DNA of 64,000 bases from Gracilaria vermiculophylla (lineage: Eukaryota; Rhodophyta; Florideophyceae; Gracilariales; Gracilariaceae), in NCBI GenBank assembly GCA_019155205.2, contig JAHNZQ020000016.1:958008-1022007 (forward strand). The letters run 5' to 3'. Below the pieces are notes generated by a model, which saw only the letters and a list, made by a program, of their open reading frames with translations, had not been told where the DNA came from and searched no databases. Within the stretch, counting starts at the first letter, position 1; each line of letters begins with the position of its first letter. This document shows positions 1-64,000 of this stretch, one piece after another. Position numbers and translations under genes: made by a program.

Positions 1-192
1 CAAGCATCAAAGGCAGTTCTTGTCTTGAAAGAGCTGGAGAGCTCCGTCGGCTTATTAAGCTTGCTCCGCGCAGAGAGGCGCCCTTGGAGGTTTTCGGCGA
101 AGACTCACAAGCAGAGGCGCAAGATTGATGCCTCTCGCGCTGCTAAAAATAGGGCTTTGAACTGTGTTCAAAATGAGTTGGTTGTAAAGTAG
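1..192 (+). CDS. C-terminal end of an unrecognised reading frame (cut by window edge)
   Basis: Frame 1 is open from the first base to a TAG at 190-192, giving 63 residues. The last 35 residues are basic and charged (for example KTHKQRRKIDASRAAKNRA) and would suit a helical or coiled-coil tail. I do not recognise it. It could be the end of a host gene or a transposase tail similar in style to the coiled-coil tail of the pogo-like element at 995-1336. No start is visible, so it may also be chance; the length is only modestly above random expectation. Confidence 0.3.
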   Translation, partial: QASKAVLVLKELESSVGLLSLLRAERRPWRFSAKTHKQRRKIDASRAAKNRALNCVQNELVVK

Positions 193-994
193 GCAGATGC
201 AGCGAGCGAGGGAGTGGGAAAGTAAGTCAAAGGATCGTCTTTGGTTGATCTCAAAGCTTGAGATAATAGAGGTGTGACCGAATTGTGTAGCCTCGTACAC
301 GCTCCGTGGGTGCTGATTTTGTTTTTGGAAACCCGCTTGGCACGATACATCCTAAGTATGTACGAAAACAGTACCGTTTGGGACGCTACAGAATTTCGCT
401 TACTACGTTACGACGTCTGTTTTCTGTTTTAGAAGCCAAATTTTGGACACAAAAAGCTAAGACGCCCAGCTTTTATATATCGTATCGAAGGTCAAGCCTA
501 CTGCAGAAAAATGGAAATGAGGTCGGCTTCACTTGCCAAGTTTGAAGTCATGTTAACTTTCCGACGTTTTACGTGTTGAACTGGTTCAAGGCGAGCGGTT
601 TACCATTTAAAGCTTTAAATATTGATAAATATTTATTTTCTTAAACGTTGCCCTCTTCAAAAAGACATGTCCACCAACTAATATTATCACTTGAGCCAAA
701 AATAAACAGATTCATAAGGCTTCTAATGTGTTGTATCATAATGTACTAAAACATGGGTCAGTTTCAAAGATTTAAAAACAATACAAGCAGCGAGTCTACA
801 ACAGACACTCTGGCTTCTTCCACATGTCCCCGAATGGAGTATCTAACGCCCGTTCTACTCTAATCACCATAATTTGACCATTAACGTCCGAACATTTAGT
901 CGAAATGCACCAAACTCGATGTCCTCAAGGAACTCAATTACGCACTAGAACTGGGTCAAAAGCGCCGTAACCACATGCCAAAATACGCCAACTT
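193..994. other. No gene seen
   Basis: AT-rich stretch with short unconvincing frames on both strands. It may include the outer part of the pogo-like element that follows, but I could not pair terminal inverted repeats. Confidence 0.5.
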
Positions 995-2701
995 TTAATG
1001 GGTCATCAAGGTATCCGCAGCGTCCAAGCTGACCCGTAGCCTCCGTGCATCGCGACGAGCGCTTCGATTTGCCGCAAGAATCTTATTACGCTCACCTCGG
1101 TTTGACAGCCAGACCTGGTGAACTCGCTTCTTGCGCTCAACTGGTATACTCTCACGCTGCTTCTCCGCCAGCTCGCACTGCTTTTGCAGACGATTCGTCT
1201 CTGCCTGCAAAGCCCTTTCAGCTTTTTCTCTTTCCGCTTCGACGAGACGCATTTCCCGAGTTTTCAACGCGGTAAGCACAGCATTTTCCGTCAGCAGCAA
1301 TCCACTTGTCGTGTTTAGCGTTTCATTAACTAACACCTCTACATCGCTTCGTAAAAGGTTTTAGCAAGATAAAAACGACTGTAAAAGCTCCCCATAGGTG
1401 GAAAACGCGGCCAATTGTGACGCAGCACCCTCCCAGCTCGTAATATCTGTTGCGTTGATAACACCGGCGTTGACTCCTCCACACTCACTGTCCCGTAACC
1501 CGTAAGCGCGAATGCCGCTGATGATTTTCCGAAACGTAAGCGCCTGGTTGTATGATCGCGTGAGCAGCTCGCAAAAAGTAAACAAATTATTCTTAGTATT
1601 GTCTCCCGCAAACAGCGTACGCTTGTTCAGCTCATTCCGAAAAACGGTCTTGTATGGAGAGAAAACGGAAAAGTCCAACGGTTGTGTGCGATGGCTTATG
1701 TACGCTGGTAAGTCGACGACTACTATGTCATTTTCCTTGAAGAGCTGCAATACCTTAAAGGAAGAGTGCGCGCCGTATCCATTTAATGCGAGCACGATAT
1801 TCTTGCGTTCTTGTGTGAGCTGTGCCGTTTCGTTCACAAACATCTTTGCGCACTGGTCGAATATTTCGGTATCAACCCCTTTTTTCTCTCTATACACGCA
1901 ATGGGCGGTGGTTGGTAAGTATTTTGATGGCGTCTCCGTTGTTCCATCTACTCTTTTTCGGTGTTTTTCCTGCTTTCCTGGCTGGACTGCAAGACGGCTC
2001 CATGCTCTTCCGTCTACCGAAATAACTTGCATCATTGTAACATGATCAGCGTTCGAAGACCACTTCAACTCCACAGAATTGCTTCGGCCCTTCGAATCGA
2101 ATAACGCTTTAGCACGAGAACATGCCGCTGTTCGGGTAGGAAAGCCACTTTCGTCAATGTTGAAGACATGATCGGGGTTCTGAATCTTGAATTCTTTGAA
2201 GATCTGTTCGAGCCTTGCAAAATATTACGCCAGATTTGTTGGTGACATCGCAAGTTGACGAGACTTTTTTAACTGCGATCTTCGTTTGAGAGACAATTCT
2301 GGATGTCACCTCGAGAAGTTCCGAACAAAACCATCGTATGGTTTATTGTTGTGAAAAGGCAGTTTTGATCTACGGTGAGCCGGTAATGACTGCACGTAAT
2401 GTTGTACCAATTCTTTGAGACAGTTTCGTGACAATGGGGTTCCGCGATGGGAGAAAGAAAAAACAGTCTCTTTGATTATGCTTTCTTCTGCTTCGGTGAA
2501 ATGTGGTTTGCGTCCTCTTTTCTGTTGTGGCTTGTTAAGAAAGTGTATCGTATTGAGTCTCTGCAGGGATGAGTATGGCAGTTGATGCTTCAGTGCGCAT
2601 TTTCGGATTGATGTTCCCGAACTCCGGAGCTCAGTTAAAGCTCTTGCATATTCATTTCGAGAATGGCGTTGTTTTGTGGCGAGGATGCGGCTTTGAGGCA
2701 T
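995..2701 (-). pseudogene. pogo/Tigger-like DDE transposase, broken
   Basis: Read on the minus strand. The N-terminal piece (2701 to 2306, start ATG at 2701; the longer frame to 2725 begins with GTG) looks like a Psq/CENP-B type helix-turn-helix module, with a basic QQKRGRKPHFTEAEESI linker. The catalytic part follows: a first-aspartate motif NIDESGFP near 2150, then the DDE_1 core to 1361, then a charged coiled-coil tail (1336-995). Breaks are a frameshift near 2305, an in-frame stop near 2223, and a stop at 1361-1363 that separates core and tail in the same frame. The position expected to hold the second catalytic Asp reads LALNGYGAHSS, so it is Asn. Family placement rests on domain order and motifs; the element ends are not resolved. 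Confidence 0.7.
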
Positions 2702-2932
2702 CGCGGTTACTAACCGGTCAGGCACGGGACCGAATTAGATAGGTGGTATTGGGAGTCGTGTGGGTGGGCATCGACATTCGTGAAGGACGTAGTGCCACGG
2801 CCCGCCGAGGGTATGCCGCAACAGCGGTCTTCATAAGGATTTGATCCGCTCCCGGCTGCCACAACCGTGGTTATGAATAGTATTAGCTTCACTAGCCCCA
2901 TTTGGGGGTGTCCCTAGGAAGGGTAGTAATTG

Positions 2933-3032
2933 NNNNNNNNNNNNNNNNNNNNNNNNNNNNNNNNNNNNNNNNNNNNNNNNNNNNNNNNNNNNNNNNNNNN
3001 NNNNNNNNNNNNNNNNNNNNNNNNNNNNNNNN
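2933..3032. other. Assembly gap (100 N)
   Basis: Exactly 100 N bases, the usual placeholder for a gap of unknown size. Confidence 0.99.
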
Positions 3033-3692
3033 TCGTGTCGACCCTATCAGAGGGCTCTCTCGCTGTGCCACCTCTCATTGAGAGCAAGCTTGAACACCTT
3101 GGTGGTGCTTCCGCGACGCGGCTCGTGTCTGTGCCACGTTCGTAGTTTGCACTACAAAGGAGACGACATGTCGACATTTGATGGAACAAAGGGCGCCAAA
3201 TCTGATGGCGGGCTTAGATTTGAAATCATATGAGCCGTTTGTGAGCTACAGGAGTTTTTGGATCTGGCGGTAGGCTGAGCTTTGCAAACCTGGGTATATT
3301 TAATGGTCAAGCCGACCCAGATTTCGGTGCTGATCCATATTTAGTCCATCCGATGATACTGTAACGTCCCCGAAATTGCAAATCTTGTAATCCAGTGTCA
3401 GGAGTGCCTCTTGGCTCAAAAATGTATTCTGCGGTCCATTATCCAGTGCTCTCACGTACAATTGCAACAAAATATGCGAATTGCCTAATGAATATGTAGC
3501 AGATTTATTTTTTGACTGGTCGAAGCACTTTGTTCACTGAGGTTTTTTCTTTTCTTGGTCCTTCTATATTTCTCAAAATGCTTAATCCATCTGATGCTCG
3601 AGACCAATTAGAACTCTTCTCCCTTATAAATTCTCAATTGTTTCTTAACGCTTTTCCAATTACGAACTTTTCTAACGATACTCGTCCCACCA
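3033..3692. other. No gene seen
   Basis: Short open frames only (for example 3033-3145 plus, ending at TAG, and 3512-3727 plus in AT-rich sequence). None shows a recognisable domain. The stretch could hold the edge of a repeat hidden by the gap. Confidence 0.45.
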
Positions 3693-4975
3693 TACAGACT
3701 GTTTCAAAAACATACGACATGCTGTGAAATCTCAAAGAAACGACCAAATGTATACTGTACGCCTACAAAAATAGGTTTCAGAAAAAAGTAAAGTCAAAAA
3801 AACGTTTCAAAAACATATGATCATCAATGACAAATCTTAACTGCGCGACGATCAATAGTTTATTATGCATCTTTTTTGCTGTATAACGCTAATGCAGCGT
3901 TTCGGCATCGAAGTGATGTACTTTTCCACAATTAAAACTGTTATAGATTTCCAGCAATTTTTAATACAGTTTTTGAGTTCAAAAACTGTCTGAAATTGCC
4001 TTCCATGCGCATAAACCATCCTTGCCAGCAGTCCCCGAACGTTTTCGATTGGGTTCAAATCTAGTGAGTGCGCTGGCCATTCTAAAACAGATACTTTAGA
4101 CTCATGTAGCCAATTTTTGATTAAATATGCAGTGTGTACGGGCGCATTATCCTGTTGAAAAATGAAATTTTCTTCATGGAAACATAAACCAAAAGGTAGC
4201 ATATAGTTGTATAGAACTTCTTGATATTTTTCTGCATTCATGTTCGTTTCAATGAAGGCAATTTCCGTTAGATCTTTTATAGAAATGCCCGCCCAGACCA
4301 TTACAGAGCCTCCACCGGAGTGCGTGGTATAGAATTCATGACGTTCATGACGAAGATAGTGCCAATAATATTTGTAGCAATCTGGTCCGTCCAAATTGAA
4401 CTTTTTTTCATCATTAAAAATAACAGTTTCCCATTCTTTTTTCCAGTAAGCTTTTCCAGCACACCAGTTAATCCTCTTTTGCTTGTGATGGTCTTGGAGA
4501 AAGAAAGTTTTCTTCACTTTTCTATATTTAAATAAACTTGTGGTGTTTATCTGCCTCCTTATAGTTGATTTAGAAACGTTGAGATTGAGATTTATTCCAA
4601 TTGTTTTGCACGATACTTTTCCTTTGCATAACTCTCTTTTAATTCCTCTTTTATCCGATGGGCTGAGCTTCTTAGGGCGACCAGGAGATCGTTTTAATCC
4701 ATAAAGAGTCGGATTTTGGAGAAAAGCAGCTATTATGACCCTAGAAAGCTTCAGTGTTTTAGCAATAGCACTGTTGGAATGTGTTTCGGCGTTTAATTTA
4801 ACGATTGGAAGCTGTTCTTGCTTGGAAAGTGGCGGACCTCAAGCCATTTTTATTACAAAGAAGGCGGTGTACATATCTTTTTGAAACGATTCTACATAGA
4901 CTATGTGCAAAATCTAGCCTACAGTACAGTTTTGGCGCACTTTTGAGGGGTAATATGTTTTTGAAACGCACTGTA
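3693..4975 (-). mobile_element. Tc1-like DNA transposon, copy A
   Basis: The ends are TA + CAGACTGTTTCAAAAACAT at 3693 and, inverted, TA + CAGTGCGTTTCAAAAACAT ending at 4975, so a TA target duplication flanks inverted repeats. A second, inner copy of the GTTTCAAAAACAT motif lies about 85-105 bp inside each end (3801-3818 and 4871-4889), which resembles the IR/DR arrangement of one Tc1 subgroup. Length about 1.28 kb, with one transposase pseudogene on the minus strand. Confidence 0.88.
3852..4847 (-). pseudogene. Tc1-like DD34E transposase (copy A), broken
   Basis: Cut-and-paste transposase. The start is ATG at 4847, shared in position with copy B (both begin Met-x-Arg/stop-Gly then a PLS motif), but codon 3 is TGA. 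The helix-turn-helix half carries a GRPKK AT-hook-like motif near 4680. A 1-bp frameshift near 4518 separates it from the catalytic half, which is open from 4517 (a GTG, not a real start) to 3852. Catalytic motifs: FNDEKKF, then FQQDNAPVHTA and SLDLNPIEN with exactly 34 residues between the second Asp and the Glu, which is the Tc1 spacing. The catalytic residues are intact, so only the nonsense codon and the frameshift break it. Confidence 0.88.
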
Positions 4976-5089
4976 TTCCACACTGTTTCTTGACGACCTC
5001 GTCAATGCAAATGTGTCAAAAGTTTTTTATTCACCGTGGAATGACAAAATGCCTTTGTGAGGGTCCCATCTGCATTGAAAACGTCTGAC

Positions 5090-5644
5090 AGTAGTACAGT
5101 GGCTTCTAAGAAAATATGGTGGTGTGGCTTTATGGTGTGATATCCCTAAAGAGGGCTCTCATTTTATTTACTGAGCCTCGTTGTGCAAAATTATGCTCGC
5201 GTGCGCTACAGTATCTTTAAGAACCGGTAGAATTTATATTTCTTTTAGTTATTTTATGCAGGTAATTAGTACAGTTGTGAGACCTGCCGAGGCGGGCTCC
5301 CGGCTTGGTACTCAATCTGCCGATTGAGCTCCACCTCTGGGGAAGTAAAGACAAGTACCCTTTAGTCTTCATCTACTTTTCCGGTTGGAGACTCTCGTCG
5401 ATCATCCTCAGATTTCTAAGCCGCCGATCCCCAGGTCGTGTCAAAGCAGGGCCTGTAGGAACAATGTCCGCCCAGTGAACCTCCCCCTCCGCTTGGTGTT
5501 TGCGAATCCCCTTTTGTGAATTCCCCCGGCTCGCCACAGCGAATACCGGAGACCACCTTTCGGAATACGCAATTTTGGAGTCAACAAAAACTCCTAACGG
5601 ACGTTGTGCTCTATTACCTGGAAAGGTGACTTGACAATACCACA
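5090..5644 (+). repeat. 5' LTR of E1
   Basis: About 555 bp, matching 14594-15146 throughout and the E2 LTRs inverted. The family consensus start TGTAGTACAGTGG is AGTAGTACAGTGG here (first base changed); the end is TACCACA. Confidence 0.9.
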
Positions 5645-5664
5645 ACTGGTCTCCAGACTTAGAA
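5645..5664 (+). promoter_or_regulatory. Primer binding site of E1
   Basis: The LTR end ...ACCACA is followed by AC and TGGTCTCCAGACTTAG. TGG right after the 5' LTR is the usual complement of a tRNA 3' CCA. E2 has a near-identical site (TGGCTTCCAGATCTAG), so the primer is conserved in the family; the tRNA was not identified. Confidence 0.65.
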
Positions 5665-7355
5665 ATTCAGCTTCTTAAATATTCGCAAAAGTCGCAGCAG
5701 AACAGTTTTTCTAGTTCGCAACGATCGGACACCAACATTGGAATTCTTCCTTAAGGTGATTCGGAAGTTGAAGAAAATCACCCCCGACTTACTTCTCTAT
5801 GGACCCCTCAGAACCCTCACTGGAAATCCACCTGTAGGATCCTCAAGCAACCGACTCCGTCGGTGGGCGCAGCACGCGTAGCACTCCCTAGGGGATTGCC
5901 GCCACACTGGAGGACCCTGAAAATCTCCTTCGGAATCCTGGCTTCTCTGTGGAGCGTTTCAGGAATCGCCTTAGGAGAAAGCATGATCGGTGGCAAGCGG
6001 AATCCCCACGACACCTCTGAAGAACGACGACGTGGAGGTTGAAGAACCGCACACGGCATCGCAGCCACCACCTTAGGAGCTGCAGTGACGGTAACACCCG
6101 GAAGCTAACTCCTTCCTGGAGTCGCTGGCCCCGCGCCTTACGGATTGCCTCTCACAAGAGCTGGTCGAAAAAATACCTGCAGGTGTTGAAGCCCACTTCG
6201 GAGCACGCCGCCACGTCCTTGTGGAGCAAATCGCAACGGAGAGGGCGCACCCTGCTGTGGATGCTTTGCTGGATTCCGACCCCTTCCTAGAGGTGATCTC
6301 AGATGTTATCCCTGTGGAGGCTCCTTCCCAAACCACGCAGCTGCTCCCCGCAGCTTCGTTACAAAGTTGTTCTTCCGTATAGGAGAGGTTCTCTCTATCA
6401 ACCCCTAAAGTGACCCCGGACAGGACACTGCCACCTCCTACGCCAGAGGACGAAAGGATACTGCCGTAGGGAGACGGGACCACCTCAGGAAACGGGCTAT
6501 GCACCATATGGACCTGACGCCCCGCGGAGGAGGACAGGATACCGGTCGCAAAGGAATTGGGCCAAGGAGAGAAGGACAGGATACTCCTCGGATGGATCGC
6601 GATAACGGGGATATCGTCAGAAACCCAGACCACCTAAAGGAAAGACGCCGAAAGAAACGGAAGGAGAAAAAAAGAAAGCAAGACAGGGATTGGTAGAGAA
6701 GCTCAGACTCCGAATCCGTGAACAGTTCCCGCTCGAAATACAGTATACCTCCCAAGGAGAAAAGCACAATGGTCAGGAAGGTGGTCCGGCTTAACGACCT
6801 CTTCGCCAAAATGGTAGGTTATGACACCTACAGGATGAATTAGCGCTCCACTCTTTACGACGGGTCGGTCGCTAAACGACTCACGAAGATCCAGCGCCGC
6901 ATGGATATTCAAATGAAGAAGCACTCCTTCTCAGGCGAAGACCCAATCTCGGTGTTGAATAATCTCACACGCTTCCATTCAGCGTGTAATACCAATGGTT
7001 TCCATGAAGGTGCCGCCGCATAGTGCTTTCAGTTCTACCTCCCAGGCCAAGCGCACTCACTGGTGCAGCCGCGCCTCACGGGGCAGAGCACCATTATGGA
7101 TGACCCTGGAACGCAGATCTTGACGACGTACGCGGAGGTAGTCATTTTCCTCCTAAAAGGGTACGCCACGGACGAGGTAATAGCCGATGCTGACGCCAAA
7201 GTCACCTCCTATAGGCAAAACACGGGGATGACCAAGATGGAGTTCTCACAGAAGCTGTGAGCGAAGGGCTTACAGTGTGGAAATGTTTACTCCGAACGGC
7301 GGTTGAAGTCGTCGTTTGTCGAGGTACTCCTTCCCTCGATACGCTGGAGGGTGCG

Positions 7356-7434
7356 TGTTGGAAAACAGATGAGCTATTTGCGCTATACTCTCTTGTGACA
7401 CAGGGCGCACAGTTCACCATTTGAACTATCAACA
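7356..7434 (-). repeat. LTR (3' on minus strand) of the miniature element
   Basis: 79 bp, TGTTG...CAACA; differs from 7586-7664 only at a T/C in the middle (TCTTGTGACA against TCTTGCGACA). Confidence 0.9.
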
Positions 7435-7570
7435 CGCCCCCTCGCCCTGTACTTCCTTACAGAACGAGAACTCGAGCTTACAGTAGCCAATCTTCACTAC
7501 TGCTGTACACCTGTACAATTTCTCAGGCTCAGGTCACTTCTGGGAGTCGAACCCAGGGTCCTAACGTTTA

Positions 7571-7585
7571 GCTGGGCCCATAACC
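7571..7585 (-). promoter_or_regulatory. Copia-type primer binding site (initiator tRNA-Met half)
   Basis: Minus strand GGTTATGGGCCCAGC, immediately next to the LTR end CAACA. Drosophila copia has the same CAACAGGTTATGGGCCCAG junction, recalled from its published sequence. Confidence 0.75.
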
Positions 7586-7664
7586 TGTTGGAAAACAGAT
7601 GAGCTATTTGCGCTATACTCTCTTGCGACACAGGGCGCACAGTTCACCATTTGAACTATCAACA
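7586..7664 (-). repeat. LTR (5' on minus strand) of the miniature element
   Basis: 79 bp, partner of 7356-7434. Near-identity of the pair implies recent insertion. Confidence 0.9.
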
Positions 7665-8494
7665 GTGCGTAATCACATGACAACGCACCCTCCTTCCCTA
7701 GATACCCGCGAGGGTGCGTAATCACTTGACAACGCACCCTCCTTCCCTCGATACGTGCGAGGGTGCGTAATCACTTGACAACGCACCCAAAGACCACCTA
7801 CACAGAGCTAGCACGTTTCGCGGAATCCTATGGGAATACACACCGTGCCGCCCGTCGCAGGCACGCTCCACTTGCGGACAAACCGGCGGCCTCAAGGACC
7901 TGTCGAGCATCAGCTCTGATGTTGGACTCCAGCAACTCGGAGGAGGTCGACGAGCTCAGGCTCGTGAGAGAGCAACGGACCTTTACCCTCCCATACGCCT
8001 CATCTCAGGGAGCACCCTCTAGGACGAGGACACCCTCGTCTCCCACTTCGTACGCCTTGGCAGTATCTTACAGGTGTGTCCGATTTGCGAACCCTTAAGG
8101 CTACCCACCGCCTTGCAGGATTTGCTTGTCTCGAGAGCCAGTACACTGGACGACTCTCACCCCGACGAGGAGGGCCGCCATCCTGCAGGAACGGGAAAGG
8201 AACCTCCAGGACCTGAAGGACACACCTACAGAGAGTGGAAGTTATCGAACCGCGTATCGTGACATTCGATCCCTTCGAGGAAACTATGGTTACCGCGCTC
8301 CACTTGGGGTGCAGCCTGTCCTACTGTCACTTGCACCAGCAACGCAGGTGTCGGTATACAAACCGGTTGCACCTCAAGGGAACACGTCGCATCTCGATGC
8401 ACAACCGCAGAAGCCATCTCCGACTGGAGCTCAGCCCCTCTCCAACCAGGAAAACCCTCAGGGTCACGTGTAGAGGCTCTGCGTCGCTCCTTAT

Positions 8495-9483
8495 AATCGA
8501 GCCTCAGCTCCACGGAGGTCGCCTTTAAGAAAGGGGGAGAAACCGTCTGCTCCGTCGACGCGGAATCGGCGGGCCCTCCAATCCCGTTGGACCCATTCGA
8601 CACCTTTGAGGATTCTGTTTGCACGCTCCACCGTGAGAATTACAAAGTGTTCGCCTCCATAGGATGTTACCCGCTCACCACCATCATGGTGCACGCTATC
8701 CTTGATACCGGAGCTGGCCCAAATTTGGTGCACGCCGACGTGCTTCCGCGTTCTGCTTTCGGCTCCTTGAGGACTGGCAAACTCCCTACGGTGCGCGATG
8801 CGTCTCGTCCAGCATTGAACATCCTCGGAGCAATACCCTTGTACCTTCGGTTGGGATCCTTACAGTTGAAAGTGTGGTTCCTCGTGGCGACCAACTTGGC
8901 TGCACAATGCATATCGGGCACTTCCTTTATGGATCGGTATGTACGTGCAGTTTACCCACGCCTGCGGAAGGTGACGTTTAACGACGCCGCCTCTGTAGGT
9001 ATCGTGTCCGCATCTCCAGGACCGGATGTAAACGCGCGTCACCTGGGTAATCTTCCAAAGGAGACGCAGTCCAATAAGCTTCGAGTAGTTAAGAGCATCG
9101 AAATACCCGCGAGGAGTCAGGCCGAAGTTTTGGGTGCAGACCTCTGCATCTGGCCTTTCATTCCTACAGGGGAGCCCACACCTGACGACGAAATAGCACT
9201 CCATGATGGCGAGCGGTGTTATAGAAATAATACCAAACATTCCCTTCAGGGTTGTGCTCGCCAGCCTGAAGGAGCCCATGTTACGGCTCCAGAAAGGAAT
9301 TATCGTCGGACTGACACTACCCGCCCCTGCAGGACTGGCTCACCTTCCTCGTTCGTAAGACCTCGTGGACCAAAATGCAATCGTTACCATGGACGGGGAA
9401 ACGACTTCCATGGCTCCAGAGGAAGAGAATCCTGCCCTGTGGCAGGAGAAGCTTCAAATTGGCGAGGATTTCGAAGGATATAG
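8495..9483 (+). pseudogene. Retropepsin (protease) region of E1
   Basis: The aspartic protease of the Ty3/gypsy polyprotein. The frame is open from about 8495 through 9483 without an ATG at its 5' edge (8587 is a TTG), so it was part of a longer polyprotein. The active-site motif is AILDTGAGPNLV with an intact Asp-Thr-Gly. E2 carries the same region at 46222-47385, where the Gly is replaced (DSEAG). After about residue 200 of the frame the similarity to E2 continues but in shifted frames, so it is a fragment. The usual partner is gag upstream and RT downstream. Confidence 0.75.
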
Positions 9484-9544
9484 CCATGGAATAGTGGAGA
9501 TGCTATCCGCCTTTGAGGACATGTAGTCTAGCCACCTGGGTAAG

Positions 9545-10675
9545 GTGAGCCTGGCCAAGCACAGGATACAGGTCACACCGGATGCCAAACCGGTCCATCA
9601 ACTCCCGAGGAGGGCCGGACCCCGTGCGCGCGATTTCGAACGCGATGAGGTCCACCGGATGCTGGAAAAGGGCGTTGTCGAGCCTTGCAATTCCAAATGG
9701 GCCTCCGCAGTGGTGTTCGTGAAAAAGAAAGATGGCTCTTTACGGTTCTGTATTGACTACAGGCGCCTCATTGAGGTGACGGTACGCGATTCGTACCCGA
9801 TACCCCGTTTGGATGAATGAATCGACTCCTTAGGCGATGCGTCGGTTTTCTCCGCGCTGGATGCCAACAGCGGCTACTGGCAGATTGGAATGGACGTCGC
9901 CGATAAGGATAAGACAACGTTCACCTCGCACTTTGGGATCTTCAGATTCCCAAGGATGCCATTTGGACTGAAGAATGCACCTGCTACGTTCCAACGAGCG
10001 GTAGACATAATCCTGTCAAAGGTGAAGTGGCACTACGCCTTGTTGTATATCGATGACATCATCATATACTCCCGCTGTGTGGAGGAGCACTTCATTCATG
10101 TGAAGAACGTGCTCCAACTCCTAAAGGATGATGGACTCACCTTGAAGCTGGAGAAATGTTTCTTCTTCAAGTCATCGGTGGACTACCTGAGGCATGTTGT
10201 GCTCCCGGGCCACCTACAGGTTTCCAGAAGAACTCCGGACGCCATCAAGAAGTTTCGCCTTCCCACAAACCAGACGGAGCTCCGCTCCTTCCTAGGGGTT
10301 TTTAATGTAATCCGGAGGTTTTTACCGATTTTCTCCCGCATAGCAGCGCCATTAAATCGCCTCTTGAAAAAGGATAGGCCGACGCAATTGGCGTTCTTGA
10401 TGCACGAGGAGGTGGATGTCTTTGACACCTTGAAGAGGAGACAAATAGAACCACCGATCTTGGTACTTCCAAGGGGCACGGCCGAATGGTGCTGGACACT
10501 GACGCCTGTAAATACCAGGTCGGATGTGCCCTCCTACAGTAACAACCGGAAGGTGGACTCCAACTCATCGGATACTGGAGTCGCAGCCTCACATCTACGG
10601 AACGCAATTATTCCACCTCGGAGTGCGAATGTCTTGCCATCGTGTGGGCGGTTTGGCTTTTACGCCCGTACCTAG
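9545..10675 (+). pseudogene. Reverse transcriptase region of E1
   Basis: RNA-dependent DNA polymerase of the element. One frame runs from 9545, is interrupted by TGA at 9818-9820, and continues in the same frame to 10675. Motifs in order: [51 protein letters not shown], the catalytic LLYIDDIIIYS (YIDD box), then the thumb region with LTLKLEKC and a TELRSFLGVFN motif. In E2 the codon at the TGA position is a Cys codon, so the TGA is a point mutation. The last part (after about 10480) leaves the frame where RNase H begins. Confidence 0.9.
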
Positions 10676-10900
10676 AAGGCGCGCGCTTCACCTTGAGGAC
10701 GGACCACGCCCCATTGACGTGGATATTGTCCTTGATGGATGCTTCCAGTCGCCTGGAAAGGTAATGGTTACGCCTCCTGGAGTTCGAGTTTGACATCGTA
10801 CACCGCCTTGGCATTAAAAACCAGGCGACGGACGTGCTCTCGCGAATCTCCACCGAGGGGGAAGATGAAACATCTTTGGAGGACCACATCCCGTGTCTGG
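10476..10900 (+). pseudogene. RNase H region of E1
   Basis: The domain is spread over more than one frame. It holds a TLTPV/DTDACKYQVG-like start near 10490-10520, a CLAIVWAV motif near 10630 and an FTLRTDHAPLTW motif near 10690-10725, which are standard RNase H strand and helix motifs of Ty3/gypsy pol. E2 has the matching segment at 44700-44989 (FTLRTDHAPLKW). Frameshifts near 10520 and 10770 break it. Confidence 0.75.
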
Positions 10901-12619
10901 TTATCCAAAACGCCAACGGGAAAGAAAGATCCGATGGAGAATGGTTGAAATGCTGTGAACCTGGAGAAAAGTATAGTGGACTCCCTAAGGTGATGGCGCT
11001 TGTCGAGGATGAGAAAGAAGTTCTCTCCATTACCGTAGTGGAGTTCCTGAAGGAACAGAGTACGGATGCGTACTGCAAGGAGTGCCTCGCCACTGTGAGG
11101 AGTATGACATCGTCATTCGACATCGACCGAGACGGCGTACTTGTACGCCGCGCCCCTCTGGATAGAGCCCTCCAAAAGGTGGTACCAACGAAGTTACGGG
11201 CGAGGGTGCTGTATCTTTCGCGCTATCCTAGCCTCGCCGGGCACCCTGATGGATCGTGAATATACTTCACCATGCGGAGGGAATTCTACTGGCCGAACAT
11301 GGCTAATGACACCTTCCAAACGGTCGCGGATTGCTACTCCTGCGCCGCCGCTGGGGAGAGTATACAGAAACACCGGACGCCACTCACTCTGTTCCCACCT
11401 TCACGACCGTTGGAGTTGGTGGCCATGGACATTTTGGGCCCTCTCCCCAAGACGGAGCGAAGGCACCGATTTATGATTTATCCTCGGGATCACGGATCGT
11501 TTCTCGACGATCACGCGTGCCATCTCCCTCCGGAGCACCACTGCAGCAGTGATCGCCAACGCCTTTCTGAAGCATTGGGTTTACCCTTACGGGATACCGT
11601 TTTACCTCCTTACGGATAATGGCCCCCAGTTTGCGGCGAAGCTCTTCCGCGCCGTCTTCGGAATGCTGGGGATGAAACAGCTGTTTACAACTGTCTATCA
11701 CCCCCATACAAACGGACAGGCGGAGAGGTTCAACAAAACCATCCCCTCGAGGCTGAAGCACTACGTCGCGGACCACCAGAAGGATTGGGACGCATATGTG
11801 GGCCCCCTCACGTATGCATACAACCTGCAGGTGCACCGCTGCACAGGGACCGCTCCTCTTCATCTTGTGCTCTCGCGCATCCCGCCAAGTGCCGTCATTG
11901 CGGCACGCGCCACTGCGCACCCGGCGGAAGGGCCACAGGCACCGATAGCGGCGCAAGCCAAACGCTCCATCCTAAGGCGGTATCAGAACGCACTCTCTTT
12001 CACAAAGGGGAGACTCAATTCCTCGCAGAGAAGATATAAACAGGACTTCGACCGAAAGGTGATGGAAGGCCCTCATCTGAAAGAAGGCGACGAGGTTTTC
12101 CTCGAAAAACCCGGGGAAACATCCGACGAACCGCCAGACGTCACTTGCAAGTTAGCGTCGATCACCTCAGAGCCCGACAAAGTCCTGGCCACCTGTAAGG
12201 ATACTGTCGCCGTTGAGGTGAATGGGCTCAGAGACGTCGTTTCGCGTGATAAGGTGACGAAAGTCCCGACGCCCAGCCGCTCAGGAATGCCCGCCACCCC
12301 ACCTCAGGGACGGCGCGCGGAACTTCCTCATCCGACCACCTCAGCTGCGACGACACCGCTGGAGACTGGGAACCGCATTACCGCTGTTGGTGGACCATTA
12401 CCGGAGGCTCCCGATGCCATCCTGATCCCTGAGGATGACATCCTCTGCGCGGTGGACCATATCGTCTCACACCGACAGACCTCTGCAGGAATACTGTACA
12501 GCCTCCGATGGTATTGGTTCACCTCGAAGGACGACACGGAAGAACCTCCGGAACATATCCCGGAGAAATTGCTTAGGCGATACCACGCCAATCTGGTGCG
12601 GAAACGCCTCTCCACATAG
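10834..12619 (+). pseudogene. Integrase with C-terminal chromodomain, E1
   Basis: Integrase joins the cDNA to the host chromosome. The zinc-binding part (HHCC) lies near 11230-11345 (MRREFYWPNMAND, then CYSC). The core has MDILGPLP near 11430 (first Asp), LLTDNGPQF near 11610 (second Asp) and GQAERFN near 11715 (Glu). The frame 11549-12619 is open for 356 codons; upstream parts are in another frame. The tail (about 12447-12600) reads as a chromodomain (LRWYWF, then EKLLRRYHANL), which places the element among chromoviruses; in that group the domain can guide integration to marked chromatin. The stop is TAG at 12617-12619. Confidence 0.87.
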
Positions 12620-12862
12620 TCGCTTCCGTTTCGGAAAGGGGGCGGAGGCCCCCAACCGGAGATGTTTCTCGTCTTCGCGGTCTATCCCCTACCTACAGTT
12701 ATCTTTTTCGCCTCCAGGATGATGTTGCTTGCTTTTCGCATGCTACAACGTCGGCACTTCGAGTCGTTAAGCACGCGGCCACGGCCTAAGTCATATTGGA
12801 ACTACCGTTTATGGAGCTTCTGCTGCACCCGAAGGATCTTTTATTTGTCAGGATCCTATCAC

Positions 12863-14081
12863 CTACAGGTCAGCGAAGCGTGTTGAACACTGCGCTTCGC
12901 GGCGCGCTTTTGCCGTGAGCGCTTGGCTATCGAAGAAGTCCGACGGGCTTTCCTTGATGGCCGCCATCGAGGCTCGGTCTGCATGGGCCTTGTGGAGCTC
13001 TTAGACCCAAGCACGCCCCTTGCGCAGAGCCTCTACAGGAGAAGCCGGAGCAGGACGGCCTGTCACCAGACACGCCTGCACCAACTCCTGGAAAGCAGCC
13101 TCCACAGCCCCAGAGGAGACTCCTCCCGGCGGTGCACCCGATGCGGCCACTTCCGTTGACGGCGCAACAACCGCCACCAAAGGAGCCGCGGACAGCGGAC
13201 TAGATGGGACAGGGGCTCCCCTACGGGGTTCCACAGGTTCCGCAGTGGAGGTCGGCAAAGCCAAGGACGGAGTCGGTGACACCAGAGGTGACGGCGGTGC
13301 GGGAACTGGAACGCTCCACAGGCGAGGCTGAGGAATAGGCGCAGGGACGCCCCGTCCCCAATTGATTTTGGTTTAGCCGGTAGAGGGGATCTCATGGGGG
13401 ATCGAAGGGAAACACCACGAGAGCAGAGCGTCCATCGGCAATGCTTCCGGGTCGCCCCGCTCTTTGCTGTGAGCTCTCCTTGTGGAGCAGTACCTGAAGT
13501 CGCGCCTGAATCTCGCGTTCTTCCGCGCACTTCAAGTATGGAGTATCCCAGTATCCCACCGTGGTTAGAGCATTGTCACCGTGCACCGGAGTGTCGATCC
13601 AGTGAGTGCAATAGACATCCACCCGGTTCCGCTTCTGGTCGTTCCACGCAACCTCCAGTATGGTGCGGAATCGCATCGCCCGGAGGTATGGGCCGAAGTG
13701 GTGAATGTAATCCTCTACGGGGCACGGGAGGCTTACGCGCCTGTCGTGGAACGGGACAAAGACCCACATGGCGCGATGATTGAAATGCTCTTTTGGACGG
13801 AACGGCGCACCGGTCGAGTTGTGGTACACCTCAGGATTCGATAGAGACGTAGGCGCCGGAGTTGGAGAAGACATGCCGAAGGTGTAGGAAGCCGGATGGA
13901 TGGTGACCAAACGCGTGGTAGCACCTGAAAAGAGCGATCTGACGCCACTTGGGACGCGGCACGTGGTTATACGACCGACTGGAGAGGGAGCCTCGTCAAC
14001 CCGCTTTTGTGGAATTCGAGGAGAAGCCGGGCGACCGGAATCAGGCGAGGTATGGAGCTCCATAGCTTGGCCTAGGTTCAT
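12863..14081 (-). pseudogene. Antisense gene of the E1 family, deleted copy
   Basis: Lies between the chromodomain end of pol and the 3' LTR, on the strand opposite to gag and pol. The ATG at 14081 is conserved with E2 (MNLGQAMELHTS here, MNLHLAIELHTS there). It is open for 229 codons to a TGA at 13392-13394. It contains the conserved block FHDRRVSLPCPVEDY, followed by HHFGPYL. Relative to E2 about 0.9 kb is deleted near 13340-13390. The Pro/Ser/Ala-rich hinge then follows (13282-13001), with a tail SQALTAKARREA and a TAG at 12863-12865. Function unknown and no family recognised. Protein-level conservation against E2 argues that it was a real gene (see findings). Confidence 0.7.
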
Positions 14082-14579
14082 ATCCAGTGGAGGCCGATGG
14101 GGGTGCAGACGAGAGGATTATGAGACTTGCACCTTCATGGAAATTGAATGAATGGACGCGATGAAGCGGGTGCTTCCCAAAGAAGAATTCTCTAAGGAAT
14201 CGGAGTTGCAAGTGCCTCAAGGGAGTCGGTGTCCCGTTTGGACTGACCCACGCTCCGGCCACGGAGCTTGCACGCCTGCACCATGCACTCCACGCTGGAG
14301 CGCGCAAAAGCCCACGCCGCCGACTGGGGCGGCAGCACCAACAGGGTACGCCAAGAAGGAGGAGACACAGCCGGGTTAAGGAGGAGCAGGGCCCGCAAAC
14401 ATCGCAAGAAATAATGGAAAAGCCAGCGGTGGTACGCCGCGCAGGAGTATGAACGTATGAAGGAACGCCTGAAGGAGAGAACGGGCGAACCGCCGGAGGC
14501 CGCACGTGCCGCAACACCGATAGGAGCCACCCCAGAGATCAAGAAAGCGGAAGATGCACCTCGAGGACGTGGTGCTATT

Positions 14580-14593
14580 TAGGAAAGGGGGTT
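14580..14593 (+). promoter_or_regulatory. Polypurine tract of E1
   Basis: AGGAAAGGGGG directly before the 3' LTR start TGTATTACAG, the expected primer for plus-strand synthesis. Confidence 0.7.
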
Positions 14594-15146
14594 TGTATTA
14601 CAGTGGCTCCTAAGGAAATATGGTGGTTTGGCTTTATGGTATACTATTCCTAAGGAGGGCTCGTATTTTATTAGCTGGGCCACGTGGTGCATAATCTCAC
14701 CCACTTGCGCTACAGTATCCTTGAGGAACGATAGAGTTATTATTTATTTTAGTTAATTTATGAAGGAAATCAGTACAGTAGCGAGACCTGCCGAGGCGGG
14801 CTTCCGGCTTGATTCTCAATCTGCCGGTTGAGCTCTACCTCTGGGGAAGTTAAGACAAGCACCCTTGAGCCTTCGTCTACTTTTCCGGTTGGATTCTCTT
14901 GTCGATCAACGCAGGTTTCTAAGCCCCCGATCCCCAGGTCGCATCGTAGCAGCGCCTGTAGGAGCATTGTCCGCCCAGTGAACCTCCCGCTTCGCTTGGT
15001 GTTTGCGGATCCCCTTAAGGACCTCCCTTGGCTCACGACAGCGGATATCGGAGACCACTTTTAGGAACACGCGCCTTTGGAGTCAACAATAACTCCTAAC
15101 GGACGTTGTGCTTTACTATCTCGAGAAGAGGTCTGACAGTACCACA
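14594..15146 (+). repeat. 3' LTR of E1
   Basis: 553 bp, TGTATTACAGTGG...TACCACA. Clearly diverged by scattered substitutions from the 5' LTR at 5090-5644, so the insertion is old. Confidence 0.9.
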
Positions 15147-17182
15147 TCATTTGATATCGTTTCTGAGCTGAACGTATTAGACACATTCTGTGCCCTTGCA
15201 TTGTCCCTTATTTTCAACATTTATGCAGTAGAAGCGAAGAGGAGAGAAACAACGGCCATGCGGTTTGGGAGTTCACTTTATGTTTGGAATTGCTTAACAG
15301 CGATGCACTCATAGATGGGCTTTTATGCAAAGTACAGAAGCACGGAGTGTGCATTTCCAGTCACGATTTCTACGGTTCTCAACAGGATCCACAACCACTC
15401 TCGTTATTGGCCGTAGCCGCTTTAAAGTCAAATGTGCGCCAATAAGGTCAACTCTTTTGCTTTACGCTATTAATGTAACGTTGAGCAAAGTAGAAACATA
15501 ACGAACTGACGACCAATCTTTTCTTTGGTTGGCCAGTAAAGGCTTTATCTTTACGCTGCTATATTGGCGATTCGTTTTTAAGTTCAAAAGAGTTAATCCT
15601 CTCATGCGAATTTCACAGTAGCAGCTCATATACGGGAATACCCTAAAAAATGGGCGTGCATTTCAAGTGAGTCTTTGGAAAAAACATAAGTTTGAAACGC
15701 CTTGTATCATTCAGATGCGTATTTGTTTCTGTTATGTGTTGGACACCAATGTGGGGAAGGTTTTGCGGCATGTAGGAGCCACTTTGAATTGCTTACAGTA
15801 GTGCACCAGTAAAATGTTGGAGTAGTTCGCCTGCCATGTTATAGTATCGTTTTGCTTCCGTACGGTCCGCGGCATCATCTTTCGTTTCTGATGGTGTTTC
15901 GCTGATTTTCATGGGTCGTATTGAGTATGGCTACTTTTTCATTGATGTGTCCACGTTACAGTTGTCATGTTATGTAATGATGAACATTTTAAACTGGATT
16001 TTTTCCTTGTTAATTGAAGTTTTTGTTTTTCCTGATTTCACTATGAAATCGAATTATATTGATATATCTTTCGGCGATGAGCATTTAAACAGCATGTTTT
16101 GCTAGAAGAAGAAAGATATTCCCATGCTTGTCTCTTCTCGGAAGTAGTTGGCTCACACCTGGTATTTTTCAAATTCAGCACTGTCAAGGAGCCAACCATT
16201 TCTAGGTGATACCCATGGTCTTCCAGCTTCATTGATTCCATATGAGATATTAACGAGCTTCCGCAGAAAGCCATGTTTCCTGTAACACTAAATGTGTGAC
16301 CTGACTAATACGTCGCATAATATAGGGCCGTTTAGTAGCAAGACGCCCTTCATGTTTACATGCTGTAGTTTGAAATACATCCTTAAGGTCAAAGACAGTA
16401 GCAGTCAAATGAATTGAAATATTGCACTGATGTAATCGTTTTGAATGTTGCCTTTTACTTTGTCTCTACTAACGTGAGACCAGAAGCGCACTTTCAGGCA
16501 TTTCAACCCTTTTTCTTCTGACTTGACTTTTTAGAAAAGATATGCTGGCTGCTTACGTTTTTGTTTAGGTAGCATTCGCGTTTTAGTGCCTCCTCGTATA
16601 TCTTCTTTCATAATTTCTCACTTTCTTCCTCAACCAAGTGTTCTAATACCCATGATAGAGCACAATATGTTTTATTTCTCCTGGCTTACCCTCCACCAGT
16701 TACCCTCAATATTTCGTAAAATAGTATTTCTCAATTCTACTATAAGCATGTTTCCTCTTACTATGTTGGATTTTCAATCATTATTTTCTCAATAAGTTTT
16801 GGGGGTTCTCTATGTCGAGTCTTTGACAGAAACGCTTCTTGTGCAAGTGGCTACCCATCAGAGTTCGTGTTGTCTTCTAGTTCAGATATAATGAACACTA
16901 TTTGCTTCGGATTGATGCAACGCTCAAGTTCCTGATCATTTTCGAGCCACCGAGTATCAGTATCTATCCGATAGGTTAAGTCTGATACTACACAGGGTTT
17001 TGCGTATTATTGTAACTGTCTTTTATCACGTCTTGGTTTCTTTTTAGCGCTTGAGATGTTTTTTGTTTGTTTTTTACTTTCCAATATTTTTTACTTTGCC
17101 GCCTAGTTTTTCATCTTTTCACGCTTTTTTGGGTTTTTCTCGACTCGGATCCACCATTATACACACCGTTCTACCTCAAACC
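15147..17182. other. No gene seen
   Basis: AT-rich with short frames on both strands. A phrase like a Tc1 end (GTTTGAAACGCCTTGTAT near 15692) hints at old transposon debris. Nothing else recognisable. Confidence 0.45.
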
Positions 17183-17463
17183 AACAATCTGTTTCAAAAT
17201 CATACCACGTTGGTGTCAAAATAAAATAATGGTGATTTTGGTACTATACGGCTACAAAATTGAGTTTCAAAATCAGCTCAAGTCCAAAGACCGTTTCAAA
17301 CGCATAATATCTTTATCAACCTAAAGTTTCTTTTGGCGACTCAGTAACTAATTTTTCCACCTTTTTGCTGAATAACGCTAGTACAGCGTCTAGGCATTGA
17401 ATTGATGTAGCCATTAATTGTCAAAACTGAGGTATTGTCCCGGCAATTCTTAATACAGTTTTT

Positions 17464-18168
17464 TCAATCGAAACCTGTGCTAAACTGCCTGCCATGGCCA
17501 TAAACCATTTTTGATAATATACCCCATATATTTTCAATGGAATTAAGGTCCGATGAGCGCACTGGCCATTTCATGACCAGAATATTTGCTTCTCGTAGCC
17601 AGTCTGACACCAATTTAGATTTGTATACAGGGGCATTATCTTGTTGAAAAACGAAATTTTCTCCGTGTACACAATATCCAAAAGGTAGCATGTACTTATA
17701 AAGATTTTCTTGGTAGTGTGCACAGTCCATATTTCCATCAATAAAGGCAGTTCCTGTTTTTCCATACTTTGATATGAAGTACCAGCCCATACCATTACAC
17801 AACCGCCTCCAAAATGTGTCGCATAAAATTCTGAACGTTTTTTTTAAGATCATGCCAGTAATACTAAAGACAATCTGGACCATCTACATTAAAAAAATTC
17901 ATCAAAAAATATGACTTTATTTCATTGATCTTTTCAGTGCAGCATGTTTGCACAACAAGAAGTTCTTCTTTGCTTATGATAATCTTCTAGAAAGAAATTT
18001 ATAAATTTTCTTCATCCTTTTATACTTGAACAAATATTTCTTATTAATTTCACTTCATATTGTTGATTTAGATATATTGAGGTTTTAGTTTTTTGCAACA
18101 TTCTTACACAATTTTTTTTTTTCACACGGATCCCATTTAATACCGTGCTTATCTGCAGGACTGAGAAG
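17464..18168 (-). pseudogene. Tc1-like transposase, middle and catalytic part (copy B)
   Basis: The open part 17883-17464 holds FQQDNAPVYKSKL and SSDLNSIENIWG with 34 residues between Asp and Glu, as in copy A. Upstream (18168-17884) the sequence matches the linker of copy A (SPADKHGIK near 18150 against SPSDKRGIK in A) but with frameshifts. The rest of the protein lies beyond the inserted retrotransposon at 26061-26242. Confidence 0.82.
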
Positions 18169-18368
18169 TGTAAAAGTAGGCTCTTACCAAAACAAAACTG
18201 ACTTAACAAACTGGAGGCCCACTCCTCCTAGTAGTTCGAACCTTCTAAACGTTCGCATCTTATACTAAAGTAGACGTCCGATCTTGAATGTTAGATTCTG
18301 AATTCAAACATTCAAGACCGTTCCCATAAATGCAATGTTAAAGTTCGTACTACGACCATTCTATTGCA
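18169..18368 (-). repeat. 3' LTR of the nested chromovirus
   Basis: 200 bp. On the plus strand it starts TGTAAAAGTAGG and ends TCTATTGCA; on the minus strand it starts TGCAATAG and ends TTTTACA. Pairs with 25861-26060. Confidence 0.92.
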
Positions 18369-18382
18369 CTCACCCTCTCTTA
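18369..18382 (-). promoter_or_regulatory. Polypurine tract of the nested chromovirus
   Basis: Minus strand AAGAGAGGGTGAG, immediately before the 3' LTR start TGCAATAG. Confidence 0.7.
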
Positions 18383-19206
18383 GGACTTGACGACCGCGGC
18401 AAGTTTTCAAATTTCTTAATGAGTTCCGTACAGTGTGGTAATTCATTCTTTTTCATCCAAATTGCTTCTTCTTCAGAATTGCCTTTAAACTGGACGAAGT
18501 ATTGTCTTCTGCGATTTTGCTTGCGAGTGTTAACAATAGCAATCACATCTTGTTCCACCGTACCTTCAGCATCAATGACTACCAATAGTGAACTTTGATC
18601 ACCCTCTCTACGATTGAACTTTTTCAATCGTGAAATATGAAAAACGTTATGTGCTCTCTTTATCGTCGGAGGTAGTTCAATTCTGTACGTCACTGGTCCC
18701 ATCCCTTCCTTGATGGCAAATGGTTTCATAAACTTTGGTTGCCACTTCGTAGCAAGGCCAGGCTGCTCTTAAGCACTTGTCCTGTCTACCTTCAGCAACA
18801 TCAAGTCCCCTGCCTTAAACTCTACATGCTTTCGTTTCTTGTTGGCGTAAAAACTCTGCCGTGCGATGGCATCCGCTATATTGTCCTTGGCTACTGAACA
18901 AAACGCCTTTCGCTTTTCCAAGTAGTCGACTGCTGCAGGGCAGACACTATTCGTTTTCGGAAACTTTCTGGAAAGCTCTGACACAGGCACGTGATCTGAG
19001 TCAACTTCAAACGGAGAAATTCCTGTACTCTTGTTCGGAGTAGAGTTGTAGTGAAATTTAAATTCACTCACCATGCAGTCCCAATCTTCGGGATTCTTCT
19101 GTACAGTGCCTCTGATCATTGCCGAAAGGGTTCTTATCATGTTCTCCGACTGTCCATCCGTTTGCGGATGTCCCTCGGTAGCCATGTTCAAGTTCACACT
19201 GATCAT
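18370..19206 (-). pseudogene. Integrase C-terminal part and chromodomain (nested chromovirus)
   Basis: The piece 19206-18769 has HPQTDGQSENMIRT (catalytic Glu helix) and the HYNSTPNKSTGISPFE motif typical of Ty3/gypsy integrase, ending in a GDLMLLK box. After a stop near 18769, the piece 18729-18370 has the GPVTYRIELPP and VFHISRLKKF motifs and then a chromodomain (RRQYFVQFKG, then EEAIWMKKNEL). One nonsense position separates the two pieces. Confidence 0.87.
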
Positions 19207-20286
19207 CTTCGTAATTTCTTTGAATTAATGAGACTTGAAAAGCTTCTCTCTATCCAGAATGATAGTCTTAGGCACCCCATGTTTCGAAAACAATCTATCG
19301 AACAGTATTTTCACAACTTCCGTAGAGGTCAATGTCTTCTTCTTCGGAATAAAAATAGCTCTCTTCGAAAGTTTCTCTACGACAACAAGTACTGAATTTG
19401 TCCCTGTGGGATTTATCGGAAATTCTTACACAAAATCCATTGAGACGACATCTCAACCTGCTTCCGGTACGCGATGCGGCTGTAGCTTCCCACTCTACAT
19501 CGCCGTTGCCTCTCTGTTGAACTGACACTCTCGACAAGTTCTTACAAATTCTTGGATATCTGCGAACATTCGCTTCCAGTAGAAGTGTTGAGCACAGAGC
19601 AAATATGTCTTCTCCCATCCGAAATGCCCTGGTAGATGGAACTCTTTCGCTATTGCCTCGTGAAGACCTCTACTTCGTGGAACACCTACACGCCCCGACG
19701 TACCTCTGGCCTTCCAGTAAATTAGACCTTCCTGAAAAGAATAATTTTTGATGTACATCGCTGTTTTCTTGTTGGGTGGTTCCCTACCACCTCGAAGAAC
19801 AATCAGGATGTTCTGCGTCCATGAGTCGTTCTCGTAACCCTCTCGAATCGCCAAATGTAATTGTTTCTCGTGTAAACAAAGGGCCTTAAATGTCGGGTGA
19901 CATTCATACAGTCTACTCAAGGCATCTGCCGCTCCATTCCTTGAGCCTTTGAGGTGCTCCACTCGGAATGAGTAACACTGTAATTCGTCCAGCAATCTCC
20001 TTTGTCTTCCTGAGAGCTTCGATTTCGTCTGTAAGTACTTGATAGGCTCGTGATCTGTGCGTATCATGAATGGGCGATCTTTTAGATACCCTGACCATTT
20101 GCGTAACGCGATCATAATTGCCAACAATTCCTGATCTCCTGTATCCCACCTTGTCTCAGCCTCCGATAGGCGATGAGATAGGAATGCAACTGGTTGACCC
20201 TTCTGTTCCAAGGTTGCGTCTACAGCGTACTTTGACGCATCGGTGGTCAAAACGAAAACTCCTTCCGAGGTTGGATGACGTAGCAC
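19207..20286 (-). pseudogene. RNase H and integrase N-terminal part (nested chromovirus)
   Basis: Open from 20286 to 19495. RNase H motifs: LTTDASKYAVDATL, GDQELLAIMIAL, MIRTDHEPIKYL and GAADALSR. Then the integrase zinc-binding domain (HLPGHFGWEKTY, CRECQFNRE). The integrase core between 19495 and 19207 is readable only in pieces because of frameshifts. Confidence 0.87.
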
Positions 20287-20582
20287 AAGTGCTGTTGTTA
20301 GCTGTCACTTCAACTCTTCAAACGCACGCTTCTGTTTGTCTCCCCATTCAAAGATCTTCGTGCGGAGTAAGTCGGTGATTTGTTGCGCAACTCGCGCGAA
20401 ACCTTTCATAAACTTTCTGTAGAAGTTTGCAAGACCTACGAACTTTTGTACTTCCTTCACTGATGGCGTTGTAGGCTACTTTTCTACAGCTTGCACAAGC
20501 CTCTGCTGCGTGTGAACTCCTTTGGAGTTGATGTTGAAGCCCAGGTAGTCAACCTCTGTCGCACCAAAATCACTCATGCTAG

Positions 20583-20640
20583 TGTCTATTGACCAGGCCG
20601 TTCGCCTCATATGAGGCAGTCGTTTGCCTCATATGAGGCA
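20583..20640 (+). repeat. Left terminal inverted repeat with doubled palindrome
   Basis: Begins TGTCTATTGACC and contains GCCTCATATGAGGC at 20604-20617 and the full 16-bp palindrome TGCCTCATATGAGGCA at 20625-20640. Partner of 23451-23508. Confidence 0.85.
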
Positions 20641-20814
20641 GACTCGATTGAGGAGTTGTGATTAAAAAAACATTAAATTTTTCGTTTTGGCCCGGCGCGT
20701 TACCCGCATGACGCATACATTGCTGGCATATTTGTGCTCCCTACTCTATTCTATGTCTTCCATCCCATCAACTCTACTTTACATAGGTCAGATTCACTCT
20801 TCAGCACCAGCACG

Positions 20815-20886
20815 GGAGTGGTAGCCTAGTTGGTAGGCTGCCACTTTGCGAAGCTGAGGTTGCGAGTTCGACGCGCTGAGTTTCTA
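20815..20886 (+). ncRNA. tRNA-like Pol III promoter module (SINE head or tRNA relic)
   Basis: TAGCCTAGTTG at 20822 fits the A box (TRGYNNARNNG) and GTTCGACGC at 20866 fits the B box (GWTCRANNC). Their 44-base spacing is that of a tRNA. The D stem AGCC/GGCT pairs. The anticodon, T and acceptor stems do not pair properly, so it is not a working tRNA gene. It sits in the non-coding arm of the piggyBac-like element, downstream of and opposite to the transposase. Confidence 0.5.
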
Positions 20887-21193
20887 TCAGAAACTCGAAA
20901 ATTCCTTCGGGAACTCGACCAATTCTTAATAATGCGACTGTCTGCAGTAAGTCTTAGGACGCCCACTTGAACATGAGAAAGCATACGGTGACATCTCATA
21001 AAGGGGAATTACGTCAAGACTAGTAGTTGCCGAGCAAATTTAATGATGGAGGCGAATTGGTAGGGGGCTATGTCAAGAACTGCAAAAGAAAAGAAAGAAG
21101 ACTTTGTTTGGTCTTTTGATATTTATTTAATCAGCCTGACAACATTTGTCAGTCACGGTCAACGGACCATAGCAAGTAGTAATGAACTAACAT

Positions 21194-23284
21194 TCAGGCA
21201 TTACCGATATCATGAAAATCTTGGATGTGAATGATAAAGCAATGGCGACCAGTGTCAGAGTGGCACAGAAATATGTTGTAATTTCGCTCATTTCTACAAC
21301 CAGAGCAAACAAACTTTGACTTCTTCGTTGTTTTGCAAACACGACAATGACCTTGATAGACTGCTTTTGACAAAGATCCTTCGGAACGCTTTCGCTTGCG
21401 GTTTGTCGGCGTCAGGTGTAGACCAACCCCACTGACACCCTCCTGCACACGCTCGTCACGAGAAGCGTTGACATCCGCCCCACGTATACCCGTACCATTA
21501 TAAGTGTTGTCAATCAGACCTTCTGCAAGTTTTTCATAAAAAACGGCTTGAGACATCGTCGTACGCGGACCCATGGAGTGCTTGTAAACAAGCCAAGCGT
21601 CCACAATGCAAACAGACAGAAGAGTGGTATTGACTCTAAGTGACCAGGACCTGACTTCAAATGCTTTCTCCAAATCGAGAGAATCTTGTCTGTTTCCGTT
21701 GTGTCGGTCAATCTGTCCACATGTCTTGTAGTAGTCTTCTGCAACTTGCGGAATGTCAACATGGTACTCTACCTTTTTGGTTTCGTCGCCCTCTTTTCGC
21801 CACCTTGATCTTTCAATGACCTCTCCAGGAGAGGTTACCGAGCACGAGCTGATAAAGTAGCGTCTCTGTCTATCCAGCCAGAGTACTGCCATGAGATGAA
21901 TAGAATCACCCGGTAGCTTGCTTACCCTACTCAAGTGCTCTCCACGAGCAGACAGCTCTTTTTCTGACAGTAGCTTCATCGGATACTGACGAGTTGCTCC
22001 ATTGACGACACCTATGAATCGCATTCTGTAGCGCATGAGTGCCTGCGCTGTTGACACGGATGCAAAACACGAGTCACCGCACACAACTCTGTCAGACCTG
22101 AGCCACGGTTTGACTAAGCGCAGGGTTGCTGCAGCAGAGAGGCTACATTCATCTTCAAATGCACGAAAATCTGAACTTGTTGACCCGCTGACAATCTCGA
22201 GTCGTAGCATCATACCGCTCTTTCCGCATGCCGCAGTTCTGATCTCACACCCACTCTCCGGTTTCCTATCGAGAGCAACATAATGCGGAAGCCCTATGTC
22301 GATCCAGTTCCCTCCTAACCCGTACCATCTCGACATGCTTTCGTCAACGCAGATGTTGTCAGATGGGGTAACGTATCTTGCACGATGCGCATTGATAGCG
22401 TCAACAAACTCACTTACAACTGACCAGCGCGACTGAGACTCGAGAACGCCAGATATTTCGGCCAATGAACTAAAGCAAATATTGCTCAGAATGGTATCAA
22501 ATCGAGCGCGCGACATGAACCGGCCAAAATTTGCCACAGGTCCATATTTTGTCAGCGGCTCTGTTCTCCATAGGTCTCTTCTGTTTCCGACCTTGTACTT
22601 TGTCATCATGATTAGAACGCCAAAAAACTTGAGTATCTCTCCGGCTGTAACTGGACGATAAACAGTCTCATCAACTTTGTGGTTGGTAAGTCTGACAATT
22701 GTACTCAGATGCATCAAAGGAAACGTGTACATGAAAAAGTAATACGGCGAGAAGTCACGCGGTGCATTACCATATGTAAGCACATCTCCGACCTGACCAA
22801 TGACTTTCCACGTCTTGGATGGAACCGGGCCATTGAGAGGGTATGATACCTCTTCAAACTTCCATGTGCGGCCATGCTCCACGTAATCTCCGTCAATCTC
22901 GACAGACTCGTGCTCCGTAGGCATGACCGCAGCTAAAGCATTCTCGTTCTCTTCTTGCCCTTCTCGAGTAATCTGGGCATCCTGAGATGCGCTCGCTGGA
23001 TCGGGCGGTGCTTCCATGGCTGAGAAGGAACTGTCGCGCTTGATGTTGACAAGTTTCAACGTCACGCGCTTAGTTCGAGACTGAATGAGCCAATCGATAG
23101 TGACAGATTTCTGACGGCGGCCGTTATTTTCGGCTACAATGATGTCGATAACCGTCCCAGAAAGCATCTTTGACTTCCAGACGGACCCGAAGAGGCGCTT
23201 ACACTCCCCCACTGACGTGACAAGGGAGGCACGACAGTAGACGGTATTACCTGCGATGAGGCGAGGGTCGGATCGGTTGGGCAT
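21194..23284 (-). CDS. piggyBac-family (DDE_Tnp_1_7) transposase
   Basis: 696 residues from ATG at 23284 (MPNRSDPR); the longer frame to 23326 begins with TTG. Cut-and-paste transposase acting in the nucleus. Residues 140-600 show the family fold. Catalytic positions are seen as ICVDESMSRWYG (Asp about 314), VVCGDSCFAS (Asp about 404) and CGQIDRHNG (Asp about 526, in place of the usual GVDxxDQ box). Residues about 643-692 form a Cys/His-rich domain (CRVC, CSGC, then further Cys and His), like the DNA-binding tail of piggyBac enzymes. The N-terminal 130 residues are variable, with an acidic stretch. No stop or frameshift, so it may be active or recently so. Family call is firm; subgroup unknown. 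Confidence 0.87.
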   Translation of the reverse strand: MPNRSDPRLIAGNTVYCRASLVTSVGECKRLFGSVWKSKMLSGTVIDIIVAENNGRRQKSVTIDWLIQSRTKRVTLKLVNIKRDSSFSAMEAPPDPASASQDAQITREGQEENENALAAVMPTEHESVEIDGDYVEHGRTWKFEEVSYPLNGPVPSKTWKVIGQVGDVLTYGNAPRDFSPYYFFMYTFPLMHLSTIVRLTNHKVDETVYRPVTAGEILKFFGVLIMMTKYKVGNRRDLWRTEPLTKYGPVANFGRFMSRARFDTILSNICFSSLAEISGVLESQSRWSVVSEFVDAINAHRARYVTPSDNICVDESMSRWYGLGGNWIDIGLPHYVALDRKPESGCEIRTAACGKSGMMLRLEIVSGSTSSDFRAFEDECSLSAAATLRLVKPWLRSDRVVCGDSCFASVSTAQALMRYRMRFIGVVNGATRQYPMKLLSEKELSARGEHLSRVSKLPGDSIHLMAVLWLDRQRRYFISSCSVTSPGEVIERSRWRKEGDETKKVEYHVDIPQVAEDYYKTCGQIDRHNGNRQDSLDLEKAFEVRSWSLRVNTTLLSVCIVDAWLVYKHSMGPRTTMSQAVFYEKLAEGLIDNTYNGTGIRGADVNASRDERVQEGVSGVGLHLTPTNRKRKRSEGSLSKAVYQGHCRVCKTTKKSKFVCSGCRNERNYNIFLCHSDTGRHCFIIHIQDFHDIGNA

Positions 23285-23450
23285 TTTTCGGATTTTGAGC
23301 TGAAGAAGGAGGACGAGAATTCGCAAGGTGCGTGGTAGGGTCTTTATTCTTTGTTACTTTAGCTTTGCTACCCTTCTACGTTCGTAAGACTATCATCTTG
23401 TAAGAGTTGAAGGATAGGAGCAAAAAAAAAGTACTGAAAAATTTCGGGGA

Positions 23451-23508
23451 AAGTTCCGCCTCATATGAGGCAGATCTGCCTCATATGAGGCGGACGGTAC
23501 AACAGACA
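23451..23508 (-). repeat. Right terminal inverted repeat with doubled palindrome
   Basis: Inverted partner of 20583-20640. On the minus strand it begins TGTCTGTTGTACC and carries two copies of the GCCTCATATGAGGC palindrome (23477-23491 and 23458-23471). Confidence 0.85.
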
Positions 23509-23512
23509 CTAG

Positions 23513-24213
23513 GTCTGAGGTACAGCTTATGCTTTCTCAAAATATGCAACAGCTTTCGCAAATGCCGTCTGTGGTCTTCTACGCTCTTACTGTAGATGAG
23601 AATGTCATCTAAGTAAAGAAGCATACATTCTGCATGTAACTCACGAAGAACATGTGCCAATAGAGGCGAGAAGGCTGCTGATGTGTTTGTTAAACCAAAA
23701 CATAGCACTCTCCACTCGAAGGATCCATATCGTGTGCGTATATCCGTCTTGTGACAGTCCTCTTCTTTGAGCCTCATCTGATGGTATCCTCAGATTAAAT
23801 CAATCTGCGAGAAAATCTTAGCTTCTGCTACCTGATCAATGGTCTCATTGATCAGCGGAATAGGACTTGCATCTGGAATATTGATCTTATTCAATGCTCT
23901 GTAGTCACAAACCATTCTGAGATCCCCGTTCTTCTTTTTGATGACAAATACTGGAGCTCCGTATAGTGAGTAAGACGGTCTTAGAAGTCCTTTTTCTTGA
24001 TTATTTTTGCAACTGGCGCTTCAGTTCAGGTAGTTCACGAGATGAAAGTCTAATGACAGATCGGACAGGAGGTTGGGCACCCGGAATAAGGATAATTTCA
24101 AATTCCATCCGACGTGGCGGGGGCGGCTCATCCGGTAACTCTTCCTTAAGTACATCTTCGAACTCTGCTAGAACGTCTCGAAACTCAGGAGCGCACTTTG
24201 CCTCTGACGCCAC
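23513..24213 (-). pseudogene. Reverse transcriptase of the nested chromovirus, split by the piggyBac-like element
   Basis: Minus-strand pieces: FEDVLKEELPDEPPPPR (N-terminal RT leader, 24213-24001), then VFVIKKKNGDLRMVCDYRAL near 23940, the YGSFEWRVLCFGLTN motif near 23720, and LLYLDDILIYSKS (YLDD box) near 23620. The frame is interrupted by stops near 24001 and 23790 and then by the transposon at 23508; the next RT residues resume at 20578 (DFGATEVDYLGF). It is non-functional. Confidence 0.88.
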
Positions 24214-24377
24214 CGACTCTTTGTTCTAAGATACTCGAACCGCAAACAGTTTCCAGTTTCCCTTCTTGACTTCTTTACACATCCTCTTCAACGATATCTG
24301 TTTAAAACAGATCTCTTGCGATGTGTTGGTCTTGTTGCTGCGAGGTGTTATCGTTACCACAGTACCATTGCTGCGTT

Positions 24378-24734
24378 TCACCTTGAGAACTTCGTTTGCC
24401 AATCAATATGTGGGTTATGGACTCGCAACCAAGGTCTCCCCAGTATTAGAACTGGAATAACACTGTCTTCTTTCATACTGATGACTAAAATTGGCTCTTC
24501 ACTCATGAACCCATTGATGTTCAAAACTGCACGTGTCTCACCCAGTACGCTTGTCTTTGATGAGTCTCCAAGTTCGACTTCTTTTCCTGTGTCGTCTTTC
24601 AATTCCAAATTCAATCTCTTCGCGTCTTCTACTGACATGAAGTTGTGCGACGCGTACGAATCTACGATTGTCTTCACTGGATGCCCTGCGAGCATTGCAT
24701 CATACATCCAGTTGTCTTCTTCTGCATACTTCAA
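24378..24734 (-). pseudogene. Retropepsin of the nested chromovirus, altered active site
   Basis: 118-codon open piece with the motif TIVDSYASHNFMS where a working protease has Asp-Ser/Thr-Gly; here Gly is Tyr. The later hydrophobic VLILGRPWL motif (flap and second-helix region) is intact. The start codon shown by the open frame is not meaningful, since the domain is part of a polyprotein. Confidence 0.78.
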
Positions 24735-25005
24735 TGTAGAAAGATATGGCGACTCCTCTTGTGAGTCGCCTCTTCTCGCCGCCTCAAAGTGCGGCCCTAC
24801 TGGTTTTTTGAGTGATCAGAGCTCTTGTCCTCAGCCCGGTCTTGTCTGCAAGAGTGGCTGGGATCGCTCCATCCTTTCTTTCCGCACTTGAAGCATCTGT
24901 CATTTCTCCTGTAGAGAGCAATCTCTCCGCGTTTCATCGTTCCCAAAGATACCGCGTTGATGTCTTTCGTAGTGCGGACACCTTCCTTCGAGGTTTCTGC
25001 ACCCC

Positions 25006-25809
25006 CTAAGTATTTTCCAGGCTTGTTATTATTCTTCCTCGAGCTCTGCTCCTTTTGAGAGCTGCACCGTGACTCGCCTGCAAGCTTAAATCACAGCTCG
25101 AGAGGTCTAGCATAGTCATATGCCGGCTACGTAGAAACATTTCCAGTGCGATTGATCGGCTCAGAAGTCGGAAACTTCTCTGTAAGCTTACCCTCGTATG
25201 TTTTCGGAAGACTATTGAAGAAATATATGTATGCTTTATTTTTTTTGTGCCACACAACGTTATGAGATCTTCAAATCGTGCAATGTGATCATTCATAGAC
25301 CCATTCTCTTTCAAACGGAACTCCATGAGTTTCACTCATACCGTGGCTATCTTATTCGCTGGAACAAATTCCTCGATCATGGCTTTCTCGAGCTCCTCAA
25401 GACTGGAAGGTTTACGAGCCTCCTTTTCTAGACGCAAATTCCAAGACGCCGCTCTATCCTGAAAATGACGTTCAGCGAGGTCGAGCATTTTCTTCTCTGA
25501 ATAATTGAATAATTTTCCATTCTTCCTGATGGAGTAAAAGAAACTAGTGACCTTTTCCGTGGTCCTTTCCGACGCCTTTCCTGAAAATGCCTGCACTGGG
25601 GGAGCTTTGGGCGACCCACCGGAGGACTCAGAAGTTTTCCTCTGGTTGTTCTGCTGCAACTGCGACTGCAAAGTCTCAATCGTTGAGCTTTGAGTCTGCT
25701 CCAATTGCTTTAACGCTTGAAGCTCTTCGCTGAGCTGCTGTAGGTGTGGTGCCTCATTCACACCCTCTTCTTCTTGCGGTACACTTTGGCTTCGGCTTGT
25801 ACAAACCAT
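25006..25809 (-). pseudogene. gag of the nested chromovirus
   Basis: Starts at ATG 25809 (MVCTSRSQS). The N-terminal 60 residues form a Gln-rich coiled coil, followed by a retrotransposon-gag domain (LDLAERHFQDRAASWNL). An in-frame TGA at 25336-25338 divides it, and the same frame continues to 25006 (RLKENGSMNDHIARFEDLI). Further downstream in another frame (near 24890) a Cys-x2-Cys...His-x-Cys cluster resembles a zinc knuckle. Broken by the stop and frameshifts. Confidence 0.82.
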
Positions 25810-25860
25810 GATTCATCAAGCGCTTTTCGTTCCAGTAAACGTACCTTAGATGCTATCAAA

Positions 25861-26060
25861 TGTAAAGGTAGGCTCTTACCAAAACAAAACTGACTTTACA
25901 AACTGGAGGCCCCCTCCTCCTTGTAGTTCGAACCTTCTAAACGTTCGCATCTTATACTACAGTAGACGTCTGGTCTTGAATGTTTGAATCTGAATTCAAA
26001 CATTTAAGACGGTTCGCATAAATGCAATGTGAAAGTTCGTACTACGACCATTCTATTGCA
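25861..26060 (-). repeat. 5' LTR of the nested chromovirus
   Basis: 200 bp, pairs with 18169-18368. The bases after it on the minus strand read TTTGATAGCATCTAAGG, with no TGG adjacent to the LTR, so a standard tRNA 3'-end primer site is not obvious. Confidence 0.92.
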
Positions 26061-26242
26061 AGAACGTGTTAACACCCTGTAGAGACTTTTCTCCATAATT
26101 TGCTGCGTTTTTAAGAAATCAGAAACTTGTGGAAGGATGACGATTCAAATGTCGGCTAATTACGGCATATGGTTTTCCGTTAGCTTTCAAATGTACAATT
26201 TCAAGCTGTTTGGAGCGCGAAAGAGGTAATCCTCGAGTCATA
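26061..26242 (-). pseudogene. Tc1-like transposase, N-terminal part (copy B)
   Basis: ATG at 26242 begins MTRGLPLSRSKQLEIVHL, with a helix-turn-helix phrase AVISRHLNRHPS. It matches the N terminus of copy A in position and pattern. A stop interrupts it at about codon 42, and it is cut at 26061 by the chromovirus; the rest is at 17464-18168. Confidence 0.78.
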
Positions 26243-26591
26243 TTGATGGATGTTGATGATGTAGTGTTATGATTATGAAACGGTTTTTACATATATGCTC
26301 TGCAGAAATCGCACTACAATACTACTTTAGCCCGTTTTTTAGGCGTGATATGATTTTGAAACGCACTGTATTAGGTATATCCCACAGTAGTTCATCGAGT
26401 TACGACTACCTCGACAAGGTTCATCAGCGTCTTCTTGAGGGGTAACACTTGGACCTCTAGCTACTACAGTGCGTTTCAAAATCATAACACGCCTAAAAAA
26501 CGCGCCAAAGTAGTACTGTAGTGCGCCTTTTGCAGAGCATATAAGTAAAAACCGTTTCATAATCATAACAATACATGATCAACATCCATCA

Positions 26592-26691
26592 NNNNNNNNN
26601 NNNNNNNNNNNNNNNNNNNNNNNNNNNNNNNNNNNNNNNNNNNNNNNNNNNNNNNNNNNNNNNNNNNNNNNNNNNNNNNNNNNNNNNNNNN
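26592..26691. other. Assembly gap (100 N)
   Basis: 100 N bases inside Tc1 copy C, next to a long inverted repeat formed by the ends of copies B and C. Confidence 0.99.
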
Positions 26692-26883
26692 AATGTGTGG
26701 GGTCTATTATCAAGGATGGTTTATGGCCATGGCAGGCAATTCAGCACAGTTTTTGATTTAAAAAACTGTATTAAGAATTGCTGGGACAATATTTCAGTTT
26801 CGACAATTAATGGCTACACCAATTCAATGCCTAAACGCTGTATTAGCGTTATTCAGCAAAAAGGTGGGAAAATTAGTTACTAA
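26692..26883 (+). pseudogene. Tc1-like transposase, C-terminal part (copy C)
   Basis: Reads NVWGLLSRMVYGHGRQF just after the catalytic Glu position and ends CISVIQQKGGKISY with TAA at 26881-26883. It closely matches the C termini of copies A and B. The rest is in the gap, so integrity is unknown. Confidence 0.85.
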
Positions 26884-27041
26884 GTCGCCAAAAGAGACTT
26901 AAAGTTGATAAAGTTGTTATGTTTTTGAAACGGTTTTTGGACTTGAATTTATTTTGAAACTCAATCTTGTAGCTGTACAGTGCCGAAATCATCATTTTTT
27001 TACTTTGACACCAACGTGTTATGATTTTGAAACAGACTGTA

Positions 27042-28171
27042 CATCAGTTTTTTTGTTCCATTTTGTATTTTTGAGACGAACAATCTGGTTTTAAAGGAAA
27101 ATTTATGGTACCAAAAAGCGTACTGAAAAACATCCATTTTCCAGTGATGTACGCAGCTTCGCTTTTTCGGCGCAAGAAGGTGCCTATAAAGCGAATCAGA
27201 GCCCGGCACTTGGATACTATCTTGGTATCAGTCATTTACGCCTGTTCGCATTTTCAAACTAAATCGTCCAGCTCCGGTTAGAAATAAAAACTTGTTCGAA
27301 ACTTTGTTTCTGATTCAGAACCGTTGGTGATTCACAATGCGAAAGACTTCTATTCGCTGTTATGCTCTACTCAATTTGAAGATTTTTCTAGGGCTCAGAA
27401 CACATTACCTCGTACGACTTCGTTTGAAAAGAAGTTTCAAAAAAAATGTTGTATTATACTGAATTGCAAAACTTCTTTTGCTTGATGTGTCGATATTTCC
27501 TCCTCTTTGATAAAACTATTGTTCTTCCTTTAAATCTATTAATTAAAACGACTTGGGCATAATAACTTACCTTGTCTACTGCGTAGCGTTTTGGGTCGCT
27601 GTGGATTTCTGGGCTTCTAGAAAACGTTATGTTTCTATCTCACATAATAAGTATGTAATATATAAGATTTATAAGTGACAAAACTGCCAAGATCTAAATT
27701 ATTTTTTACAATAGTGTTTTTCGTGCTTCACAACTAGAACATGCGGTGTTGTCTTCGGAAAAGAGCTCAAAGTGTTGTTCTAATAATCAAACGGGACTTC
27801 AGAATGTACTCTTTTTACTAAACGCAAAGTGGAACGTTCTTTGGGAAATCACGAGGCTAGACTAGCCAGAATTGCGCGTCTTAGTGTTGTCTGTGCGTTT
27901 TGTACACTTTTGAAATGCAATGTTGTGATTCAGTTGAGCAGTTCGGAGTATGCAGATGAGCCAGGCATCGGGGATCCTTTATGCGACGCTACAACGCACG
28001 CAATACGGAGGCATCGCAATTGCGCAGCACGCCCTACAACGTGGGTACTGGGTACAAAGAGAAGCAAGCAGCCATTTATGGGACCTCAGCAGTGTTTGTT
28101 AAAGCCCAAAGGTCACAGTCACTTCCAGCAGCGGCACTTGAAGGGTCATCTGCTACTCAGGCAAGATTGTA
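27042..28171. other. No firm gene
   Basis: AT-rich with homopolymer runs. Frames at 27829-28171 on the plus strand may be the decayed N-terminal part of the mariner relic that follows, but no motif is clear. Confidence 0.4.
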
Positions 28172-28765
28172 GTTGCAGATAGGGAACTACTTAAAGAATC
28201 TATGGCGTCACCGACAAATAAAGGCAAGGAGGGCGGCAAAAAAGCGAACTCGTCCTGATTTTGTTCTTACCATATCAGTTGGTGCCCATGACCTAAGGGG
28301 CTACATAATTGTCTTTTACGAATGGATTGCTAACAATAAGAGGCGCTTGTTGTGCTGAAGGCCATCAGAGTCTAGCAATTCTGCTTATGAAAGTCAAACT
28401 GCCAAACACTACAAAGATACTTCAGAGTAACTTTTTTTTTTTTTTTGCATACGAGAAACATGGACCAAAATATGTATTTCAACCAGAAAATGTCCCTCTC
28501 CATACTGCTGCACACACAATAAATTGCTTTAAATAGGAACTAACGAAATTTTGAACTGGCCTGCAGATCTTCATATCGGAGTCCTGTGAAGAATAAATGG
28601 AGAATTTTACTTCTCCACGTTTTCTGAAATGAAATGCTATTTCAATACTTTCATCAACTACAACAGATATTTTAACAAGAGTAGAATTTAATTGGACGTG
28701 AGTATTATGGCTAAAGTTTTGAAAGATATGCTGTACAATCGCAGCGAATTCCAGCAAAATATATA
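28172..28765 (+). pseudogene. Decayed Tc1/mariner transposase
   Basis: Pieces in different frames retain the order of a Tc1/mariner enzyme: IGNYLKNLWRHRQIKARR near 28178 (linker), KYVFQPENVPLHTAAHTIN at 28470-28525 (normally FQQDNAP, so the catalytic Asp is Glu), LNWPADLH near 28555 (normally WPARSPDLNP), and a C-terminal SIMAKVLKDML near 28710. It is a different lineage from copies A-C and much older. Confidence 0.6.
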
Positions 28766-29740
28766 AAAGGAAGAGTAAGTATTTTGATAGTTTTTTTTCT
28801 AAATTATAGAGGACTACTTTATAAGAGTTCTAACAGGCGATACCGAATTTGAACAGCATGTCCATAAATTCTATGACTAAGTACACGGGGTCGTCGTTTG
28901 CCGCCCTTTTGCAATGGAAGGGGCCGTTGGAAGGATAGGTTGGGCCAGGCATTATAGGTGGTATTGTAAGGTAGTTGAATACCAGAGCCATATTAGATTA
29001 TTCATTTTATTTGTTACTGTCTAAAAAACCTATAGTACTTGTTGACGGTGGCGTCACCGCTGCGAATCCAAGGTAGACGTAACCGGGGTCTATGTTCTCA
29101 TTGTTCCACTTACGTCTGAATTTGTCTTTTTTGAGGGATACCGCGTAGACTATGGTTGCTCATCCCCTTTTTTTAAATGAAGCCCTCAGTTTAAGAAATT
29201 GTTATTACCAGTTTTCTTATGCTTAGCCTTGTGTAATGTTCTTTCCTAGCTTTGCACTTCATCTGCCACTGGCGTTGCCTTTAACCACATTCCTTTTCCT
29301 CTCATTCTCTGACTGCCGTGGACCAGTCATCACACACGTGGGTTACGCGCACCTCTCAGCCTGCGCTTCCTATGACTCTTAAGAGATTTAATATGTGCAT
29401 GATTTTTGGCCAGATTGTCTTGCAAAACTTTCGTCTTGAAATTTATTCTATAGCTAATTCGTGAAGCAGGATCTTTCTGCGCCAGAGACACTCTGATTCC
29501 AAAGGAATCTGAGTGGCGTGTTCATCTGAGCAGAATCCGATCACCAAGGGCATAGGCAAAATAATACGCGGTGAGGTACTCGCTTAAGAAACATAAACTA
29601 AAGATATCATGATCTTGGTTTCCGACTCTGACACAAACCAGAAGGACACTAATGTGCAGTCTAGAGTGTGATCAAGAACGATGAAGTTTTCTTTACTTAT
29701 ATGAAAACGATTGCAGTAAATAAATGCTCAAGACGCTCGC
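28766..29740. other. No gene seen
   Basis: Only short frames. This is the 3' flank of the secreted-protein gene that follows on the minus strand. Confidence 0.5.
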
Positions 29741-30352
29741 CTAATACGGATACAATCCTTTCGGCTCATCGCAGAATCGAGTTCCTTGGCGAGAGACAGA
29801 GAACACGCTTCCGCACACATCCTCACAACAACGTTTCTGACCGCCCCTGAGCACGGCGTCGTTGAAAGTGAAGTATCGCGGTGGTCCGCCTCCAGGTAGA
29901 GAGAAAGCGGCATCGCAAGCCTCTTGGATCATTGCATCATTCTCGAAGCATAGCTCCAGGCACCCTCCAATGGTCGGTGTTTGCGGGCGGATGCGCAGTG
30001 CATGGCTGGGGACTCCTGGGCAGAGGCACATGACATTAAGAACGGTAGTCGGGATGCCAGGAACGAGCACCTTACACTTCTTCTCGGGCGCCGGGGCAGC
30101 AGATCTGCTGGGACTCGCCGACGGAGAGCTGGAAGGCGACGCCGACACAGAGGGTGTCGGAGAGACGGAAGGAGAGGCAGACGGTGACGCAGAAGGAGAG
30201 CTGCTGGGTGTGGCCGTGGCAGTTGGTCGCGGATGCATTTCGTGGTTGTAGTAAGGACTGTTATAATACTCGTCCCAGCGTGAAGCTTCTGCAGTGTGCA
30301 GAAGCACGGCGGAGAAAAATAGTGCCAGAAGAAGAAGCGCACGTGAAATCAT
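29741..30352 (-). CDS. Secreted Ser/Pro-rich protein with ten-Cys C-terminal domain (paralog 1)
   Basis: 203 residues from ATG at 30352. A signal peptide (MISRALLLLALFFSAVLLH, cleavage likely after TAEA) is followed by a short aromatic/His segment. A low-complexity stalk follows, built of Pro-Ser-Ala-Ser (about residues 42-88), then a Cys-rich domain (about 94-195) with ten cysteines. Blocks shared with paralog 2 (32608-33792) are GIPTTVL, CLCPG, TIGGCL, LPGGGP and CCE. The stalk resembles O-glycosylated linkers of wall or mucilage proteins, so an extracellular role is likely. I do not recognise the Cys domain. A TATA-like element lies about 100 bp upstream. No intron needed. Confidence 0.82.
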   Translation of the reverse strand: MISRALLLLALFFSAVLLHTAEASRWDEYYNSPYYNHEMHPRPTATATPSSSPSASPSASPSVSPTPSVSASPSSSPSASPSRSAAPAPEKKCKVLVPGIPTTVLNVMCLCPGVPSHALRIRPQTPTIGGCLELCFENDAMIQEACDAAFSLPGGGPPRYFTFNDAVLRGGQKRCCEDVCGSVFSVSRQGTRFCDEPKGLYPY

Positions 30353-30452
30353 TTCGAACTGTGGTCGTTGGGAAGTGATGCGGTAATTGCAAGGGAGGGG
30401 TCGGAGAGGGCTGTGAAATGCAAAAAGAGATCGCTAGTCGCGTCGGGGAGGG

Positions 30453-30464
30453 GTATTTATATGC
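30453..30464 (-). promoter_or_regulatory. TATA-like element of paralog 1
   Basis: Minus strand CATATAAATACC about 100 bp before the ATG at 30352. Paralog 2 has a TATA-like element at the same distance. Confidence 0.5.
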
Positions 30465-30658
30465 GAATCGAGGATAAGGGAAAAGTGTGTGACGTTAAAA
30501 GAGGTGACCATGTGTACGTGGACGAAGACTTGTTGGAATGGATGATTGAACGGGAAGGTGATGACCCTAGATATAACTTGAAGGAGGCACTTTCAAAAGC
30601 TGCTGCGCATCATTTCAAGCAGATTCAAAGTCTGGCAGCAAATGCACTCCGATTTTGA
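30461..30658 (+). CDS. Small open frame, 65 codons, unrecognised
   Basis: ATG at 30461 to TGA at 30656-30658. Charged product ending AAAHHFKQIQSLAANALRF. It starts inside the TATA-like element of the divergent secreted-protein gene, which argues against it. No family recognised; it may be chance or the 3' end of an eroded gene. Confidence 0.2.
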   Translation: MRIEDKGKVCDVKRGDHVYVDEDLLEWMIEREGDDPRYNLKEALSKAAAHHFKQIQSLAANALRF

Positions 30659-32607
30659 TAAAATAGATAGTTCAAGGGGATACGTCAAGCTCGAGTAGGT
30701 ATAATTTGGTATTTCAAAGGTGTACGAAGAAAAGGGATGGTGTGAATTTGCGGCGGTCTCTCATGTCTGGGGAAAGATAAGAAGGCAGCCATATTGAACG
30801 CGTGTACTAGGCATGTCTGGTATCCTGACGGGGCACCTCGCCGATACGTGAATGTCAGTGGCACATGAACAGGAGCACTGGTGAAAACGCTGTGCGTATG
30901 CAACAGTACGTGTCGCTTTCTTTTTTTGCTCAACCGTGCGTTTTCAGAGATGTAAAGACAGCTTGGTTGTAAACAACGAGTTTTGAACGAGTTTTTGATG
31001 CAAATTCGCAGCACGGTTTCACCGTCAAAGAGACAATCATGCTGGCTGTCGTCGACAATGCATCACGAAGAGCTTCACATTATGCACTGCCGAATCACAG
31101 CCACAGCTTCGATACTACAGTATAGGAGCCCAAAAATGCCCGAAAGCTGGCTCAAGGTATGACACGAGTCAATGAATTTAAAAGGTTTCTGCCTAGAAAA
31201 TGTCTATCATCCCGCTACGACTACGTCTATTCAAAGACTCGAATTTGTTGTTTTGTGCATTCAATTACGCAAAGTAATGGTTATCTTGTTCAAATCGGCT
31301 GGCACAGTGATGGATGCTTTGTTTTCAACAATGACGTTTGGGAGAAGAGGGATAAGGATATATAAGATATTAGTCATAGTAACATTAGGAATGACTCTAG
31401 CGATCTACTTTGCATGAGCCCCACATTCAAAAAAATATACACCAGAGTTGCCAGCTGCGTAGTAGTAAATGAGAATCAGGGCATCCTCCGCATGATGCCC
31501 TTTCCGACTCAAAGCGCCAACTGCAAAAATATGCGGTGGTAGGGAATGAGCACATCGACAAGCAAAGTTCACTCATCGCCAATGTGTCTCGTTCCAGTAT
31601 ATTCGTCTTGAATTGTAAGCACTTCACGCGGGGAACACATTAAGGAATACGCAAGGATCGTGGCGGGAGGCCGAAAGCTCAAGTGCTCCATCGTCGAAGA
31701 GCGCGAAAGGGCGGAGGTGCCGGCGTTGGTGTCGCGCGTCAAGTGACGGTACACGGTGCAGGGTGGGCAGTGCAGAAACAGCGAGTGGATGCATTGTTGA
31801 CGACAGCCGACGATCACCGTTACCCGCGCACCACTCGCTGACCACGGCCGCTACATGTGCGAGAATATAATCGAATTTGTGGAGTGTTCTCAAAGGTCGT
31901 GGAAGTTGTTCCCGGCATTAGGAAGCGCGACTCGTTGCCCGGTGCGCCTCGGTGACCATTCGCAAATTCGTCTGACTTTCTTGTTCATCAAGATACACGA
32001 GCCTAGCGCAGACTTAGAGCTAATGTTTTTCATGCGCAGATGGAGCGGCCAAGCAGGTTGGAATTCATTGTAAGCGCTAAAGGTGGCTCAGCCACAGCAC
32101 CAGTACAGCAGATCGGTGGTAGATATAGTAATTATATCACGGCCTCGGCTGAAAGAACTCTTTGGAGCACTCTGTTAGGGTAAAAAAGCGGATATATTAT
32201 GCCGATCTCGTACACACTCAACCCTCTCTCGTTGCACCATCGACCATGGCAATTGCAGCTTCCGCCATGATGGCTTGGCAGCATCCATTCCTATCTCTCG
32301 CGAGCATGGATCCGCTTGCTCGACTTGAAAGCGCAATCGTGAATTTGCTTCGCATTGTTCGCCTGTCTTTCTTGATACATTGAACCGGGCCACTGGGCCG
32401 TCCTCGTTGTGTTTAACAAGGAAAATTTTGTGTTCTTCAAAACAGAGCACTGCAAGACTGAGCAGCACGTGGCACGCTCACAGATACCGAACGTAAAGTA
32501 CGCGTCACTGTTTACTTTTGAACAAATTTACGCTCCGAATTTGCAACATCACTTGAACTTCGGTGCTGCAACACCATCCGCGCAAAAGCGCCATGCTGCC
32601 AATGCAA
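30659..32607. other. No gene seen
   Basis: Intergenic DNA between the two paralogous secreted-protein genes. Several frames of 60-110 codons on both strands, none with a recognisable motif. Confidence 0.45.
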
Positions 32608-33792
32608 TCAAGAGCAAATACCACGAATAGAGTCATAGCTGCTGTCGCAACTTATCTCACAGCACCACTCCATTCCTCCATTAACAACTTCATCGTTGAA
32701 CGCGAAGTAGCGAACTGGACCGCCGCCAGGCAAATCAAACGCACTATTACACGCCTCTTCAATTGCAGCATCATTTAACAGGCAATCCCTCAAACAGGCT
32801 CCAATCGTAAATGAACCTGGTCGAACACTAAGAGCGTTGCTCGGCGATCCAGGGCATAAACATTGCAAAAATAGTACCGTGGTAGGCACTCCTGCAATAA
32901 CCACTTCACAACCTTCACCGCTTGGGGAAGGCGATGGCGAGGAGCTCAGGCTCGGAGACGCGCTTGACGATGGCGAGGCACTCACAGACATAGACGGTGT
33001 CGAGGAAGCTGATGGGCTCATAGTCATTGATACACTGGCCGACGCCGACATACTTGCGCTTGCAGATGCACTCGCTGATGCCGACGGCGATGCAGATGGC
33101 GTCGGAGGCATGGATGCGCTCGGAGACGCCGACATACTCATGGATGATGATGCACTCATTGAAGCGGACGGCGTCATGGATGTGCTCGGAGACGCCGACA
33201 TACTGATGGATGGTGATGCACTCATTGAAGCGGACGGCGTCATGGATTGAGTTGCAGATATGGATGCACTTGCGGAAGCCGACATACTGACAGATGGGGA
33301 TGTACTCATTGAAGCGGATGCAGTCGTGGATGGAGTCACGGAAGTGGACGCACTCGCCGATGCAGACATGGAAGCCGAAGGAGAGGCGCCATCTGATGGA
33401 GACGAGGTAATTGACGGAGTAACGGATATGAATACACTCGTCCATGGAGATACGCTCGTCGACATTGAAGCGGACACAGAGGGTGTCGGTGTGATGGTAG
33501 CCGATGCTGAAGCAGACGAGCTAGGGGCTGCTGACATCGACATTGAGATTGACGGCATCGGTGTTGTTGGCCATGCAGATTTGGATATCGAAGGGCTTGG
33601 TGAATGTTCCGCTGTGGGACTCGGGCTCATGCTCAGGCTTGGAGTCGGAGTAGCAGTTGGGAAGAACCATGGAAAGTATTTTGCGTATGGGTGTTCTTTC
33701 TTTCTCATCAAATTGACATGTTCAGTGGCATCCACATTCGATGAGAAGACCAATGCAATCAGCAGACATATGATCAATGAACTTTTCTTCAT
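32608..33792 (-). CDS. Secreted Ser/Ala/Met/Pro-rich protein with ten-Cys C-terminal domain (paralog 2)
   Basis: 394 residues from ATG at 33792. Signal peptide [22 protein letters not shown], then a short leader and a stalk of about 220 residues built from short repeats such as SMSASPS and SASASAS. A ten-Cys domain (about residues 292-394) lines up with paralog 1 cysteine by cysteine (GVPTTVL, CLCPG, TIGACL, LPGGGP, CCE). The stalk is much longer than in paralog 1, which suggests repeat expansion. Probably an extracellular, heavily glycosylated protein. The long open frames on the plus strand here are shadows of the repetitive stalk. TATA-like element about 100 bp upstream. Confidence 0.82.
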
Positions 33793-33889
33793 CCTGTCTC
33801 GGAGCTGTCCCTGCTCAAGAACTGCTTGTTCTAACCATGTGCCACTGACTTCTACGCTACGCCACTCTGTTTTCGTCCCGGGTCATATT

Positions 33890-33900
33890 CCTTTTAAATA
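33890..33900 (-). promoter_or_regulatory. TATA-like element of paralog 2
   Basis: Minus strand TATTTAAAAGG about 100 bp before the ATG at 33792. Confidence 0.5.
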
Positions 33901-33901
33901 G

Positions 33902-35268
33902 CATTCAGGCACGAATTCGCCGAGGGCTTTCTTTGCAGTAATCTGGCTCCCCTTTTCGATCTTAGGCGTCTAGCGATATATGGTGAGCTCCTTTGATGAG
34001 GTTACTTTCCCTTTTGTTAAATCGATCCCGTAGAAGGAGTCATCTTACCTGCCGATGCCACAAGCTGTTGTACTGGGTAATGCACATATGAATTTTAATT
34101 CTGTTGGTCGATACCGGATACCGAAGTGAGGTGTTATTACTATGTTATTTGATTAATATTGCGAGGTCCGTGGGTGGTATGGGAACGATACCAATATGAC
34201 ATCAAAATGTCGTTCATGTCTGCTTGGATTATCGTCAAAGACCGTGAACTGTGGCCCGTGACGAGGATTATCGACATTACCCTCATGTATCTTGCTGGAG
34301 AGCATCCGTTCTAATCTGAACTAGAGCCATTCACAGTGCAGTCTCTGTAAAGGTTCGGTCTATATAGTATACCCACCTGCCGTCACCAAAAAAAAACTGG
34401 GGAGTTATTCTACCACCAGTTTGGCAGATGAATCAAGTTTTTTTTGCTGCTCTCACATTTTGGGCTGGGACTAGTTTGATTTGCAGTCTATGCTTCACGC
34501 ATGACTCAAGCATAAAATGGAACAGTGTCGAGAACTATCTGTCCATCACTCCGTTTTGAATTCAAATGCCACTTTTCAAAAAAGTTCGCATTCATATTTC
34601 TCACTGGTCTCTGCTCACGTTTCCCTCTTTTATGTTAAATAGTTTTTTAATATTCTATTCATAATCTCCAAAGCACTCCTGCACGATATGAAAAGCTGAT
34701 TGGGATAACTCGGCTAGATTTCTAGAACAATCTCTTACTGAGTTTTCTTTGCTTCTTTGATGCAGCATCAGTGGAGCAAAGAAGTCGAGAGAGCGTTTGA
34801 ATTGATACACTCAATAAATGCCCAAAGTATGGACGACGATAGCTAAATCGTATCTTATTGTTTATGTTTATCTGAGCGTTTGATGTTGGTTCCCTACTAA
34901 CGGAAATTACATCTCTGCAACGTATTAGAATCTTTCAAAGCATTCCATTTCGAATACCGATACATTTCGATACGTTCAATTCTTACATGTATTCATGCAA
35001 TAGACCTTTCTAGCAAATAAAATGAAGTTGCTCAACGCTTTGCTGTTACACCAAATGATTTATGTTTATGTAATGTTGTATTGTAGTTAGAGAAATACAG
35101 CAAAGAAGTAACAAAGATTTAAATTTCGTGAATATATCTAAATATCAACAAAACACTACACATCAATGAAATACCAATGTAGATAGACAAGTGCATAGTT
35201 GAATATTAGAACAATGGGTAGTTTCGCAAGTATTAAATACATGTGCAAAGGCTTGATCTTTTTTCTTC
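33902..35268. other. No gene seen
   Basis: AT-rich intergenic sequence with no frame above about 60 codons. Confidence 0.5.
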
Positions 35269-37152
35269 TTGTTCCCAGAACAAAAGTTAATCAGCTTCTA
35301 CAATACGGGTTCTATTTCTCAAGAACACAGCGCAAAGGTTTCAGAAATTTTGGAAGACAATAAATGTTTGAAAGAAAATAAACTGCAGCAATACTCTACA
35401 GAAAACGTTTGTGAAGACTCCGAAGAAAAGTGTGGCTCGAAAAGCCCGCATTATGATGCATTTTATTTTTATAACGGTTCCGTGACATTTATGTCTATGA
35501 CAAAATTTTCATTAGAAGAATTAGATATTTTATGGGGAAAAATACGACCAGTTTTATTTGTAAATTGGAACAACGGAAGAGGAAAGCGGTACATATATAC
35601 GAAAAAAAGGATTTTATGACGTTCACAACATTTAAACTTGAAAGTACTCGAGACGTATTAGGTCAAATGTTTAAAATCAAAGTGGCAGGCTTTAAACTTT
35701 TATCATAAACAATATGTCCGCCGTAGCCTTTGAGCTACTTAACAAATTTGTGGATTCTATTGATAGAACATGGAATATGAAAATAATTTTAAGACAAGAG
35801 CTGGTCTTTCAAAATTATTAGTACTGTGGTTAGGCAACAGATGTACCTTTTTAACAATCATTTTGTCCTGGAAAAAAAGTTCTTAAAGAAAACAAAATTT
35901 TAGCGGTGTTGAGAATAGGGTGAAATACTATCAGAACTGCTTAGGATTAATGAGTATGGTCCAGTAGATCCTCTAATCCACGACTCTCTGTTGAGCTGTG
36001 TAAGTTAAAGAAAGCTACTCTCACAGATGCGAGAAGACTGACGGCCTCCTGATGAGGCTGAGTCCAAACGGAACTGCCGAATCTACCACGTATCTGTCGT
36101 AGCTTCAAACGTATACGCCCTTGAAGGCGTTGCGTGGGTCGTGCGACTGATAGGCTGTAGTTGCAAAGTATGCGCGGTCTCCCGATAAGATAGCGTTGAA
36201 TTTATATGTTGTTAATCGTTGTTGGAGAAGTTGGCAATGTTCTTACCGGCCTTCTCTTTTTGTACTGTTCTAAAACTCTGAATCTCCTACAACTAAATAT
36301 CTATTACTTGTTTGGATGTCATCCATGCACGTAATCTGTGACGAAAATTACTCGCTGCTAGAACTGATAGATTCCGTGGCCAGCGCAGTTATTGCGTGTT
36401 GAGTGCATCTGCACACACGCAACTGTATGTAACACATGAATACTATACGCCGTTTTTGTCTACTGTATTGTAGCCATGACCCCGATGGGGTTCGTACAAA
36501 TTTGTCCATTATGTGTCGTAGCTCTGCACGAATATTCTACAAGCGGGAAACATAAGCTCTTTGGATTTAAATCAAAAGTTTTGGTACTATTCAACAGACC
36601 AGCAATCATAACATCATCACATGCTTCAAGATCTGGAGCGAATATTGATATTCTTCTTTCAAATATAGAATATTGTAAAACAGATACTACGAAACGTACA
36701 CACAAAGATTTAAATTTTCTTTTGGATGCCGGCTCGCTTCTTGATAAATATGAAGAGTGCTGGAGTAGTTTAATAAACAGAAGATGTCAAAGAGCTGTAG
36801 AACATATAAAGACTGTACATACTAAAAAAAACCACCATTAAGATTTTCTAGTTCGAATGAAGAGCTGAAAAATATATATATTTTTTCAGATCGCATGACA
36901 GTAGAAATAGTTATTGAGAGGCCTACAAAACTGTTCAATATTATTGATGCTAAATACAGAAAAGCTAAAAATATTTATGATGAAACAATTGTATTTTGCG
37001 TATTGCATAAAAATCCATATTTCAAAGGGGATCCGTTAAAAGCAGAAATTAGTGAATATAACCTTCAAATTTTCAATCATTTACTTATTATTATGCCTAA
37101 AAAATATAGAAGATGTAAACTGGTTCAACAACATTACAGACACAAGTGTTAG
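35269..37152 (+). pseudogene. Harbinger-like (DDE_Tnp_4) transposase, broken into three pieces
   Basis: The N-terminal piece 35269-35619 ends MTKFSLEELDILWGKI then VNWNNGRGKRYIYT, matching the helix-turn-helix leader of DDE_Tnp_4 enzymes. The middle piece, about 36530-36841, has KHKLFGFKSKVLVLFN and SHASRSGANIDIL (normally HYPGSxSDxxxF), then RRCQRAVEHIKTVHTKK (normally DKGYQGAxxxxRxxxPKK). The C-terminal piece 36895-37152 has IVIERPTKLFNIIDAKYRKA (normally ...VENFFGR...KYRW). The catalytic aspartates of the middle piece are not recognisable. About 0.85 kb of unrelated sequence (35620-36475) separates the first two pieces. Confidence 0.65.
36044..36155 (+). ncRNA. Weak structured-RNA candidate (box C/D or hammerhead-like)
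   Basis: CTGATGAG at 36049 is followed by a stem-loop (GGC...AGTCC-AAAC-GGAACT-GCC) and GAA at 36079, as in a hammerhead core, but the required fourth A is T. Alternatively TGATGA (box C) and CTGA at 36147 (box D) are bracketed by GCCT (36044) and AGGC (36152), which pair. Either reading is a short-motif match and could be chance. Confidence 0.15.
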
Positions 37153-39705
37153 GCGTTTAAGACGCATATTTCAAAAATATTAGAGTTGAAAAAGATACTA
37201 ATGAACAAGAGATATCGGGGTGATTATCGGATAAGCTAAGTAGTTATGGCATAAGTTGCTCATCGCGTACGTTGCTAGGCTTTGCAATACAGTTTGAAAC
37301 TTCATCTACTATTTTTATATGTGCAAATGCACATGCTTATAATAATCAAACGGTATTTACGGAACCGTCTACTGTATACGTATGAATTTAATATTTGTAT
37401 GGAAGCTCTAATTCTGTGCAGGTCGAGTGGCAATTAAGTATGCTTCAAACTGTAAAATGTAGTTTTGCGCTAAAACTATGAAAAAAGCATTTCCAACCTG
37501 TAGGTTTTCATCAAACGTTTTCTTTGATTGGAAATGCACGCCCCGAATTTAATCAAGAGAAAATTTGTCTGCCTCAGAAAACCTCATCAATCAGTTATAA
37601 TAGGGCTCAAAAATATATGACGCTTAGAGTAGCTCCACTCGTGGTTCCCCAACGCAAAGTTTTGAGTTTACGGAAGCATAAAGGGTTTTAGTGACCACAC
37701 CGGTTTCTCTGCAACGGTAAAACACATCCCAAAACTTTTCGGCGACGTTATAGGATTCATTTTTGCAGGAGCACTCAACGGCGGCGGAATGTCAGATTCC
37801 AAGAGCCTTTGTCCCACCGACAGTCTCTCGTGCTCTCCTTCATTAAGAGTTACAAACGTGCTCTCAGCACCCAAAACACCACTCTACACTAGTATTGCAG
37901 ATACATCGCGGTAGCATTCACTACATTGTCGTGGCAGTGACGGGCAACGGAAGGCAACCCGTCTGTGCAAGAATACACAGTTAGGGGCGAAGCACCATGA
38001 GGTCCTAGAAAGAAGGATATCGTTGGCCAGAGTCTCGTATTGAGTGACAACGAAAATGCTGCGCTTTCGCATTCAATGACCAAGACTCTGATGGATCCCT
38101 CTATTGGGTTGGGTATGGATAACATTGAGAATGTAAGGCAGATTCGTCCTGCTTTTATAGAGGATGTGTTGCGAATACGTGAGGCATGCACTGCAGATGA
38201 TAAGAGTGAACAGAACCATCGCAGATGCGACAATCGCTCTGCCAGGGCAGTGCTGGGTTAGTGGGAGACATTTAGTAGAAAGTGCACGAAGTTCCATGCC
38301 TGTTTTCAGCCAATAAAAACCGCACATCTTACAGGAGATTTGACAAAGAAAGAACTGCGGCTATGTGCGTCATTGGATCACAACGGTGGAAGCAGAGTGA
38401 TCGTACATCTTAATGATTTCGTTCGCAACAAGTATTACCAAATTACGAAGCCGTTTGTCTTTTGAGTGCTTTCGAGGTTCTAAGCAAATCAGAAATCTTG
38501 CTTGAAGCTTTTTTTGGTCAACGAAGATTTAATTTCAAAAGTTGATCGCACAGAGGGATTGAAAGCTGCATGAAAAAGAAGGCAGGGAGTATTACACGTT
38601 CAAAAAATGTTTACGAACAAGAATCAGACCACACCGTAAAGAAACTATACCGAATGATTGAGGATAGCACTGTTTCATAGCGAGCAGTGATAGCACTTAA
38701 ATTACAATACCAACGAGAAAAAAATAGATTGGGGTATGGAAGAAACTCTTCTCCGTTCTGGATTTGATGCTGGACTAGATGAGAAAAGGATAATTTCTGG
38801 ATTGCTGATGAGGTGTCTGCTGAAGAGACAGACTTGTTCTGCAATTGAATACAAGAAGGCGAGTCGTTCTCCAATGGGGCTGACACCATAGAACACGGAT
38901 TAACTATCATTTGCGAGTATGTTGCTGCATGTATCAACTGTGTCTACACTGAAACGAATTCGAAACGGTATTGATAAGGAGATGGGTAGCATATAGGAGG
39001 CTGTTAAAAGAGCGGAATAATTTTAAATGCATTGCTCCATTTGCCAGTAAAATTGCTTTGAAACCCACATAATTCGTGACGAAGAATCAATGGATATCAA
39101 TTCCCTAGAATGCTTCTTTAGGGTTCAGGAGCGAATGACACAGTAAGGCTCTTGATCCTAAAAACATGACAACTTGTGCAGGATTATAATACAGGGTAGT
39201 GAATAATATTATTTGTTGCTGTCCTGAGCTGGGGTGCTCCTACGATTTGCCACATATGATATTATGACGCTGCCAATTGCATCCAGTTGGGGCCGTCATA
39301 CTTCCGTACTAACTGTACATTGACAGACGTTGACCTTCGACAGCCAACGAAGTATCCCAGAGGTCACCAAGCGCATTTTGCAATTACTACATACGCGCCA
39401 CACGTTGCGTCTGTTGTACAGCCGCTGGCAGCCCTCGAGCTCGCGTTTGCCGTCGTTTGCAGAGCCCTGATATTGTGCTGTTCTGTATCATGTGGCCCAC
39501 TTTGCTGTTGTTATCAAAATATAGTCGTCAATTTGTCAAATATTGTGTCCTCGATGTCGCACTTGGAGCAGATGTTTTCGCGGGAGGAAGTCGTTGATGC
39601 GCGTGATACAAATAGCAATCGTGCGCTTCGGTCAGCATAGTACAGGTTTTATTTTTGTACAATGAGGCGGTTTTCAAATGGTGGAGAAGCGACACGTCTG
39701 CTTCA
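37153..39705. other. Unrecognised, partly coding-like sequence
   Basis: A plus-strand frame at 37680-37880 and another at 38040-38261 (MSDNENAALSHSMTKTLMD...) followed in the same region by frames broken by stops to about 38900 give the impression of an eroded gene. No domain recognised. 38940-39705 shows nothing convincing. Confidence 0.35.
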
Positions 39706-40259
39706 TGTGGTACCGTCAGTTCTCCTTTCATGGTAGGAGTGCACAACGTCCGTTAGTAGTTTTTTATGACTACAAAGGCGCTAGTTCCTAAAGGTAGTCT
39801 CCGGTAATCGCTGTTGCAAGGCGAGGGGATTCTGAAAGGGGATCCGCAAACAACAAGCGGAGGGGGAGCTTCACCGGGCGGACAATGTTCCTACAGGCGC
39901 TGTTACGGGGCGCCCTGGGTATCGGAGGCTTAGAAACCCTTACGATGTACGACGAGAGTCTCCACCATGAAAAATAGATGTACACTCAAGGGTGCTTGGT
40001 TTACTTCCCCGAAGGTTGAGCTCGACCGGCAAATCAAGTATCACTCCGGGAGCCCGCCTCGACAGGTCTCACTACTGTAGTAATTACCTGCACATATTAA
40101 CTAGAATGAATCTTAATTCTACCGTTCCTCAGGGATACTGTCGCGCACGTGGGCCAAATTGGGCACCACGTGGCTCAGATAATAAAATAGGGGCCTTAGT
40201 TAGGTATGCCCCGTCGGAAAACCACACCACTATATCACCTTGGGATATACTACACTACA
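39706..40259 (-). repeat. 3' LTR of E2
   Basis: 554 bp. On the minus strand it starts TGTAGTGTAGTATATCCC and ends GGTACCACA. Confidence 0.9.
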
Positions 40260-40273
40260 TTCACCCTTTTTTG
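40260..40273 (-). promoter_or_regulatory. Polypurine tract of E2
   Basis: Minus strand AAAAAAGGGTGAA right before the LTR start TGTAGTG. Confidence 0.65.
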
Positions 40274-40654
40274 AATTGCACCACGTCCCCGAGGTACATC
40301 TTTCCATAGCTCGGCCTGTAATTGGCTCCCATCGGTGCTGGGGTCAGAGCGGTCTTCCACGATGTGACAAATCCTCTACTTCAGGCGTTCCTACATACTC
40401 CCCTATTACCACGCGGTGTACCAACCGCGGGCTCGTGCCTCTCGGTTAAGGCGGGTCCGGGCCCTCACGCTTCTCGACTTATCCTCATCACTCCTTCTTG
40501 GTGCAAAGTGGTGGTGCTGAAACGCTCGGCATCTCGATTCTCTCGAGGATCCCTTTTTGGAAACGCCAACGCTGTCGCGTCCGCTCGTCCATCCTCAATG
40601 GAGATAACACCCTCATATTTTCCGCGTCTGCCCTTTCATCGTCCCCCGTCTGCT

Positions 40655-42836
40655 ATGAACTTGCACCTTGCCATAGAGCTCCATACCTCGCCGTCATCCT
40701 GTCGTCCGTCCCATCCGCGCATTCTACGATGGGGTCTCGACGCGGCTCCCTCCCCGGTCGGGCATATAACCGCGGGCCGCTCCCCAGGTGGTGTCTGGTC
40801 ATCCTCCTCAGGTGCTACGCCACATTCGTTCTCACTCCTTCCAGCTGCATACACCTTCGGAATGACTTTTTCAGCCTAGGCACCTACGTCTCCGTCCAAT
40901 CCTGCGGTGTATCACACCTCTACCGGTGCTCCTTCTCGCCCAGGGGAGCACTTCGACCATCGTGGCACGCGAGTCTTTGTGCCTTCCTACGATAGGCGCG
41001 TCAGTCTCCCGTGCCCTGTGGAGGACTACAATCATCATTTCGGACCATACTTGCAAGCGATGAGATTCCACGCCGTACCAGAGGTTGCATCGGACGACCA
41101 GAGGCGGAATCGGGTGGACGCATTTCGCGCTCACTAGCTCCACACTCTGGTGCACGGTGACAACGCTCCAACCACGGTGGGGCACTGCGACACTCCTTAT
41201 TTCAGGGGAGACGAAGAATGGGAAATCCAGGCTCGACTCCGATTCCCCCTCTACAATGAAAGTTCACACCAGGAAGTGGGGCGGCACAGAAGCATCGCCG
41301 ATGGATGCTCTGCCGTTGCGATGCTTCCCTTCGATCCCCCTTACTATCGCCTCTACTGGCTCAAGCAAGACCGATGGGTGAGGCACCTTGCGGATGAGAG
41401 CCGAATGTGGACCGCCTTTGGATACTTCTACGGTTGGCACAACACGGAGTTCCAGGACATGCCTTCCGGGCAAAGTCCAAAGTATTACCTCATGTTGAAT
41501 GACTCCTGGAGGGACCATTGGGTATCTCCGCACCTCTGTGTGGCAACGCCCATTACCTTCGCGTATCACGCCTCGTAGGTGTTGCGTCCCCACGACTTCC
41601 TGGGGCGTTTTGTCATGTTGATTGCCTCGACGGAGCTTGCGGTCGGCATTCTAATGGCGTATCTTCAAGCAGATGACGAAAGAGTCACTTCCTAAACGCG
41701 GTACCGCGACGGTCGCCTCCATTGGGATTCTTCGTACCAACCAACAGCCGGATGTTTACTCCCCTTGTCGGCGTCTGTTATCCGGGTCCTGCGCTCCTTC
41801 GGAATTCAGAAGCTGATCAAGGGCACCACGTGGAGCAAATCCGAGGCGTAGACGCTGCTGGATTACAAACTGCAGGTGGATTGGAACGATAAGCCGGGCT
41901 TCCTTTGGTATGATCATGGCGAAGACAAGTTCCACCCTATTGTGAGGAGTCCCATTGCAGACGATGACAGGCGAACGTACCCGTCCTTTACACGTCTTGC
42001 CTCTTTCCGGGCTACTCAGGTGCCACTGCTCCGTGTCGTCGACTATGATCCCACGATGGAGAGCCTAGCGACTCGCACGCCCCATCCGTTACCGGCTCCG
42101 TCACAGAATGTGGCTGAGTCTTCTGAGGTCGGGACGCAGCGTTCAGCCTCAATGCTGGATCCTCCCGCAGTGGTGGCCGCCGTGTCTTCTATGGAAGAGG
42201 ACTAGATTACTCTTGTCCGGGTTGCTTCGGCCCCGGTGGTGCAACCCCGACTGTGGAGTGTCCCGGTGCCTGTTGTTCAGCGTCGCCTGAGGAGTGTTCC
42301 AGTTCCCATACCGCCGTCACCTCCGGTGTCGCCTACTCCTTTCATAGCCCTGCCGACCTCCTCCACGGATCCTTCAGAATCCCTTCGGGAGGCGCCTGTC
42401 GCAGGCGGTTCGCCGTCAGCGACTCCTTCCGTGGCGGTTGCTGTTCCGTCGACGGAGATTGCTGCTTCTGGTGCTCCCCCGGGAAGGTTATCTTCCGGAG
42501 CTCTGGGTGGTGCCTTCCAGGAGTAGGTACAGGCGTGCCTGGTGAGGGTCCATCCTGCTCCGGCTTTTTCTGTAGACGCTCTGTGCCAGGCTTGTACCTG
42601 GGTCCTAGAACTCCATAGGGCCCGGGCGGACCGAGTCTCGATGGTGGCCATCTAGGAAATCCTAGCAAAGTTCATCGAGAGCCAAGCGCTCTCAGCGAAA
42701 GCTCGCCTCGAAGCTGAGTATACGACACGATTTGGTGAACTGTTTGTCAAAGAAACGCCGGCGATATGGGCTAGTCTCCTGTAGCGACGGAAAAAAAGAT
42801 CCTTGAGTTGGAGCAGAAGCTCCGTAAACGGTAGTT
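40655..42836 (+). pseudogene. Antisense gene of the E1/E2 family, near full length with in-frame stops
   Basis: On the strand opposite to gag and pol. The ATG at 40655 (MNLHLAIELHTS) is conserved with E1. A single frame runs to 42784 without a frameshift. It is interrupted by nine stops: TAG at 40877, 41135, 41576, 41849, 42203, 42524, 42653 and 42782, and TAA at 41693. A 1-bp shift in an A run then leads to a coiled-coil end (ILELEQKLRKR, stop at about 42836). Order: N-terminal 70 residues; conserved block with YDRRVSLPCPVEDY and HHFGPYL; middle with WYDHGEDKFHPIVRSP; Pro/Ser/Ala hinge; charged helical tail (SQALSAKARLEAEYTTRF). The protein would be about 720 residues. No known family recognised. 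Some plant Ty3/gypsy elements such as Grande also carry an antisense gene in this place, but I see no similarity to judge homology. Confidence 0.75.
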
Positions 42837-43015
42837 GCAGTACAGTTGAGGCATTCCCACACGCTCGGTGACACGAAGTGCTGACACGGGAGCGTGCGAA
42901 AAGCGGGCAATGGCGTCCTGGAGGTGAAAAAGAGAACTCTAGGCGGGGGAGAGATAGCGGAGACGGAAAACAACTCCGGTCGGGGGCCCCCTCCCCCTTT
43001 CCTAAGCAAAAGTGC

Positions 43016-44036
43016 CTATGCGGATAGGCGTTTCGGCACCAAATTGGCGTGGTATCTGCTGACGAAATTCTCCGGGATGTGTCCCGCAGATTCTTCCGTA
43101 TCGTTATTTGAGGTGTAGCCAAACCGGCGGACGCGGTACGATATCTATGCGGGGGGTTTTTCGTGGGAAACGATATCGTCTACCGTGTAGAGGATATCAC
43201 CTTGAGGGTTTGTGATGGCGTCTGGAGCTTCCATCAATGGTTTGCCGAGAAGGGTGATGCGGTTTCCAATATCCAACGGTGTCGTCACTTCGGAGGTGGT
43301 CAGATGAGGTAGTTTTACGCGTGGTCCCTGAAGTGGCGCGGAGGGCATTCCTGAAGGGCTGGGGGTCGTAACTTTTGTCACAATATCACGAGAGGTGACG
43401 TCTTGGAGCCCGTTTACCTCCCTGGCGACAGTGTCTCTATAGGTGTCCAGGACATTATGAGGCCCTGAGGTGTTTGGCACTAACTTGCGCGTGATGTCCG
43501 ATGGTTCATCGGCTGTCTCCCCAGGTTTTTCGAAGAAAACATCGTCGTCTTCCTTCAGATGAGGCCCTTCCTTCACCTTCCGGTCAAAATCCTGTTTATA
43601 ACTTCTCGGCGAGGCGTTGAGTCTCTTCTTTGCGAGAGAGAGTGCGTCCTGATATCGCTTTAGGATGAAGTGTTTTGCTTGCGCCGCTGTTGATACCTAT
43701 GGCCCATCCCCCGGGCGCGGCGTGACGCGTGCGGCAACGATGGCAATGAGCGGAATGCGCGAGAGCACCAGATTGAAAGGAGAAGTCGCCGTGAAGCGGT
43801 GGACCTGCAGGTTGTATGCGTACATGAGCGGACCCACATATGCATCCCGACCCTTTTTGGTGGTCCGCGATGTAGTGCCTCAGCCGTGAGGCGATGGCCT
43901 TGTTTAGCCTCTCCACTTGTCCGCTTGTCTGAGGGTGATAGGCAGTCGTAAACAACTGCTTCATCCCCAGCGTTCCGGAGATGGCGCTGAATACCTTTGC
44001 CGCGAGCTGGGGCCCGTTATCCGTAAGGAGGTACAA
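43016..44036 (-). pseudogene. Integrase core to chromodomain of E2
   Basis: 44036-43596 begins YLLTDNGPQLAAKVF (second catalytic Asp) and has GQVERLNKAI (Glu helix). 43576-43145 continues in another frame with KEGPHLKEDDDVFFEKPGE. The chromodomain end is readable to a TAG at 43016-43018 (VSRYHANLVPKRLST), parallel to E1. At least two frameshifts. Confidence 0.85.
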
Positions 44037-44164
44037 CGGTATCCCATATGGATGAACCAGTGCTCCATGAAGTTGTTGGAAATTACTGCTGCAAGGGTGC
44101 TCCGGAGAGGAATGGCGCTCATAATCTTCGAGAACCGATCAGTAGTCATGAGAATAAGTCGGTA

Positions 44165-44989
44165 TCATCGCTTCTTCTTGAGGAGGGGGCCCAAAACGTC
44201 CATGGCGACGAACTCCAAGGGTCCTGAAGGCGGGAAAAGAGTGAGCGGCGTCCCGTTTCGACGGATATTTCCCATAGCGGCGGCCCACGAGTGGCATTCC
44301 GCCACCGTTTGGATGGCCTCATTAGTCATGTTCGGCCAATGGAACTCCCTCCCTATGATAAAATACATGCGCGATCCACCGAGGCGCCCGGCGAGGCGAG
44401 TATAGTGCGATAGATTCAGCACCCTTGCCTGTAGTCTTCTCGCGACCACCTTTTGAAGAGCTCGATCCAGGAGAACGCGGCGTACAAGTACGCCTTCCCG
44501 GTCGAAATCGAATGACGATGTCAGAATACCCATAATGGCGAGGTACTCCCTGCAGTACGCATCCGTACTCTGCTCTTTCAGGATCTCCAATATGGTGATG
44601 GGGAGAACCTCTTTTTCTTCCTCAACAAGGGCCAACACCTCAGGGAGCACAATGTACTTTCCTCCAGGTTCACAGCATTCCAAGCATTCTCCATCGGATC
44701 CTTCTTTCCCGTCGGCGTCCTGGATGACCAAACACGGAATTGTGTCCTCCAAGGATGTTACGTCTTCTCCTGCGGTAGAGATTCGCAAAAGCACGTGCGC
44801 TGCCTGGTGTTTTATGTCAGGACGGTGAAAGATGTCAAATTCAAACTCCAGAAGGCGTCGCCTCCACCTTTCCAAGCGGTCGGAAGCTTCCGTCAAAGAC
44901 AGTATCCACTTTAATGGTGCGTGGTCCGTCCTCAAGGTGAAACGCGCGCCTTCCAGGTATGGGCGTAAAAGCAACACCGCCCATATCAT
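44165..44989 (-). pseudogene. RNase H end and integrase zinc domain of E2
   Basis: One frame of 274 codons: FTLRTDHAPLKWILSLTEA (RNase H), then a linker with AAHVLLRIS (normally ADALSR), then the zinc-binding domain (GREFHWPNMTNEAIQT, then CHSW where E1 has CYSC) and MDVLGPLLKKKR, the first catalytic Asp of the integrase core. Loss of one zinc-ligand Cys (CHSW) would disable it. Confidence 0.85.
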
Positions 44990-45217
44990 GGCAAGATATT
45001 TGCGATCCGAGGTGGAATAGTTCCTTTCCGTAGGTGAAAGGCTGCGACTCCAGTATCTTATAGGTTCGAGTCCACCTTCCGGTTGTTCCTGTAGGAGGGC
45101 ATATCCGACCTGATGTTTTCACGCGTGTGTATCCAGTGCCATTCTGCCGTACCGCTTCGGGAGTACCAAGATCGGTGGCTCTATCAATCTCCTCTTCAGG
45201 GTGTTAAAGGCTTCAAA

Positions 45218-46058
45218 CTAGTCGTTCGTCAGGATAGCCAGTTGCGTCTGCTTTTCTTTCTCCAAGAGGCGATATGATGGCGCCACAATACGGAAGAGGT
45301 TCGGGACGAACCTCCGAAAGGCATTACACAACGCCAGGAGGGAGCGGAGCTCCGTCTGGTTTGTGGAAGAGTAAGCTTCCTTGATGGCATCCTGAGTTTT
45401 TGTGAAGACCTGTAGGCGGCCCGGAAGCACAACATGCCCCAGATAATCCACCAAGAACTTTAAAAAGAAACATTTCTCCAGCTTCAAGGTGAGTCCAGCA
45501 TCCTTCAAGAGATGGAGGACGTGCTTTAAGTGCATAAAGTGCTCCTCCACGCTGCGGGAGTACATAATGACATCGTCAATATACACCAGGGCGTACTACT
45601 CCTTAACATTCTGGAGGATTTTGTCTAGCGCTCGTTGGAACGCAGGGGTACATTCCTCAAACCAAATGGCATCCTTAGGAATCTAAAACGTCCACAGTGC
45701 GAAGTAAACGTTGTCCACCGGAGTCATCCATCTCAATTTTCCAGTAGCCGCCGTTGGCACACAGCGCAGAGAAAACTTACACATCGCCTAAGGAGTCAAT
45801 ACATTCACTCATAAGTGGTACTGGACAGGAATCGCGCACGGTCCCCTCATTTAGGCGTCTATAGTCAATACAGAACCTCAAAGAGCCATCTTTCTTCTTC
45901 ACGAACACCACAGAGAAAGCCGTTTTGGAATTATAGGGCTCGATGACGCCCTTGTCCAGCATCCGGTGGACCTCATGGCGTTCAAAATCGCGTGCATGGG
46001 GTCTGGCCCTCCTCGAGATTTGGTGTACCGGTTTCGCATTGGGTTTGAGCTGAATCAT
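45218..46058 (-). pseudogene. Reverse transcriptase of E2
   Basis: 46058-45777 has [20 protein letters not shown] and ends at a stop; 45586-45218 begins at the catalytic box (MYIDDVIMYS) and covers the thumb (LTLKLEKCFF, TELRSLLALCNAF). The palm between them is readable only across frameshifts. E1 is the close relative. Confidence 0.87.
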
Positions 46059-46094
46059 GTGCTCGGCCAGGCTATCCTTACTCCGGCGACCAGA

Positions 46095-47385
46095 TCACAT
46101 GTCCTCAAAGTTGGATAGCATTTCAACTACCCTATGGCGATTATCTTTGAAATATTTGCCAATTTGGAGCTTCTCCTGCCTGGTGGCAGGATTCTCTTCC
46201 TCTGGGATCGCCGATGTTGTTTTAGCCTCCATGGTGGCCATTGCATTGCGTTCTGCAAGGTCTTCTGCATGAGGCACGTGAGCTAGTCCTGCACGGGCGG
46301 GTAGTGCCAATCTGACGACAGTTTCTTTCCAGAGCCGTAACGGCGACTCCTTCAGGTTGACAAGCACGACCCTTAATGGAAAGTTCGGCACTATCTACAT
46401 AACGCCGTTCGCCATTATGGAGTGCTGCTTCGTCGTCAGTTGTGGGCTCCCCTGAAGGAATGCAAGGCCGGACGCAAAGGTCTGCACAAACTTCGGCCTG
46501 ACTCCTCGCGGGTGTTTCTATACTCTTCACCACCCGGAGCTTATTAGACTTCGTCTCCTTCAGAAGGTTACCCACGTGACGCGCATTGGAGTCCGGTCTC
46601 GGAGACGCGGACACGATACCTACATGGGCGGCGTCATGAAACGTCTCCTTCCACAGGCGTGGGTATTTTGCACGTACATACCGATCCACAAAGGAAGTGC
46701 CCAGTATGCATTGTGCGACCAAGTTTGCCGCCACGAGGAACCACAACTTCACCCGTAAGCAGCCCAGCCGGAGATACAAGGGTAGTGCTCCGAGGATGTT
46801 CAATGCTCGACGCGATGCATCGCCCACAGTACGGAGCTTGCCAGTTCTCAAGGAGCCATCGGCACGCCGCGGGAGCACGTCGGCTTGCACCAGATTGGTG
46901 CCAGCTTCGGAGTCGAGGATGGCGCGTACCGTTATGGATGCGAGCGGAGAACATCCGGTAGGTGCGAAAATCTTGTATTTTCCACGGCAAAAAGTGCAAA
47001 CAGAGTCCTCGAAGGCGGCGAATGGGTCCAAATGAAATAGGGGGCGCGCCGATTCTGTGTCGACCGTGCAGATGGCTTCTTCCCCTATCCGAAAGGTGAC
47101 CTCCGTGGGGACGAGCCTTGAGGATGAGGAGCCACCCGGAGCCTCTACGCGTGACCCTGAGGGTTTCTCTGGTTGGAGGGGATTTGAATTCCAGTAGGGG
47201 AAGGCTGCTGTGGTTGTGCAACGAGATGTGACGTGTTGCCGTGAGGTGCAACGGATTTGGATACTGGCACGTGCATCGGTGACCAACGTGGGAGTGGGAC
47301 AGGCTCCTCTCCAACTGGAGCGCGGTAACCGTAGTTTCCTTGAGGGGAGCGGATATCTTGATACGCGGCTCGATAACTTCCGCAC
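46095..47385 (-). pseudogene. Protease region of E2
   Basis: 387-codon open frame (47385-46222), partly overlapped by another frame at its end (46391-46095). The active-site motif is RAILDSEAGTNLV, so the catalytic Asp is present but the Gly of DSG is Glu. Matches E1 8495-9483 (FEDSVCT, LNILGALPLYLRLG). The open-frame start is not meaningful. Confidence 0.78.
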
Positions 47386-47401
47386 TCCGTTGGTGTGTCT
47401 T

Positions 47402-49080
47402 TCAGGTCCTGGAAGTTCTTCTCCCGTTCCTGTAGAATGACGGCACTGATTGCCGGGGTGAGAGTGGTACAGTGTACTGGCTCTGAAGACGAGAAAATCC
47501 TACAAGGCGGTGGGTAGCCCTGAGGGTTCGCGAATCGGACATTCCTTTAAGATCCTGCCGAGGCGTACGAGGTAGAAGACGAGGGTGTCTTCGTCCTAGA
47601 CGGTGCCCCCTGAGATTAAGTGTATATGAGAGCAAGGGCCTCTTTCTCTCCCTCGATCGTGAGCTAGTCAACCTACCCTGAGGTGCTGGAGTCCAACGGC
47701 AGGGCAGAAGCCCGACGGTTCCTTAAGGCCGTCGGTTTGTCAGAGAGTGGAGCGTGGCTGCGACCAGCTGCACGGTGAGAATCCTTATAGGATCCCGCGA
47801 GACGTTGTAGCTCTGTACAGGTGATCTTCAGGTGCTTTGTAAGGTGATCATGAACCCCGGCGTGGATCGAGGGAAGGAGTTCTCCGCCAAAAAACCACTT
47901 CAACCGCCGTTTGGAGTACACGTTCCCACACCGTAAGGCCTTCATCCACAGCTTCTTTGAGAACTCCGTTTCAGTCATTCACGTATTTGGCGCATAAGAG
48001 GTGAGGTCAGCGTCAGAATCGGCCATCACCTCGTCGGTGGCGCGTCGTAAAGAGTGAAGCGATAATTCAACCGGTAGGTTTCATAATCCACCACTTTGGC
48101 GAAGAGGTCTTTAAGCCGGACGACCTTCCTGACAATTCTGCTTTTCTCCTTAGGAGGTATACTTTCCTTCGAGCTGCAGCTTTTTCCGGATTCAGAGTCT
48201 AAGCTTCCCATCGAATCGGTGTCTTGCTTTCTGCTTTTCTCCCTCCGTTTCTTTCAGCGTCTTTCCTTTAGGTTGCCTGGGTGCCTGACGATATCCCCGC
48301 TATTGCGTGTCACCCGAGAAGTATGCTTTCGTTCTCTCCTTGGGTGAAGTACTTCGCGACTGGTATCCTGTCATCCTTCATGTGGTGACTGGTCCACACG
48401 ATTCTCAGAAATGTTTCTGAGGTGTTCTCGTTTCCCTACGACAGTATCCTTTCCTCCTTTGGCGTAAAGGGTGGCTGTATCCCGTCCTTCTCTGCCCGCA
48501 TTCACCTTAGATGTTGATAGAGGGAACCTGTCCTGTACGGAAGAATGACTTTGAAACGCCACTGCAGTGGGCAGCTGCGCGGTTTGGGAACGAACCTACG
48601 CACGCATAACATCTGGGATCTCGTCCAGGAGGGGTTCCTAGTCCAGCATGGCATCCACAGCACGGTGAGCACTCTTCGTTGCGATTTTCTCCTCAAGGGC
48701 GTGGCGGCGCGCTCCAAAATGTGCCTCAACTCCTGCAGGAGTTCTTCCGAACAGCTGCTCTGAGATCCAATCCATAAGGCGCGGTGCCATGGACTCCAGG
48801 AGGGAGTTAGCCTTCGTATGTTCCTGTCCCTGCAGCTCTTGAGGTGGCGGCTGCGATGCCGTGTGCGGTTCTTTAACCTCCAGGTCGGCGTTCTCCAGAG
48901 GGGTCGTGGGAGATTCCCCTTCCCTCCGATCGTGCACTCTTCTATCACGATTCCTGAAGCGTCCCACAGAGGAGCCAGGATTCCTAAGGAGGCTTTCAGG
49001 GTCCTTCAGTCTGACGGCCATCTCCTATGGAGCGCTGCGCGTGCTGCACCCACCGACGGAGTCGGTTGGTTGAGGGTTCT
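47402..49080 (-). pseudogene. gag of E2
   Basis: Best piece 49021-48638 (MAVRLKDPESLLRNPG ... AGVEAHFGARRH) equals the N-terminal Gag piece of E1. Further pieces at 48562-48026 (KEKSRIVRKVVRLKDLFAK) and 47978-47673 (KALRCGNVYSKRRLKW) match E1 6780-7900. Several in-frame stops (both TAG and TGA) and frame changes. It lacks the miniature LTR insertion and the 49-bp triplication seen in E1. Confidence 0.72.
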
Positions 49081-49252
49081 GTAGGAGGGTTTCTATTTGG
49101 GGTTCCGAGGGGTCCATATAGGAGTAAGTCGAGGGTGATTTCTTTCCATTTCTGAATCCTCTTAAGGGAGAATTCTACTGTTGGGATACGACCGTTGTCA
49201 ACTAGAAACACTGTTCTGTCAAGACTCTTGCGATTACTTTAGGAAACTAACC

Positions 49253-49272
49253 TTCTAGATCTGGAAGCCAGT
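49253..49272 (-). promoter_or_regulatory. Primer binding site of E2
   Basis: Minus strand, after ...ACCACA: AC then TGGCTTCCAGATCTAG; matches the E1 site with a few changes. Confidence 0.6.
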
Positions 49273-49826
49273 TGTGGTACCGTCAATTCTCCTTCTGAGA
49301 GGGTAGCACACAACGTCCGTTAGGAGATTTTCACAACTCCGAAGGCGCGAGTTCGTAAAGGCGGTCTCGGATAATCGCTGTCACGAGCCGGGGGAATCCT
49401 GAAAGGGGATCCGCAAACACCAACCGGAGAGGGAGGTTCACTGGAAGGACAATGTTCCTACAGGCGCTGGTTCGGGGCGACCTGGGGATCGGCGGCTTAG
49501 AAACCTTCAGGATGTTCGACCAGAGTCTCCAACCGGAAAAATAGATGTAAACTCAAGGGTGCTTGGTCTACTTCCCCAGAGGTTAGGCTCGACCGGCAGG
49601 TTACGTATCATGCCGGGAGCCCGCCTCGGCAGGTCTCACTAATATATTAATTACCTGCACCGATTGACTAAAATAAATCTAAATTCTATTGGTCCTCAAT
49701 GGTAACGTAGCGCACGTAGGCTGAATAATGCACCACGTGGCTAAGTTGATAAAATACGAACCCTCCTTAGGAATATCTCCTAGTAATGCCACATGATAAT
49801 ATCACCTTAATATCCACTGTACTACA
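49273..49826 (-). repeat. 5' LTR of E2
   Basis: 554 bp. On the minus strand it starts TGTAGTACAGTGG, the family consensus, and ends GGTACCACA. Confidence 0.9.
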
Positions 49827-49837
49827 CTCCTTTCGAA

Positions 49838-50271
49838 GTGGTAGAGCTCAACGTCTACTAGAGGTTTTTTGCGACTTTAAAGGCGCGAGTTTCTAAAGGT
49901 AGTCTCCGGTAATCACGGTCACAAGCCGAAAAAATCCTGAAAGGGGGTCCACAAGCTTCAAACGTAGAAGGGGGTTCACGGGGCGAACAATGCTCCTACA
50001 GGCGCTGCTATAAAGCGACCTGGGGATTGGCGGCTTAGAAGCCTGAAGTTGTTTGACAAGAGTCTCCAACCGGAAAAAGTAGAAAAAGACTCAAGAGTGC
50101 TTAGTTTCTTTCCCCCAGAGGTGGAGCTCGACCGGCAGATTAAGTACTGTGCCGGGAGCCCGCCTCGACAGGTCTCACTACTGTAATAATTACCTTCACC
50201 AAGTATCGAAAATAAATCTATATTCTACAATTCCTCAAAGACCATATCACCTCAATATCCACTGTACTACA
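49838..50271 (-). repeat. Truncated LTR of the E1/E2 family
   Basis: About 434 bp in the same orientation as the E2 LTRs and only about 11 bp beyond E2. It lacks the terminal 50 bases at one side and has an internal deletion of roughly 80 bases. It ends ACTGTACTACA like the E2 LTR. A solo or truncated LTR of an older insertion. Confidence 0.8.
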
Positions 50272-51560
50272 TTTTTGGCCTTGGAGCTACAGTACTTTGC
50301 ACGACGTCACTCCGCCCGTTGCGCCCAGTAAACCGTACGCTTGGGTAACTCTCTCCACCGTGGAGAAGTACACCGTAGACTACGGAAGGCAGCCTCCTGT
50401 GACACCTAGAATCATTGTCTGGACTATTCTTTTTTTTCTCCTGGTTCGCCCTCGTACGAGGCTAGCCCCACTGGATCTCCGGTCTGTTCGTTTTCAGAAT
50501 AATTCCGCTACCCGCTCAACGTGGCGCGCCCGATACCCGCACGGCCCGAGATAATACCCAAATGCGCCAAGATAGCACATTATCTTTGAGGGATATCTCA
50601 CCAAACTTGCTGAAACTACCTCAATCACAGGACGAGCCGGAGTCCCGGTTTCTCCATTTGTGTTTCTCTAGCCTCCGTCGAGACGTCTTGGCCCCGGGGT
50701 TACGCTGGACTCGTGTACCCCAACTGAGAAAGGCCCTGCCTCTGAGCCATTTCGCGAGAGAAATGTTCCGGACATCCTTCGTGAAACTTTTCCCTGTGTG
50801 GCATGGCTTTTCAAGAACCTTTTATTTTCTAATTTTCAAAATAGTTGAGGTTTAGTTATGGTTCGGAGATGCATTCCGTTTGATTTTGTTACGCAACGTT
50901 TTTCAGTAGAAAGAAATATGTTTTCCGATCAGTATATTTCTTTCTGGGAAGAAGAGTTATTGCATTTTGCAGCAGAATTATTGGGCAAAAATTGAATTTC
51001 TGAGCAAAATGGAGCTTCTGTGCATAGATCAAAGTGCACTAAAAACTGGTTTTCTGAAAAAGAATGTAACGGTTTTATGCTGGCACGTAAAAAACCTAGA
51101 TTAAAAAATTATCGAGAATGTTTGGATAATCTTAGCAGGTGCTTAACACGCTCAAAAACGCCAATTTAAGAATAAGGAAAACTTTATGGAACCTAAAGTA
51201 TAGAAGTTGCCTGGTCAAATATTCAGGAAGAATATATTCGCAAACTATATCATTCTATTCCTGACAGGTTGCTTAAGGTCATAGAGCAAAAAGGATCAGC
51301 AACTGGTTATTAAAAACCTGTTTTAGAAAAACAGGGAGAAATGTGGCAGTACAATATTTCACTGCCTTACTGTAATTTCGCTTCATAATAATAATGCTTT
51401 TACTACTTCTGACCTGCTTTTAACCCAAGGCAATTGAGACAATGATTCTATTATATGAAGGAATAGAATGGACGCAAAGAATATCTTTGTGCAGCGATTG
51501 GAGCCCAAAAAGAAACATTTTGTGTGCCTGTCTCATAACAATCTCGCACACTGTAGAATA
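50272..51560. other. No gene seen
   Basis: Plus-strand frames at 50297-50554 and 50562-50855 have no recognisable motif. The 50880-51440 stretch is AT-rich and empty. Confidence 0.5.
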
Positions 51561-52715
51561 CTAACGTGATCGATCCCAACACCTTTGACACATCATTGTT
51601 TCCGAATCCAATGAACTGAATGGCCTTCCTGTCGTCCTCTCGAAACACTTCGAATGTATCGGGTGATGGCACAAAAGTTTCCTCCACGAAGCTACGTTAT
51701 TTACTACGATTTCTTCGAGTAGTGGATCGTTATCTTCACTGGCGTTTAACTCATCTTGCTTGCACTTCGTACTGAACATATCTTCAGGATCAGTGTTCCA
51801 TGTACCTCCTTCTATAACCTTCTGACAAATTCCACAGATTTCGTACTCGTTCTTCTTTCTTTGAGTTTCGACTTTTTTTACAATGGTTTCGTATCCATAA
51901 TCGATCGACGAGGTGCTTATGATTCGCTGAACTCCGGGAGCAGTACCTGGGAAAATTTCCTTGAGCTGGTGATTGGAGCATGCGACATAGCACATCAACC
52001 CCAATATGGCTACCATCCCTAGAGCACTGATCGTTTGAAGAATGGTACCCAGACTGTAACCTACCGCAAATGGTGGCACTCCACCGCTTAGTATGATTCC
52101 GACGGAGTTGACGCTCTCATTCAAGGCCTTTCCTAGTTCACCATCGCGCACATGTTGGAACATAAGATCTTTCACTCCTTCTTTCATCACATTCGTGAGC
52201 TTGTGCCTCGCCGTGGCAGTTGGGGAAACAGCCAAAGCGCGATTACGAACACTGATCAAAATGATAACCCCATATCCACATGATGAGTCTCCGACGCCCC
52301 ACTTTTTGATGAGCCTCGTGGCAAAACGACAGGCGCGCAAATCCTTTGTGCCTGTTTCCAAGAGTGAACGCTTGAGTGATTCAAGAACCACAACATAGAC
52401 AGCCGGTCCAGGCTCTATACGTGTCTTTCTGTCTTCGCTCAAGCATTGTAATTTCTTAAAACCATGAGTGCCCTCACGAATATGAGTGAGCTGAACTTCA
52501 ACGCTTTCAGCTTCCTTCGAAGACAAGTATCTATCTGGGTCGCAAACGTAATTCAGCCTCCCAGAATGGCCACATGCCCCATTTGTGTCATTTGCTGGGA
52601 ATGGAACTTCTTCGTACTTCCAATTTTTCCCATAAACCACTGGTGCAGCGTATAGTAAGACAATCACGCAGGCAGTTGTTAACAGTTCAGAACAGTATCT
52701 TCTGCGCGAAACCAT
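51561..52715 (-). CDS. TPM-domain membrane protein with C-terminal RING-like zinc finger
   Basis: 384 residues from ATG at 52715 (MVSRRRYCSE); the longer frame to 52772 starts with TTG. The signal peptide is about residues 1-29. A TPM domain (TPM_phosphatase/MOLO1 type) spans about 50-200: YVCDPDRYLS, KKWGVGD and GVIILISVRNRALAVSP are typical. One membrane helix is at about 235-262 (ILQTISALGMVAILGLMCYV). The cytosolic tail (about 305-384) has CGIC, CHHPIHSKC and CQRC spaced like a RING-type finger. TPM proteins act at membranes or in the thylakoid lumen; a RING tail would suggest ubiquitin ligase activity, but that is inference. A TATATA-like element sits about 50 bp upstream. The fusion is the unusual point. 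Confidence 0.8.
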   Translation of the reverse strand: MVSRRRYCSELLTTACVIVLLYAAPVVYGKNWKYEEVPFPANDTNGACGHSGRLNYVCDPDRYLSSKEAESVEVQLTHIREGTHGFKKLQCLSEDRKTRIEPGPAVYVVVLESLKRSLLETGTKDLRACRFATRLIKKWGVGDSSCGYGVIILISVRNRALAVSPTATARHKLTNVMKEGVKDLMFQHVRDGELGKALNESVNSVGIILSGGVPPFAVGYSLGTILQTISALGMVAILGLMCYVACSNHQLKEIFPGTAPGVQRIISTSSIDYGYETIVKKVETQRKKNEYEICGICQKVIEGGTWNTDPEDMFSTKCKQDELNASEDNDPLLEEIVVNNVASWRKLLCHHPIHSKCFERTTGRPFSSLDSETMMCQRCWDRSR

Positions 52716-54708
52716 GTAGAACCTTTTATCTATCTTTCGATGAGATGATGTGGTGCATATTGTATATAGCAAGACGGACGGAATCAGACCACTGACCGGA
52801 AGTAAAGACAGATTCTTTCAGACTCAAGTCATAATGCAAAAACAAAACATTCCGCCTAATGCATGATGAAATGTTGTGGCCCACATCTTCTCAGGTTTCG
52901 AAGGGCCCGAACAAAGCAGTTGTCCGGATGTCCTTGAAGAGCGTTCATGAGAGTACGCCGTCAATGATATACGCCATACAACCGAAGCAATCCGCCTTCT
53001 ATGCTAGATATGGCCTTGGCCCATGATTTGATTCCATGTCATCTTAGCCAAACCTTCTTGTACCAAACCACTGGCATAGAACTCTACGCTCGCTATGCAA
53101 ATAAAGGCAGTAAAACATCTCTTGCAGCACCTCATAAGTTTCGTACCTCGGGGATGAAACGCGACAAACGCAAGTGATTCTTAGAGAGACCGAATATCAT
53201 TTTGCCAGTTGCAAACTTTTACCTCTTGCTTGACAGTGCAAAGATGGAGAGTTACAATCGAATTCTCTATCGATACCTCTTGCAATTTCATGCGAGGGTT
53301 CTAATATGCGCCACTCTCGGAAGATATATTGCGTCGCACCTCAACCTGATGTCCCACAGTAAGAGATATTCCGCTTTCAGCCTTTGAGGCTTCAACACTT
53401 TAACTTGAAATGAGATCAGAGAGATCTCACCCATCTTCTTTTGTAGCTCATTGCAATGCATCGTTGCCCAGACCGTTCACTGCGTCCTAGAACAGGTGGA
53501 TGTTGCGTTCGAAGCTTGTCCAAGAACGAGAATCCGAAAATCAATTCCATATCACATACATTTTTGCAGTCCACGTAAGCAAGTTGATGCAGAAAGAATC
53601 ATCTCCATTAAGATGAAGAATGCGGCGTACTCTCTGCTAGAAAAACTTATTCTCAACACTACTGCATGCCTTCGCAAATACTGGAAAGTTAGATTCTACA
53701 TTGCGACGGCGACTCTGCAGGCGTTTCCTTCTTTTTCTCCTCATCTATGAATTGCCCGGGACTTTGGACCATCGCACAATTTCCAAAGTTTCACAGATAT
53801 TTACGACATGATCTCCAATATTCAATGGTTTCAACCGATTCCACTATCTCCTGCCTCAGAAAATTAATGAGAGAATGATAACATATCTTATGGAGGGCCA
53901 ATGCAGTGCTGGCAGAGAGCTTTTTTGTCGTATGCCGATGTTGTCAAGACCTACAAGCCCGTAGAGATGACCGTTGAAACATGGGATGAGAAGCTGATGA
54001 GAATTGGTGGCAAGATGCTGATATCCCAGTGCATACGAGAGTTCTTTTCTGGGATTCAATGTGTACTTCCCATATCGGCGAAGTAGCTCACATGCACAAA
54101 AAGGCCGAGAATCTTGGTTTGTGGCTATGGTCTCAAACAAAGCGTTAACGGTGCCGACACTAGACGGCATAAGTCATGCAAAGCATGACATCAATATGTC
54201 AACTCATGCTCTCACAATAAAGCAAGTGCAAAAGGTTTACGGACTAGTGTTTCCTCTCTCAGAATCGCATGACGCGCACAGAATGCTTGCGAACTACTCC
54301 GAAAGCGCTTAACTCGTATATGAGGTTGAAGTGGGCTATACGACTTGGGAAACGTCACTTTTTGCAAGACGACATTGATGGATGTATTGCTATATACATC
54401 GTCCATGATGGCTGTCGTTTCCCGAGTTGCGCCCATGTCACCGGACACCGGCAGCTCATGTTATTTTGTGTCGTTTCAGGATGCATCGGCAATCTGTGAA
54501 AACATCTTACGGAAATTTCGCTGAGAGCGGATTGAAAAGATGGCACACGAAACCGAGACTCATTTGTTCGAGAGCCCACTGCCAGAACAGATGTTAGAAA
54601 TGCTGTGTGAAGGTATGCAAGAAATAATCTCCCGTGGCTCCAAGAGCTGATGATAAGTCATTTTGCGTGCTGTGCACATCTCTTGCGTGCTGTGTATAAC
54701 TCTTCAAG
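52716..54708. other. No firm gene
   Basis: Several frames of 60-105 codons on both strands. A minus-strand stretch near 52890-53190 and one at 53856-54170 look faintly coding-like but are broken, and I could not assign them. Possibly an eroded gene. Confidence 0.4.
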
Positions 54709-56016
54709 ATGAGGAAAGATACGAGAATCGACAGCGAGCTTTCGCAGTATAGTTCTGTGGGACCCTTACAGCAGAGAATGCTAGACCTACTCGAAACTGG
54801 GAGTCACAGTGACATGCGTTTCGTATTGACAGGATCGGGTAATTCGTTTAATGCTCACTCCTCCGTTATTTCAGTGCGATGCAAGAATATGCGCGACAAA
54901 GTATTACAATTCCTTCAAGAAAAGGTGGACGGGAAGCGAAGCGACGACGATGTCTTGGATATATTCGTGAGATGCTTCTCGGAGAAAAGCTTCTCGAAGG
55001 TCATGCGGTATATTTACTCTGGGAGAGTGTCTCTGGCGGACGATTGCCTGTATGACATATGTTGTCTGTCAACGACATTAGGAATCCCAAGCTTGCAGAA
55101 TATCGTATTCACCTTTCTTGATCAGAGACAAAACTTGGGACTAATGTCACCAATTTTGGATATGGCTCTATGCGATCCTTATCAAGATTTGCATCTTATC
55201 GAGATGTTGACGAAGCGGTTTTCTGAAAACTGTTTTATGATTTTGAGAAGCACTCGAGTGGGAAATTTAAGTTCAACGTTCATGGAACATGTGGTTAAAC
55301 AAGAGAATCTAAACGCTTCAGAGTCCAATCTATGGAGCACTTTGGTCGCCTGGGCTTGTCTGAAGAGTGACGTTTCACCTGACAAACTTGTGTCTGAAAT
55401 GACGAATATTGAACGTCGCAAAGTGGCAGTACACATGGTTTCATTTTGTCGCCCGTCATACCTAAGAATTCTGAACTTCGACACTGAGGATTTTGCTCAA
55501 GAAGTAGAACCATTGGGAGTGTTTCCGCGCACAGAAATTCTGTTGAAGTATCGTTTTGATGCCACAGCCGGTCTTGTGGACTTTGATAATGCATTCCCGC
55601 ACGATCGGTACAGCTTTTTAGCTCGTATTCGACACCGGACCATGAGCTTCGAGAGCAATCACCCGCATTCTAGAGGAGCTGCTTTTGACCGAAAGGTGCA
55701 GATGCCTCACTGGGTCAGCGAAATGGAAATCAGTTTTGATCGACGCACCGAGATAGGTCGATACGGGGAGCTTGCATTTTATATCGATTCAGAGAGACAA
55801 AACTGCTTCTTTTCGTTGCGATATGGACGCAGTCACGTATCCAAAAGAGCGGTGGATATGCGAGGAAAAGCTCCAGATCAGGTTGAATCTGGTTTGACTA
55901 CATTGCGGGTCGAGGGAAATTGCTTCTGGTTTTCCTTCTACTCTCCTCAGAACGTTGGTGAGTTGACCTGGGGATATAAATTCACCGTCACTATAATAAG
56001 TTCTGTAGGGTGCTGA
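54709..56016 (+). CDS. BTB/POZ-BACK protein with a C-terminal sandwich-like domain
   Basis: 435 residues from ATG at 54709. A BTB/POZ domain is at about 25-125 (HSDMRFVLTGSGNSFNAHSS and VMRYIYSGRVSLADD are the classic start and end motifs). A BACK-like helical region is at about 130-265. The C-terminal 130 residues end LRVEGNCFWFSF and WGYKFTVTI, a pattern seen at the end of CUB/galactose-binding-like domains of ZZEF1-type proteins. BTB proteins usually dimerise and act as cullin-3 adaptors; that role is inferred. It lies in the same direction as the helicase gene downstream, 228 bp away. No intron needed. Confidence 0.85.
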   Translation: MRKDTRIDSELSQYSSVGPLQQRMLDLLETGSHSDMRFVLTGSGNSFNAHSSVISVRCKNMRDKVLQFLQEKVDGKRSDDDVLDIFVRCFSEKSFSKVMRYIYSGRVSLADDCLYDICCLSTTLGIPSLQNIVFTFLDQRQNLGLMSPILDMALCDPYQDLHLIEMLTKRFSENCFMILRSTRVGNLSSTFMEHVVKQENLNASESNLWSTLVAWACLKSDVSPDKLVSEMTNIERRKVAVHMVSFCRPSYLRILNFDTEDFAQEVEPLGVFPRTEILLKYRFDATAGLVDFDNAFPHDRYSFLARIRHRTMSFESNHPHSRGAAFDRKVQMPHWVSEMEISFDRRTEIGRYGELAFYIDSERQNCFFSLRYGRSHVSKRAVDMRGKAPDQVESGLTTLRVEGNCFWFSFYSPQNVGELTWGYKFTVTIISSVGC

Positions 56017-56244
56017 TGAATGCGGCTGACGTCCACAAGGAGTAATGAATCAGCTGATGGTTTTTTAGAATTGCGCTTCGTACAAAAGCAAACCCTCGCA
56101 CGAAAGGAAAGTATGTCTCGGGGCTCGTATTCTATTCAGTGATGAAAACGTCCGCTTTCGTTTGGTTTCGTTAAGAATCGGGAAAACCAAGCTCATCGTT
56201 GTTCAAGCATTTGTCAAGTCGTCTTCATTTGGCTTTTGCACTTC

Positions 56245-59200
56245 ATGGCTTCCGAGGCATATCGCGCGGAATGCATGGATGTTGACAGAGTACTTCCTAC
56301 TTACTTGCGCAAGGCTATTCCTTTCAAAACCTTCAACAGGATACAAACGAATTGTTTAGAGACTTGGGCTTCGGATAGTAACATAATCATTAACGCCCCA
56401 ACCGGCACCGGGAAAACGATTTGCTTTGAACTCTCAATCTTGCGTCATGTTCACAAGACCTTGCATGCGGCACGTGAAAAGCTCTTATCGTCGAATTGCT
56501 TGTCTGGTAAGATTGTGTACATTGCTCCAACCAAATCTTTATGTTCTGAAAGGCACGCAGATTGGCAGCAACGATTTTCTTATCTTGGAATGAACGTGGA
56601 ACTTGCCACCGGTGATTCTGTGTCTTCTAATTGGGATACGAAACTGTGCTATGCCGATCTCGTCATAACCACGGCAGAAATGTGGGACTGCGCAACAAGA
56701 CGGAAAACTTATGGGCCATGGTCAGATCTATGCGTCCAAGTTTCACTTTTACTTTTAGATGAGGTGCATCATATCGGTGAACAACGAGGTGCTGTCATGG
56801 AATCAGTAGTGACAAGAATGATCATGGCGAAAAGGAATGCATCTCTAACCTTGCGAAATTCTGCAAAGTCCGAGCCTGTAGCTTCCCTCCGCATAATTGC
56901 TGCCTCTGCAACAGTAGGTAATATACGAGACTTGAGCTCCTGGTTGAAGGTTCCTCTCGAATGCATTAAATGCTTTGATGAATCTTTTCGCCCAGTTACG
57001 TTGGAATATCACGTCATTGGTTACACTGCTCAAAACCCCTGGTTGTATACTCGGGTATACGAGAGACAAATTTTGAAGGTGTTGCGCCAGTACGGCGAGG
57101 GGAAGCCAGCAATTGTGTTCTGCACTAGTAGAAACCAGACAATTACGTATGCTCAGACTCTCTTGACTCAAATTTGCGCTCTGAGCACAAGAGTGGATCA
57201 CAGCGAAAATGTGCTGACGAGAAATCTATCCAAACATCAACGGAGCAGACTTCAATCTTTCGCGTCGAAGTGCAGTAACACACTTCTGGCGACTCTTATT
57301 CCTTACGGTATTGCGGTTCATAATGCTGACGTTAGCCTCGAATATCGTCGCATGGTCGAAGAACTGTTTAAAGAGTCGTTGATCCTTTGCCTCTTCTCAA
57401 CCAGCACACTTGCACAGGGTGTAAATCTACCAGCTCGGTTGGTTATTATTGCAGGTACAGCGTTATACAGCGATGGTCAGCTCCGAGAGTACAATCGTAA
57501 CAAACTTCTACAAATGTGCGGGCGGGCTGGTCGACTTGGATTGGATGGTAAAGGTGTGGCTGTAATACTGACCACAAGTTCAAACGTATATCTGTACCAA
57601 AACATTAGAAATGACAAAGCCGGCGTGCTTGAAAGTCGTCTGAATTCAAGTCTTGAAACCGTAATCAACGCTGAAGTCGCTCGACATGCAATAACAGACA
57701 TACCGACGGCAACAATTTTCATCAAGAACAGTTTCTTTTGGGTAAGGCTCTCTAGCAATCTCCCGTCAGACGACCACTCCAACAGCAAAGATGATCCAGC
57801 GACAGCAATCGCTTCGAAGACTATCGAGAATCTCGTTGATATGAATCTTGTTCGGTTTGACGAAGATCTGTATGGCGTAGAGGCCACCATCGCAGGTGCA
57901 TATATGGCTGAGCATTGTATTTCAATGGAAGCGATGAAGATTCTGGGTGAAATGCTTCCAAACGCCAAGAGACCATCACATGTTCTTCGGATAATTTCTT
58001 CCTGTCCGGAAGTTGTCGAAGGAGTGTTTTTAAGACGCTCGGAGAAGAAGAAGCTGAACGAACTCAATCAGTACATTCGCATGCCAGTTATTGGGAAGGT
58101 CAAAGATGCGGTTGATAAGATATTTATCCTCCTACAGATTGCTATGAATGACAGACCAAGCGTTGATACTTCTTTACGAAACGAGTCGAATCGCCTCCTT
58201 CAAGCTGGAAGTCGACTCTGCAGTTGCATCATAGATCTTTTGCTCTCTCAGGCCCTCCCAGCCCCATATGATTCACTCACCGTAACACTTCAGGTCTCAC
58301 GAGCTTTCGTTAACAAATGCTCGTGGAATGGTTCGACTGTTTTTCGGCAGATCCAAGGCATGACCTTCTCTCACGGTCAGACGTTGTGGAAGAACGGAAT
58401 CAGTAGCATCACCGATCTAGCAGCACTGGACACGCGAAATATTGCTGATATCCTTAGCGTAAAAATCGGCCTTGTTAATAATATCCGTCAAAAACTTCGG
58501 CAGATCCCAAGGTTTACTGTCGAGATTGAGATTCCCAAGTTTTCGCCTGACATTACGGCTTCCAATGATGAACGCATGACAATAAGCGTTGACATTGCCT
58601 CACAAATCGGTAATGAGCTGCGTGGAATGAAGAAGTTACGAGGCTTCATTCTTGTCAACCCAACCACGGAAAGAACTGGTGATCTATTTTGCCAGAGGTT
58701 TGATGTGAATGATTGTATTCGAAAGAATTTTGTCTGGAGTATCCCTTCGAGCTCGACCGCAAACGCATGCAGAATAGATGTCTTAGTCGGATGTGATAGT
58801 ATTGTTGGAGTCGATTGGTTCGGCAGGTATTTCTATGACCACAAAACAAAGCAGCTCAGGAAAGGAGGCGACATGACGTCTAGCATGACATGCACGAGAA
58901 CCAATTCTCTTAGACGGGGACTTTCAGTGACCACCGGTCGTGTTTCGAAAAAATCCCTCCGTTGTGAGACTAAGTCAAGAATGGGAGCCCTTAAGCATTC
59001 GTTCATCGCTTCTATGAAGAAAATAACAACTGCAGAACATATGCCACACCCCACCCATGAACCAAACAATGAGCAAAGACAACATAAACCACCCGAAGTC
59101 GTTGTCGTAACCCCAATTGCTGATGCGAAATCGGGTGGGCAGGACAGGATATTGGAGGAGCCATTTTTCGGTTCGAGATGCGATGGGGTCAACTTTCGAC

Positions 59201-59301
59201 AGAACATTGCATGTGCACAATTTCTCGGTGAAACCAATCTACATGAATCGGTCAAAGGAGAAGCTCGCGAATATGATGAAATATTGAGAGGGCTGTACTG
59301 A
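56245..59301 (+). CDS. HFM1: HFM1/MER3 meiotic DNA helicase
   Basis: 1,018 residues from ATG at 56245 (MASEAYRAEC; the frame to 56236 begins with TTG). Superfamily 2 Ski2-like DNA helicase that stabilises recombination intermediates and promotes crossovers in meiosis. Motifs in order: FNRIQTNC (Q), APTGTGKT (I, about 51-58), YIAPTKSLCSE (Ia), LLLDEVHHIG (II, about 169-178), AASATVGN (III), IVFCTSRNQ (IV), FSTSTLAQGVNLPARLV (V), QMCGRAGRLG (VI, about 423-432). A winged helix and a Sec63-type domain (about 500-850) follow, with a helix-hairpin region near ITDLAALDTRNIADIL. The last 170 residues are low in structure. A single exon here, while animal and plant orthologs have many. Shorter than human HFM1, mainly in the tail. 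The call over other Ski2-like helicases rests on domain order and size. Confidence 0.85.
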   Translation: MASEAYRAECMDVDRVLPTYLRKAIPFKTFNRIQTNCLETWASDSNIIINAPTGTGKTICFELSILRHVHKTLHAAREKLLSSNCLSGKIVYIAPTKSLCSERHADWQQRFSYLGMNVELATGDSVSSNWDTKLCYADLVITTAEMWDCATRRKTYGPWSDLCVQVSLLLLDEVHHIGEQRGAVMESVVTRMIMAKRNASLTLRNSAKSEPVASLRIIAASATVGNIRDLSSWLKVPLECIKCFDESFRPVTLEYHVIGYTAQNPWLYTRVYERQILKVLRQYGEGKPAIVFCTSRNQTITYAQTLLTQICALSTRVDHSENVLTRNLSKHQRSRLQSFASKCSNTLLATLIPYGIAVHNADVSLEYRRMVEELFKESLILCLFSTSTLAQGVNLPARLVIIAGTALYSDGQLREYNRNKLLQMCGRAGRLGLDGKGVAVILTTSSNVYLYQNIRNDKAGVLESRLNSSLETVINAEVARHAITDIPTATIFIKNSFFWVRLSSNLPSDDHSNSKDDPATAIASKTIENLVDMNLVRFDEDLYGVEATIAGAYMAEHCISMEAMKILGEMLPNAKRPSHVLRIISSCPEVVEGVFLRRSEKKKLNELNQYIRMPVIGKVKDAVDKIFILLQIAMNDRPSVDTSLRNESNRLLQAGSRLCSCIIDLLLSQALPAPYDSLTVTLQVSRAFVNKCSWNGSTVFRQIQGMTFSHGQTLWKNGISSITDLAALDTRNIADILSVKIGLVNNIRQKLRQIPRFTVEIEIPKFSPDITASNDERMTISVDIASQIGNELRGMKKLRGFILVNPTTERTGDLFCQRFDVNDCIRKNFVWSIPSSSTANACRIDVLVGCDSIVGVDWFGRYFYDHKTKQLRKGGDMTSSMTCTRTNSLRRGLSVTTGRVSKKSLRCETKSRMGALKHSFIASMKKITTAEHMPHPTHEPNNEQRQHKPPEVVVVTPIADAKSGGQDRILEEPFFGSRCDGVNFRQNIACAQFLGETNLHESVKGEAREYDEILRGLY

Positions 59302-61133
59302 CTACAAACTTTTCGAGTCACTTGTATTTAGATTGTCAGATGAGGGGGCTTGATGTCCCACGCAAAGTTCTTCTAAGCGGTGACGGGCAGTCAACTCAGT
59401 ACACAGATGCATTGGTAGCAGGTGGAAAAGTTCGCCACTTTCTTGATTCTGCCAGTAGTGGTATAGCAGTCTTTGACATACACTTCGGGAGACGACCTTA
59501 GTTAAATCCTTGCTCAAATCTAGACATATAGGAAATATACAGTAAGATTATCTAAGATGACATATGGATATGGAAATGTTGCCCATGGATTTATACAGCG
59601 ATTTAGCGTGCAGAAATTTTCGGCCATCGTTCACGGTTTCGTGTGAGAAATCTGGATTCACAATTTCTTTTAGGTGGTAGAAAAGAGCAATTGGACTATG
59701 GCGGATTCCTACTGGAAACTCAAAGAGCTTGACTCATCTCAGCCAGAGTTCAGATTTCGGCGTCAGCTCCATTTCGAGAACCTTTTCGCTGCCATTGCAA
59801 TGAAACGAAATAACAGTCAAGACACCATAGGGACAGCAATCCCTTTCGTTGTGGCAAAGTTCATCGGGCACGAACGAGGTGAGTCGCCGCTATGGCCTCC
59901 TAAATTTGCCCCCATGTAACAGAGAATTTTTTTTGGTGCTAGGTATGATGTTATCTTACCGGTCATGAGGCGGACGGGAACAAGTAGTCGGCTTTCTACA
60001 CAGATATGCAAACAGAAATTCACCTGATCCTCGCTTGTAACCTCATCGTCCCTGTGGTAAGTTTGCAGTTTTCCGCCAACTCGGGAGTACGAAGGGTACG
60101 ACGCAATCGGTTGCAATGTTGAGATTGCGATCTGCGATTATTACTTGGGCAGAAGATTGCAGTATGCAGGATTCGTGTCCAACATTTGCCCCCCCAGATT
60201 GTTCACGACTGCCGCTCAGCTGAATGTCATATGTAGTGAACAATCTGAAAGCTCGAGATTGCCCGTGACCCTGTAATTTCTTGGATTCAACAATGAAGTC
60301 AACAGAGATACGTTCAAAGTAATCAAAAACACCTGCTGCCACACTATTTTTTGCCGGTCACCCTCGACAGGCAAGGCCAATGATGCGTTAAAAATGTTTC
60401 TCTTTGAAAAGTTATCACCTGCGCTGGAACCAATTTGAGGGGCACAGGATTTCATTCCCAACGAGCAGTCCTGGCACCGAGGCGTTCACTTCGCAAATGG
60501 CTTGCGATTTCTTTCACCCAATCCCACGCGGATTGCAATGTTTCTGCTCTGCCACGAACCGATTACGAAATCGAGAGCTTTCTCGTGCGACAAAATTCTG
60601 ACGCAGCGCGTTACCGCGCCGGAGCAAGAATTTGCATCAGCGCATGGTGCTCGTTTCCTCTACCATGCACCAATTGCATGAGCAAGAAAAGTGTTTGATT
60701 ACTGTCCAGGAAGATAGCCATTTTGGCGATTCCGACGTGGATTTCAACACTTTTTTTTTTTTAAAATTTGGATCAATATTCGTTGATCCTGCAACAGCAT
60801 GCTTGAATGGATCATCAAAGACATTGTTTTGGTTCACAGACAACGAGCTGGAAACCCATCGCCGCTCACAAAGAAGCTTTCTTGAGCTGTTCTTCCGCAC
60901 TCAGGTCAAACATTGAAACGAATGCGCCCCAACAGAGGTACTTTGGAGCTCAAATATCTCTGAGGAAGCATTTGTAAGCGTGTAGAAGACGATCAAGAGG
61001 TTGTTTTCTCTCCATTAGAACGACCAACGCGTTAGCTTGACGTACACACGAGTAATTCTGTCTATCATTCGAACAATCTGAACTTAGGAAGCAATCTAGT
61101 CGGTTGTATTTGAATCAGACGTACGCGATCAGA
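59302..61133. other. No firm gene
   Basis: A plus-strand frame 59674-59919 contains a possible 5' splice site (GAG/GTGAGT at 59879), and later pieces up to about 60916 on both strands look patchy. I could not build a consistent gene. It may hold a small spliced or eroded gene. Confidence 0.4.
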
Positions 61134-64000
61134 ATGTCTGTGCGAGAGAAATTGTTCATCAGGAAATCTCGCCGTGGAAATGTGCAAGTGATTGCGAGGG
61201 AGCACTATTTAAGGAAGGAATTACCGTGCGGGGCCCTTCCATGCGCATCATGTATTGTAAGTTTTTGCAGAGTTTTGGAGCCTAATTCTTGATGACTCGA
61301 TGTCATTGACAGCTAGCAAGTACAAGAAACTAATCTCTTAATCGTTTAAATGAGCAGAAGACCAGCTACGGAAAGGCACACGGTCGTGTATCTGGTGCCA
61401 CGGTGTTGCTTCCGGACGCGACAGCAGTGCTTAGACAAGCAGATCTCATCAGCAAGTCGCATCCTGCTCTGTCGTCAATGATTCTCCTTCAAAGTGTGCT
61501 CCGGGTGGTGAGATCAAAATCGGCTGGCATCTACGAGCAAATGGCAACTTTACTTACCACAGAAACAGAAGGCAAAAATGTGGCTATCTTTTCCAATGAA
61601 AACCGGGAAGAAACTTACCTCCACAAGTCACACACGGGAGAGCCAGAAGAGCTGTATGATAAGCGACTAATAGTCACTGCTGTCAAATGGCTGAATCAAC
61701 ACTGGACCCCTCTTGGCATGAAAGCAGTCATCCTCACTGATTCCCATTCAGGCCAGTACACTGGTGAAAACGTACCATCAATGACGGTCAAGCAAATCTG
61801 TGAGAAACATGACGACTTGCTCGAAATCTATGCTGAGCACAGTGATGCTCCGGAGGCAATGGACACTGAGTCGGCCAATGACAATCAATCCACCCCTCGC
61901 AAGTCAAAACGTCCGCATGCTAGATACCCTGACTATCTTCCTGAAAGGAAAGCAAAAGCAGGGATACGCGCGAAACGCTACTACCAAGGCACCTTTCACC
62001 CCAGTGTCTACGATGTGACTGAAGCTACTGTCACCGTGTGTCTCAACCCCGAAGACAAGTCTAAGAGGACACAGGTGCTTATAGTCGGACGAGAAAATCA
62101 GAATCGTTCTATTGATGGTGACGTGGTTGTCATTGAATTATTACCAAAGTCAGAGTGGCGTTTCCCATCTAATCTGGCCATAGATCAGGACGAAGCTGAT
62201 GTCGAAAGCGATTCTGAAGCAGTTGAAATTGAAGCTGCGAAATCTAGTCAACAGAAGCACAAGTCTATGATTCAGGACCGCGAGCCTAAACCCACAGGCC
62301 GAGTTGTCGCTATTGCTCAGCGGAATTGGCGCCCATATTGCGGGACGATCAGCGAAAAGAGTCTGAGAGGCGGTGACACTGCGCTGTGTGTGCCAATGGA
62401 CCGCAATGTTCCGAAGATCAGAGTGCGCTCGCGCAGGATACCACAGCTCCTAGGCAAGCGAGTGTTAATCATCATTGACAAATGGGATCGCACGTCAATC
62501 CATCCTTCGGGACATATTATCCGTGAAATTGGGCCGAGCGAAGACAAGGAAGCCGAAACTGAGGTTATCTTGATAGAGAATGGGATTCCGACCCGTAAGT
62601 TCTCTGATGCAGCAATGGCGTGCCTCCCAGATGAATCATGGACAGTGACAGAAGAGCATTGCAAAACGAGATGGGATTTACGTGAAATGACAATTTGCAG
62701 TGTAGACCCTCCTGGGTGCACTGACATTGATGATGCGCTACATTTCCGTCGTATAAGCACTGATGAGGTGGAAGTTGGCGTGCATATTGCAGATGTGACG
62801 GCGTTTGTCGGCCATGGAACTGTATTGGACAATGAAGCAGCTGAGAGAGGCTGCACTGTATATCTTGTGGACCGACGAATAGAAATGTTACCATCTCTTC
62901 TCTCTGGGAACTTTTGCTCTCTTAGAGAGGGTGAAGAGCGACTCGCTTTTTCTGTGTTGATACGCATGGACAATGATGGCAACATCAAAATGAGAGAATT
63001 TGGTAGGTCGGTCATCAAATCAAAAGCTGCGTTAACATATGAGATGGCGCAGAACCGAATCGATGATGCAAGAAGGAATGAGTCGAGAGGAATAAGCACG
63101 AGCGATGAGGTTACTCGGTCGCTGCTCGGCTTGGCAGAAATTGCAAAGAAACTGAGAGAGAGACGTATGATGGCGGGCGCGCTGATCTTGGCGTCGCCAG
63201 AAGTGAAGTTCAAAATTGAAGAAGCGCAGGATGAAATCACGGACATGGCAATGTACGAAGTGCGTGAAACGAATCGAATGGTGGAGGAATTCATGTTGCT
63301 CGCCAATATTGTGGTTGCAGAAAAGATGTTGCGGCACTTTCCACAATGTGCGATGTTAAGAAGACATCCGAAGCCCTCTGAGGAAATGTTTGATCCGTTG
63401 ATTCGGGCGGCCAAGAGCGCTGGGTTTGATGTGGACGTGTCTAATAGCAAACGGCTCAACGAGTCGCTGGCTGAGGTTGAGAGCATAGCAAAGGCGCGAG
63501 GGGATGAGTATCTTGGAACACTGCTGAGAATTGTGGCTACTCGCTCTATGACTCAAGCGGTGTACTTTTCTTCAGGTGAAGTGTCTGACCCCGAATACTT
63601 GCACTACGGTTTGGCAGCGCCTGTGTACACGCATTTCACATCTCCGATTCGCAGATACGCAGATGTGCTCGTGCATAGACTGCTTTCCGCATGTCTTGGT
63701 TATGCATCGCTACCATTATCGTTACAAGACTCTCACAGGATGAATCAGTACGCCGAGGCTATCAATCAAAGGCATCGGTGTGCTCAATACGCGTCAAGGG
63801 CGTCCACATTGTTGCACACAGTGCTGTTGTTCAAGAAGGAGGGCGACAATCTGGAAGAGACTGCGCGCATCATCAGGATCCTCGGCAATGGGTTGGTGGT
63901 GCTGGTGCCACGTTACGGTGTTGAAGGAATAGTGCACGTGGGCGACGACGAGAAAGAGAAAGTGGATGAATCGGGGTCCACGATGGTGCTGAAGGATGGA
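61134..64000 (+). CDS. DIS3: DIS3/RRP44 exosome exoribonuclease, 5' part (runs off the window)
   Basis: Catalytic subunit of the RNA exosome (3'-5' exoribonuclease and PIN endonuclease). Exon 1 is 61134-61256 (41 codons, MSVREKLFIRKSRRGN ... REHYLRKELPCG), an unmistakable RRP44 N terminus; exon 2 is 61358-64000 and open to the window end. The PIN domain (LLPDATAVL with catalytic Asp, VFSNENREETY-like, AVKWLNQHW) is at about 1-200, followed by cold-shock domains. The RNB domain has the metal-binding SVDPPGCTDIDDALHF and HFTSPIRRYADVLVHR. The start of the S1 domain is the last part seen. 922 residues are visible; yeast RRP44 has 1,001, so little is missing. Acidic inserts (near DQDEADVESDSEA) are lineage-specific. 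Confidence 0.95.
61257..61357 (+). other. Spliceosomal intron in DIS3
   Basis: 101 bases, phase 0. The 5' site is ATT/GTAAG, the branch-like ACTAATC lies near 61328-61335, and the 3' site is GAGCAG/AAG. Removing it joins the conserved N-terminal motif to the PIN domain in frame. The only intron I can support in the window. Confidence 0.85.

What the first reader, a model, noticed from the sequence alone, without database searches (positions are those of the whole stretch)
40655..42836. A long, conserved antisense gene inside a Ty3/gypsy chromovirus
Between the chromodomain and the 3' LTR of E2, a single plus-strand frame runs about 710 codons without any frameshift. The sense-strand pol of the same copy changes frame repeatedly (frames of successive pieces are 0, 2, 2, 1, 1, 2, 1). 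E1 carries the same gene in the same place, with the same ATG and the same motif order. Its architecture (conserved globular block, Pro/Ser/Ala hinge, coiled-coil tail) is that of a real protein. Antisense genes are known in some plant Ty3/gypsy elements (for example Grande); a red-algal-type lineage with one would be new to me. It could be a regulator, a structural accessory, or a captured host gene.
Basis: partly seen in the sequence, partly recalled or inferred. Interest (0 to 1): 0.88.

Follow-up and report, generated by a model that had tools for sequence, protein, structure and literature searches.

The report
Antisense gene in red-algal retrotransposon
A jumping element that is abundant in a red alga's genome carries, backwards behind its normal genes, an extra protein gene that evolution kept working although the protein resembles no known family.

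Summary
The antisense gene is real, but the E2 copy is dead: 8 in-frame stops lie inside its 696 codons, and E1 lacks codons 244-533. The family settles it. In 30 copies the antisense frame has one stop column shared by at least 15 copies, its own terminator (24 of 30); the other five frames have 9-17 such columns. Median dN/dS is 0.357 (0.99-1.29 in four other frames, 0.437 in the wobble-on-wobble frame), close to the element's pol (0.321). Variants in one copy ignore codon position (34% third positions); variants in five or more do not (74%; pol 70%). So the gene was selected while the element replicated and decays after insertion. It lies opposite and downstream of pol in 69 of 74 close pairs. 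Host: a red alga. Closest kind: antisense ORFs between pol and 3' LTR (Grande, RIRE2, Retand; brtn of fungal Boty). No domain was recognised; one metagenomic relative was found. Best reading: an accessory protein acting in trans, made from an antisense transcript. Transcription and biochemical role are inferred.

The parts
40655..42745 (+). Antisense accessory gene (aORF) of element E2, decayed copy: about 696 codons, 8 in-frame stops inside; E2 has a sense codon at the family terminator column
40832..41914 (+). aORF conserved globular block (about residues 60-420), dN/dS 0.15-0.25
41915..42454 (+). Pro/Ser/Ala-rich hinge (about residues 421-600), faster evolving; P+S+A 46-48% over residues 441-600 in 5 copies
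42494..42739 (+). Helical, coiled-coil-like C-terminal tail (about residues 614-695); residues 641-690 at pLDDT 68-73
   Evidence: single-sequence fold; mean pLDDT 34.2
43014..43198 (-). E2 chromodomain and end of pol (pol stop at about 43016), tail to tail with the aORF
   Evidence: Pfam Chromo E 0.039 in E2, 4.3e-4 in E1 (both below cut-off), above cut-off in 4 of 4 other copies tested
44165..44989 (-). E2 pol: RNase H / integrase zinc-binding part used as the selection yardstick
39706..40262 (-). E2 3' LTR (antisense ATG lies about 390 bp inside it in E2)
   Evidence: 79% identical to 49273-49829
49273..49829 (-). E2 5' LTR
13353..14081 (-). E1 aORF, first part (residues 1-243)
12866..13354 (-). 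E1 aORF, last part (residues 534-696); about 290 codons lost between the two parts
12302..12619 (+). E1 chromodomain and end of pol
5091..5644 (+). E1 5' LTR
14595..15146 (+). E1 3' LTR (83% identical to the 5' LTR)

Best explanation
A high-copy, chromodomain-bearing Ty3/Gypsy retrotransposon family of a red alga carries a third gene, placed tail to tail with gag-pol and read from the 3' LTR side on the opposite strand. It encodes a protein of about 696 residues: a globular block, a Pro/Ser/Ala hinge and a helical tail. SHOWN: it is an integral part of the family with fixed position and orientation; it was a translated frame under purifying selection, about as strong as on pol, while the family replicated; single copies decay neutrally after insertion. 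INFERRED: it is transcribed from its own antisense promoter in the 3' LTR or between LTR and ATG (about 390 bp in E2). INFERRED: its product acts in trans as an accessory protein of the replication cycle, most likely oligomerising through the helical tail and using the globular block on nucleic acid or a partner (integration complex, element RNA or element transcription), as proposed for Grande GENE23 and Retand TRP28 proteins.
For: Antisense frame: 1 stop column shared by >=15 of 30 copies (the terminator, 24 of 30) against 16, 17, 9, 17 and 11 in the other frames. Median dN/dS 0.357 over 435 pairs, falling with divergence from 0.46 to 0.28; pol 0.321. Third-position share: singletons 513 of 1520, variants in >=5 copies 174 of 235; in the block 118 of 138; pol 202 of 521 and 39 of 56. 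Start ATG in 28 of 30 copies; in-frame stop 13 codons before it in 27 of 30. Position: 69 of 74 close pairs opposite and downstream, median gap 3421 bp; chromodomain on the opposite strand in 28 of 30 loci. A relative outside this assembly, P0001, 48% identical over 151 residues. Role by analogy: PMC7264820, parts 1-2 of 3 read; PMC11963269, passages.
Against: No RNA data: antisense transcription is not shown. No homolog with known function. No usable fold of the block. The LTR-to-ATG stretch is no better conserved than the LTR (mean column identity 0.83-0.91 in both), and I saw no clear promoter. The 30 copies were the best protein matches to E2 of 61 scored, which favours preserved frames (the pol set was chosen the same way). 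5 of 74 close pairs have another geometry, and 77 of 150 listed aORF places have no partner among the 150 listed pol places (both lists capped). The reverse frame whose third positions coincide with the aORF's also has low dN/dS (0.437); its 17 shared stop columns exclude it. The 12 closest pairs of copies have dN/dS 0.31-0.73, as expected from decay but weaker evidence of constraint than the median.
Confidence: 0.68

Rival explanations
1. Captured host gene: the element transduced a cellular gene in antisense orientation and kept it, and the protein still does a host-like job.
For: Block-hinge-tail architecture looks like an ordinary cellular protein; the gene is in a fixed place in the family.
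Against: No homolog reported from Pfam, NCBIfam, PHROGs, PDB, GTDB contigs or viral contigs, and only one relative among the scored candidates of 5.8 billion proteins. A diverged host copy in this genome could not be excluded, because own-genome lists show only the best matches.
Confidence: 0.12
2. The antisense transcript itself is the functional unit (double-stranded RNA that limits transposition), and the frame is secondary.
For: PMC7264820 discusses antisense transcripts of LTR elements as sources of small RNAs.
Against: An RNA role does not predict codon-position bias of shared variants (174 of 235 at third positions), dN/dS 0.36 in this frame or a kept terminator. It may exist on top of the protein.
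Confidence: 0.05
3. A structural or envelope-like accessory of the virus-like particle rather than a nuclear or regulatory protein.
For: Location after pol is where env-like ORFs sit (PMC7264820); a hydrophobic stretch at about residues 314-337 is the maximum (mean hydropathy 1.6-2.0) in 3 of 5 copies computed.
Against: It is on the wrong strand for an env-like gene made by splicing of the sense RNA; residues 1-60 are basic and Pro/Ser/Ala-rich with no obvious signal peptide (judged by eye); the stretch lies inside the conserved block and may be a core helix.
Confidence: 0.13
4. Chance open frame or compositional artefact.
For: GC of 55-57% in this part of E2 makes stops rarer.
Against: Same DNA, other five frames: 9-17 shared stop columns each, and dN/dS about 1 or above in four of them.
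Confidence: 0.01

Closest known systems
aORF-3R of Grande (gene23), RIRE2 and Retand, plant Ty3/Gypsy; Retand is non-chromovirus (PMC7264820 parts 1-2 of 3 read; PMC11963269 passages)
   [quoted passage not shown] function unknown
   Different: Host is a red alga and the element carries a chromodomain; no TRP28 (PF04195) or other Pfam domain found; a nuclear location and own promoter, reported for Grande, are untested here
brtn of Boty-like elements (Botrytis cinerea); known to me from the reference title and passages in PMC8365987 and from PMC7264820; the original paper was not read
   Same: Additional antisense gene of an LTR element outside plants
PvRetro13 ORF2 (common bean), with an SMC domain (PMC7264820)
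   Same: Antisense, between pol and 3' LTR; a coiled-coil-like part (SMC being coiled-coil is recalled)
   Different: The red-algal protein shows only a short helical tail and no Pfam match
Antisense genes of HTLV-type retroviruses (named in PMC7264820 and PMC11963269 passages)
   Same: Antisense gene; HTLV's antisense promoter lies in the 3' LTR
   Different: Only an analogy of layout; no relatedness tested

Membership tests
Ty3/Gypsy LTR retrotransposon with chromodomain | Paired LTRs | tested here: met
   E2 79%, E1 83% LTR identity
Ty3/Gypsy LTR retrotransposon with chromodomain | RT - RNase H - integrase order in pol | tested here: met
   RVT_1, RT_RNaseH and Integrase_H2C2 above cut-off in E2; rve weak (E 0.0028, below its cut-off)
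Ty3/Gypsy LTR retrotransposon with chromodomain | C-terminal chromodomain | tested here: met
   4 of 4 other copies tested above Pfam cut-off; E1 and E2 below it
Chromovirus clade | Placement with chromoviruses in an RT tree | not tested
   No reference RT set in hand; PMC12477816 passages show that chromodomains also occur in other Gypsy lineages
Antisense aORF-3R elements (Grande/RIRE2/Retand/Boty type, by layout) | ORF antisense to gag-pol between pol and 3' LTR | tested here: met
Antisense aORF-3R elements (Grande/RIRE2/Retand/Boty type, by layout) | Kept in many copies with conservation like other element proteins | tested here: met
   (pol only; gag not compared)
Antisense aORF-3R elements (Grande/RIRE2/Retand/Boty type, by layout) | Antisense transcript from its own promoter | not testable with these tools
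   needs stranded RNA
Retand-type TRP28 protein | Pfam PF04195 domain | tested here: not met
   PF04195 not reported for any of 17 copies at E <= 1; own-genome PF04195 search found 2 weak places below cut-off, neither among the aORF places listed (those lists are capped)
Captured host gene | Cellular homolog outside elements | tested here: inconclusive
   none found, but own-genome lists are capped and only the best candidates are scored

The most novel reading that the evidence does not exclude
An antisense accessory gene arose independently in a chromodomain-bearing Ty3/Gypsy lineage of red algae, encoding a protein family (and possibly a fold) unknown elsewhere that the element needs to replicate. 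This would make antisense third genes a convergent solution of Ty3/Gypsy elements in plants, fungi and red algae.
Probability: 0.4. Interest if true: 0.72.

Novelty: new variant of a known kind. Interest (0 to 1): 0.56.

Why it matters
Antisense third genes of retrotransposons are known in plants and in fungal Boty elements, and the papers seen here call their function unknown. Here many old, diverged copies in one genome give clean evolutionary evidence, independent of expression data, that such a frame was translated and selected, in a eukaryote lineage for which my paper searches listed no antisense gene (listings from an open-licence library only). It offers a protein family outside the plant TRP28 group for asking what antisense genes do for Ty3/Gypsy elements, and a simple test (codon position of singleton against shared variants) usable on any repeat family.

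Tried and rejected
Searches with the E2 protein alone and with profiles or sets of copies gave nothing usable; XdhC_CoxI in 2 of 17 members (best E 0.046) and phrog_21727 in 1 of 17 (E 0.21) are taken as chance. Transposase_28 was tested because of the layout and not found. Single-sequence AlphaFold has mean pLDDT 34.2, so no fold search was run. The low dN/dS of one reverse frame (0.437) was considered as a sense gene and rejected: its third positions coincide with those of the aORF, the same happens in pol (0.371), and it has 17 shared stop columns. A coding exon between LTR and ATG: not supported over the whole stretch (shared variants by phase 34, 25, 25; dN/dS 0.68-0.88 in six frames, LTR 0.73-0.90), but not excluded either: the stretch is poor in shared stops on the aORF strand and its first 160 columns give 0.55 and 0.44 in one frame of each strand. 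A promoter was sought by eye in the upstream alignment: nothing convincing. gag dN/dS could not be computed: places were listed, letters were not given. Naming the algal species failed.

Full report
1. What is in the window. E2 lies on the minus strand (LTRs 39706-40262 and 49273-49829, 79% identical), E1 on the plus strand (LTRs 5091-5644 and 14595-15146, 83%). E2's pol side gives RVT_1, RT_RNaseH and Integrase_H2C2 in one frame and a weak rve match (E 0.0028, below its cut-off) in another. The pol C-terminus carries a chromodomain: E1 E 4.3e-4 and E2 0.039, both below Pfam's cut-off, but 4 of 4 further copies tested (of 28 in which it was found) are above it (E 1.3e-6 to 2.9e-8). Opposite to pol, from ATG 40655, one frame shows protein-like sequence for about 696 codons. 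In E2 it holds 8 stops before the family terminator column at 42743-42745 and one after it. E1 has residues 1-243 and 534-696 only. The two genes end tail to tail, about 270 bp apart in E2 (pol stop about 43016).

2. Copies in the genome. The assembly has 44.84 Mb in 27 contigs. A whole-protein search scored 61 places, each at E below 1e-260, out of 1101 first-look candidates; a 100-residue piece filled a list of 150, and so did a pol piece. Counts are lower bounds. Of 74 pol/aORF pairs closer than 8 kb, 69 have the aORF on the opposite strand and downstream of pol, with a median gap of 3421 bp (5-95% range 2568-4044); the 5 others have mixed geometry. 73 of 150 pol and 73 of 150 aORF places found a partner within these capped lists. 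In 30 fetched loci the chromodomain was found in 28, always on the opposite strand (not found in L006, which has 1467 masked bases, and L028). The upstream sequence of 29 of 30 loci (L006 dropped for masking) aligns from the ATG to the outer LTR edge.

3. Is the frame a gene? I aligned 30 copies by codon; these are the 30 best of 61 by similarity to E2, so preserved frames are favoured. (a) Stops: the aORF frame has 125 stops in 69 columns; one column is shared by 15 or more copies (24 copies), the next by 5. The other frames have 593, 587, 407, 639 and 430 stops with 16, 17, 9, 17 and 11 columns shared by 15 or more. (b) Ends: ATG in 28 of 30 (Ile in L007, Val in L011); an in-frame stop 13 codons before it in 27 of 30 (not in L001, L010, L011). 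(c) Rates (Nei-Gojobori, 435 pairs, codons with stops skipped): median dN/dS 0.357; other frames 1.096, 1.284, 0.989, 0.437, 1.288. The 0.437 belongs to the reverse frame whose third positions are the aORF's third positions. Pol RNase H/integrase, 30 copies chosen the same way from 141 scored: 0.321, with 0.371 in its own wobble-on-wobble reverse frame. By divergence fifths aORF dN/dS falls 0.46, 0.43, 0.37, 0.33, 0.28 and pol 0.41, 0.36, 0.33, 0.28, 0.29. (d) Frequency spectrum (columns with fewer than 20 letters left out): variants in one copy fall on codon positions 521/486/513, in two to four copies 255/214/312, in five or more 37/24/174; pol 184/135/202, 71/74/135 and 10/7/39. That is what a gene kept by selection in the replicating lineage and released after insertion should show, and it matches pol. 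An RNA-only or chance explanation does not predict it.

4. The protein. Segment dN/dS: residues 60-420 0.15-0.25; 420-660 0.52-0.63; 660-720 0.31; N-terminal 60 residues 0.59. Residues 441-600 are 46-48% Pro+Ser+Ala in 5 copies; the first 60 residues are basic (net +4 to +8). The single-sequence fold of E2 is unusable except for helices at 614-632, 640-656 and 663-695, where residues 641-690 reach block means of 68-73 pLDDT. No family match: Pfam, 17 copies, NCBIfam, PHROGs, PDB profiles (22, 70), viral contigs (10, 23), GTDB contigs (24). The full-length profile found nothing among 7990 scored candidates of 5.8 billion proteins; the block profile found one among 7993, P0001 (241 residues, E 1.5e-21), 48% identical to copy L010 over 151 residues. 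In the own genome P0001's best match is 49% identical, and the highest identity among 150 listed is 65% over 71 residues. So a diverged relative exists in another dataset; its host is unknown to me.

5. Upstream stretch. Between LTR and ATG there is no overall coding signal, but the stretch has few shared stops on the aORF strand (1-2 columns per frame in 480 columns, against 5-11 per frame in 550 LTR columns), and its first 160 columns give dN/dS ratios of 0.55 and 0.44 in one frame of each strand. A short exon or small ORF there is possible and unproven.

6. Host. Phycobilisome proteins (17 matches: 10 on C17, 6 on C20, 1 on C14) and an LHC-type family (10 matches) are present. The allophycocyanin beta chain is nearest to PDB entries 5tjf, 5y6p and 6kgx, which I recall as red-algal. 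The species was not identified. PMC3350952 (passages) reports no retrotransposon chromodomain in three red algae then available; the abstract of PMC3605345 (search listing) says that chromoviruses do have representatives in red algae, so a chromodomain element there is not itself new.

7. Comparison. [quoted passage not shown] TRP28 is in 97% of Retand clusters, with predicted DNA binding (PMC11963269, passages). Boty's gene is called brtn (title in the reference list of PMC8365987). By layout and conservation the red-algal gene works like these. By sequence it is not recognised as a TRP28 protein; relatedness to brtn, gene23 or PvRetro13 ORF2 could not be tested. My searches for an antisense gene in a chromovirus or red-algal element (listings) showed none, in a library that lacks most subscription papers.

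8. Mechanism. Shown: coding, selected, integral. Inferred: antisense promoter, action in trans, tail-mediated assembly, block binding nucleic acid or a partner. I give 0.68 to this package as a whole and above 0.95 to the shown part.

Noticed in passing
window about 40250-40420 (just inside E2's 3' LTR) and the same place in 29 copies: The first 160 alignment columns between LTR and antisense ATG show dN/dS ratios of 0.55 (aORF strand) and 0.44 (sense strand) in one frame each, against 0.73-0.90 in the LTR, and few shared stops: perhaps a short exon or small ORF.
   Followed up: partly
window 49827-50238: A third LTR copy (77% identical to both E2 LTRs over about 412 bp) sits directly behind E2's 5' LTR, so E2 has LTRs in tandem on that side.
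   Followed up: partly
window 18166-26060: Perhaps another Ty3/Gypsy-like element: direct repeats of 203 bp, 93% identical, with an RNase H stretch 40% identical to that of the E family at 20088-19909. It seems to leave no room for an antisense gene.
   Followed up: no
window 7356-7434 and 7586-7664: A 79-bp direct repeat, 98.7% identical, inside E1, far more alike than E1's own LTRs.
   Followed up: no
window 29741-30352 and 32608-33792: Two minus-strand single ORFs with a secretion-like start, long Ser/Pro/Ala repeats and a similar Cys-containing C-terminus (judged by eye): possibly a family of wall or surface proteins.
   Followed up: no
G000:C17:3006506-3176520 and G000:C20: Phycobilisome genes occur on C20 and also, spread over about 170 kb, on the 5.16-Mb contig C17: a plastid insertion, a second plastid sequence or a misassembly.
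   Followed up: partly
G000:C1:68549-68845 and G000:C1:74791-75087: Two aORF places with identical scores 6.2 kb apart (again), which suggests a recent duplication of an element piece.
   Followed up: no
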